A DNA stretch of 43,096 nt from Candidatus Zhuqueibacterota bacterium (lineage in GTDB: Bacteria > Zhuqueibacterota > Zhuqueibacteria > Residuimicrobiales > Residuimicrobiaceae), in assembly GCA_963169875.1 (NCBI GenBank), contig CAUJEL010000115.1, forward strand, positions 1 to 43,096, read 5' to 3'. This document shows positions 1 to 43,096 of this stretch, in pieces. The notes beneath the pieces are model-generated. The model was not told the origin of the DNA and searched no databases. It saw only the letters and a list, made by a program, of their open reading frames with translations. How positions within the stretch are numbered: position 1 is the first letter of the stretch; the number at the start of each line of letters is the position of its first letter. The translations under genes and the position numbers were made by a program.

Positions 1-100
1 CGGCTGTGGTGATGGCCAGATGATCCTTTTCCAGGGCCGCCTTGAGAACCGCGCACATGCGCTTCTCATCATCCACAATTAAAAGTTTGGCTGATTTCAT
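1..100 (-). CDS. Response regulator, N-terminal fragment (runs off the window)
   Basis: The first 33 codons of a two-component receiver domain are present and the rest lies outside the window. The protein begins MKSAKLLIVDDEKRMCAVLK, with the acidic pair DD and the preceding hydrophobic strand that open every CheY-like receiver domain. The phosphoacceptor aspartate would be further on and is not visible. It lies directly downstream of a NtrB/AtoS-like histidine kinase on the same strand, so it is probably the cognate regulator. Kinases of this build are often paired with NtrC-type sigma-54 activators, but the output domain cannot be seen. The ATG at 98-100 has only a weak GGA upstream. A 263-base gap separates it from the kinase, longer than other gaps in this run. 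Confidence 0.8.
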   Translation of the reverse strand, partial: MKSAKLLIVDDEKRMCAVLKAALEKDHLAITTA

Positions 101-363
101 AAAGAATCCATCATTTGCATAATACCGGAACCATCGATTAAAAAGGATTTTTTTATGTACTGTATTAGCCTGTTCGCCTCATTAAACGCCGAGCGCGCCG
201 GGTTGATTTTTTCGGGATTATCGAACACGTTTTTGTTTGAATTAAATCTGATTCATAAAATTTGCCCTAGATGCTAATTTTTTGTTTTTAATTTCCTTGG
301 GCATCTCTGCATTCTCAGCGGTGAAAAATCCAGGTCAGCCGGCCGTTTATTCACCCAGTGGTT
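101..363. other. Gap between histidine kinase and response regulator
   Basis: This 263-base, AT-richer stretch has no supported gene. It is long for a gap inside a two-component operon, so the regulator may have its own promoter here. I looked for a sigma-54 -24/-12 element with correct GG-N10-GC spacing reading towards the regulator and did not find one. No convincing terminator hairpin follows the kinase stop codon. Confidence 0.4.
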
Positions 364-1719
364 TCAGATCGGCAGATAAATCGTCATCACCGTGCCGCCC
401 TGCGGCGGTTCTGTCGCCGTGATCGTCCCGCCGTGCGATTCAATGATCTGCCGCGACACCGCCAGTCCCAATCCGGTCCCGCTTGTTTTGGTGGTGAAAA
501 AAGGTTCAAATACCTCTCCCCCCTTACCCAACAGCCCGGGACCATTATCGCGAACCGTCAGGCAAACCCGTTCCCGGCCTTTGCTGTGTTCGCGCACCAG
601 GCCGATTCTAACCACGCCCTCCCGTCCCTCCACCGCTTGCCTGGCGTTCATCAGCAGATTGAGCAGAACCTGCTGTATCTTGTCGCTGTCGCAGCGCACC
701 ACCAGGGATTCGAGTTCACATGCCCATTCGATGCGCGTATCAGCGGCGGGAAAAGTGCGAATCAGCGCAGAGACCAACGGCACCAGATCATGCTCCGCCA
801 GGCGCAGCTCCTGTCCCCTGGAAAAAGAGAGAAAATCATTCACCAGGCGATTCAGACGGCGGATTTCATCATCAATATAATCAAAAAATTCATCCTTGGT
901 GCCGGCCGGGAGATACTTTTCCCGCAGCACATCCGCCGTGCTCTTGATGATGGCCAGAGGATTGCGAATCTCATGGGCTACGGTCGCGGACATCTGCCCC
1001 AAATAGGCGAGGCGCTGTGCCTGCAACAACCGTGATTCGGTGCGGACAAATTGGATGGTGGCGTAAACCAAAAAAGTGACCAGCACACCCAACAGTAGCA
1101 AGCTGATGACAACGCCGAGGTAGAGTCCGTGATAATAATTCTCCATGACGCGGAGGAAATCGGCATTCGCCTCCATCACCAATACCAGCGTTGATCCATA
1201 GAGATCCGTAACCGGCGCATAGACACTTTTAAAATGATCATCTGCGACCGTGTGCAGGCGGGACACCGCGACACCCTCCCGCAAGGCCGTCGCGATGGCC
1301 GTGCTGTCCTCGCGCAGATAACGCCGCTCAATACTCGTTTCCAGATCTTGACGGGCATCGAGGAAAACACGGCCTTGCGGATAGATGAGATAGGCCGCCT
1401 CAAGATCATTTTCCAGACGGATCCGGTTCAGCGAGAGCCGCATCAGACTGGACTCGGTGCGGTCATCAAAATTGGCGGCTGTGCGTTCGATCAGCTCGGT
1501 GGTCAACCGCGCCGTGGCCATGAGCCGCTGATCCAGAGCGCGCTCCAGTTCGTCTCCCATCTGTTTCAGGAAAAGATAGGAGCCGAGATTATACAGCAGC
1601 AAAAAAAGAAAAGTAACGATCATCACGGCGGCTACGGTGCGCGTACGCCGTCTCAATATGCGCCGTTGCTCAGGGCCCATTGTCCTGGTGGTGATTTTAT
1701 CGCGCTCTTTTTTTCGCAT
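364..1719 (-). CDS. Membrane sensor histidine kinase
   Basis: A 451-aa inner-membrane sensor kinase that should autophosphorylate on histidine and pass phosphate to the adjacent response regulator. Two membrane segments (about 29-50 and 200-222) bracket a periplasmic sensor of about 150 residues with no motif I recognise. The kinase core has all boxes: H-box VAHEIRNPL with phosphoacceptor H249, N-box around QQVLLNLLMNAR (349-360), G1 box VRDNGPGL (389-396), F-box FEPFFTTK (404-411) and G2 box TGTGLGLA-like (412-420). There is no HAMP domain of usual length and no PAS domain, as in compact NtrB/AtoS/ZraS-type kinases. It follows the NYN ribonuclease gene by 26 bases. Start choice is uncertain: the ATG at 1719 has a poor ribosome site, and an in-frame ATG at 1680 has AGGA just upstream; both keep the first membrane segment. 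The signal sensed cannot be deduced. Confidence 0.9.
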   Translation of the reverse strand: MRKKERDKITTRTMGPEQRRILRRRTRTVAAVMIVTFLFLLLYNLGSYLFLKQMGDELERALDQRLMATARLTTELIERTAANFDDRTESSLMRLSLNRIRLENDLEAAYLIYPQGRVFLDARQDLETSIERRYLREDSTAIATALREGVAVSRLHTVADDHFKSVYAPVTDLYGSTLVLVMEANADFLRVMENYYHGLYLGVVISLLLLGVLVTFLVYATIQFVRTESRLLQAQRLAYLGQMSATVAHEIRNPLAIIKSTADVLREKYLPAGTKDEFFDYIDDEIRRLNRLVNDFLSFSRGQELRLAEHDLVPLVSALIRTFPAADTRIEWACELESLVVRCDSDKIQQVLLNLLMNARQAVEGREGVVRIGLVREHSKGRERVCLTVRDNGPGLLGKGGEVFEPFFTTKTSGTGLGLAVSRQIIESHGGTITATEPPQGGTVMTIYLPI

Positions 1720-1745
1720 TACGGCAATGACCCCATAAAGTGGCG

Positions 1746-2234
1746 TTAATCTTCATGCCGAGGCGCATTGAACAGACGCAACCACTCTTCCACGTCTTTC
1801 GCGCTGGTGGAACCATCAAACTTTTCGGCAATGCCGGTCTGTGATTTTTTTTGTTCCAGACGCTCGCGAAAAGCTTCCACGCTGAGATGCTGGGCCCCGC
1901 AGGTTTTGATGAAATGGGCCAAAGCCCCATCCGAGGTGACCACTGTGGCCGCGCGCGGCTGTTTATTTTTCTCGATCAATGTTTTGATGAGCGCATCAGC
2001 GGATTGCGGGGCTCTGGAAAAAAGAACGCGCACGCCGGCAGGCGGCTTGGGCGGATGCACCCCCGGAACCAGCTGCCCGTCAAAAACCACCACCACCTCG
2101 ACTTTGCGTCCCTGGGCATAGCCCCCGGCCAGCCGCAACAGCTGCTCGCGCGCCCGCTGCAAAGCCTTGTCGTCGTGCTTTTGCACCGCCATGGTACGCA
2201 AAATGTAATTGTAGGCATCGATAATGATTTGCAC
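1746..2234 (-). CDS. YacP-like NYN-domain ribonuclease
   Basis: A 162-aa protein of the YacP/Rae1 family (NYN, a PIN-like nuclease fold, formerly DUF901). The N-terminus MQIIIDAYNYI holds the first conserved acidic residue in the family's 'IIDGYN'-type motif; further acidic positions lie in VVVVFDGQ (about 48-55) and VVTSDGAL (about 98-105), the arrangement of a metal-dependent active site. In Bacillus the family member Rae1 cuts mRNA on the ribosome; whether this protein does the same is unknown. The start is a GTG at 2234 with AAAGGA about nine bases upstream. It sits 18 bases downstream of the glycosyltransferase gene and 26 bases upstream of the kinase gene, so co-transcription is likely without an obvious functional link. 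Confidence 0.8.
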   Translation of the reverse strand: MQIIIDAYNYILRTMAVQKHDDKALQRAREQLLRLAGGYAQGRKVEVVVVFDGQLVPGVHPPKPPAGVRVLFSRAPQSADALIKTLIEKNKQPRAATVVTSDGALAHFIKTCGAQHLSVEAFRERLEQKKSQTGIAEKFDGSTSAKDVEEWLRLFNAPRHED

Positions 2235-2252
2235 CGCTGCTAATCCTTTTGA

Positions 2253-3260
2253 TCAAACCTTCAATGTGGAAAGAACCTTTGCAAAAACATGGTCCACGGT
2301 TATGGCGGACATGCAATCCATTTTGTCGCAAAAGTCACGATGACAATGGCTGCAATCCACGGTATGGTAAACCAGACGATGTCCGGCGGCTTCGTCGTAG
2401 GGAAACCAGATGTCCGGCTCACCGGGTCCAAAGATGCCCACGGTGCGCGTGCCGACCGCCGGAGCCAGATGCATGGGGCCGCAGTCATTGGATACAAAAA
2501 CAGCCATCTTTTGCACCAAAGCCGCCAACGCTCTCAATTCGAAAAGCTGCGGTCTTGCGAACGTATGTTGTGTTCTTTGCAGGATGCCATCGAGGAGCGG
2601 CTCTTCACCGGGCCCCATGGTGAAGAGCACCTGCAAACCCGCATCCATCAGACGGTCGGCCAGAGCCGCAAAACGCTCCGGAAACCAGCGTTTCGCCGGC
2701 CAGGTTGCGCCCGGATGCAGGCCAATGATGGGCTGGTCCGGATCATATCCGGACCGGGTCAGATAAGCACGGGCTTCAGAGACTTCAGCGGTGCTCAGCT
2801 CGATGTGGGTGGTCCTGTTGTTGCTGATAATACCCAGGGGCGTGAGGTATCGCAGATGATAATCGATGGCGCTCCGGCGCTGTCCGTCATCGCTGATGCG
2901 ATGGGTATAGAGCCATTTGCGGCCGCGAAAGTCACCGCCGATTCGCATGCGCGCACCGCTCAAAAAAAGCAGCAAGGCAGAGCGGGGATTGCCGAAGAGA
3001 TCGATGGCCACATCCCATCTGGTGCGGTGCAGAGCGCGAACGAGTTTACCCGTTGCCAGGTTATCGCCCCGTCCTGAGGTAAAGATCTGATCCACATGCG
3101 GATGGTTGCGCAGCAGCTCTGCAAAAGGAGCCTCAGTCAGATAACCGATATACGCATCTGGAAAGGTTTTACGAAGCGTGCCCAGCAAGGGCGTGGTCAG
3201 AATTACGTCCCCCATGAAACGCAGCCGGGAGACAAGTATGTTTTTATGGGATGCAGGCAG
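2253..3260 (-). CDS. ADP-heptose:LPS heptosyltransferase-like glycosyltransferase (GT9), probable CTG start
   Basis: Family 9 glycosyltransferase of the WaaC/WaaF/RfaF group, which adds heptose or a related sugar to lipopolysaccharide core at the cytoplasmic face of the inner membrane. Family marks are GDVILTTPLL (nucleotide-binding loop after the first strand), GLHPGATWPAKRWF, FVSNDCGPMHLAPAVGT and GIFGPGEP near the C-terminus. The first ATG (3215) would delete the opening beta strand of the Rossmann fold. The frame is open further upstream and encodes KNILVSRLRFMGDVI, the expected family N-terminus. The only plausible initiation codon is CTG at 3258-3260, with GAAGGAG ending five bases before it; the ATG at 3215 has no ribosome site. 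With CTG the protein is 335 aa. It follows the AlkZ-like gene by 32 bases. Cys-rich HTVDCSHCHRDFC near the end is common in this family. Confidence 0.87.
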   Translation of the reverse strand: MPASHKNILVSRLRFMGDVILTTPLLGTLRKTFPDAYIGYLTEAPFAELLRNHPHVDQIFTSGRGDNLATGKLVRALHRTRWDVAIDLFGNPRSALLLFLSGARMRIGGDFRGRKWLYTHRISDDGQRRSAIDYHLRYLTPLGIISNNRTTHIELSTAEVSEARAYLTRSGYDPDQPIIGLHPGATWPAKRWFPERFAALADRLMDAGLQVLFTMGPGEEPLLDGILQRTQHTFARPQLFELRALAALVQKMAVFVSNDCGPMHLAPAVGTRTVGIFGPGEPDIWFPYDEAAGHRLVYHTVDCSHCHRDFCDKMDCMSAITVDHVFAKVLSTLKV

Positions 3261-3292
3261 ATGTGCTCCTTCGGACTCGGCCGTGATAAGAA

Positions 3293-4198
3293 TCAGAAAT
3301 GCGTCGGGACAGGATGGTCCAACGGCTCCCCCTGCAAAAGACCGGGGTGAACCATGTCACTGGACTGATACCAGGTCTTTTTCTCCCCTTGTACCTGTGT
3401 AATCATGATTTTTTCGCTTTCCTGCAAGCGCGCCAGGCTCTGCGCGACATCGCCGGGCCGCCAGGTAAAGAGTCTCTGGATATCGATCGCTGATGCAACG
3501 CCCGCCAATTTGAAATATTGCAGCAAAATAATTTCCCGGGCTCTCTCCTGCGTCATCTTGGCGGATTGCTTCACTTCCTCCTCATAGCGCAGATTGAATT
3601 GCTCCCAAAGAAAAGTGAACGGATCATAAAACTCGGCTATCTTGCAGAGGTACATGCGCATCTGCAGTTCGGCCATGGCGCGGTCGAATTCCGCGCGTTT
3701 TCCGGGGTGCGCATAGCCACTGGACAGTTTCAATTCAGAGGTGATCTGCGGAGAGTGCTCTGTCAACGCGTCCATGATATGCCGCGCCGCCGGCGAAAGC
3801 TGCCCGGCCATGTAATCAGCGATATAACCGTCTTCTCCACGATCCCCTGCGACGAGGCGATAAAAAGCCGGCAAAAACGCCAGGGAAATCATGGACGGCC
3901 GCGCCTTGATGGCTTTGCCGTAATAGAGCGCTCTTTGCGCCGGCAGATCGTCTTTGGCCTGCCAGACCAGGCCGATATAGGGATCAGAGTGGGTATGCTC
4001 CGGATAGGCCGGGTGACGTTCACCGCAGGCCGCATGCCACAAACAGGGCAATTCAGAACGCCGGGCGGTGAAGGCAAAACAATAGCCGACTTTGTTCACA
4101 AACCGCAGCGCGCCAGCCATGTCATGCACCTGCCTGGCTGGCGTACGCCAATAGGTGTGATCCCGGTATGCCTCAATCTCATCCCGCGTGACAGCCAA
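3293..4198 (-). CDS. AlkZ-related winged-helix protein
   Basis: A 301-aa protein resembling the 'AlkZ-related' group of winged-helix proteins, distant relatives of the interstrand-crosslink glycosylases AlkZ/YcaQ. The region around ALRFVNKVGYCFAF (about 30-43), ELPCLWHAACG, the charged stretch with WQAKDDLPAQRALYYGK (about 79-95) and SLAFLPAFYRLV fits that group. Winged-helix-like segments lie at about 130-200 (LTEHSPQITSELKLSSGY followed by FDRAMAELQMRMYL) and near the C-terminus. I cannot identify the AlkZ catalytic glutamine motif, so glycosylase activity is not claimed; it could be only a DNA-binding protein. It starts at TTG 4196-4198 with AGGA about eight bases upstream and is first in the minus-strand run towards the kinase. 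Assignment rests on recall of family sequence patterns. Confidence 0.6.
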   Translation of the reverse strand: MAVTRDEIEAYRDHTYWRTPARQVHDMAGALRFVNKVGYCFAFTARRSELPCLWHAACGERHPAYPEHTHSDPYIGLVWQAKDDLPAQRALYYGKAIKARPSMISLAFLPAFYRLVAGDRGEDGYIADYMAGQLSPAARHIMDALTEHSPQITSELKLSSGYAHPGKRAEFDRAMAELQMRMYLCKIAEFYDPFTFLWEQFNLRYEEEVKQSAKMTQERAREIILLQYFKLAGVASAIDIQRLFTWRPGDVAQSLARLQESEKIMITQVQGEKKTWYQSSDMVHPGLLQGEPLDHPVPTHF

Positions 4199-4684
4199 TG
4201 TTGATTCCTGTTTTAAAAAGACATCCGTTCACCGCCGGTTTGCACAGCTGCACCTGCCCTGTTCATAAACCGCCGGGCGCACAAATCCCGCCGGGCTGTT
4301 GATATGGGGAATATGGAACAAGTCATGGTTTGACTTTCATCACCCTCTTGAAAGCGGCTATCATTGCTTTTCTGCTTAATTTTTCCGCTTCATCCGATTA
4401 ATGCGTACCTGGAAGAATGGATTGCATAAATTTTCAGTTCAAAGAATTCCTTATCCCGAAAGCCATATGATGGCCGTTGCATCGTCATCATTTTTCTTCG
4501 CTTGTTTCTGCGTTCCCGGCGGTGCATGATTCTGGTGCAGCCTGGAGAAAGGATTTTTGCACCAACCGCATCTGTCCGGTCTCCGTATTTGATCTATTTT
4601 ATTCTAATTGCAGCTAAAAATCAAGTTAATTTTCTCGGCATGCCCGGCGCAGAGTATATTTCCCGTTTAATTACAATAATGTAA
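4199..4684. other. Intergenic region without recognised gene
   Basis: About 490 bases between the TTG-started AlkZ-like gene and the sorting-domain remnant. The DNA is AT-rich, and short open frames (for example 4502-4684 plus) show no family signature, ribosome site or codon pattern of a gene. The promoter of the minus-strand run that begins with the AlkZ-like gene should lie here; I could not pick out a convincing -35/-10 pair. Confidence 0.45.
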
Positions 4685-4960
4685 TCCAGCTCCTGGCAAA
4701 AAAGACGAAAAAATGCAACAGCCACCATTCGTGCGCAGGTTGCAGAGCCCGGCCCCGTTCGCGTCACCCTGCACAACGCAAAAGGCCAGGAAATTGAGGT
4801 GTTGTTCGATGGAATGCAAATACCGGGCGAGCTGACGCTGACGTGGCGAGCTGCTGCGTTCGCCAGCGGCACCTACTGGTGCCGTCTGCAGCGTCTGGAT
4901 AATAAATCACCTGAGGCGGTGGAGAAGCAAACAATCCGGATAATCCTGGTCAGCGGAATA
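4685..4960 (+). pseudogene. Remnant of a T9SS C-terminal sorting domain
   Basis: A plus-strand frame, open from just after a TAA at 4682-4684, encodes a piece of a type IX secretion sorting domain with nothing in front of it: ATIRAQVAEPGPVRVTL, then NAKGQEIEVLFDG, then AAFASGTYWCRLQ and finally KQTIRIILV, the usual basic-hydrophobic end. The order 'XVRVTLXNXXGQEXXVL ... ASGXYXXRL ... KXXXXV' is that of the domain in neighbouring secreted proteins. There is no start codon, signal peptide or catalytic part, and the frame continues past the normal end of the domain, so the natural stop has been lost. It faces the esterase gene tail to tail and shares the block ASGTYWCRLQ with that gene's own sorting domain. 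Probably the tail of a lost secreted protein, or of an inverted duplicate. Confidence 0.6.
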
Positions 4961-4967
4961 CGCCCGC

Positions 4968-6422
4968 TTAACGCACGAGAAGCATGGATCTGGTCTGGGA
5001 AAAAGCATCCCCTTGCAAGCGGCACCAATAAGTGCCGCTTGCAAGGTTCGCCGCCATAAATCGCACGCGATGTGCTCCAGCACGAATCCTGCCCGAAAAT
5101 AGCAGCGCGGCCTGCCTGCCCAGGGCATCATAGACGGTCAATTGAATATCCATGTCCCGCACCAGCTCAAAGGGGATGGTTGTTTCCGGATTAAAGGGGT
5201 TGGGATAATTCTGTCCCAGTTGAAAATCGCCTGGCGTATGGCCATCTCTCTGTACGCCCAGCGCATAGTCGCGAAAAAGAAACGCCAGCGCGTCATCCAG
5301 ATGTCCTTTCCAATTCCCCCAACTGTGTCCCTCATGCACCTCTTGATAGGTATAATCATACCCTTTTTGCGCGATGAGCGGCACAAAGCGGCCGACCCGC
5401 TGTCTGAGAACAGCCAGATCATAGGTGCCCAGATCGAGATAGAGGCGCAGATCCTTGCGGTCCGCATCGCGGTACGCATTATATAAAGACGAATCCACAT
5501 TGCTCGATTGCGCGGCGATCAATGCAAAGGATTGCGGATAATGAAATCCAATCAAAAGTGAGATATTGCCGCCGTTGGAAGCGCCCACCAGACCGCGGGA
5601 CGCGGGATCCTTGCGGGTGCGATAGCGCCGGTCCACATATCCCATCACCTCATCGACGATGAAAGCGGCAAACGGCATGGACTTGAGGCCTGCATACTCT
5701 GATGCGCGCTCGGCAGCGGAATAGGGCGGCACAAACACGGCGATAAGCGGCGGAATACGGCGCTCCGCGATGAGATAATCGAGGATATGATTGGCCGACG
5801 CCAAAGATAGATATTCCAGACCGTCATGAAACAGAACAAGCGGATAACTGGCCGTAGATTGCGTATAGCCCGGCGGCGTGTAGATACGGATGTGCCGGGT
5901 ATTTTTCAGAATGGTACTGGTGATGATGGTGTCGCTAACCGAACCATGAGGGATCGCAGCTTGATAGATCGCACCCGGCGGCGGCACATACCGGGGCATG
6001 CGCAGTTCGGAATTGGGTCCAAAGCCGCCTGCACAGGTGTAGGGATTGCGGGGATCGAGTATCCAGGAAGTGCCGTTGATGACCAGTTTATAATCCAGCC
6101 GCGCATCCGCCTCATAGGTGTCGCTGCGGTACCACAGGTTGGTGGAACCGAGTCGCCGTAGCGGCGCCGGCGTTGGACTCCATTCCGTGGCATCGCCGGC
6201 CACCTGCACGGAGAGCGCGGAACCGCGATAGATGAAATGCACCGTCGTGTCGGTCTCGCAAATGGGCAGCCGCGGATGAGCGGCATAAAAGCTGTCCACC
6301 AGCGTCTGCTGCTGCGCCGGCTCGGCGTACTCTACGCGCTCCATGAATTCCTTGAAAGTCTCGCCATGACAGCCCATGGATACCATGAGCAACAGGAGCA
6401 GCACAAATTTGTAATGCTTCAT
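4968..6422 (-). CDS. Secreted esterase of the enterochelin-esterase/EstD type with T9SS tag
   Basis: A 484-aa secreted alpha/beta-hydrolase. A signal peptide (1-20) is followed by a CBM48-like early-set beta domain (about 60-150, with VQVAGDATEWSP and YKLVINGTSWILDPRNPY), then an esterase D domain (about 160-390). The nucleophile is S282 in GASNGG, the histidine is probably H366 in HEGHSW, and the acid may be D330 or D335. A T9SS sorting domain runs from FQLGQNYPNPFNP (about 400) to the terminal LLVR. This architecture is known from feruloyl/acetyl esterases and siderophore esterases; carbohydrate de-esterification fits the adjacent glycosidase-like genes, but the substrate is inference. C18 in SMGC does not make a good lipobox. 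It lies 93 bases downstream of the GHL10 gene, probably in the same transcript. Its last codons contain a perfect 15-bp inverted repeat (separate entry). Confidence 0.87.
   Translation of the reverse strand: MKHYKFVLLLLLMVSMGCHGETFKEFMERVEYAEPAQQQTLVDSFYAAHPRLPICETDTTVHFIYRGSALSVQVAGDATEWSPTPAPLRRLGSTNLWYRSDTYEADARLDYKLVINGTSWILDPRNPYTCAGGFGPNSELRMPRYVPPPGAIYQAAIPHGSVSDTIITSTILKNTRHIRIYTPPGYTQSTASYPLVLFHDGLEYLSLASANHILDYLIAERRIPPLIAVFVPPYSAAERASEYAGLKSMPFAAFIVDEVMGYVDRRYRTRKDPASRGLVGASNGGNISLLIGFHYPQSFALIAAQSSNVDSSLYNAYRDADRKDLRLYLDLGTYDLAVLRQRVGRFVPLIAQKGYDYTYQEVHEGHSWGNWKGHLDDALAFLFRDYALGVQRDGHTPGDFQLGQNYPNPFNPETTIPFELVRDMDIQLTVYDALGRQAALLFSGRIRAGAHRVRFMAANLASGTYWCRLQGDAFSQTRSMLLVR
5011..5046. 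repeat. Perfect 15-bp inverted repeat inside the end of the esterase gene
   Basis: CCTTGCAAGCGGCAC (5011-5025), a six-base loop, then GTGCCGCTTGCAAGG (5032-5046). It codes for the LASGTYWCRLQG part of the sorting domain, about 40 bases before the stop codon. The motif SGTYWCR itself gives a short self-complementary core (also seen in the plus-strand remnant at about 4868-4885), but 15 perfect pairs exceed what the coding needs. No T-tract follows. Confidence 0.8.
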
Positions 6423-6515
6423 AGATCAACTCTTTCTGCTGGGTGGTTGGATGCCGTGCAATATCCCATACAAGCCAAAGCTTGTAGTCAAACAAATTTG
6501 ATCAATCAGGAGTGC

Positions 6516-8885
6516 TCATTTCACCAGCATCATGCGCCGCGACAACACCTGGTGACCAAAGCTGAGCCGGTACAGGTAAACCCCGCTGGCGAGATGCCTG
6601 GCATCCAATGACACGGAATGGACGCCGGCGCGCAGAGGGCCATCCACAAGCTGCAGGACTTGTTTGCCGAGCATATCATAGACGCACAGCCTGGCGATTC
6701 CATCGCTGGGGAGTGAAAATTCTATCTGCGTGACGGGATTGAACGGATTTGGATGATTCTGTTTCAAGGCGAATGCGTACGGCATCTCTTCATTGGACAC
6801 CACCTCCGTGCTCGAGGTCGTCTTGAAGCGATACACAGCGGACCAGGGCCCCATGCCCAGACCATTCTCTACGCGCACGCGCCAGAAATAGATACGGCTC
6901 ATATCCAGGATGGGAAGCGCCGCCGTAGAGTCGGTCAAATTCGCCGAATCATAGACGAGGCTGGAATACTCAAAATTCAGACTTCTGGAGACCTGGAGTT
7001 GATAAAAAGAGAAATCCGGCGAATGACGCCAATGACAGGAGATGATGACTGGCACATTCTGGGTCATGTTGGCCGGATAGAGCAACACCGGCGCCGCAGG
7101 CAGGGAAGAGGTGAAATGGCCGCTGGCCGAATAGAGTCCCGCACCGGAGGGATTCGCACCGCGAACCCGCCAATAGTACGGGATGCCGCCGGTCAACCCC
7201 GTCACTTGAAAAGTCGTATCCTGAATGCCGCTTTTGTTCACCAGGAGTGCCCCGGAAAACATCGAATCCGATGCCACCTGAACCTCATAGCTGCTGGCGG
7301 AACCTGAATCGCGCCACTTTAGTGCAACCTGACTCCCGATGCCGGGCTGATGGTCGGCCGGAAACGCCAGCACCGGCTGCGGCGGCGGGCTGATGGTGAT
7401 GACATTGCTCATCGGGCTCTCATTGGCGTTGCGATCCAGAGCCGTGACCGCATAGGCATACGTGCCATCCACAGGATGCGCGCGCGGAGCGGATTCCGTC
7501 AATCCGGTGATCTGCTGCAGATAGCGAACGTTATCCAGGTCCGCTGGCCCGATCGACAGAAAATCAGAGCGATAGACCACGTAGCGGGCCGCCTGCTCTC
7601 CATGCCCCTCCGCCGCAGGAGCATCCCACTGCAATAGCGCGGGACCGCCCTTGACCTTTTGCGCGAAACGCAGATTGGCCGGTGCATGGGGCGGATTGGT
7701 CTCCTTCCAGGCCATGACCGGGAAAATGGCGGAATGCCGGTAAATATCATGCACCAGGCTGTCGCGGATGCCCTTGACGTTGCGGGTGATGTAATTGGTG
7801 GTATAAAAGACATTGCCATCAACATGGTCTTTGGAGCGGTTAAAGCGCACCTGGCGGCCAACTTCGCTGGCGGGCCACTGGCCGGACGGAAACGCAGAAG
7901 CGGTTTCCATGTTATAGATGCCCTGTCCCACATAGAGGTGCAGACCATCCATGATCGAGGCCCACCACGGCACCAGTTTGCCATAAGGCGCCACGGCGCG
8001 GTCGAACGCCCAATAGACCTGCGGAGTCAGATAATCAATGCTCTTATCCTTGATCCAGGCCAGGGGATCGCAGTAGATGGCATAATAGGATTCCATGCCG
8101 CCGGTGCCGGCATCGCTGTTCTTGCGGATGCCAAAGGGGCTGATGCCCAGCTTGACATGGGGCTTGACGCTCACGAGGCTGTCATGGAGCGTTCTGACGA
8201 AGAGGTTTATGTTGTCGCGGCGCCAGTCACCGCGATTGCTGAAACCGCGATTATACAACGCGAAGGAGGCGTCATCTTCGTTGCTGATGCCTTCATAGGG
8301 ATAGAAATAATCATCGAAATGCACGGCATCGATATCATAGCGCCGCACCACATCCATGAAAACCCTGATCACGTAATCGCGCACCTGGGGTAGTCCCGGA
8401 TCCAGATAGCGGTACTTGTTCTTGCTGAGAATCCATTCCGGATGAGTTTTGGAGACATGATTGGTTGCGGTGGCATATGCTCCGGATGTCTTTTGCACCC
8501 GATAAGGATTGAACCAGGCGTGCAGCTCCATGCCGCGTTTGTGCGCCTCTTCCACGGCAAATTGCAGGGGATCGTAAAAAGGCGATGGCGCCCGGCCTTG
8601 TACGCCGGTGAGATAGTACGACCAGGGTTCCAGAGTAGATGCATACATGGCATCGCACTCTGGGCGAATTTGAAAAACAACCGCGTTGATGCCCGCATCC
8701 CGAAGATTGTCGAGAATGTTCACCAACGCTTGTTTTTGCGAGTCGCTGCCGCCGCCGGACGGCGGCCAGTCGATATTGCCGATGGTTGCAATCCAGGCGC
8801 CGCGAAACTCGCGCTTGGGCGGAAGAGACGATGCATACAATGTGGTAACTATAGCAAAAACTAATAAAAATACCGATCTTTTCAT
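6516..8885 (-). CDS. Secreted GHL10-family glycosidase-like protein with Fn3 domains and T9SS tag
   Basis: A 789-aa secreted protein. I start it at the ATG at 8883-8885, which gives a clean signal peptide (MKRSVFLLVFAIVTTLYASS) with AGGA upstream, rather than at an earlier in-frame codon that adds about 31 polar residues. Residues about 25-400 form a GHL10 domain (DUF187, the YngK-like 'glycosyl hydrolase-like 10' family): EFRGAWIATIGNIDWP, AGINAVVFQIRPECDAMY, EEAHKRGMELHAWFNPYR and DIDAVHFDDYFYP, whose acidic residues near 184-191 are candidates for the active site. About three fibronectin-III-like domains follow (about 405-705), then a sorting domain beginning QNHPNPFNPVTQIEF. Members act on cell-wall or extracellular glycans; few have tested activity. 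It is upstream of the esterase and downstream of a second GHL10 gene. Confidence 0.88.
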   Translation of the reverse strand: MKRSVFLLVFAIVTTLYASSLPPKREFRGAWIATIGNIDWPPSGGGSDSQKQALVNILDNLRDAGINAVVFQIRPECDAMYASTLEPWSYYLTGVQGRAPSPFYDPLQFAVEEAHKRGMELHAWFNPYRVQKTSGAYATATNHVSKTHPEWILSKNKYRYLDPGLPQVRDYVIRVFMDVVRRYDIDAVHFDDYFYPYEGISNEDDASFALYNRGFSNRGDWRRDNINLFVRTLHDSLVSVKPHVKLGISPFGIRKNSDAGTGGMESYYAIYCDPLAWIKDKSIDYLTPQVYWAFDRAVAPYGKLVPWWASIMDGLHLYVGQGIYNMETASAFPSGQWPASEVGRQVRFNRSKDHVDGNVFYTTNYITRNVKGIRDSLVHDIYRHSAIFPVMAWKETNPPHAPANLRFAQKVKGGPALLQWDAPAAEGHGEQAARYVVYRSDFLSIGPADLDNVRYLQQITGLTESAPRAHPVDGTYAYAVTALDRNANESPMSNVITISPPPQPVLAFPADHQPGIGSQVALKWRDSGSASSYEVQVASDSMFSGALLVNKSGIQDTTFQVTGLTGGIPYYWRVRGANPSGAGLYSASGHFTSSLPAAPVLLYPANMTQNVPVIISCHWRHSPDFSFYQLQVSRSLNFEYSSLVYDSANLTDSTAALPILDMSRIYFWRVRVENGLGMGPWSAVYRFKTTSSTEVVSNEEMPYAFALKQNHPNPFNPVTQIEFSLPSDGIARLCVYDMLGKQVLQLVDGPLRAGVHSVSLDARHLASGVYLYRLSFGHQVLSRRMMLVK

Positions 8886-9319
8886 GCGAGAAAATCCTGT
8901 TCCATTACGGTTATTTTTTAATAGACCATCTCTGTGCGAGTTGTTCTCCCTCTCCCGTCCCCCGTGCCCTCCCCGCAAGGTATTGTTGAAAAAACCACTC
9001 GTAAGCTGTATCAGGCCACTTTCGGACTTTTATTATTACCTCTGCACCCTGCGTCTCTTCGCGACAGTGTCAATGCACCACTGCATCACTGCGCCCTGCG
9101 TCTCTTCGCGACAGTGTCAATGCATCACTGCACCCTGCGTCTCTTCGTAAACGCGCCACTGCGGGGAAAAGTTAATATGCGAAAAAGAGCAAGATGTTCT
9201 CCCGCTGTGATGCAGAGGCGCAGAGAAAAACAATCTTTTAAGCGGCCCGTGAAGAATGCATGGATGGTCAAAGCGATTGCTGCAACAGCTTCCACGGGAA
9301 AGGCCGGAGTGAGGGCGCC
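8886..9319. other. Intergenic region with short direct repeats
   Basis: 434 bases separate the two GHL10 genes. The middle holds the direct repeats listed separately; a related fragment with GCAGAGGCGCAGAG occurs near 9212-9226. Short plus-strand frames across this stretch are low-complexity products of the repeats and are not genes. I see no clear promoter or terminator. Confidence 0.5.
9047..9147. repeat. Two and a half direct repeats of a 31-base unit
   Basis: The unit starts CCCTGCGTCTCTTCGCGACA and ends GTGTCAATGCA. Copies lie at 9047-9077 and 9094-9124, with a truncated third copy (first 15 bases) at 9133-9147. Spacing between copy starts is 47 and 39 bases; the spacers are themselves related (CACTGCATCACTG-like). 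Copies are identical over 31 bases, so the array is recent. Irregular spacing and similar spacers exclude a CRISPR array. Confidence 0.85.
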
Positions 9320-12300
9320 TTATTTCACCACCAGCATCTTACGCACCAGTATTTGCCCCTCAAAGGAGAGCCGGTAAAAATAAGCGCCTGATCCCGCCTG
9401 CCGAGCGTCAAAGAGGACATGATGCATCCCGGCTTCCCTGCGCTCATCCAGCAGATGCGCCACCTCGCGGCCGAGCACATCAAATACCGTCAGCGTGACA
9501 TGTCCTGCCTTTGGCAGCACAAAATCGATCTGCGTCACCGGATTGAACGGATTGGGATAATTTTGCAGCAGCGCAAATTGCCCGGGCATGTGTCCAGGTT
9601 TGTCCTCCACGCCAACGGGATAGCTGCTCTTTTTGACCACCTGAAGATTGTCGAAAAAGAGAACGCCGCTGCTGGCGGCACCCGTTGGATGCGTCAGGTG
9701 AAAACTGTCGATATTAAGTTTCGATCCATTGAGCACGCGGTCTCCAAGCCAGGCGCCCACGGAAGCCGGATCGCTCAATTTCCATTCCACGAGTTTCCAG
9801 CCGATCCAGTCGATCGTCACCCACTGCGACACCTCATGAAAAGCCGCCTGATCGCGGGTCGAATCATTCCGGCAGAAGCGAAACTGATTGCCGCTGCCGT
9901 CTCCATAAATATAGCACTGCAGCGTGTAGGTGGTGTCGAAAAGCACCTGTGCGGGCGCTGTCGCCGGATCGAGATATTCACGCAGCAAAAACTCGGTTTT
10001 TGTTTCATCCCACTCATAGCGCAAGCTGGCCGAACTTCGCATCAACGGCAGCGAATTGGGAAGATAAACGGTTTTGTTCACCTCGAAAACGGTATTGGGC
10101 GCGTAGATGCCCACGGTCGAACCGCTGAAGTTGGGCGCTTTCCAGCTGGTGACCGCGTTGAAATTCTCGATGCTTTTCACGGATTCACTGCGCTGAAGCC
10201 CTGTCTTGAAAGAAAGCGCTACCGGTTCAGACAGGACGTTGTCCAGGGTATCGCTGACGGTCGCTGCGAGATCGAGCGTGTAATCGCTGTTAATCTCGAA
10301 CGGCGTCTTTGGTTGAATGCTGAGCACGCCTTGTCCCAGTATTTTGGAGATGGCGCGATTCACCGGCACCAGTTCACCATTTTTGCGCAATTTTATGCTG
10401 CTGTCCGGCACCGAAGCTGGCGCGATTGGTTCGTCGAAGGTGATGTTGATGACGCCTTCCACAGCGAGCAAATCGGTGCTTCCATCGACAGGAAATGTCG
10501 CAACCACTCTCGGGCCATACACGTCCTGTGCGTCGCTGTGAAAATGAACGACAAAAGGATCGCCGCCCGTGCCATCTCCATCGCCGTCCAGGGCTTTGCC
10601 ATTGACATCCGTGGCCGCAGCCGTTATCTGCACGGTATAAGCTGTGGCAAAAGCGAGCTTCTGCGCAAAAATAACCTTGAGATGCTTGTTATCATCGGAC
10701 CAGATAGATTGCTTGACCGGCACATTGGGTTCGATGACAAGGGCTGGAATGACCGTGGCTGGATCCATGCTTTTGGAGAAGGTGATTTCGGCCTGGATAT
10801 CAACCCGCACGGTATCCCCTTCCTGCGGAAAACCGTTCACCACCCGCGGCGGCAGCGATGCGACGAAATCGGTGGTCAGCGACGGGGAGGGATTGGACTC
10901 GTTCCAGAAGCGGTCCACCTGCGTGGCAAAATAATAAAAGGCGCCTTCATGATTCTGCAGTCCGCTGAAACGGTCCACATAGGTGCAGGTTGAATCTGTG
11001 AAGGCAATATCGAGAATGGTGTCATTGCCGACATCTGCGGCATCATCCTCGGAGCGATAAAGCACGAAGCGGAAAGGCCCGGTTTGTCCCGGTGCCGGCG
11101 CAACCGTGATCTGATAAGTGACCGAATCGATTTTATTCATTGTCAGAGCCGGTGACTCGGGCGTCGCATCCTGTAAAAACTTGGCGGCGCGGATTTTTGT
11201 TTTATTTTTGAAAAAGGTTTCCCCGGCGATCGTAAAGTACTTGTTCTCTTCCCAGGAGCCGTAGCTGAAAAACTGAAATCCATCCACCCAGGGCAACATG
11301 CGGCAGTAATCCACAATACTGGCGTGATTGGCAAATATTTTATCTTCGCTCAAAATATAGGAACCAGGCCCTGCGCTGAAAAGGCGGCCCGCAGCAATGC
11401 CCTTTTGTATATAGGCGCCCCAGTTGGTGCTGCCCGGTCCGGCCAGCATGCTGTAAAAACCGGCACCCGTGGTCCAGTGATAGTGCATGGGCGTCAACTG
11501 ATCGATATAGCCCTCATTGAACCACAAGGCTGCATCCTGGTACACGGATCCGTACCCCTGCCAATCGCTCCAGTTGTACTTGCCCAAAGCAGCGGCGGAA
11601 AGCCGTACCCACGGCTTGGCCGCCTGAATCGAATCATGCAGGGTGCGTACGAACTGGGTCACCGAATCCCGCCAAAAATCCGCCCAGGACGCATATCCCG
11701 CGGGCACACCCGCACTGTAGGGATGTTCGACATCATAGAGGTAGCGCGATGCCGTGCTGCTGTTGAGAATGGCCACTTGTTCATCAGAAATGTGTCCATC
11801 CAGCTGCCGTTGCTGCCCTTCCTTGTTCAATGATGCAGCGCCGCTCTCTTCATTCCAGCGCACATAATCCAGATGAAAACCATCGATGTCGTAACGCTGC
11901 ACAATATCCATGGCCACGCGCACGGTATAGGCGCGCACAGCGGCCAATCCAGGTGAAAGCGCACGGGAGGAGGTCATGGGCTGGTCACTGGCGTTGCGGC
12001 ATACCCACTCCGGATGATCACCGGCCGGCGAACCTGGAATGGTCTCGGAACAATGGAAGGTGTTGAACCAGGCGTGCAGTTCCATGCCGCGCTTATGGGC
12101 TTCTTCAATGGCATAAGCCAGCGGATCAAAGCCGGGATTCTGATAGCCTACATAAGGTCCCCAGGGTTCATAATTGGAGTGGTAATATGCTGTCCCACCC
12201 TGTCGCACCTGCCACAACACGGCATTCATGTTGGCGGCCTTGTGGTTATCGAGTATCTCGCGGATATTGGCTTTGCTCTGGGCAACGCTCCATCCCGCAT

Positions 12301-12403
12301 TGCTATGCTCCCAGGTGATAACCCAGGTGGCGCGAAATTCCTGGTTATTAGCTGCGACTGCAAGCAGTGGCAGTAAACAGAAAAGCAGGATCCATTTTTT
12401 CAT
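9320..12403 (-). CDS. Secreted GHL10-family protein with Ig-like domains and T9SS tag
   Basis: A 1027-aa secreted protein starting at the ATG at 12401-12403 (GAGGTG five bases upstream; signal peptide MKKWILLFCLLPLLAVAA). An earlier in-frame codon adds 16 residues before the signal peptide and is unlikely. The GHL10 domain covers about 20-420: EFRATWVITWEHS, NAVLWQVRQGGTAYY, EEAHKRGMELHAWFNTF and YDIDGFHLDYVRW (D172, D174, D179 candidates). Two Big_5-type Ig-like domains follow (about 545-755; PPRVVNGFPQEGDTVRV and GPRVVATFPVDGSTDLL), then a beta-rich module (about 765-930) resembling carbohydrate-binding jelly rolls, then a sorting domain starting QNYPNPFNPVTQIDF. It differs from its GHL10 neighbour in accessory domains and active-site surroundings, so the two may act on different bonds of one polymer. 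Likely first in a run of GHL10, GHL10 and esterase genes. Confidence 0.88.
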   Translation of the reverse strand: MKKWILLFCLLPLLAVAANNQEFRATWVITWEHSNAGWSVAQSKANIREILDNHKAANMNAVLWQVRQGGTAYYHSNYEPWGPYVGYQNPGFDPLAYAIEEAHKRGMELHAWFNTFHCSETIPGSPAGDHPEWVCRNASDQPMTSSRALSPGLAAVRAYTVRVAMDIVQRYDIDGFHLDYVRWNEESGAASLNKEGQQRQLDGHISDEQVAILNSSTASRYLYDVEHPYSAGVPAGYASWADFWRDSVTQFVRTLHDSIQAAKPWVRLSAAALGKYNWSDWQGYGSVYQDAALWFNEGYIDQLTPMHYHWTTGAGFYSMLAGPGSTNWGAYIQKGIAAGRLFSAGPGSYILSEDKIFANHASIVDYCRMLPWVDGFQFFSYGSWEENKYFTIAGETFFKNKTKIRAAKFLQDATPESPALTMNKIDSVTYQITVAPAPGQTGPFRFVLYRSEDDAADVGNDTILDIAFTDSTCTYVDRFSGLQNHEGAFYYFATQVDRFWNESNPSPSLTTDFVASLPPRVVNGFPQEGDTVRVDIQAEITFSKSMDPATVIPALVIEPNVPVKQSIWSDDNKHLKVIFAQKLAFATAYTVQITAAATDVNGKALDGDGDGTGGDPFVVHFHSDAQDVYGPRVVATFPVDGSTDLLAVEGVINITFDEPIAPASVPDSSIKLRKNGELVPVNRAISKILGQGVLSIQPKTPFEINSDYTLDLAATVSDTLDNVLSEPVALSFKTGLQRSESVKSIENFNAVTSWKAPNFSGSTVGIYAPNTVFEVNKTVYLPNSLPLMRSSASLRYEWDETKTEFLLREYLDPATAPAQVLFDTTYTLQCYIYGDGSGNQFRFCRNDSTRDQAAFHEVSQWVTIDWIGWKLVEWKLSDPASVGAWLGDRVLNGSKLNIDSFHLTHPTGAASSGVLFFDNLQVVKKSSYPVGVEDKPGHMPGQFALLQNYPNPFNPVTQIDFVLPKAGHVTLTVFDVLGREVAHLLDERREAGMHHVLFDARQAGSGAYFYRLSFEGQILVRKMLVVK

Positions 12404-12727
12404 CAGGCACCTCATTGAATAATAAACTTTGGCAGAAAAGGTATTGGACACCTCATTCGGGTTGGAGCTGACAAATCACGTCAAAACCAGGATAGCGACA
12501 CCCGTAAATTTTGGATTAAACACGTATCACCCAGGCTGATTTTTGTACCGGACGAGAAGGCGATTGCACAAGCGGATATAGTTTGGCAAGATTTGAACGA
12601 CCACGGCCATACAAAAGTTATCGTTTTTCTACTGAACGACAGCCATATCTATTAATACGCGCTGCAGGTCGACCGGACTGGTCGACCTACAGTTCCGAAA
12701 GCGTTGCAGCTCCCCGGTGCATATCCG
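12404..12727. other. Intergenic region with hairpin and an unexplained open frame
   Basis: 324 bases between the end of the receptor-partner operon and the start of the GHL10 gene. A plus-strand frame is open from 12422 to the TAA at 12653-12655 (77 codons) and looks protein-like in its second half (RLIFVPDEKAIAQADIVW), but it has no usable start codon or ribosome site and I do not recognise it; it may be a gene remnant or chance. The hairpin at 12662-12692 is listed separately. The promoter for the GHL10/esterase run should be here but was not identified. Confidence 0.4.
12662..12692 (-). terminator. Hairpin downstream of the receptor-partner operon
   Basis: CTGCAGGTCGACC, a five-base loop, then GGTCGACCTACAG: a 13-bp stem with one mismatch, centred on the palindromic GGTCGACC. 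It lies 36 bases past the stop of the last gene in the minus-strand receptor run, a good place for a terminator, but no T-tract follows on the minus strand. It may instead be a dispersed palindromic repeat that stabilises the transcript end. Confidence 0.45.
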
Positions 12728-14899
12728 TTAACGAATGATGACAAATTTCCGAAAAGCCGCATCACCCTTTTTGTAGAGCAGCTCACCGGTTTCAGGATCT
12801 GTGTAATCCTCGGTCACTTCAAAATGGGCGATGTAAATGCCGCTGACGATCACCTGCCGTGACGACGTGATCGAATTCCATGACTCATCGCCGCTGCCGT
12901 TGGTATGCTCAATGGTATTGATCAGATCGCCGCGCTCGGTGTAAATACGAATGGTACACAAGGCCGGGATGTTCAGGAACATGATCTTGTCCGACTCGCC
13001 CGTGTACTGCAGTTTTTCCGACTTTAAATTATAGGGATTGGGAACAACGCGTATCTGATCCAGGTTCGTGCCGGCTTTGCGGCGCAGATAGGCCGGCTCG
13101 GTGGTCTGGGTGTAATAGCGCGAACTCATCAAGGGCCCGGTGGGATTGCTTTCACCCGTGGTGTTGTTGCTGCCATCTGAAAAAGCGACGACATAATAAT
13201 AATAGGAGATGCCGCGGATGGCGGTGAGGTCACTGTGGCCGTAGACGCCGGCAGGACCACTGTAAATCTCCTGGTAGGTCGTATCGGTGCGACCGGTGGC
13301 GCGAAAGACTTTATAGCCGCCAAAACCCGCTTCACTCTCTGAAGGACTGGCAGTCCAGGTGATGTTGATGCGGTCACCGCCCGACTTGATGTCCACCAGA
13401 GGCGGCGGCTGCGGCGGCTGCGGGATGAGGTAATTGGCATCGAGATTGCGTTTGGCGCGGCCAAACGTCTCGATGATGGAATCCTTGCCCGTGAAAACCC
13501 AGGCGTTTTTGTATTCATCTTTATTGGTGGTCGTTGACCCGTTGGGCAGAGTGAAAGGTCCCTGATCCGCCGGATTGAGATAAGCCTGTTTCCAGCGCCG
13601 TCCGATCTCTTCGCATTTGGCGCGACCCAGGCCGGAAACACCCTCCGCTTCCACAATGGTCACGCTCTCGCCGGGTTGCAGATCCCACGGCCCATAGCAG
13701 ATCCACACGCCGGTGCCGCCACCGTCATTGTGCACGGTGGAGGGATCCTTCATGGCAGCGTAATATTTTTCATCCATGCGGTCATTGCCGCCAAAACCGG
13801 TCTTCCACGGTATACCGCTGATTTGCGAATACATCAGCGCCATCTTGTCTGCTTCGGTGAATAAATTACTGCCGAAGGAAGTATACGAGTCCCCGGCGTG
13901 CCAGCCCAGCGTATTGGGTTGATTGACATCATCGCTATGATCCGCGCCGCTCTTGTCCACGTGCAGCACCGCAAGACCCGCGTGCTGCGCCGAAGCGAGA
14001 CGGCCGTCCTTGGTCACATAGGGTCCGCCGATGTTGTCGAAACTGTTGATGGGACTCTGGCCGGCATATTCGAAACCGCAGCGGATCCAGTCGGCGATGG
14101 GGTTGGCTTCGGTGATTTTTTCGCCCGCATGCTGCGCATAAGTCTCGCCGCGCTTGCTCGCCCAGGTGAATTTGCCCCAGGACTGCTGCGCGTCGATGGA
14201 GTAGGAGCCTTCCCGGGAAACCGAATACCTCGTCATACAGCCAAAACGAACTCCGGTGAGGGGATTGGTCAGCTCAATCTCTTCATCATAATCAGTATTG
14301 CCCGTATTGGCCAGATTCCAGATTTGAATAAAATAGTTATTATGATATTGCTGGCTGAACGCATAAATGGTGCGGGTGATGGTCAGTCCCATGCTGGTGT
14401 TGACTTTGTTGACGACAATGCGATCCGGAATGATGCCGGGGTCGATCTCATCCACATCGCCCGCAAAGGGCGCACTGATATCCACACCATCGACATACAC
14501 GGTAGGCGTGGCAAATTTTGCGGTTTGTTTGAGATGAGTGGGGAAAAGCGCGCTATTGACATTATCCCCATAAAAGCTGATCATAAATTTTTCAAATTTT
14601 TCATCGCGTGTGCTGGTGAAATTGCTGCAGCCTATCCACTGGCGGCGGATGACCGCATTGTCCTGATAGTAATAGCCCGCCGGCCACTGCAGTCCCTCGT
14701 AAATATAATTGGAACCCACCAGCAGCGCCGCTCGATCGGAGCCATAGGAGGTATAGTGATTTTGCAGCTCACCGATACGAATGGTGCGCCGCTCCGTCGA
14801 AGTAACCTGAGCGTTGAGAAGTGTCCCCGCAAACAGGGCCATCATAACCATCCCAACGCCGATCCATTTCACTACATTTCGTGTAAACGCTTTATTCAT
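12728..14899 (-). CDS. Receptor-partner protein 1: secreted Fn3 protein with T9SS-like C-terminus
   Basis: A 723-aa exported protein of unknown function. The signal peptide ends at about residue 30 (LLNAQ) and there is no lipobox cysteine. The N-terminal half is a large domain I do not recognise, marked by RTIRIGELQNHYTSYGS, GLQWPAGYYYQDNAVI, DVDEIDPGIIPDR and TGNTDYDEEIE. A proline-rich link (PQPPQPPP) leads to a fibronectin-III domain (about 500-595, ending SYYYYVVAFSDGS). The last 111 residues are a beta domain starting LDQIRVVPNPYN and ending FRKFVIIR, similar in plan to T9SS sorting domains. The gene starts 19 bases after the TonB-dependent receptor stop, so the two should be made together. 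The position is that of SusD in Bacteroidetes, but there is no SusD-like helical repeat or lipid anchor. It is close to partner 2 along its whole length and more distant from partner 3. Confidence 0.75.
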   Translation of the reverse strand: MNKAFTRNVVKWIGVGMVMMALFAGTLLNAQVTSTERRTIRIGELQNHYTSYGSDRAALLVGSNYIYEGLQWPAGYYYQDNAVIRRQWIGCSNFTSTRDEKFEKFMISFYGDNVNSALFPTHLKQTAKFATPTVYVDGVDISAPFAGDVDEIDPGIIPDRIVVNKVNTSMGLTITRTIYAFSQQYHNNYFIQIWNLANTGNTDYDEEIELTNPLTGVRFGCMTRYSVSREGSYSIDAQQSWGKFTWASKRGETYAQHAGEKITEANPIADWIRCGFEYAGQSPINSFDNIGGPYVTKDGRLASAQHAGLAVLHVDKSGADHSDDVNQPNTLGWHAGDSYTSFGSNLFTEADKMALMYSQISGIPWKTGFGGNDRMDEKYYAAMKDPSTVHNDGGGTGVWICYGPWDLQPGESVTIVEAEGVSGLGRAKCEEIGRRWKQAYLNPADQGPFTLPNGSTTTNKDEYKNAWVFTGKDSIIETFGRAKRNLDANYLIPQPPQPPPLVDIKSGGDRINITWTASPSESEAGFGGYKVFRATGRTDTTYQEIYSGPAGVYGHSDLTAIRGISYYYYVVAFSDGSNNTTGESNPTGPLMSSRYYTQTTEPAYLRRKAGTNLDQIRVVPNPYNLKSEKLQYTGESDKIMFLNIPALCTIRIYTERGDLINTIEHTNGSGDESWNSITSSRQVIVSGIYIAHFEVTEDYTDPETGELLYKKGDAAFRKFVIIR

Positions 14900-14918
14900 T
14901 TTCAGGCCTCTATTCTAT

Positions 14919-17900
14919 TTAAAAGTTGATTTTCAAGCCAAAGGTGATGTCGCGTGGATTCAAATAGAACAAGGAATCGATATTGGGATTATCAATATAG
15001 GATTTTTTATCTTTCCTGGCTTGATTGCGCTTGCTGATCTCCGGATCATTATTGGGATTCAGCTCCAGGGGATCGTACTTGACGCCTGCCGGTCGCAATT
15101 CGCCGATCTTGTCGTCGCCTTTTTCATCACCGGTCTCCCAATCAAAATTCAACGATGCCAGGTAATCGAGTCGATCATAGGTATCGGCGTAGGAGGTGAC
15201 GCTGAAATACTTGGTGTTCAGCACATTGCTCCAGTCCACATAAAACTGCAACTGCATGCGGTCGACATTGACCGATTTGGTGATGCGCAGGTCGATGTTG
15301 TACCAATCCTTGTAACGGCAGTTGTCGATCACACCCGGGATGTTATTGGGATTGTAGGTATAAAATCCGCCATCCTGCCAATCGGCAAGAATATTGAGAT
15401 TCAGACCGGCCAGAGGCTTGAATCCTGCAACAGCCGGCCCAAACGTATTCGGTGTATGAAAATCAACGTTGGCACGGGCATAGGGCAGTGGATGCGGCTT
15501 TTCCTGGTACAAATTATTGCGCAGATATTCCCGCTGTTTGTTGCTGTTCTCGTAGTACATGAGCAGGCCAAAATAGCCGCTGGTGCGGACATCATAGGTA
15601 TAGTTGATAAAACCCGTCAGCCACTCGCCCATCTGTTTGTTCAGGGTGACTTCAAAACCGCGGATATCGGCATAGAAATTATTCTCAGCCACCGAATAGT
15701 CCACCATGCCATCGAGGCTGCGGTATTGCACCGATCCCGGCTGGTTGGTGACGTCCTTGTAATAAGCCGCCACATTCAGGAGCAGCATATTAAAGAGGTT
15801 TTGCGAATAGCCCAATTCATAAGCCACCGTCTTTTCCAATTCAAGATCGGGATTGCCGATGTACTTGATCTGGCCGTTTGCTTCGCGGCTGAGGCGGAAT
15901 CGTGTGGAGGACGAGGCCTCTGAACGGAAATGGCCGTAGTTGAAATAGAGCTTGCTGTTGGCGGTGATGGGATGCGACACGCCCAATCGCGGGCTCCAAT
16001 ATAGCTTGGCTTCGGACTGGACTTTTTCGGCGGATTGTTCGATGTTCGAACCATAGACAGGGCCGAGCTGCTTGTCGAAGGTCCTCAGCTGATAGACATC
16101 CGAGTTGGGATCGCTGTAATCCATGCGCAACCCCACATTGGCGATGAACCCTTCAAATTCGATCTTGTCCTGCAGGTAGGCGCCGATGCGATAGGGAAAT
16201 ACATTGTACTTCATGCTGCGGCGCCAGGTGCCCATGGTGGGATGCTCGGAGGACGCCTTGATATCATAATCATTATAAACCACCTGCACGCCCGTCTTGA
16301 TCTGATGGCGGAAATTGACCTGGCTGGTCAAGTCAAAGCGGAAATTGGTGGTGCTATTGACGCTCCTGTCGCGGCTGAAATTCTGCCAGTCGCTCATGCG
16401 TTCGCCGGTGATGCCGCCACCACCAGAACCGGAGTACCCATAGGGCAGCTCGTCGACAAAGTAGCCCGGAACGGGTTGATAAATCCTGCTGGTATCCCGC
16501 CTGGTCATCTGATAGGTGTTGTAGCGGTTGTAGTTATACTGCAGCGCAACTTCATAAAACGTATGCGTGTTCAGCATATGGGTGAATTGAATACCGTACA
16601 ATTGGCGATAGACATCCGCCGGACTGCTCCAGGCGGGTGTATACAACATGGTGCGGCTGTCGCCGGCGCCCAAATAGTCCGCGATGGTGCTCTGGCTGCG
16701 AACCACTGAACCGTCCGGAATGTCATAGCCGATATTCACGGCCGAAGAGAGATCGCCGTACAATCCGGTCACGATCAGCTTCATGTTTTTCTTGATGTCG
16801 GTGGTGACTTTTAACTGGGTGTAATTTTCGCGATAAGCATCGGTGGACAACGGATAGATGAACATGTCCTGTTCGCGAAAATGGGAGATAAAAAAGCGTG
16901 TGCTGCCGTACTTGGAAAGGAACGGCACCGGGCCGCCAAATCCGGCATCAACGACATAATCCGGTTTCTTGATATCGCCCTGGCGGCGGTGCTGCCATTC
17001 GAACACCTTCTTGGCGCCTTCAGCCGTCAGGTCATTATTGGGATTGTCATCCTGAAGGGTTTTGTCGGCGATGACCTGCCATCCCTCAAAGGCGAGATAT
17101 TGGGTCTGCGTATATTCATCCCAACTGCCATTTTTGGTGCCGACGTAACAAACGGCCGGATCCATAAAGGGCCGGTTGAAATAGGACATGGGGTCATACA
17201 GCGAGGTGCCGAAATGCTTGGAGGCGGGAGGACTGTAACGCAACGTCGTGGTAAAATGATAGCGGCTGGCATCGCCTTCTTTGGTTACCACATTGACCAG
17301 ACCGGAACGGACGTTGCCGTATTCAGCGTTGAAACCGCCGGTTTGCACCTTGACTTCCTGCACCGAACTCATGGAGATGGCGGCATAGGGAATATTCGAA
17401 CGTTCATCGTTCAGCGACAACCCGTCCAGCATCATCACCGTCTGGTTGGCGCCGCCGCCGCGCACCAGAATGCCGGCGCTGCTGGCCTGGATACCCGCCT
17501 GCAAACTGAGCACTTCCTTGACCGACTGCACCGGCATGCTCTCCATGGTCTTGACTTCGATGTTCATCTGGCTGCTGGAGATATCGCGCGTCACCACCGG
17601 CCGCTGCGCCACGACAACCACATTTTCACCTTCCAGCGTCTGGCTCACCATCCGGGCATTCATCTCCGTGGTGATATCGATGGTCACGCGAACCTGGCGC
17701 ACCTTGAATTCCTTGTACCCCAGGATGGAAAATTTCAAATCGTAGGTGCCCGGCGGCACATTAAGGATGGTATAACGGCCATCAATGGTGCTGACAGCGC
17801 CGTAAGGAGTCCCTTCGAGCAGGATATTCACACCCGGAATGGGACTGCCCGATTCGGCATCGGTCACCAAACCGGCTATTTTGCCCGTCGTTCCAGCGAG

Positions 17901-17957
17901 CGCGATCACAGCCAGACTGAGGACGATGACAAGTGCTGACGTTACGATTCTCGACAT
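14919..17957 (-). CDS. SusC-like TonB-dependent outer-membrane receptor 1
   Basis: A 1012-aa outer-membrane transporter. After a signal peptide (1-21) comes a carboxypeptidase-regulatory-like beta domain (about 23-100; GKIAGLVTDAESGSPIPGVN, GRYTILNVPPGTYDL), then the plug domain (about 115-230; VRGGGANQTVMMLDGLSLND, GGFNAEYGNVRSGLVNVVTKEG), then a long beta-barrel ending in RDITFGLKINF, whose terminal phenylalanine is the usual barrel-assembly signal. Such receptors import large ligands, often oligosaccharides, using TonB energy. The ligand is unknown. It lies 63 bases after partner 2 and 19 bases before partner 1. AGGAGA stands before the ATG. Closely similar to receptor 2, so the two receptor-partner pairs look like a tandem duplication. 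The SusC label reflects architecture, not a recognised substrate. Confidence 0.93.
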   Translation of the reverse strand: MSRIVTSALVIVLSLAVIALAGTTGKIAGLVTDAESGSPIPGVNILLEGTPYGAVSTIDGRYTILNVPPGTYDLKFSILGYKEFKVRQVRVTIDITTEMNARMVSQTLEGENVVVVAQRPVVTRDISSSQMNIEVKTMESMPVQSVKEVLSLQAGIQASSAGILVRGGGANQTVMMLDGLSLNDERSNIPYAAISMSSVQEVKVQTGGFNAEYGNVRSGLVNVVTKEGDASRYHFTTTLRYSPPASKHFGTSLYDPMSYFNRPFMDPAVCYVGTKNGSWDEYTQTQYLAFEGWQVIADKTLQDDNPNNDLTAEGAKKVFEWQHRRQGDIKKPDYVVDAGFGGPVPFLSKYGSTRFFISHFREQDMFIYPLSTDAYRENYTQLKVTTDIKKNMKLIVTGLYGDLSSAVNIGYDIPDGSVVRSQSTIADYLGAGDSRTMLYTPAWSSPADVYRQLYGIQFTHMLNTHTFYEVALQYNYNRYNTYQMTRRDTSRIYQPVPGYFVDELPYGYSGSGGGGITGERMSDWQNFSRDRSVNSTTNFRFDLTSQVNFRHQIKTGVQVVYNDYDIKASSEHPTMGTWRRSMKYNVFPYRIGAYLQDKIEFEGFIANVGLRMDYSDPNSDVYQLRTFDKQLGPVYGSNIEQSAEKVQSEAKLYWSPRLGVSHPITANSKLYFNYGHFRSEASSSTRFRLSREANGQIKYIGNPDLELEKTVAYELGYSQNLFNMLLLNVAAYYKDVTNQPGSVQYRSLDGMVDYSVAENNFYADIRGFEVTLNKQMGEWLTGFINYTYDVRTSGYFGLLMYYENSNKQREYLRNNLYQEKPHPLPYARANVDFHTPNTFGPAVAGFKPLAGLNLNILADWQDGGFYTYNPNNIPGVIDNCRYKDWYNIDLRITKSVNVDRMQLQFYVDWSNVLNTKYFSVTSYADTYDRLDYLASLNFDWETGDEKGDDKIGELRPAGVKYDPLELNPNNDPEISKRNQARKDKKSYIDNPNIDSLFYLNPRDITFGLKINF

Positions 17958-18020
17958 ACAACCATTCTCCTGATTATTTATATTAATGGTCTACCATTGA
18001 ACGGTAATTATGCATAACGA

Positions 18021-20198
18021 CTATCTAACTATGACAAATTTACGATAAGTGGTATCACCCTTCTTATAGAGCAGCTGGCCGGTTTGCGGATCAGGATAAT
18101 CCTCTGTTACTTCAAATTGTGCGATATAAACGCCGCTGACCACCACCTGACGCGAAGAGGTGATGGAGTTCCACGACTCGTCGCCGCTGCCATTTTCGTG
18201 ATGGATTTCATTGACCAGATCACCCCGTTCGGTGAAAATACGGATGGTACAATGTCCCGGAATATTCAGAAACATGATCTTGTCCGGCTCGCCGACGTAT
18301 TGCAGCTTGGTTGCCAGAATATTATATGGATTCGGCACAATGCGAATACCCTCCAGGCTGGTGCCCGCCTGGCGTCGCAAATAAGCGGGCTCACTGGCCA
18401 AACCATAGAACTTGCTGCTGTACAGGGGACCTCTGGGATTCAGGACGCCTGCATCGTTATTGCTGCCGTCACTAAAAGCGACGACGTAATAATAGTAGGC
18501 CTTGCCGCGGGTTGCCTCCACATCATCAAAAGAATAGACGCCCGGGCCGCCCGAGTAAATCTCCTGAAAAACCGTATCCGTGCGCCCGATGGCGCGGAAA
18601 ACCTTGTAACCGCCGAACCCGGATTCGGCTTCCGAAGCGCTGGCCACCCAGGAAATGGTGATGCGGTCACCGCCCGAAGTCACTTCAACAAACGGCGGCG
18701 GTTGCGGCGGTTGCGGAATCTTGAATCCGGAATCATAATTGCGCTTGGCGCGGCTGAAGGTCAACAACAGCGAGTCCTTGCCCGTGAACACCCATGCATT
18801 TTTGTAGACATCCTTATCGGTCGTGGTGCTGCCGTCCGGAAGCGTGAACGGACCTTTATCCGCCGCATCATTGTAGGCCTGTTTCCAACGGTAACCAATG
18901 GTCTCGCACATCTGCCGCGACAAACCGGCGATGCCTTCGGCCTCGACGATGGTGACGCTTTCGCCATGCGCCAAATCCCACGGGCCGTAGCAGACCCAAA
19001 GATCGGTACCGCCGGCATCCATATGCACAGTGAAGGCATCCGGATTGGTGGCCAAATATTTCTCATCAAAGCGTTCATTGCCGCCCAATCCCCTGAGAGC
19101 CTGGCCAGCCAGCATATCGTACAATTTGATCATATTGGGTTGATCATTTTTCGTGAGCAACCCGACGCCGAAAAAAGTCTGCTCGTCGGCCGCATGCCAA
19201 CCCAGCACCGCCGGCTGGTTCACATCATCGCTGGTGTCACCGGCGTTCTTGTCGACATGAAGGATAACACTGCCGGCATGCTGCGGCGCACACAGACGGC
19301 CGTTGCCCGCCACATCCGGCCCCCCTAAATTATCAAAAGAATTCTCGCGCTTTTGTCCGGCCCAGACCAAACCGCAGCGCAGCCAGTCCACGATGCCGTT
19401 GGCCTCGGTGATGGTCTCCCCGGCATGGGCGGCATAGTTCTCGCCGCGCTTGCTCACCCAGCTCTGCTGCCCCCAGGATTGGGTGCCGCCGATCTTCATG
19501 GCGCCTTCGCGGCTGACGCTGTAACGCACGCCGGTGCTGAATCGCACGCCTTTTAATGGCGTCGTTCTTTCGATTTCAGCGTCATAATCGGTATTGCCGG
19601 TGTTGGTGAAGGTGAACACCTTGAGCAGATAATTGTTATGGTGCTCCTGCGTAAAATAATAGATGGTGCGCGTCATGGTCAGTCCCATGACCGTATTGAG
19701 GGTGTTGACAATTTTACGATCCGCGATCAAGGTGGGATCGATCTCATCGACATCTTCCGCATAGCGGGCGGTTACGTTGTTGCCATCGACGATCACCGCG
19801 GGCATCTCGAACTTGCTGACTTGTTTGAACTCTACCGGAAAGATGGACAGATTGATGGCGCTCAAGTCCGCGGTTACCGGAAAGGCGAATTTCTCGAACT
19901 GATCGCCCGCCGCATTGGTGAAGTCCTGACACCCCAGCCAGAATACGTTGATGACTGCATTGTCCTGATAGGGGTAATCTGCCGGCCATTGCAATCCGTC
20001 AAAAATGCCATTGCCGTCATCGTCACCCCACTCGCGGCCAAAAGAGGAATAAAACGTCTGCAACGGACCGACACGCAGGTAACGCCGCTCCGTGCCGAGC
20101 AGCTGTGCACCTGCCTCCTCAACCATGGCCAGAAGCAGGGCCACGATCACCACCATGTAAATAGCGGTGCATCCTATTTTTAAAATCCGCTTGGTCAT
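18021..20198 (-). CDS. Receptor-partner protein 2: secreted Fn3 protein with T9SS-like C-terminus
   Basis: A 725-aa paralogue of partner 1. The start is the ATG at 20196-20198 (GAGGAG five bases upstream), which gives a signal peptide ending EEAGAQ; a longer frame beginning at 20246 would overlap the receptor stop and add a polar leader. It shares with partner 1 the signatures RRYLRVGPLQTFYSSFG, GLQWPADYPYQDNAVI, DVDEIDPTLIADRK, TGNTDYDAEIE, the PQPPQPPP linker, the fibronectin-III domain (SGGDRITISWVAS, YYYYVVAFSDGS) and the 111-residue C-terminal domain (IRIVPNPYN to YRKFVIVR). No lipobox and no SusD fold signature are seen. The start lies 25 bases downstream of the receptor 2 stop codon. 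Function is unknown; from position and export features I infer a surface ligand-binding partner of receptor 2. Confidence 0.75.
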   Translation of the reverse strand: MTKRILKIGCTAIYMVVIVALLLAMVEEAGAQLLGTERRYLRVGPLQTFYSSFGREWGDDDGNGIFDGLQWPADYPYQDNAVINVFWLGCQDFTNAAGDQFEKFAFPVTADLSAINLSIFPVEFKQVSKFEMPAVIVDGNNVTARYAEDVDEIDPTLIADRKIVNTLNTVMGLTMTRTIYYFTQEHHNNYLLKVFTFTNTGNTDYDAEIERTTPLKGVRFSTGVRYSVSREGAMKIGGTQSWGQQSWVSKRGENYAAHAGETITEANGIVDWLRCGLVWAGQKRENSFDNLGGPDVAGNGRLCAPQHAGSVILHVDKNAGDTSDDVNQPAVLGWHAADEQTFFGVGLLTKNDQPNMIKLYDMLAGQALRGLGGNERFDEKYLATNPDAFTVHMDAGGTDLWVCYGPWDLAHGESVTIVEAEGIAGLSRQMCETIGYRWKQAYNDAADKGPFTLPDGSTTTDKDVYKNAWVFTGKDSLLLTFSRAKRNYDSGFKIPQPPQPPPFVEVTSGGDRITISWVASASEAESGFGGYKVFRAIGRTDTVFQEIYSGGPGVYSFDDVEATRGKAYYYYVVAFSDGSNNDAGVLNPRGPLYSSKFYGLASEPAYLRRQAGTSLEGIRIVPNPYNILATKLQYVGEPDKIMFLNIPGHCTIRIFTERGDLVNEIHHENGSGDESWNSITSSRQVVVSGVYIAQFEVTEDYPDPQTGQLLYKKGDTTYRKFVIVR

Positions 20199-20223
20199 AG
20201 TAACTCCTCTGCGCATGGGATCG

Positions 20224-23200
20224 CTAGAAATTGATTTTGAGACCAAAGGTGATGTCCCGGGGATTGAGGAACGTCAGCGCTTCGATGTTGGGATTGTCGA
20301 TGTAGGACTTGTCCTTCTTGCGCTTTTCGTTTCTCGCCGAGATCGCCGGATCCTGATGGGGATTTTCTTCGAGGGGATCGTATTTCACCCCCGCCGGGCG
20401 ATAATCGCCGATGCGATCGTCCCCCTTCTCATCGCCTTGCTCCCATGAAAAGCAGAGCGAACTCATATAGTCTTCCTGATCGTAGGCATCGGAAAAACCT
20501 GCATAGCTCATGTATTTGAGATTGAACAGATTGGTGACATCGATATAAAACTGCAACTGCATCTTGCTGACGTTGACCATTTTCGAAAGCCGCAGGTTGA
20601 CATTATACCAGTCTTTCCACTGCACATTGTCGAGAATCCCCGGCAGCGCATTGGGATTATAGGTGGAATAGCTGCCGGTGCGCCAATCGGCCAAAATATT
20701 GAGGTTGAGGCCGGCCAGCGGGCGGAACCCGATGGCCGCAGGACCAAAATCGTCCGGGGTGTGAAAATCGAAATTGGCGCGCACATAGGGTCGCGGCCGC
20801 GGCTTGCTCTGATAAGGATTGAGGCGCAGATAGTCGCGCTGTTTGGTCGGATCCTGATAATAGGTCTGCAGGCCAAAATAACCCGATGTCTGCACATCAT
20901 AGGTATAGTTGAGGAATCCCGATACCCAGCGGCCGGCGTTTTTGGTCAGGGTGATTTCAAAACCGCGAATATCCGCATAGTTATTATTGGCGGCCTTGTA
21001 GTAGCTGATCATGGTGTTGATGTTGATGTAATTGATCCAGCCCGGCTGGTTGGTGACATCCTTGTAGTACGCGGCCACGTTGAGCAGAAAGAGATCGAAC
21101 ATGTTCTGCGAATAGCCCAGCTCATAAGCGACTGTTTTTTCCGGTTCCAGCTCCGGGGAGCCCAGATACTTGACCGCGCCGTTGTTCTCCCGCTGCAGCA
21201 GGAAACGGTACGATGAAACAGGCTCCTGTGAAAAATGTCCGTAATTGAAATAGAGTTTTGAATTGGCCGTGATGGGATGGGAGACGCCAAGACGCGGGCT
21301 CCAGATGACGGATCCCCTGGCATCCGCTTTTTCGGCGTTCTGATCGACCTTTTTGCCCGGACCAGCCGCCAGATTTTTGTCGTACTCGCCCAGAACCATA
21401 TAGGTGCCGTTGGGATCGGAATAGTCCATGCGCAGACCGAGATTGGCGATGAAACCCTGAAACTCGACTTTATCCTGCACATAAAGGCCGATGCGATAGG
21501 GGAACACATTGTATTTGAGGCTGCGGCTCCATTGATCCGGCAGAGAGGGCCCATCCGTATACGAATAAATATTATAGTCGTTGTAAACCATCTGCACGCC
21601 GGCTTTGAGCTGGTGCCTCGCAGTTACCTGACTGGTCAGATCCGCTTTCAGGCTGGTGGTGGCATTGGCGCTCTTGTCCCGGCCAAGGTTCATCCAGGCG
21701 CCCATGCGGTCACCATTGATGCTCGGGGCGCTCTGTCCCATGTATCCATAGGGCAGCTCATCAACAAAATAGCCGGCCACGGGCTGGTATATTTTTGCGG
21801 TGTCCCGGTCCGAGATCTTGAAGGTGTTATAGCGGTTGTAATTGTGCTGCAAAAATACTTCATAAAAAGTCTTGGGCGTCAGCATGTGTGTCAACTGGAT
21901 GCCGTAGACCTGGCGGTAGATCGAGCTGGGACTGTAATAGCCCGGCATATAGAGCACAGCCCGGCCTTCCGTGGCGGTGGTCAAATCGGCGATCTGCTCC
22001 TGATCCCTGAGTACATAGCCGGTGGGTGTGGTGGTCCAGTTGTACGGCGACACCGAGTGGACCTCTCCATATAATCCGGTGAACACCAGTTTCATGCGCG
22101 CGCCGACATCCGCCGTCAGTTTGAGCTGTGTGTGATTTTCAGAATAGGCATCCCGTGACAGCGGGAAAACGAACATCTCCTGTTCGCGCATATGGGTGGC
22201 GAAAAAGCGCAGGCCTCCCAATTTTTTGCCGATGAACGGTACCGGGCCGCCGAAGCCGCCGTCGATGACATAATCGGGTTTTTTGATGTCGCCCTGGCGG
22301 CGGTGCTGCCATTCATAGATGCGCCGGGCGCCCTCTGCTGTCAGATCGTTGTTGGGATCCTGATCCCGCAGCGTCTGATCGGAATAGGCATTCCAACCGT
22401 CAAACTTGGGGTATTGTTTTTGTGTATAAGCATCCCAGGCGCCGTTGGCCGTGCCTGTGAAACAGACCGCCGGATCCATGTAGACACGGTTAAAATAGGA
22501 AAACGGATCATAGATGGAAGGACCGAAATTCCTGGCCGCCGCCGGACTGTAGCGCAGCGTCAGGGTGCCGGCATAGCGGTTGTTTTCACCCTCTTTGGTG
22601 ATCACATTGACCAGGCCGGAGCGCAGATTGCCATACTCAGCATTGAAACCGCCAGTTTGTACCTGTATTTCCTTGACGGAACTCAGGCCCACGGCAGTAT
22701 AGGGGATGTTGGAACGTTCGTCGTTGAGGGAAAGACCATCCATCATGAAGGCGACCTGGTTGGCGCCGCCGCCGCGGACGATGATGCCCTCGCGCCCGCG
22801 CTCGATGCCCGCCTGAAGCGACAACACTTCGCGCACTGTTTCCACCGGCATGGCTTCAATGGTTTTGGATTCGATGTTCATCTGGCTGTTGGACACGTCG
22901 CGCGCCACAACGGGGCGCTGCGCCACGACCACGACTTCCTCGCCCTGCAGGGCGACCGGACGCAGACGCGCATCAATATGAGTAGTGAGATCGATCTCCA
23001 CGCGTATCTGGCGAACGCGATACTCGGCATACCCCAAAATGGCAAATTTGACATCATACAAACCCGGCTTCAGGTTCAATAATGTATATTCACCATCCAG
23101 ATTGGTGACCGCCCCCATCGCCGTGCCTTCGACCATGACGTTGACACCAGGCAGTTTATCACCGGTTTCGGAATCAGAAACAACACCGGCGATTTTTCCT

Positions 23201-23268
23201 GTTGTTCCCGCCATTACGGCTGCGGCCGCAGCCAGCAGCAGTGCGAGTATGAATAACACTTTTCGCAT
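20224..23268 (-). CDS. SusC-like TonB-dependent outer-membrane receptor 2
   Basis: A 1014-aa outer-membrane receptor built like receptor 1: signal peptide (1-20), carboxypeptidase-regulatory-like domain (GKIAGVVSDSETGDKLPGVN), plug (VRGGGANQVAFMMDGLSLND; GGFNAEYGNLRSGLVNVITKEG) and barrel ending RDITFGLKINF. Large identical blocks shared with receptor 1 (for example HRRQGDIKKPDYV, the SHPITANSKLYFNYGHF strand and DPRDITFGLKINF-type end) point to recent duplication. GAGGAG precedes the ATG. It is the first gene after the terminator at 23429-23464, so it probably has its own promoter within 23269-23428, or is reached by read-through. The substrate is unknown. Confidence 0.93.
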   Translation of the reverse strand: MRKVLFILALLLAAAAAVMAGTTGKIAGVVSDSETGDKLPGVNVMVEGTAMGAVTNLDGEYTLLNLKPGLYDVKFAILGYAEYRVRQIRVEIDLTTHIDARLRPVALQGEEVVVVAQRPVVARDVSNSQMNIESKTIEAMPVETVREVLSLQAGIERGREGIIVRGGGANQVAFMMDGLSLNDERSNIPYTAVGLSSVKEIQVQTGGFNAEYGNLRSGLVNVITKEGENNRYAGTLTLRYSPAAARNFGPSIYDPFSYFNRVYMDPAVCFTGTANGAWDAYTQKQYPKFDGWNAYSDQTLRDQDPNNDLTAEGARRIYEWQHRRQGDIKKPDYVIDGGFGGPVPFIGKKLGGLRFFATHMREQEMFVFPLSRDAYSENHTQLKLTADVGARMKLVFTGLYGEVHSVSPYNWTTTPTGYVLRDQEQIADLTTATEGRAVLYMPGYYSPSSIYRQVYGIQLTHMLTPKTFYEVFLQHNYNRYNTFKISDRDTAKIYQPVAGYFVDELPYGYMGQSAPSINGDRMGAWMNLGRDKSANATTSLKADLTSQVTARHQLKAGVQMVYNDYNIYSYTDGPSLPDQWSRSLKYNVFPYRIGLYVQDKVEFQGFIANLGLRMDYSDPNGTYMVLGEYDKNLAAGPGKKVDQNAEKADARGSVIWSPRLGVSHPITANSKLYFNYGHFSQEPVSSYRFLLQRENNGAVKYLGSPELEPEKTVAYELGYSQNMFDLFLLNVAAYYKDVTNQPGWINYININTMISYYKAANNNYADIRGFEITLTKNAGRWVSGFLNYTYDVQTSGYFGLQTYYQDPTKQRDYLRLNPYQSKPRPRPYVRANFDFHTPDDFGPAAIGFRPLAGLNLNILADWRTGSYSTYNPNALPGILDNVQWKDWYNVNLRLSKMVNVSKMQLQFYIDVTNLFNLKYMSYAGFSDAYDQEDYMSSLCFSWEQGDEKGDDRIGDYRPAGVKYDPLEENPHQDPAISARNEKRKKDKSYIDNPNIEALTFLNPRDITFGLKINF

Positions 23269-23367
23269 GTCTCATATCTCCTCATGCCAGCGGAAATCAG
23301 TACTTATTCGGAAAAACCTGATCCTGAATATAGGGTCATTCAAATCGTTATTGAAAAGCATACGTTC

Positions 23368-23414
23368 GTAGTACCGGCTTTAGCCGGGAAAAACCCGCCT
23401 GAAGGCGGAACTAC
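23368..23414. repeat. Double-hairpin palindromic repeat element (47 bases)
   Basis: The element begins GTAGTACCGGCTTTAGCCGG and closes with CCGCCTGAAGGCGG followed by AACTAC. It contains two perfect short hairpins, CCGGCTTTAGCCGG (23374-23387) and CCGCCTGAAGGCGG (23395-23408), and GTAGT at one end is complementary to ACTAC at the other, so the whole can fold into a cruciform-like structure. This is the form of dispersed palindromic (REP-like) elements seen in many environmental genomes. It sits in the gap between two co-directional genes. Confidence 0.75.
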
Positions 23415-23428
23415 AAACAAAGGGATCG

Positions 23429-23464
23429 CAAAGAAAAGCCTGTGCACCCGGAGATGCACAGGCT
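23429..23464 (-). terminator. Rho-independent terminator of the five-gene receptor operon
   Basis: On the minus strand the transcript reads AGCCTGTGCA, an eight-base loop, TGCACAGGCT, then TTTTCTT. The ten-pair GC-rich stem (23437-23446 with 23455-23464) and the T-rich tail (23430-23436) make a canonical terminator 19 bases past the stop codon of the 810-aa T9SS protein. It marks the end of the operon that starts with receptor 3. Confidence 0.88.
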
Positions 23465-23482
23465 CTCATAACTCAACTGCGT

Positions 23483-25915
23483 TTATTTCATGAGCGTCAT
23501 TTTCATGGTCTTGGCAAATCCTTCGCCCTCGATGCGGTAGAAGTAGATACCGCTTGGCACGATGGCGCCATTGCTGGTGCCATCCCAGGTGGCGTGATAC
23601 ACACCGGGGGTCTGTTCGCCATTAACCAGAGTGGCCACGCTTTGACCCATCGAATTGAAGATGGTCAAGCGAACATGGCTCTTCACTGGCAGCTCGTAGG
23701 AAATGGTTGTTGTCGGGTTGAACGGATTGGGATAGTTGGCATGCAGCACGAATTCGCCCGGCATACCAGCATCCGGCATACGCTCCACCTTCACCCACTG
23801 CGAGCCAAACTTGTCGGTCGCATTGACAAAAACAGGGCTGACATCGCTGATGGAGACGACATGGTTCATGGAAAAACCGGCTTCATTGTCCATCGGGGAA
23901 GTGCCGGCGTTGAGCGTGTCGGTATAACCCGTTGAATAGATGCCGTATTTGTAATAATGGGAAGCTGTGGAGCCCGTGGCAAACAGGACCTTGACGGACC
24001 AGATGCCGTCACCGGCCACTGCGTCACCGTGATCAGCGGAACCGTCATCAAACATGGGGATGAGGCCGGAGCCGATATCGGAGACAGTCCAGCCAGCCCA
24101 GCCGCCGGTTCCCAACGGAGCGAAATCGCCGTTGAGGATCACATTGTCAACCGTCGGGAAAAGCTGTTTGTTGTAATAATCCATCGCGCCTGCCACATTA
24201 ACCGAAAAGACCACGGTGACATCCTGGGCGAGTTTCTTGCCCGCCGGGGTCACGTTCGGTTTGAAGGCATCCAGGACCAGGTCGGTGCCGGTGAAAACGA
24301 AGGTATGGTTGTCGCCACCTTCCCAGCCGCCGTCAGCAAAATTGGCTTCCGGGAAACCGCGGAACTTCCAGCCAAACTCGGTGCCGGCGACATCGGTGAT
24401 GGCATGCGTCAGCGTGAACAGAGTCGGGTTGATCAGATCGGGTGCCGTGATCCATTCTTCGTTATAGGCCCAGCCGTTGAAACCACCGAGGACGTACAAT
24501 GCATCGGTGCCGGGATTGAAACCCTTGGCCAGCATGTCGGTGACGTCCGCCTGGAAAGTGACATTCGCGGTGACCGTCTGCTGACATTCAGTCACGTTGT
24601 CATAAAAGACAACATCGAGAACCGTCGAGGAACCAGGAATCATCAGTGTGCGGTTGGCAACCGATTCCCAGCGATCGCCCGGCATCATGACGAATTTGTA
24701 TTCGATGGTGGTGCCGATGTCCGTTACCGGGAATATCTTGGTCAGGCTGTAGATGCCGGGAGCCGCGGTGGGTTTGCACTCATCCGCTTCACCCGCCCAG
24801 CCGTTGAAACTGCCGCGAATGACGACTTTGTCGGCCGCCGGATCGAATTTATCGTAGCAGTCCTGAACCGACATGTCGATCTGGAAGGTGACGGCCACAT
24901 CGGTGTCCGCGCCGCGCGCGAACATCTGCAGAGCCGGATAGGTGGAAGCGCCAAAGCAGGCGATATAGGCTGTATCGCCGGTGACGCTGAAGCCCAAACC
25001 GCGCGGACGTTCATCGGGGCTGGCCGGTGTGTTGAAATTCCAGGTCAGACTGTCGGAAACGGTTTCCGTGGCCAGATCCATCTCGTAATAGGTGTTGGGG
25101 GTGTAGTGGGTCTCAACACCAGGGAAGCGGTTGGGCATATCAAAATAGCTGCCCGCATCCAGCCAGACTTTGCCGGTTCCCGGATTGATGGCCCAGTTGC
25201 TCTGCGAGCAGGTGCCCTTGAGAACGGTGTCCGGGCCGGTGAAGGACGAAAAGACATCCTCACGGGTGTATTTGAACGTGCCCAGTTTGTCGTAACGAGG
25301 AGAGTAGAGTTCCAGACCATCGGCACTCACCCATACGTTACGGCCATAGCCGACTTCGGCTTCGATGGCATTGCCAAGGTAGTTCAGATCCTTGTCGAAC
25401 ACCATGATCGGGTTGCCGGGCAATACGAAATTGACATAGATGTTGCCTTCGGCATCGCAGGCCGGAGCCGTCAATGTCGCATTGGGTTTTGGCAGCCATT
25501 TTTGCAGAACCGCGCCGGTTTTGTAATCGAGGCGATAAATGGCATCGAAGGCAGTCCAGAGGATGTTGCCATCCTGATCCAGACCCAAACCGCGATGGCT
25601 GTTCCACAGGGTGTCGACCTTGCCATCGGGCAGCGTCAACATGGTGGTGCCGTTCATCGGGGCCGGGGAGCCATCGGGATACCAGCAAAAGATCTCGCGT
25701 ACCAGGACGCTGTCGCCCTTGTCGTTGACGATCTTTTTGGTGGCGCCGTAAGCCTGGAACCAGATTTTGCCTTCGGGATCGCAGACCACGCCATGCGCGC
25801 CGGTGTTGACTTTCAGGTTATCGTCCGGGAAATTCTTGACGAAATTCCACTTGGCGAAGCCCTGAACGGTTAAGAGAATGAGAAAGGCCAGTACGACTGT
25901 TACAACTCTTCTCAT
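23483..25915 (-). CDS. Secreted beta-propeller protein with starch-binding-like repeats and T9SS tag
   Basis: An 810-aa secreted protein. After a signal peptide (1-21) residues about 25-340 look like NHL/SMP-30-type propeller blades (HGVVCDPEGKIWFQAYG, GLGLDQDGNILWTAFDAIYRLD, ACDAEGNIYVNF, NVWVSADGLELYSP). Three early-set domains similar to CBM20/CBM48 starch-binding modules follow: about 350-450 (VTFQIDMSVQDCYDKF, IRGSFNGWAG), about 455-565 (VTFQADVTDML, VLGGFNGWAYNEEW) and about 570-690 (VVFSVNVAGAMDYY, LNGDFAPLG). The end is a T9SS sorting domain (NYPNPFNPTTTISYEL to MKMTLMK). No catalytic motif is seen, so a surface glycan-binding role is inferred. It is the last gene of the receptor 3 operon, 116 bases after the lipoprotein gene. 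Confidence 0.85.
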   Translation of the reverse strand: MRRVVTVVLAFLILLTVQGFAKWNFVKNFPDDNLKVNTGAHGVVCDPEGKIWFQAYGATKKIVNDKGDSVLVREIFCWYPDGSPAPMNGTTMLTLPDGKVDTLWNSHRGLGLDQDGNILWTAFDAIYRLDYKTGAVLQKWLPKPNATLTAPACDAEGNIYVNFVLPGNPIMVFDKDLNYLGNAIEAEVGYGRNVWVSADGLELYSPRYDKLGTFKYTREDVFSSFTGPDTVLKGTCSQSNWAINPGTGKVWLDAGSYFDMPNRFPGVETHYTPNTYYEMDLATETVSDSLTWNFNTPASPDERPRGLGFSVTGDTAYIACFGASTYPALQMFARGADTDVAVTFQIDMSVQDCYDKFDPAADKVVIRGSFNGWAGEADECKPTAAPGIYSLTKIFPVTDIGTTIEYKFVMMPGDRWESVANRTLMIPGSSTVLDVVFYDNVTECQQTVTANVTFQADVTDMLAKGFNPGTDALYVLGGFNGWAYNEEWITAPDLINPTLFTLTHAITDVAGTEFGWKFRGFPEANFADGGWEGGDNHTFVFTGTDLVLDAFKPNVTPAGKKLAQDVTVVFSVNVAGAMDYYNKQLFPTVDNVILNGDFAPLGTGGWAGWTVSDIGSGLIPMFDDGSADHGDAVAGDGIWSVKVLFATGSTASHYYKYGIYSTGYTDTLNAGTSPMDNEAGFSMNHVVSISDVSPVFVNATDKFGSQWVKVERMPDAGMPGEFVLHANYPNPFNPTTTISYELPVKSHVRLTIFNSMGQSVATLVNGEQTPGVYHATWDGTSNGAIVPSGIYFYRIEGEGFAKTMKMTLMK

Positions 25916-26031
25916 GGTTTCCTCCTGTTAAGAGTAAGAAGTAAGGTTAATTAGAACAAGTTGATTATGGATAAATTCTTGGGATTAGCGCTCCTCTCTA
26001 TGATTGATGAGATAGTGTGGCGCACACATTA

Positions 26032-27237
26032 TCACAGGATGCCGTAATAAGGTGCACTCTGTTTCAATGTATTGAGACGAATAATCAACTGGGGTGTTGT
26101 GGCTGTTGCTTCACGGGTGTAATACAGATTCGTGCCAGCGCCCCAGGCGAAAGCCAGCGCTTTGGGCAGAAACTGTCCCGGATACAACACTTCAAAATTG
26201 CCGTTCGGATGCACCAGGTACAAGGCATCCGGTGCGTTGGTGCCCACATACATAAAACCATCCGCGGAGAAGGTGATGCAGTAGATGCTGTACTCGGTGC
26301 TCACCTTGCCTGAAAAATCAAAGTACTCTTCCACTGCGCCCAGTTCTTCACCGTTGAGCGGGAAACGCCAGATTTTTTCTGCATTGTCCTGCTTGCCGGC
26401 CACATAGACATAGCCATTGAAGACGCGCACCGAACGCAAATCCGCCTTGAACGGAAACTTGGCGATGCTTTTGTCCTGCTTGACCCGGTAAATGTCGGTG
26501 TTGTTGCCCACGCCCCAGATATTCATGTTGGCGTCGAAATCGAGGTCATAGATGGTTCCCAAACCGGAAGTAACCCAGTTCACCGGTTTCTGTCCGGCCG
26601 CCGGAATGGTAAAAATGGCCTTGGCTATGCGCGCCGCGTAAATGACGCCGCCGGGTCCCATCTTCATGGCTGAGTATTTGGTTTCGCCGCCTTTGGGAGA
26701 ATAATCCTCGAGCACGCCTTCGGGTGAAATCTTTTTGATGCCCACGCCCGCATTGCTGATCACCAGTGAGGTGTAGACATTGCCCGCCGCATCCGCGGTG
26801 ATAGCCCAGGGCTGTTCAGCAGCCGTGAAAGCGACCAACGGCTCTTGCGCCGGCTCCAGCGTATAGTTCCACTTGTTGCTGAAAAGGATGGCGCCTTTTA
26901 CAGAGACCCGGATCGCACAGGAATCAGCGGCATAGATGGGCGCGCGTACGACCAGCTGCGTCGCGGATCCTTCAAGGATGGTGCCTCTCTCCGCGTCAAA
27001 GAAAACGATATTCTCATCCAGCACAGGCGAGAAATTTTTGCCGCTGATGGTGACGACCGTGACGCCGGAGAGCGCCAGGTTCGGAGGATCCACCGCCGTA
27101 ATTTCAGCCGCCGCCTTGTAGGAAGCATCGGGATTGTACAGACTGTCCGGATACTCATTCTCCTCGCATCCCGCCAGGATGAAGAGCATGCTTACGACGA
27201 GCAGTATCCCTAATAAAGCAGGAAATCTCTTTGTCAT
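26032..27237 (-). CDS. TIG/beta-propeller surface lipoprotein
   Basis: A 401-aa lipoprotein; the start is the ATG at 27235-27237 with GAGGA eight bases upstream. The lipobox is LAGC with C24 as the lipidation site, followed by EENEYPDSLYN. Residues about 45-130 form an IPT/TIG Ig-like domain (ITAVDPPNLALSGVTVVTISG), and the remainder (about 135-395) forms propeller-like repeats (PWAITADAAGNVYTS, IYDLDFDANMNIWGVGNN, ITFSADGFMYVGTN). TIG lipoproteins with a C-terminal propeller are common in SusCD-type loci as surface glycan-binding proteins; that role is inferred. It is the only classical lipoprotein in the receptor cluster. It lies 48 bases after the PorV-like gene. Confidence 0.87.
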   Translation of the reverse strand: MTKRFPALLGILLVVSMLFILAGCEENEYPDSLYNPDASYKAAAEITAVDPPNLALSGVTVVTISGKNFSPVLDENIVFFDAERGTILEGSATQLVVRAPIYAADSCAIRVSVKGAILFSNKWNYTLEPAQEPLVAFTAAEQPWAITADAAGNVYTSLVISNAGVGIKKISPEGVLEDYSPKGGETKYSAMKMGPGGVIYAARIAKAIFTIPAAGQKPVNWVTSGLGTIYDLDFDANMNIWGVGNNTDIYRVKQDKSIAKFPFKADLRSVRVFNGYVYVAGKQDNAEKIWRFPLNGEELGAVEEYFDFSGKVSTEYSIYCITFSADGFMYVGTNAPDALYLVHPNGNFEVLYPGQFLPKALAFAWGAGTNLYYTREATATTPQLIIRLNTLKQSAPYYGIL

Positions 27238-27285
27238 GTCTTGATTCCTCATATAAATGATCACATTCCCTGAAACAAAGTTGGT

Positions 27286-28290
27286 TTACAGACTGAATTT
27301 GACGGTGAAGCGGTTGACGTTGTCAAACACATCAAACGGCATATAGGAATAATCGATGGCCACGCCAAAGGTGTGCACGCCAAAGCCGGCCGTCAAGCCG
27401 TAATCATCCTGTGCCGTGACATAACCTGCGCGCAGCGCCAGCATCTTCATGAAAATATACTCGCCGCCGATGTTGAGGTATTCCGGAAAATCGCGCGGGT
27501 GCACGGCATCGATGGAGAGCAACAGCGAGTGATTGTTCTTCAATTCCGGCAGGAAATCCATGGCATCCATGGAAAAACCAACTTTGAAGGTCAGTGGCAG
27601 CTGAAAGCCTTCGCGTTCATACTTGACTTCACGGGAGAAATTGCGCACGCACATGCCGAAAACCAGGCTCTTGAAACCGGTTTTGTACAGGGTTCCGAAA
27701 TCAAAGGCATAGACGCTCTGATGATAATCTTTCTCTTCGGTGACGTAGGGCGGCTCATTGTTCAACGGAATCGTGCTGGAGGTCAAGTCCTGATAGACAT
27801 ATTTGACCTGGCCGCCGACCGAGAAGCGGTCGGTGAGATCATTGGCATAGCCCACGCCGATGGCATAAGCGCTGGGTGAAAAATCGCCGGTTTCGATGAA
27901 ACCCTGCTCATTGTCGGCCACCATGGTTCCCTGCAATTCGCCATAATCCACCGACATGAAACTGACGCCGAGGACGCCAAACCGGCCGTGAAAGGGACGA
28001 ATCGCCATGCTGCCGCCGATGTAATTAATGTCGGCGATCCATTTCATCTGGCTGGCTGTGAGTTCCAGGGTCTTGTTCAGTCTCGCCATGCCCGCTGGAT
28101 TGTAGAACAACGCGGACGAAGAGCCTTCGACGGTGGTATACGCCTCGCCCATGGCTGTGGCGCGCGCGTCGGTACCCACGCTGAGGAATTGCATGCCCGT
28201 CTGGGCCCGCTTTTGCTGCGCCAGACCGTCTGAATAGAGACATCCGATCGCGAGAAAAAGCGAAACGCTGAGGATAATGATACGCTTCAT
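27286..28290 (-). CDS. PorV/PorQ-family outer-membrane protein
   Basis: A 334-aa outer-membrane beta-barrel of the PorV/PorQ family (related to FadL). PorV in Bacteroidetes is the T9SS shuttle that takes cargo from the translocon to the attachment complex. The signal peptide ends near LAQQ (about 25). Family marks are the early QFLSVGTDARATAMGEAYT, SALFYNPAGMARL and later regular amphipathic strands with SVGGQVKYVYQDL, finishing NRFTVKFSL with the usual aromatic/hydrophobic barrel end. It lies between partner 3 and the TIG lipoprotein in one operon, together with genes for proteins with sorting-type C-termini, which suggests a dedicated export helper. Many genomes of this group have several PorV paralogues, so it need not be the housekeeping one. 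No other T9SS component is in the window. Confidence 0.88.
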   Translation of the reverse strand: MKRIIILSVSLFLAIGCLYSDGLAQQKRAQTGMQFLSVGTDARATAMGEAYTTVEGSSSALFYNPAGMARLNKTLELTASQMKWIADINYIGGSMAIRPFHGRFGVLGVSFMSVDYGELQGTMVADNEQGFIETGDFSPSAYAIGVGYANDLTDRFSVGGQVKYVYQDLTSSTIPLNNEPPYVTEEKDYHQSVYAFDFGTLYKTGFKSLVFGMCVRNFSREVKYEREGFQLPLTFKVGFSMDAMDFLPELKNNHSLLLSIDAVHPRDFPEYLNIGGEYIFMKMLALRAGYVTAQDDYGLTAGFGVHTFGVAIDYSYMPFDVFDNVNRFTVKFSL

Positions 28291-28331
28291 GTTGTACGCT
28301 CCTTTATGATCATTGCTCAGGTTAATTTAAG

Positions 28332-30422
28332 TTAGCGGATAACGACGAACTTGCGAATCGCGCGCTCGCCTTCCGGTGTCTCAAAGACGGCAATATACAG
28401 ACCGCTGACCACGACTTGCTGCGACGAGGTGATGGAATTCCAGTACTCATCGCCCGTGTAGTTGGTGTGTTCGATGGTCTTGACGAGATCGCCTCTTTCC
28501 GTGTAGATTTTGATCGTACAGACCCCCGGAATATTGAGAAAGGCGATGCGGTCCGGAGCGCTGTAGCCGTATTGCAAATCCACCGCGCGGATGTTGAAGG
28601 GATTGGGCACGATGCGGATTTCATCCAACGTGCTGCCCGGCATGCGCTTTAGGTTGGTGGGATTGTTGCTCTTGGCGTAAAAAATACCACTGTGCAGCGG
28701 GCCGCCGGGATTGGTCGTGCCGTTGTTGGTGCTGCCATCGTCAAAGGAGACGATATAATAATAGTAATCGAATCCGCGGACAGCGGTGAGATCGTCGTAA
28801 CTGTTGACGATGGTTGGATTGGCGGTGCCGGCGCCGCAGGCAAAAAGCTCATCAAAGGTGGTATCCGGCGTGTGGATGGCGCGGAATATCTTATAGCCGG
28901 CAAAGCCCGGTGCGCTTTCCGCATTGTTGGCCCAGGACAGTTTGATACGGTCGCCGCCGCCGGCCACGGTGAAGGAACTGGGTGCGGGGGGCGGCATGGG
29001 CACTTTGTAGCCGTTTTTAAAATTGGCAATGGCACGCTGCATCATTTTGGACAGAGAATCGCGGCCAGTATAGACCCATTGATTTTTGAATTCATTCTTG
29101 TCCGCCGTCGTGGCGCCGGTGGGCAGCACATACGGTGTTTCTTCCTTTTTCCATTTACGGCCGATTTCATAGCACAATTTGCGATTCAATCCGTTGACGC
29201 CTTCCGCCATGACGATACGAATGCTGTCACCTGGCGCCAGGGTGTAGGGACCAAAACCCGCCGTGCTCATGAAACCACCGCCCGCCATCTTGGACGTGGC
29301 ATAGAGATCAGCCGCCATCTTGGCTTTTTCCACTTCTTCGGCATGGGTCAGGAGCGGATGGCCCGCAGTCATGGCGGCGTATTCATCGCGCATCAGGTCG
29401 GCGTTGAACTGACTGTTGTTATGGGTGATGGGGATATCCGGATCCATGTATTTGGTGGTGGAGGGTTGACTCTTGTCGTTGGATTTGTCCTGGGCGCTTT
29501 TGTCCGCATGCAGCACCACAACGCCGACATACTGCGCCGCCGTCAAGTGCCCATCGCCGCTTTCACGCTTGTCAGCGCCACCGATATTGTCGTACCCGGC
29601 CTCGGAGTGCAGACCCTGCCAGGCGAAAAGCCCGAGATATTTTTCCGCGCCATTGGTATCCGCAACCCACATGGTGTCATTCACGGTGTTTTTGCCCCAG
29701 CACTGCGATTGCGGCAAAAAGTTGAGGCCGTAAACACTGCCTTCCTTGGACACCGCCCAGCGAAACATGTAGAAAAACATGACATCATTCAGCGTCTGTT
29801 CCACCTTGCGTCCGTTGATGTCGATGATGCCCGTGTTTTTAAAGGTATACTCGTGGATGATATAATTGTCATGATGCTGCTGGGAATAGGCATAGCTTTT
29901 ACGGGTCTCGGTGACGCCGATGGCCGTATTGACGGTGGTGACCAGGAGGCGGTCGCTGGGAATTTCCGTATCGATAATATCGATCTCATCCCAGTTGTCG
30001 AGCACGGCGGCTGGCGTGCCGTCCACCACTACATCCGGATGCGCTTCCAGCGCGAACAGTTTAAAATAATTCGGCATCCATTCGCTCTCTTCCAGGAGCG
30101 ATTCGGAGCGGGGTCCGCAGTGCACCACTTTGTATTCGTAGGTTTTGTTGACGATGGGATCGTTGTAATTCTTGCAGCCGATCCACAGCGCCTTGTAAGC
30201 CTTGATGTCCTGATCCTGAAACAGCGCGGGCCACTGCAAGCCATCCAGCTGATCAGCGACTTCATGGGTGCGGCCGACTTCCACCTCGCAACCGGCGCTG
30301 GAAAACCAGTCGCGCAGCATGCCGACGGCCAGCCATTTGGTTTCGTCCGCGGAGACCGGGCTGGTTACAACAAGAAGGGCTGACACAATCAACATCAGGC
30401 CGATTAAAGTATATCTTCTCAT
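28332..30422 (-). CDS. Receptor-partner protein 3: secreted Fn3 protein with T9SS-like C-terminus
   Basis: A 696-aa divergent member of the partner family. The signal peptide ends at about VSADE (25) and there is no lipobox. Family marks are DGLQWPALFQDQDI, ALWIGCKNYND, DNWDEIDIIDTEIPSDR, NTAIGVTETRKSYAYSQQHHDNY, a VSKEGSVYG segment like the SREGS of the other two, then a fibronectin-III domain (GGGDRIKLSWANN, YYYYIVSFDDGS) and the C-terminal domain (LDEIRIVPNPFN, TIKIYTERGDLVKTIEHTN, RAIRKFVVIR). It starts 25 bases after the receptor 3 stop codon, with GAAGGA upstream. The C-terminal domain is the best conserved part between the three paralogues. The ligand-binding role is inferred; no enzyme motif is seen. 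Confidence 0.75.
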   Translation of the reverse strand: MRRYTLIGLMLIVSALLVVTSPVSADETKWLAVGMLRDWFSSAGCEVEVGRTHEVADQLDGLQWPALFQDQDIKAYKALWIGCKNYNDPIVNKTYEYKVVHCGPRSESLLEESEWMPNYFKLFALEAHPDVVVDGTPAAVLDNWDEIDIIDTEIPSDRLLVTTVNTAIGVTETRKSYAYSQQHHDNYIIHEYTFKNTGIIDINGRKVEQTLNDVMFFYMFRWAVSKEGSVYGLNFLPQSQCWGKNTVNDTMWVADTNGAEKYLGLFAWQGLHSEAGYDNIGGADKRESGDGHLTAAQYVGVVVLHADKSAQDKSNDKSQPSTTKYMDPDIPITHNNSQFNADLMRDEYAAMTAGHPLLTHAEEVEKAKMAADLYATSKMAGGGFMSTAGFGPYTLAPGDSIRIVMAEGVNGLNRKLCYEIGRKWKKEETPYVLPTGATTADKNEFKNQWVYTGRDSLSKMMQRAIANFKNGYKVPMPPPAPSSFTVAGGGDRIKLSWANNAESAPGFAGYKIFRAIHTPDTTFDELFACGAGTANPTIVNSYDDLTAVRGFDYYYYIVSFDDGSTNNGTTNPGGPLHSGIFYAKSNNPTNLKRMPGSTLDEIRIVPNPFNIRAVDLQYGYSAPDRIAFLNIPGVCTIKIYTERGDLVKTIEHTNYTGDEYWNSITSSQQVVVSGLYIAVFETPEGERAIRKFVVIR

Positions 30423-30447
30423 AGTTTTTCCTTCTTCAAGAATGGGG

Positions 30448-33400
30448 TTAAAAATTGTAATTCAATGTGATCCCGAAAAAGACCTGACGCGGATTCAGGA
30501 ACGTCCAAAACGTCTGCGCCGGCATGTTGATGTAGGCCTTGTCTTTGATAATCTTGTCCATTTTTGACTGCGGCACCTGCGCCCACTGACCATCCACATA
30601 CTGCATGTAGCGCTTGCTCGCCCCTTCATAATAAATGGCGCGTGCGATGGGCGCCGCCACAGTGGTCAAGTCCTTGGTCCATTCGATGGGCTGAAACGCC
30701 ACGTCCTCTTTGCGATAGTCGCCCGGCCGGTCGTCACCCGGGATGTAATCTTCGTATCCCAGATTTTTCACGACATCCTCAGGAAGGTGCAGCGACTTAT
30801 AATAGTCCTGTTCGTCGTAAATATCCTCATAGCCATAGCCGGAATAGTATTTGAAATTAAGGGCATTGTACACATCCACATACGCCTTGAGATCAAAGGG
30901 CCCCATGTTGAAACTCTTGGAGAATTTTAAATCGATATTATAATAGTCTTTCCACTGGACATTGTAGAGAATGCCGGTGATGTCCTGGGGATTCCAGGTG
31001 AACCAGTTGCCGGCCGTCCAGCGCGCGATGGTATTGAGGTTCCATCCACCGAGGATGTTATGCCCCAATACTTTCGGGCCAAAGTCTTCCGGCGAGCGCA
31101 GATCCAGATAGGCTTTGAAACGGGGACGCGGCCTGGGTTTGGTCTGCACCGGATTTTCCGATTCGTATTCACGCTGTTCCTGGGGATTTTCGTACTGATA
31201 CGCATAGCCGAAATGGCCCGAGGTCTCGACGCGATACTCGTAGTTGATGTCACCGACGATCCATCTGCCAAAGGTCTTGGAGAGATCCGCCTCAAAACCG
31301 CGTATGTCCGCGTAGGAGAGGTTGGTCATCTTGGAATAATTGACCTGGGCATCCTTGCTCTGGTAGGTGACGCTGTACGGCTGGTCGGTGATATCCTTGT
31401 AATAAGCGGACAGGGTGAAGAGATAGTTGCTGAAAAGTGCCTGGGCGTAACCCAACTCGTAGGAGACCGTGCGTTCCAGGGGAATGGTGGGATCGCCGAT
31501 GTAATCAATCTGATTGGTATGGGCGCGCTGCACGCGGTACAAACGTTCCGAGGTCGGCAGCTGACGGTAATGACCATAGTTGAAATAGAGTTTGGAGTTC
31601 GCGGTGATCGGATGCGACACCGAGAGCCGCGGACTCACGGTCAATTGATTCTTCATCGTTTTGGTCTTGTACTGCTCGTCCATGGTCTCCCGGTAGCGCA
31701 TGGTGTAGAAGGTACGGTCATAGGGAGACACATCATACCAGTTGCTGTTGGGCGCGGTATAGTCGAAAAGGACGCCCACCGTGGAGATGAATCCTTCAAA
31801 CTCCAGCTTGTCCTGGACGTAGAAATTGGCGCGTATCGGGCTCTGATCGATCCGGGTCCAGGTGTTGGATTCGCGCAGAGAATTGCTAAAGTATCCGAAA
31901 GACATGTCGAAATCATCATACACGATCTCAACGCCGGTTTTGACCTGGTTGCGGTGATCGACCTGGCTGACCAGATCAAATTTGGCGCTGTAGCTCTGAA
32001 TGAAGCTGAAGTCGCGCTGCGCACTCACCGGACCGCCCATGATAAGGGCACCGTAAGCGGTGGTGGTATAGTCTTCGGAAAAACCAACCGGGCTCTCATC
32101 GCGGTAGAAACCGGGCAATACTTCATACTGGGTCGTCAAATCGCGATAGTTTTGCGGCATGGTGAAATACTTGCTGCGCGTATACTTGAGCTGGGTTTCA
32201 TAATAGGTTTTGGGACTCAGCATGTGCGTCAGCTTGCCGGACATGGTCGAATAAAAACGCGACGTGGGGCAGTAATAGATGTCCGTATAGATTCTGGAGG
32301 CGATGGCAATGGTCTTGCCGCTGGTGACCGAAGCAATGCCCTCGGGGCTGGAGATGATGCTGGTGCCCTGGGCGTTGGAGGTAACCGCGCGCTGTTCGCC
32401 GTAAAGTCCGTTGATGGACAATTTCATCGAGGGCGTGATGTCCGCGGCCAGCTTGAGCATGCTGCTCTGATCCACCAGATCGGGACGCGAAATCTGGATC
32501 ATGTACATATCACGCTCCTTGCGCGACGAGAGGAAGAAGCGCAGATTGCCCAGCTTTTTGCCGATGATGGGAACCGGGCCGCCAAAACCGACATCGTAGA
32601 GGTAGTCGGGATCCTTGATGTCGCCCTGTTTGCGATGCTCCCACTGGAAAAGCCGCTGACAGCCGTCGGGCGAGAGATCATTTCTGGGATCGCTATCACC
32701 CAGATATTGCTGCGATACTGCGTTCCAGCCTTTGAAGGCGGGATACTCATCCTGGGTGTAGACATCCCAGGCGCCGTTATCGGTGCCGGTCCAGCACACA
32801 GCGTCATCCAGATAGGGACGCAGCCAATAGGAGTTGGGATCAAAGGGGCCGTCGCCAAAGTATTTTTGCGAGGCGGGTTTATAGCGGAAGGTGAAGCTGG
32901 CGCTGTAGCTGTCTGCGTCGCCTTCGCGCGTCACCACATTGACCAGACCGGAACGGACATTGTTGTACTCGGCGCCGAATCCGCCCGCCTGCACGGAAAT
33001 CTGCTGCACCGCGCTCAGGGGAATTTTGGCGATGGGCGCATTGTCGCGCTCGTCGCGCATGACCACGCCGTCGACCATGAAGAGCGCCTGATTGGCGCTG
33101 CTGCCGCGGATGGAGAGGTCCGAGCCGACACCGGCCTGCAAACCGACGGCCTCACCGACGGTGGCGACCGGCAGGTTCTCAATCTGTTCGGAGGTCACTT
33201 GCATCTGGCTGCCGGCGACATCCTTCTGCACCACCGGCCGCTCCGCGCGAACCGTGATTTCATCGCCCACCAGGGTCTGTTCCTTTAATTTAAAATCCTG
33301 TGTGGTCGTCAGGTCGATGTTGACGCGGACGTCGGTCAAGGTCATGCTGGTGTAGCCGATGATCGACGCCTGCAATGAATAGGCTCCTGGCGGCACATTC

Positions 33401-33594
33401 AAAATGGTGTACTCGCCGTCCATGTTGGTCACAGCGCCCATGGCCGTGCCCTTGACCAGGACATTGGCACCGGGCAGGGCCGCGCCCGTGTTGACATCTC
33501 TGACAACACCGCTGATTTTGCCCGTGGTTCCGGCAAAAACCCATGTGATCGAGCATAAAACGAGAATGCCCAATAGGATGTGTTTCAACTTCAT
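30448..33594 (-). CDS. SusC-like TonB-dependent outer-membrane receptor 3
   Basis: A 1048-aa receptor with a signal peptide (1-21), carboxypeptidase-regulatory-like domain (GKISGVVRDVNTGAALPGAN, GEYTILNVPPGAYSL), plug (SIRGSSANQALFMVDGVVMRD; GGFGAEYNNVRSGLVNVVTREG) and a barrel ending LNPRQVFFGITLNYNF. It is the most divergent of the three receptors and carries an extra stretch near the end (about 985-1025, with KRYMQYVDGQWAQVPQSK). AAGGAG precedes the ATG by about ten bases. It heads a five-gene operon: receptor, partner, PorV-like, TIG lipoprotein, propeller T9SS protein. Upstream are a promoter-like element and a small palindrome (separate entries). The ligand is unknown. Confidence 0.93.
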   Translation of the reverse strand: MKLKHILLGILVLCSITWVFAGTTGKISGVVRDVNTGAALPGANVLVKGTAMGAVTNMDGEYTILNVPPGAYSLQASIIGYTSMTLTDVRVNIDLTTTQDFKLKEQTLVGDEITVRAERPVVQKDVAGSQMQVTSEQIENLPVATVGEAVGLQAGVGSDLSIRGSSANQALFMVDGVVMRDERDNAPIAKIPLSAVQQISVQAGGFGAEYNNVRSGLVNVVTREGDADSYSASFTFRYKPASQKYFGDGPFDPNSYWLRPYLDDAVCWTGTDNGAWDVYTQDEYPAFKGWNAVSQQYLGDSDPRNDLSPDGCQRLFQWEHRKQGDIKDPDYLYDVGFGGPVPIIGKKLGNLRFFLSSRKERDMYMIQISRPDLVDQSSMLKLAADITPSMKLSINGLYGEQRAVTSNAQGTSIISSPEGIASVTSGKTIAIASRIYTDIYYCPTSRFYSTMSGKLTHMLSPKTYYETQLKYTRSKYFTMPQNYRDLTTQYEVLPGFYRDESPVGFSEDYTTTAYGALIMGGPVSAQRDFSFIQSYSAKFDLVSQVDHRNQVKTGVEIVYDDFDMSFGYFSNSLRESNTWTRIDQSPIRANFYVQDKLEFEGFISTVGVLFDYTAPNSNWYDVSPYDRTFYTMRYRETMDEQYKTKTMKNQLTVSPRLSVSHPITANSKLYFNYGHYRQLPTSERLYRVQRAHTNQIDYIGDPTIPLERTVSYELGYAQALFSNYLFTLSAYYKDITDQPYSVTYQSKDAQVNYSKMTNLSYADIRGFEADLSKTFGRWIVGDINYEYRVETSGHFGYAYQYENPQEQREYESENPVQTKPRPRPRFKAYLDLRSPEDFGPKVLGHNILGGWNLNTIARWTAGNWFTWNPQDITGILYNVQWKDYYNIDLKFSKSFNMGPFDLKAYVDVYNALNFKYYSGYGYEDIYDEQDYYKSLHLPEDVVKNLGYEDYIPGDDRPGDYRKEDVAFQPIEWTKDLTTVAAPIARAIYYEGASKRYMQYVDGQWAQVPQSKMDKIIKDKAYINMPAQTFWTFLNPRQVFFGITLNYNF

Positions 33595-33635
33595 AGCGTG
33601 ACACTCCTTATTAGTGTAAGGTAATTCGGCATGGA

Positions 33636-33644
33636 ATTATCACA
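33636..33644 (-). promoter_or_regulatory. Candidate extended -10 promoter of the receptor 3 operon
   Basis: On the minus strand TGTGATAAT forms an extended -10 element (TGn followed by GATAAT), placing the start of transcription about 35 bases upstream of the receptor 3 ATG. The region 17 bases further upstream (ACTTTA) is a poor -35, as is usual for extended -10 promoters. A second possible pair, TTGCAT and TAGACT with 17-base spacing, lies at 33799-33827 and would give a leader of about 200 bases. Neither is proven. Confidence 0.3.
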
Positions 33645-33680
33645 GGTCGTGGAGAGAATAAAGTGTGAAAAGGTCAGGTG

Positions 33681-33694
33681 TGAATCAAGATTCA
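33681..33694. promoter_or_regulatory. Palindrome upstream of the receptor 3 operon (possible operator)
   Basis: TGAATCAAGATTCA is two perfect six-base half-sites with a two-base spacer. It lies about 40 bases upstream of the extended -10 candidate, where an activator would bind, or inside the leader if the distal promoter is used. No regulator gene is adjacent, so its binding protein is unknown. Confidence 0.3.
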
Positions 33695-33834
33695 AATCGT
33701 TTCCTCCGCAATTTGCATTAAATTCCCGGTTCAGTAGCAAATAAGAACAAGATTACTGTGCGTTGGAAAAAGAGAGAAACTACAGAGCACTGAATATAAG
33801 TCTACCCTTTTTCGCATAAAAATGCAAGCTTTTT

Positions 33835-35163
33835 TTACAGCATATCACTTGCCAATTCCGCCAGAGCGGATCGCTCTCCTTTTTCCAGAGTGACATGGGC
33901 GTAGATGGCTTGTCCCTGCATGCGATTGATGAGATAGTTGAAGCCGGTGGATCGCATATCCAGATAAGGGGTGTCGATCTGCGAGGGATCGCCGGTGAAA
34001 ACGACTTTGGTGCCTTCGCCCGCACGCGTGATGATGGTCTTGATTTCGTGTGGCGTCAAATTCTGCGCTTCGTCCACGATGAAATAGATGTGATCCAGAC
34101 TGCGGCCGCGGATATAAGCCAGGGGCGCAATTTCGAGTTTGCCGCTCTCCAGCATGTCATTGATGCGCACGGTGCGCTCGTCGTTCTCCTTGAACTGATT
34201 GCGGATCACGCCGAGATTGTCAAAGAGCGGCTGCATATAGGGATCGAGTTTGGATTCGATATCGCCGGGCAGGTAACCGAGATCGCGATTGGACAGCGCC
34301 ACCACCGGTCGGGCGAGAAAAATTTGCCGGTACTCCTTGCGCATCTCCAGGGCACCCGCCAGCGCCAGCAGCGTCTTGCCGGTGCCGGCTTTGCCGCTCA
34401 ATGTGACCAGCTGCACATCCGGCTGCGTCAACGCATGGATGGCGAAGGACTGCTCCGCATTGCGCGGCGTAATGCCGTAGGCCTGCAGTTTTTCCAGACG
34501 TTCGAGCATTTGCGAGTGGGGATTATAATAGGCCAGAACCGATTTGCTGGCATTGCGCAGAATGAAATATTCGTTGGCTACAGGCGCTTCGATTTCCGCT
34601 TCCGCCGGCGAAATCTCGTGCGGCGCCGCAAACAAGCGGTTGATCACTTCGGGATTGATATCTTCACACAAGCGCTTACCGCGGTATAGCTTGTCGATGT
34701 CTTTGATTTTGTCGGTATAATAATCTTGAGAGGCGAGGCCGAGGGCACGGGCTTTGAGGCGCAGATTCACATCCTTGCTGACCAGGACGATTTGCTGACG
34801 GGGATGTTTTTTCTGCAGAGACAGGGCGGCGCTGAGAATGCGATGATCCGATTTGTGCTCGAAAAAGGCATCGGCGACTTCTGGTTCATCGCTGAAAACC
34901 GTGAGGATGGATATATTGCCACGACCCTCCCCCAAACGGACGCCATCCCGCACCAGCTGCTCACCAGAAAACGTATCCAATAAGCGAATAAATTCCCGCG
35001 CATGATAATTGATCAAATCCTGACCACGCTTGAACGCATCGATTTCTTCGATGACCGTGATCGGAATGACAATATCGTTTTCTTGGAAATGAAAAATGCA
35101 GGTAGAGTCGTGCAGGATGACGTTTGTATCAAGGACAAAGGTCTTCTTCAAATCCTCCTCCAA
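33835..35163 (-). CDS. PhoH-family ATPase with N-terminal PIN domain (YlaK/PhoH2 type)
   Basis: A 442-aa cytoplasmic protein of the PhoH2 group. The PIN domain (about 8-155) has acidic residues in VLDTNVILHD (D12), VIEEID (E39/E40), SDHRIL (D106) and SKDVNLRLK (D131), fitting a metal-dependent ribonuclease site. The PhoH ATPase domain (about 220-440) has Walker A GKAGTGKT (257-264) and Walker B FIVDEAQN (361-368), then VVFTGDPSQID. PhoH2 proteins act as RNA unwinding and cleaving enzymes; members elsewhere are linked to a toxin-antitoxin arrangement, but no small antitoxin gene is seen upstream here. It is transcribed divergently from the EndoQ-UvrD gene across a 724-base gap, and stands as a single gene. 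Confidence 0.93.
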   Translation of the reverse strand: MEEDLKKTFVLDTNVILHDSTCIFHFQENDIVIPITVIEEIDAFKRGQDLINYHAREFIRLLDTFSGEQLVRDGVRLGEGRGNISILTVFSDEPEVADAFFEHKSDHRILSAALSLQKKHPRQQIVLVSKDVNLRLKARALGLASQDYYTDKIKDIDKLYRGKRLCEDINPEVINRLFAAPHEISPAEAEIEAPVANEYFILRNASKSVLAYYNPHSQMLERLEKLQAYGITPRNAEQSFAIHALTQPDVQLVTLSGKAGTGKTLLALAGALEMRKEYRQIFLARPVVALSNRDLGYLPGDIESKLDPYMQPLFDNLGVIRNQFKENDERTVRINDMLESGKLEIAPLAYIRGRSLDHIYFIVDEAQNLTPHEIKTIITRAGEGTKVVFTGDPSQIDTPYLDMRSTGFNYLINRMQGQAIYAHVTLEKGERSALAELASDML

Positions 35164-35887
35164 GAAACAGAAAAATTCGTTCTAAAAATAAGGTTTTCAT
35201 CCGGAAAATGCAAGCATTTTTCGCACCTAAGTGTAGTACAATCAGTTATTTTTATCATCGAATTAACGGAACCGCTTCCAATGTTTTTTCCAGCAACTCA
35301 CACCCCGAGTCCCCCTCCTCCCGACCTCTCTTTTACAAATTATTGAACAGTTTATTTTTTCATTGAACATATGAACCGTTTTGATTGAGGCAGATTCAAC
35401 ATTGCTTTTTCCTTGTTTTTTATGCCCTTTTTGCTTGAACTTTCCTGTGGCGCCCGCTCATTTGTCAGTAATTTAATTAAAAGAGAGACTCTGTGCCGCC
35501 ACAGGGCGTCGAAAATCGCGCTAGTTCGTATTTACCAATTTTCTGCCGCCAGACTGGCGCAAACAGAAAAAAAGCGCGCGCAGTTATTTTTGCTATAAAA
35601 ATTACTGTCAATCTTTTCGTTTGCCAAATTTGTGCGCAATATAAAAGAATGCGCCGCAATACCTGAAATGGCCGGCACCATCATGGGGCAGCCTTGGGAA
35701 ATCCATTGGCAATTCCCAGAGATATTTGTATATTACCACAGCAAACTTAACCACGCCCTGAAGCGCCTTGCAGATTAATAAAAGTTCAGCTGCTTTTTGT
35801 CATAATCCTGACCCGTTTTCAACAGCTTCACAGCAGGGCATTGCTCTAATTCATGCCACACCCGCTCATCTCAAAAGATAACCAGTG
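35164..35887. other. Divergent intergenic region
   Basis: A 724-base AT-rich spacer between the divergent PhoH and EndoQ-UvrD genes. It must hold both promoters. I found no open frame with gene-like features (short frames around 35413-35598 are not supported), no tRNA-like fold and no strong -35/-10 pair. CTGTG-CCGC-CACAG near 35491-35503 is a small hairpin of unknown meaning. Confidence 0.4.
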
Positions 35888-38800
35888 ATGAAATACATCG
35901 CCGATCTCCATATCCATTCCCATTTCTCCCGCGCCACCAGCCGCCAGCTGGTACCACTGCAGCTCGCCGCCTGGGCGCAACGCAAAGGCGTCGACGTCGT
36001 CGCCACAGGCGATCTCACCCACCCGCAATGGCTCGCCGAACTCTCGGAAACCCTGCAGCCGGCCGAGGAGGCGCCCGGTCTGTTCCGCTTGAAATACGAT
36101 CTGGCCCGGCAGGCCGACTCCCTCGTGCCGGCTGCCTGCCAAAACAGCGTTTATTTCATCCTCTCCGGTGAGATCAGCAGCATCTATAAAAAAGACGGCG
36201 CCGTTCGCAAAATTCATAACGTCGTCTTCATGCCCTCCCTGGAGGCGGCCGCCAAATTTCAGGCGCGCCTCGAACGCATCGGCAACATCCGCTCCGACGG
36301 CCGCCCCATTCTCGGACTCGATGCGCATGACCTCCTGGAAATTGTCCTCAACACCGATGCGAACGCACACCTCATCCCCGCGCACATCTGGACCCCATGG
36401 TTCTCCCTGTTGGGCTCCCAATCCGGATTTGACAGCATCGAGGCCTGCTTCGGCGATCTCACCCGACATATCTTCGCTGTTGAAACCGGCCTCTCCTCCA
36501 ACCCGCCCATGAACTGGCGGCTCTCCATGCTCGACCGCTACCATCTCGTCTCCAACTCGGACGCCCATTCGCCGGAAAACCTGGCGCGCGAGGCCAACAT
36601 TTTTGATACACGTCGCTCCTACTTTGATCTCTTTGCGGCGCTGCAAAACAGAAACTCGAGCGCTTTTCTCGGCACCATCGAGTTTTTCCCCGAAGAGGGC
36701 AAATACCACATGGACGGCCATCGCAAATGCAATGCCATGCTGCGGCCGTCACAAACCATGGAACGAAATGGCCTCTGTCCGGTCTGCGGCAAACCGGTCA
36801 CCCTGGGCGTCAGTTACCGCGTCGAGGAACTGGCCGACCGGCCGGAGTGCTTCAAACTCGCGGACGCCAAACCCTACCACAGTCTGGTGCCGCTACCTGA
36901 AATCCTCGCTGAACTTTACGATATGGGCGTTAAATCCAAACGTGTGCAGGGCCTCTATCAAAAACTGCTGCACGAGGGCGGCTCCGAACTCTATCTTCTC
37001 ATGAATGCGTCCATCTCCGACCTGGAGCTCCTCGCCGGGCCCATGTTCGGCGAAGCCATTCGCCGCATGCGCGCCAGTCAGATCAGCGCCCAACCCGGCT
37101 ACGATGGCGAGTATGGCGTCATCCGCCTGTTTCAAGCCGAAGAGCGCGCACAGTGGCTGCAGCAGTCGACGCTCTTTCAGATCACCGCCCCCGCTGCAAC
37201 CAAGTCCGACAATGTCCCGCAAAAAGCCGCGGCTAAGCGCGAAAAGAAAAATCGCGTTGAAGAACCGGCCCCACGCCCCTATGGTCTCAACGCCGAACAA
37301 GCGGCCGCTGTAGCCCATCAGGGCGCGCCGCTGATCATTCAGGCCGGTCCCGGCACGGGTAAAACCCGCACCCTCACGGCACGGATCGCCCATTTGCTAA
37401 AAACGGGGATCATTCAACCGCACCAAACCCTGGCGATCACCTTCACCAACAAGGCAGCGCAGGAAATGCACGAACGGCTCACCCAGCTCCTCGGCGCGGA
37501 AAGCGCCGCCGGCATGCACATCCAGACCTTCCACGCGTTCGGCTGCGGCCTTCTGCGCGAGATCGGCACCTTCGAGGGCCGGGAAGCGGACTTTAGCATC
37601 ATCGATCCCGAGAGCGATGAGGTCTTCATTCGTGAGTTGGAACGACGCAGCGGTGAAAAATTCACCGCTTGGGAACTGCGGCACATCGAGGCTTTAAAGA
37701 CACGATTGTGCATATCCAAGCCGCAAGTGATCGAGAATTTATGGGAACCTTTTCCGGCCTATTTCCCGGGGGTGTTCCGCAGTTATGATGAAATCCTGGC
37801 CGAGTGGAATGCCGTCGATTTCAATGACTTGATCCTGCTGCCGGTGCAGCTGCTGCGCCATGACCCGGATCTGCGCCGCCGCCTGCAGCAGCGCTTTCAG
37901 GCTATTTTTGTGGATGAGTTTCAGGATATCGATGCCGCACAGTATGAGCTTTTCCGCATCTTTGCGCTGGCGGCCAGGGAAGTCTGCGCCATCGGAGATC
38001 CGGATCAGGCGATTTATGGATTCCGCGGCGCCAGCAGCGAATTTTTCCACCAGTTTCAGACCGACTTCCCCGGCGCGCGCCTCATTCGCTTGCAGCGCAA
38101 TTACCGCTCCCCGCAAAACATTTTGTCCGCTGCGCATCAAGTCCTTCAGCACGGAGCAGCCGCCGGGCACGCCCCCCTCATCGCCGAGCGCCGCGCCGAA
38201 GTCAAGGTCAATATCCGTGCCGCTTCCAGCGACCGGACGGAGGCGGCTTTCATCATCGAAAAAATGGACGAACTCGTCGGCGGAGTCAACCACCTCTCCA
38301 TGGATAGCGGTCAAACCGACGCCACCGCGCACGCGGCCTATTCCTTTGCGGACATGGCGATCCTGGTGCGCACGCGACGGCTGCTGCCGGCCGTCGAACA
38401 AGCCCTGGCGCGCGCTGGCATCCCGTTCCGATCTCTGCATCACCGCCAGCTTCTGCAGGACTCTGCGTTGTGCGGCGCCGTGGCGGCACTGCATCTCTGG
38501 CTGCAGCACAAACCCATCGCCCCCCATGTGCGGACGTTATTGCAACAGTATGAAATAGAAAATGAGGAACTTTTTAATACCCTGTGCCGTCTTATCAAAA
38601 AAGAACGATCCTGCGCGAAGGACGACCCGGAAAAACATTATGGCGCCTTGCCGGAGACAGAGCAAAAGTTGTGCAAACTTTGTGATGCTTTGCCCTCCTG
38701 GCCCCAGGATCTTGCACTGGCCACCATTTTGCAGCGCATCTTTTCGTTTCTGCCCGAACGGCAGCCGGACGTTGAGCCACTGGAGCGGCGGCGCCTGCTC

Positions 38801-39208
38801 GCCAAAGCCGCAGAATTCTCCGGTTCTGCCGGAGAATTCCTTGATCTGCTCGCTTTACAGCGGCAGATCGATGAGTATGATCCGGCCGCGGAGTATGTGC
38901 ATATTCTCACCCTGCATGCCGCCAAGGGACTCGAATTTCCAGTGGTCTTTATCGTCGGGTGCGAAGAAGGCATGTTGCCTTTTTCCCTGGCCGATGACAT
39001 GGAAGAAGAGCGCCGCCTCTTCTATGTGGGCATGACGCGAGCAGGGCAGCAGCTCTATCTCAGCCACGCCAAAACGCGGTTGCTGCACGGCCAGCTCAAA
39101 ATGCAGACGCCATCGCGCTATCTGGCGGAAATTTCTGAACAGCTGATCCGCAAACAGACGAGCCAGTATAAAAAATCCAAAAGAAACGATCAACTCAAAT
39201 TATTTTAA
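35888..39208 (+). CDS. Endonuclease Q-like PHP nuclease fused to UvrD-family helicase
   Basis: An 1106-aa fusion. Residues about 1-415 match the EndoQ/TIGR00375 family, which nicks DNA 5' of deaminated bases in archaea and some bacteria: PHP motifs DLHIHSHFS (6-14), GDLTH (41-45), DAHD (145-148), AHIWTPW (165-171) and SNSDAHSP (222-229), then GKYH (271-274) and a zinc site formed by C281 and CPVCG (297-301). After a charged linker (about 435-462) comes an SF1A helicase: Walker A AGPGTGKT (486-493), DEFQD (676-680), QAIYGFRGA (707-715), LQRNYRS (735-741), TLHAAKGLEF (1008-1017) and YVGMTRA (1046-1052). The protein ends QLKLF, like a beta-clamp-binding motif. Both halves appear intact, so nicking, unwinding and clamp tethering could be coupled in repair. 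Start: ATG 35888; an adjacent GTG at 35885 is possible. The threonine aldolase gene follows after 107 bases. Confidence 0.9.
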   Translation: MKYIADLHIHSHFSRATSRQLVPLQLAAWAQRKGVDVVATGDLTHPQWLAELSETLQPAEEAPGLFRLKYDLARQADSLVPAACQNSVYFILSGEISSIYKKDGAVRKIHNVVFMPSLEAAAKFQARLERIGNIRSDGRPILGLDAHDLLEIVLNTDANAHLIPAHIWTPWFSLLGSQSGFDSIEACFGDLTRHIFAVETGLSSNPPMNWRLSMLDRYHLVSNSDAHSPENLAREANIFDTRRSYFDLFAALQNRNSSAFLGTIEFFPEEGKYHMDGHRKCNAMLRPSQTMERNGLCPVCGKPVTLGVSYRVEELADRPECFKLADAKPYHSLVPLPEILAELYDMGVKSKRVQGLYQKLLHEGGSELYLLMNASISDLELLAGPMFGEAIRRMRASQISAQPGYDGEYGVIRLFQAEERAQWLQQSTLFQITAPAATKSDNVPQKAAAKREKKNRVEEPAPRPYGLNAEQAAAVAHQGAPLIIQAGPGTGKTRTLTARIAHLLKTGIIQPHQTLAITFTNKAAQEMHERLTQLLGAESAAGMHIQTFHAFGCGLLREIGTFEGREADFSIIDPESDEVFIRELERRSGEKFTAWELRHIEALKTRLCISKPQVIENLWEPFPAYFPGVFRSYDEILAEWNAVDFNDLILLPVQLLRHDPDLRRRLQQRFQAIFVDEFQDIDAAQYELFRIFALAAREVCAIGDPDQAIYGFRGASSEFFHQFQTDFPGARLIRLQRNYRSPQNILSAAHQVLQHGAAAGHAPLIAERRAEVKVNIRAASSDRTEAAFIIEKMDELVGGVNHLSMDSGQTDATAHAAYSFADMAILVRTRRLLPAVEQALARAGIPFRSLHHRQLLQDSALCGAVAALHLWLQHKPIAPHVRTLLQQYEIENEELFNTLCRLIKKERSCAKDDPEKHYGALPETEQKLCKLCDALPSWPQDLALATILQRIFSFLPERQPDVEPLERRRLLAKAAEFSGSAGEFLDLLALQRQIDEYDPAAEYVHILTLHAAKGLEFPVVFIVGCEEGMLPFSLADDMEEERRLFYVGMTRAGQQLYLSHAKTRLLHGQLKMQTPSRYLAEISEQLIRKQTSQYKKSKRNDQLKLF

Positions 39209-39315
39209 CCTGAACCGGTCAATCGTCTTTATCAGGTGAAGACTTGAAGCCTTCGCAGGATTGTCTCAGCGAGCAGGTCTCGCTCAAGTCTGGTTCAAAA
39301 ATTCAGGGAAACAAC

Positions 39316-40380
39316 ATGACTCCAATCGATTTGCGCAGCGACACGGTGACCAAACCCACTGCGGAGATGCGCGAGGTGATCGCCCGCGCCGAAGTGGGCG
39401 ATGACGTTTTCGGAGAAGATCCGACCGTCAATGCGCTGCAAGATAAAGTGGCAAGAATGCTTGGCAAGGAGGCGGCCCTCTTTGTCAGCAGCGGCACCAT
39501 GGGCAATCAACTGGCGATCCGCTGTCACACGGAACCCGGCGACGAGGTGATCTGCGAAGAGAACAGTCACTCTTTCAACTACGAGGGCGGCGGCCCGGCC
39601 TCTCTCTCCAATGTGCAGTTGCGTCCCCTGCCTGGTCTGCGGGGCGTCATCACCGAAGCGCAAATCCAGGCCGCCGTACGGCCGCCGGACGATCATTTTC
39701 CCAGGACCAGCCTGGTCATCGTCGAAAACACCCACAATCGCGCCAGCGGCGCCATCTTTCCGCTGGCGGAATTGCAGCGCATTTCCGCATACACCCGCAG
39801 CCACGGGCTGAAATTACACATGGATGGCGCGCGCTTGTGGAATGCCCATATTGCCACGGGGATCCCGTTACATGAATATGGTGCTCTGGTGGATTCCGTC
39901 ACCGTCTGCCTCTCCAAAGGACTCGGGGCGCCCGTGGGCTCGGTTGTGGCCGGCACGCGGGATTTCATCAGCAAAGCGCACCGGTTCCGCAAAATGTGGG
40001 GCGGCGGCATGCGGCAGGTTGGCCTCCTGGCAGCGGCCGGCATCTATGCCATAGATCACCATCTGCAGCGATTGCAGGAGGATCATCGCAGGGCTCGGCG
40101 TCTGGGAGAAACTTTCGCCAGATTCGAGGGCGTGGCGGTAGATATGGAAGCGACACAAACCAACATTATGATTGCGGATGTTGCAAAAGCAGGATTAAAA
40201 GCACCGGATTTGGTTGTTAAGATGAAAGAAAGCGGCGTGTTGTGCATCGCTTTTTCACCGACGAGGTTGCGCATGGTCACGCATTTACAGCTATCCGATG
40301 CGGACATTGACCGCACCATCGAGGTGATCGAGGAGGTACTCTTGGCCTCGGGATTGCATCCCAAATACGGTGATAACTGA
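39316..40380 (+). CDS. ltaE: Low-specificity L-threonine aldolase
   Basis: A 354-aa PLP enzyme of fold type I that splits L-threonine and L-allo-threonine into glycine and acetaldehyde. The N-terminus [18 protein letters not shown] is characteristic of the family; [43 protein letters not shown] and the PLP lysine K201 in [12 protein letters not shown] are all present. Length is normal. The start is the ATG at 39316, preceded by AGGGA; an upstream in-frame codon at 39244 adds 24 unconserved residues. It lies 107 bases after the EndoQ-UvrD gene with no terminator between, so read-through is possible, without a clear functional tie. Confidence 0.93.
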
Positions 40381-40586
40381 TCCATTAAAAGTTTGTCGCG
40401 CCACACCCATGGTTGCTGAACCATCCTGCAGATACGCGCGGCGCTGAGCAGCAGCCCACTCAGGAGGCATGTCTTCCACGGGTCTGGTTCGGCCTGAGTG
40501 ATGCAAGGGCTCAGGCACTCAATGCCCAGCACCGCGATTCAGCCCGAGCACATGGAGGGCTGAATTTAACAGTGTGCATTAATCAA
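40381..40586 (+). other. Structured intergenic segment with alternative pairings
   Basis: About 200 bases between ltaE and the rpoD promoter hold several complementary blocks. CACTCAGG (40457-40464) pairs with CCTGAGTG (40493-40500), while CCTGAG (40493-40498) can also pair with CTCAGG (40510-40515); the two foldings exclude each other. A separate hairpin, ATTCAGCCC with GGGCTGAAT (40537-40545 and 40557-40565), follows. It could be the ltaE 3' end, a weak terminator, or a small RNA. It does not match tRNA, tmRNA or SRP RNA patterns that I know. Confidence 0.35.
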
Positions 40587-40615
40587 TTGACATTAATGTT
40601 AATTTTAAGTAAATT
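40587..40615 (+). promoter_or_regulatory. Candidate promoter of the sigma factor gene
   Basis: TTGACA (40587-40592), a 17-base spacer, then TAAATT (40610-40615). The -35 is a perfect match to the bacterial sigma-70 consensus and the -10 matches at four of six positions, with the key first A and last T kept. Transcription would start at about 40622, giving a leader of 30-50 bases. Confidence 0.6.
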
Positions 40616-40653
40616 AGTAGCTGACTCTTTTTTTAATTCATTTTTTCACATCC

Positions 40654-41538
40654 ATGTACCCAGAAACCCAAATAATGGCCAAAAAGAAAAAGAAAAAACC
40701 CTCCGAAACGAGGACCAAGGAGTCCATCGAAAAATATCTCGAAGAGATAGGTGGATTCTCGCCGCTTCCCCCGGAAGAGGAAATTGCCCTGGCACGCCGG
40801 ATTCGTAAGAGCGACGAAGAAGCTTTAGACAAGCTCGTAAAAGCCAATTTGCGCTTTGTGATCAGCGTCGCCAAAGAATACCAGGGTCAGGGCTTGCCTC
40901 TGCAGGATTTGATCAGTGAAGGCAACCTGGGTTTGATCAAAGCCGCACAGCGGTTTGATGAAACCCGTGGCTTCAAGTTCATCTCCTATGCTGTGTGGTG
41001 GATCCGGCAGTCAATTTTACAGGCACTGGCGGAACAATCCCGTGTTGTCCGTCTGCCGCTTAACCGGGTTGGCGCCATCAATAAAGTTGGCCGCGCTCTC
41101 GAAGCGCTCGAGAAAGAGTATGGCCGCGAACCCAGCATGGAGGAAATTGCCGACCGCATGGAAATGACTTCCTTTGAGGTCGCCGATGTTCTCAAAACGT
41201 CAGCTCGTCACCTCTCTCTGGATGAACCCTTTAAAGAGGATGAAGGCAACAGCCTGCTGGATGTCCTGGAAAGCGATCGTTATGAGCCCCCAGACGGCAC
41301 ACTGATGCGTTCATCGTTACGGGAAGAAATAGAGAAGGTTCTCTCCACGCTCAAACCGCGCGAAGCGGAAATAGTGAAACTCTATTTTGGCCTGGATGGA
41401 GACCGTCCTCTGACCCTGGAAGAGATCGGCGAGTACTTTGCCCTGACGCGCGAACGCGTCCGGCAGATCAAGGAAAAAGCGCTGCGCCGGCTGCGGCACC
41501 GCTCGCGGCTCGAACCGCTGCGCAAGTATCTTGGATAA
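40654..41538 (+). CDS. rpoD: Primary-type sigma-70 factor (RpoD/SigA), short form
   Basis: A 294-aa sigma factor (287 aa if the ATG at 40675 is used). It has region 1.2 ([11 protein letters not shown]), region 2 with the core-binding and -10-melting helices ([32 protein letters not shown]), region 3 ([15 protein letters not shown]) and region 4 with the -35-reading helix-turn-helix ([20 protein letters not shown]). Region 1.1 and the long non-conserved insert of proteobacterial RpoD are missing, as in Bacteroidetes-type primary sigma factors. The N-terminus is a lysine-rich tail ([11 protein letters not shown]). Neither start codon has a Shine-Dalgarno sequence, unlike most genes here. An RpoS-like secondary group 2 factor cannot be fully excluded, but region 2 and 4 residues are of primary type. 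A consensus promoter lies upstream and a strong terminator follows 2 bases after the stop. Confidence 0.9.
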
Positions 41539-41539
41539 T

Positions 41540-41571
41540 AAAAAAGCCCTGTCTTTCGACAGGGCTTTTTT
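41540..41571. terminator. Bidirectional rho-independent terminator between rpoD and pyrE
   Basis: AAAAAAGCCCTGTC (41540-41553), loop TTTC, then GACAGGGCTTTTTT (41558-41571). The nine GC-rich pairs with A-tract on one side and T-tract on the other work in both directions. It sits between the convergent rpoD stop (41538) and pyrE stop (41575). Confidence 0.95.
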
Positions 41572-41574
41572 ATT

Positions 41575-42147
41575 TTAAACCTTGCGGCTTCCGGGCTTGA
41601 CCACCGGAATCCCCTGGTTGCATAATGGGCAGGCTTCCGGTTGGTACGTCACCACCTCCATCTTCAACGCCGCAAAAAATGGCACCTCGAACTGCGCCCG
41701 GCCGGAGCTGCGATCGACGATAAAAGCCGCACCCCTGACGTCAGCGCCCGCGGCCTGGGCCAGGGCGATCACCTCTTTCACCGATCCGCCGGTGGTGACC
41801 ACATCCTCCACAGCCAGGCATTTTTCACCGGGCTGAATTTCAAAGCCGCGGCGCAGGGTCATCACCTCGTTCTCGCGCTCCGCAAAGATCGCCCGGCAGC
41901 CCAACAGCCGCGCCACCTCCTGCCCCACCACAATACCGCCAATGGCCGGCGATATCACCACATCGATTTTTTCACCGCGGAAGCGCTCGGCAATATCCTT
42001 GCAGAACGTCTCGGCGTGACGGGGATACTGCAACACCTTGGCGCACTGGAAATAATTGGGACTGTGCAATCCCGAGGTCAAGCGGAAATGGCCCTCCAGG
42101 AGCGCGCCGCTCTCGCGAAAAAGGGTCAACGCCTGTTCGTTGGTCAT
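41575..42147 (-). CDS. pyrE: Orotate phosphoribosyltransferase
   Basis: A 190-aa cytosolic enzyme that joins orotate and PRPP to give orotidine 5'-monophosphate in pyrimidine synthesis. It carries the PRPP-binding motif CLAVEDVVTTGGSV (about 110-123), the family's LTSGLHSPNYFQC (about 23-35) and the flexible-loop segment AIFAERENEVMTLRRGF. A C-terminal CPLC motif (about 175) is common in the Thermus/Bacteroidetes-type PyrE. The ATG at 42147 has AGAGGTG five bases upstream. It lies 81 bases downstream of pyrF, so the two consecutive last steps of UMP synthesis are co-transcribed in reverse of the reaction order. Confidence 0.95.
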   Translation of the reverse strand: MTNEQALTLFRESGALLEGHFRLTSGLHSPNYFQCAKVLQYPRHAETFCKDIAERFRGEKIDVVISPAIGGIVVGQEVARLLGCRAIFAERENEVMTLRRGFEIQPGEKCLAVEDVVTTGGSVKEVIALAQAAGADVRGAAFIVDRSSGRAQFEVPFFAALKMEVVTYQPEACPLCNQGIPVVKPGSRKV

Positions 42148-42228
42148 GGTTTCACCTCTTTATGCTTTGTTTATATTTTGTCATCCTTGCAAGGACCTTT
42201 TACCCTGCGCGGGACAATCCGCCATCAG

Positions 42229-43041
42229 TCATTTTACATTCGCCTTTTGCAGCGCCTGCTGCGTCTCCTGCGCCGCCCGGCCGGCCGCCGCGGCAAACTC
42301 CTCACCGTCGCTCGCAAATAAAATCGCCCGGCTCGAATTATAAATAGCCCGTAAACCATTTTCATCCGTCCCCAGCCGCACCGAACGTTCCAGATCGCCC
42401 CCCTGCGCGCCGATGCCGGGGATCAGGAATGGCAGCTCCGGCGTCAATTTCCTCAAAGCCCCCAGCTCCTGCGGATGCGTCGCACCCGCCACCAGGCCGC
42501 AGTTGCCGCGGACGTTCCACTTTTGCACCTGCCGCGCAATGCGCTCATATAATTTTTCTTTCCCGTCGCTGAAATGCTGGAAATCAGCCGAACCGGCATT
42601 GGAAGTCAGACAGAGAAAGAACACGCCCTTTTCCTCCTGTTCCAGAAAAGGCTGCACCGAATCGGTTCCCATCAATGGATTGACTGTGACCGCATCCGCA
42701 CCCAGTTGCTCGAACACCGCGCGTGCGTACATTTTCGACGTATTGCCGATATCGCCGCGCTTGGCATCCGCTATCCTGATCACATCGGCCGGCAGATAGC
42801 GGAACGTGCGCTCCAGCGCCCGCCACCCCTCCAGCCCGTACGCCTCATAAAAAGCCGTGTTGACCTTGTAAGCGGCTGCATACGGCGCAGTCGCATCGAT
42901 GATCGCCTTATTAAAAGCGAACAGAGGATCCGGCTGGCTACGCAGAGCCACCGGCATCTTCTCCATAACCGTATCCAGGCCGACGCAAAGTAAACTCTTT
43001 TTGTTGCGAATAACTTCATCCAATCGCAGGACAAACTGCAT
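42229..43041 (-). CDS. pyrF: Orotidine 5'-phosphate decarboxylase, type 2
   Basis: A 270-aa cytosolic enzyme that decarboxylates OMP to UMP, the last step of pyrimidine synthesis. It is of the longer type 2 (about 270 aa): LLCVGLDTVMEKMP near the start, the catalytic segment IADAKRGDIGNTS (about 89-101), VNPLMGTDSVQPFL, LVAGATHP and the phosphate-binding FLIPGIGAQGGD. Type 2 enzymes are found in mycobacteria, Myxococcus and many members of the FCB group. The ATG at 43041 has AAGGAG eight bases upstream. It is first of a pyrF-pyrE pair; the window ends 55 bases upstream, so the promoter is probably near or beyond the edge. Confidence 0.95.
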   Translation of the reverse strand: MQFVLRLDEVIRNKKSLLCVGLDTVMEKMPVALRSQPDPLFAFNKAIIDATAPYAAAYKVNTAFYEAYGLEGWRALERTFRYLPADVIRIADAKRGDIGNTSKMYARAVFEQLGADAVTVNPLMGTDSVQPFLEQEEKGVFFLCLTSNAGSADFQHFSDGKEKLYERIARQVQKWNVRGNCGLVAGATHPQELGALRKLTPELPFLIPGIGAQGGDLERSVRLGTDENGLRAIYNSSRAILFASDGEEFAAAAGRAAQETQQALQKANVK

Positions 43042-43096
43042 ATCACGTACTCCTTAACCTTGCGAAGGTTATGAAAGGTTATGAATAATCCTGATT

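Follow-up and report, generated by a model that had tools for sequence, protein, structure and literature searches.

A single gene in a 43,096-nucleotide stretch of DNA from a Candidatus Zhuqueibacterota bacterium (contig CAUJEL010000115.1, hereafter the window) carries an endonuclease Q (EndoQ) domain and an SF1A helicase on one polypeptide chain, an architecture that was confirmed at the level of sequence comparison and structure modelling. As the catalytic, base-pocket and helicase motifs are all conserved, the sequence predicts two working modules. We consider it probable that the protein is a clamp-tethered incision-and-unwinding enzyme for deaminated bases, which would act in parallel to UDG-initiated base excision repair. 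The fusion is a widespread bacterial family and is not peculiar to the genome of the window.

One open reading frame encodes both modules

The gene consists of one open frame that yields 1106 residues when counted from the ATG at position 35888 and remains open to the stop at 39208; a GTG at 35885 represents an alternative start in the same frame. Its domains and motifs are listed in Table 1. A preliminary description of the DNA had read an EndoQ-plus-UvrD architecture from the letters alone. This reading was borne out by the sequence comparisons, by the conserved catalytic and pocket residues and by a model of high confidence, and the motifs on which it was based are all present in the translation, i.e., DLHIHSH, E95, KIH (H110), PAH (H166), SNSDAHSP (D225, H227), GKYH (residues 271-274), CPVC (C297, C300), YHSLVPLPEIL and AGPGTGKT (K492). 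An AlphaFold2 model generated with 56 aligned homologues showed a mean pLDDT of 86.8, the longest disordered stretch being the linker at residues 429-463. With this disordered linker and an overall pTM of 0.60, the model leaves the placement of the EndoQ module relative to the helicase module undefined. A chance open reading frame or an assembly join was ruled out by collinear fusions in dozens of independent genomes.

Table 1 Features of the EndoQ-helicase fusion gene and the evidence for each (positions are those of the window).
Feature	Positions	Strand	Evidence
EndoQ-helicase fusion, whole gene	35888..39208	+	Open reading frame; full-length collinear homologues in many phyla
EndoQ domain (PHP, Zn ribbon and C-terminal part), residues 1-415	35888..37132	+	PfuEndoQ E ~1e-47, TIGR00375 2e-47, conserved residues, 5zb8 TM 0.89
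EndoQ zinc site H278, C281, C297, C300	36719..36787	+	Conserved in 77/79, 79/79, 79/79 and 79/79 homologues
Putative internal sliding-clamp motif QSTLF, Q426-F430	37163..37177	+	Of 79 homologues, 59 keep the Q and 75 the F; standalone relatives end here with QLSLF
Linker, residues 431-464, flexible, basic, poorly conserved	37178..37279	+	pLDDT <50 at 429-463; length varies among homologues
SF1A helicase core (UvrD/PcrA/Rep-type), residues 465-1090	37280..39157	+	PF00580, PF13361; PcrA 1e-81; UvrD 2is1 TM 0.82
Helicase motif I (Walker A) AGPGTGKT, residues 486-493, K492	37343..37366	+	Invariant in the 56-sequence alignment except T490
Helicase motif II (Walker B) DEFQD, residues 676-680	37913..37927	+	D676, E677, Q679 and D680 invariant
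C-terminal sliding-clamp-type motif QLKLF, Q1102-F1106, final five residues	39191..39205	+	Q[LMI]xLF in 72/78 distinct homologues

The EndoQ domain retains metal ligands and base pocket

Endonuclease Q (PfuEndoQ, TkoEndoQ and B. pumilus EndoQ; TIGR00375 / COG1379) has the PHP fold, the metal ligands, the zinc ribbon, the base-discriminating pocket and a C-terminal clamp-type motif in common with the N-terminal part of the fusion. However, the characterised proteins are standalone and comprise ~400 amino acids, whereas the fusion carries a helicase, an HCCC zinc site and a terminal clamp motif located after the helicase. Residues 5-415 matched PfuEndoQ (5zb8/7k30) with an E-value of ~1e-47, and no other solved family matched there. 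The TIGR00375 profile matched residues 102-412 with an E-value of 2e-47 and a score of 162.4 bits, which does not reach the NCBIfam curated cut-off of 326.6 bits. In samples of 82, 196, 147 and 190 bacterial genomes, no match reached this cut-off, and of the three control genomes with a match one likewise remained below it, indicating that the cut-off is strict for one subfamily. When the predicted EndoQ module was superimposed on 5zb8 by Foldseek, a TM score of 0.89 by target length and an rmsd of 2.6 Å over ~420 columns were obtained, at a sequence identity of the N-terminal domain to PfuEndoQ of only about 30%. Two checks proposed in the preliminary description, a search of the N-terminus against the EndoQ profile and structures and a fold prediction, pointed to EndoQ, with the profile match staying below the curated cut-off.

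In PfuEndoQ, the catalytic zinc is held by E76, H84 and H139, whose replacement by alanine abolishes activity, and a pocket of H139, G169 and S171 excludes T and A (PMC8307549). Residues E76, H84, H139, G169 and S171 align, in this order, to E95, H110, H166, G201 and S203 of the fusion, which are invariant columns in the alignment of 56 sequences. Among 79 homologues, E95, H110 and H166 as well as D225 and H227 were found in every protein (79/79), and the pocket positions G201, S203 and H166 were conserved in at least 97%. The zinc ribbon is of the HCCC type (H278-C281-C297-C300), in comparison to CCCC in PfuEndoQ, the first Cys being replaced by His. Zinc-binding cysteines had been claimed for this region; the site is indeed present and includes C281, C297 and C300, but its fourth ligand is His278, so that the ligands are not four cysteines. 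Six fused homologues (L022, L025, L026, L048, L060 and L064), which are mostly labelled alphaproteobacterial, carry Gln in place of His8 of the PHP HxH motif, possibly reflecting a change in metal binding.

The nuclease-helicase might have kept the EndoQ fold and yet target another lesion or nucleic acid. Such an altered specificity would fit with the low identity to PfuEndoQ, with the HCCC ribbon and with the long branch between the fused clade and the standalone EndoQ of Clostridia type. The pocket residues that separate U/Hx from T/A are conserved, however, and we regard a change in target as very unlikely. The function in repair of deaminated DNA proposed in the preliminary description is the most likely one.

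A complete SF1A helicase without the Tudor-like tail

A complete SF1A helicase had been claimed from about residue 465 onward, and this assignment held. PF00580 (UvrD-helicase) and PF13361 (UvrD_C) match residues 467-1062, conservation covers each of the helicase motifs I, Ia, II, III, IV, V and VI, and comparison with PcrA gave an E-value of 1e-81. The helicase model superimposed on DNA-bound UvrD (2is1) with a TM score of 0.82 in Foldseek. The fusion thus shares all helicase motifs and the UvrD fold with UvrD/PcrA/Rep, but differs from these proteins in its divergent 2B region, in the lack of a Tudor-like domain and in scores below the PcrA/UvrD equivalog cut-offs (for the PcrA equivalog profile, 408 bits vs a cut-off of 911). 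The Tudor-like C-terminal tail of the PcrA/UvrD paralogues in related genomes, which is the contact site for RNA polymerase, is missing from the C-terminus of the fusion, and a clamp-type motif is found there instead. In a tree of the helicase part, all 79 fused helicases were separate from 15 PcrA paralogues.

The 2B subdomain is autoinhibitory in Rep and UvrD. This region is nearly gone in the fused homologues L068 and L013, where it spans 16 and 37 residues, respectively, vs a median of 126. A GIG motif of the helix-hairpin-helix type, located in the 2B region, was rejected as a feature of the protein, since it occurs in 7 of the 79 homologues and is absent from the protein of the window.

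Clamp-type motifs follow both modules

Two clamp-binding-type motifs that had not been listed before lie at residues 426-430 and 1102-1106. The pattern Q[LMI]xLF was found within the last 40 residues of 72 of the 78 distinct fused homologues, the remaining six carrying near variants of it. By chance, about 0.1-0.24 such tails would be expected, with shuffled tails averaging 0.24 hits, and 2065 comparable windows taken from the bodies of the same fused homologues gave 3 hits. Among 15 PcrA/UvrD paralogues encoded by the genome of the window and by related genomes, the tail motif is absent, and all 15 have the Tudor-like tail. A C-terminal Q-L-x-L-F is typical of bacterial sliding-clamp clients (PMC4549789). 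The internal motif follows directly after the EndoQ domain and is of a less strict QxxLF-type, and in the window's class the chain of some standalone relatives stops at exactly this position.

For archaeal EndoQ, experiments established that a C-terminal PIP box binds PCNA and that PCNA stimulates the enzyme, and the authors of this work already pointed out clamp-type motifs in bacterial EndoQ homologues (PMC4858679). Their occurrence in both archaeal and bacterial EndoQ marks a clamp motif as an old EndoQ trait, and what is special here is the copy after the helicase. Judging from its motifs, the fusion is probably tethered to the replication (beta) clamp. Each module ends in one QxxLF-type motif, and the two motifs would keep the protein attached to the beta clamp, which would position the enzyme at newly replicated DNA or at sites of repair synthesis.

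Distribution and history of the fusion

A pattern scan using one genome per species returned 223 relatives, 80 of which were kept. Among these 80, collinear fusions covering nearly the full query were found in KSB1/Calditrichota-like bacteria, Desulfobacterota, Lachnospiraceae, Bacteroidales, Alphaproteobacteria, Opitutae, Anaerolineae and Gastranaerophilales. Of 82 genomes from the phylum of the window, 69 contained an EndoQ-family match, 50 of them with frames of at least 900 amino acids. The class of Desulfoluna (Desulfobacterota) showed an EndoQ match in 137 of 147 sampled genomes, and 112 of 135 scorable frames reached at least 900 amino acids, i.e., are long enough for the fusion. Fused and standalone EndoQ are both present in the class of Merdimonas (Clostridia), and an EndoQ match was detected in only 5 of 190 genomes of the class of Elioraea (Alphaproteobacteria). 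Desulfoluna spongiiphila and Elioraea tepidiphila are holders of a homologue that are available in culture.

In a tree of the EndoQ domain, whose deep nodes are weakly supported, the fused forms are parted from Clostridia-type standalone EndoQ by a long branch, and two standalone proteins from the window's phylum (L112 and L113) nest inside the fused forms. Decayed helicase remnants lie directly 3' of at least two intact standalone EndoQ frames in genomes of the Desulfoluna class (L159, about 2426-3150; L162, about 2350-2547). These sequences probably derive from a single ancient fusion, after which the helicase was lost several times; given the weak support of the deep nodes, the single event is likely but not certain. 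In all cases of breakage seen, EndoQ was the part retained, so that selection probably acts on EndoQ as the core, with the helicase in an assisting role. In lineages that kept EndoQ after losing the helicase, the latter would be an accessory that is dispensable and not strictly required. Bacillus-type EndoQ functions without a helicase, and together with the losses this argues that coupling of both activities is not obligatory.

Genomic and cellular setting

The gene is solitary, with no neighbour conserved beyond close relatives, and operon context was therefore ruled out as a functional clue. As the fusion is kept across phyla without a conserved neighbourhood, it is the helicase, and no neighbouring gene, that accompanies EndoQ. 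The divergent neighbour encodes a PIN-PhoH ATPase (33835-35163, minus strand). Downstream follow a threonine-aldolase-like gene and a sigma-70 family factor (40654-41538, plus strand), a pair kept only in close relatives. Elsewhere in the window, a 301-residue protein (3293-4198, minus strand) matches the Pfam family 'AlkZ related' (PF24741, 1.7e-27) and may be related to a family of DNA glycosylases. The minus-strand regions 6516-12451, 14919-17957 and 30448-33594 hold two GHL10 glycosidase-like proteins, one of them with a weak match to a secretion-sorting tail, and two TonB-receptor-like proteins with CarboxypepD_reg domains.

The fusion was unmatched in the phages and plasmids searched by protein, and none was confirmed in viral contigs; on these grounds a mobile or phage origin was ruled out. 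A defence function would consist in an attack on foreign DNA containing uracil or modified bases, as in PBS1-like phages, similar to other UvrD-helicase defence systems. An antiviral role has been suggested for bacillar EndoQ (PMC8307549), and PADLOC models of GajB match the helicase part of the fusion. These hits are, however, generic to UvrD helicases and restricted to the helicase part, and a solitary gene that is present in nearly all genomes of whole classes, outside of a defence island, follows a housekeeping pattern. Together with its absence from the phage, plasmid and viral collections, this solitary occurrence speaks against a defence or mobile role, and we give a function in defence very little credence. 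Gabija in particular was rejected, as the match to it is only a generic UvrD match and no Gabija partner (GajA) was found among the scanned neighbours.

A UDG-superfamily match was detected in the window's own genome and in 30 of 30 relatives, 29 of them above the cut-off, as well as in 9 of 10 fusion holders from other groups. The fusion as a substitute for a missing UDG was ruled out by these matches. The preliminary description had spoken of a one-polypeptide pathway distinct from UDG, which was overstated, both in view of the UDG-superfamily matches and since a polymerase, flap removal and a ligase would still be needed. For EndoV, the other deaminated-base endonuclease, neither the genome of the window nor any of the six members sampled from its family gave a match. 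The presence of UDG provides no evidence of a need for the fusion. With UDG present and EndoV unmatched, the fusion would supplement base excision repair and might take care of hypoxanthine and xanthine.

A proposed incision-and-unwinding mechanism

EndoQ cuts so that a 3'-OH and a 5'-phosphate result and the lesion stays on the strand downstream of the nick, and 'removal by helicase activity' after this nick is one of two models drawn by Ishino's group (PMC4357722). The fusion would provide a physical partner for that proposed step. We infer that the fusion nicks DNA and that its helicase is coupled to the nick. As transferred from characterised EndoQ, the EndoQ domain would flip a uracil, a hypoxanthine or an AP site out of the helix and cut the backbone 5' of it. 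The linked 3'-5' helicase would then load at the nick on the intact strand and, assuming UvrD polarity, travel 3' to 5' along it, peeling the downstream lesion strand from its 5' end. This would leave a flap to trim and a gap for a polymerase, and repair would be completed by the polymerase, a flap or single-strand nuclease and a ligase.

The archaeal EndoQ-PCNA pathway has the 5' incision, the clamp recruitment and a proposed helicase step in common with this scheme (PMC4858679, PMC4357722); its helicase is hypothetical and separate, whereas in the fusion it is covalently joined. Likewise, UvrD-dependent mismatch repair and nucleotide excision repair proceed from a nick to peeling of the damaged strand by UvrD, but employ MutH or UvrC and UvrD as separate proteins, whereas the fusion combines nuclease and helicase in one chain.

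Alternatively, the motor could serve the search for lesions and not the removal of the strand after the nick. A clamp-bound helicase would first expose single strands, e.g., near forks, which EndoQ would inspect and nick at lesions. PfuEndoQ efficiently cuts U and Hx in single-stranded DNA (PMC11354406), and the two putative clamp motifs suggest a placement linked to replication. Nicks in single-stranded DNA ahead of synthesis would, on the other hand, break the fork, and EndoQ by itself acts on duplex DNA, so that a search motor is unneeded. We consider such scanning unlikely and favour unwinding after incision.

Discussion

The literature already covers EndoQ as well as its bacterial members with their clamp-type motifs, and the fused sequences surely sit in databases under generic helicase names. 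No description of a fusion between EndoQ and a UvrD-type helicase was found in the open-access papers searched. In its full extent, our reading is that of an undescribed, widespread bacterial machine that would be held on the clamp by two motifs, recognise deaminated bases, nick 5' of them and remove the strand with its own helicase. This machine would join mismatch repair and nucleotide excision repair as a third pathway of the nick-and-unwind type, parallel to UDG. We put this forward tentatively, as plausible but somewhat short of probable.

In the literature, EndoQ is viewed as an archaeal enzyme with few bacterial cases, and the events after its nick are regarded as unresolved. A fused helicase and clamp motifs across several bacterial phyla would offer a direct and testable answer for the step that follows the nick, accessible in mesophiles such as Desulfobacterota and gut Lachnospiraceae. 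The distribution also shows that EndoQ-type repair comes close to being a core gene function in whole classes of bacteria.
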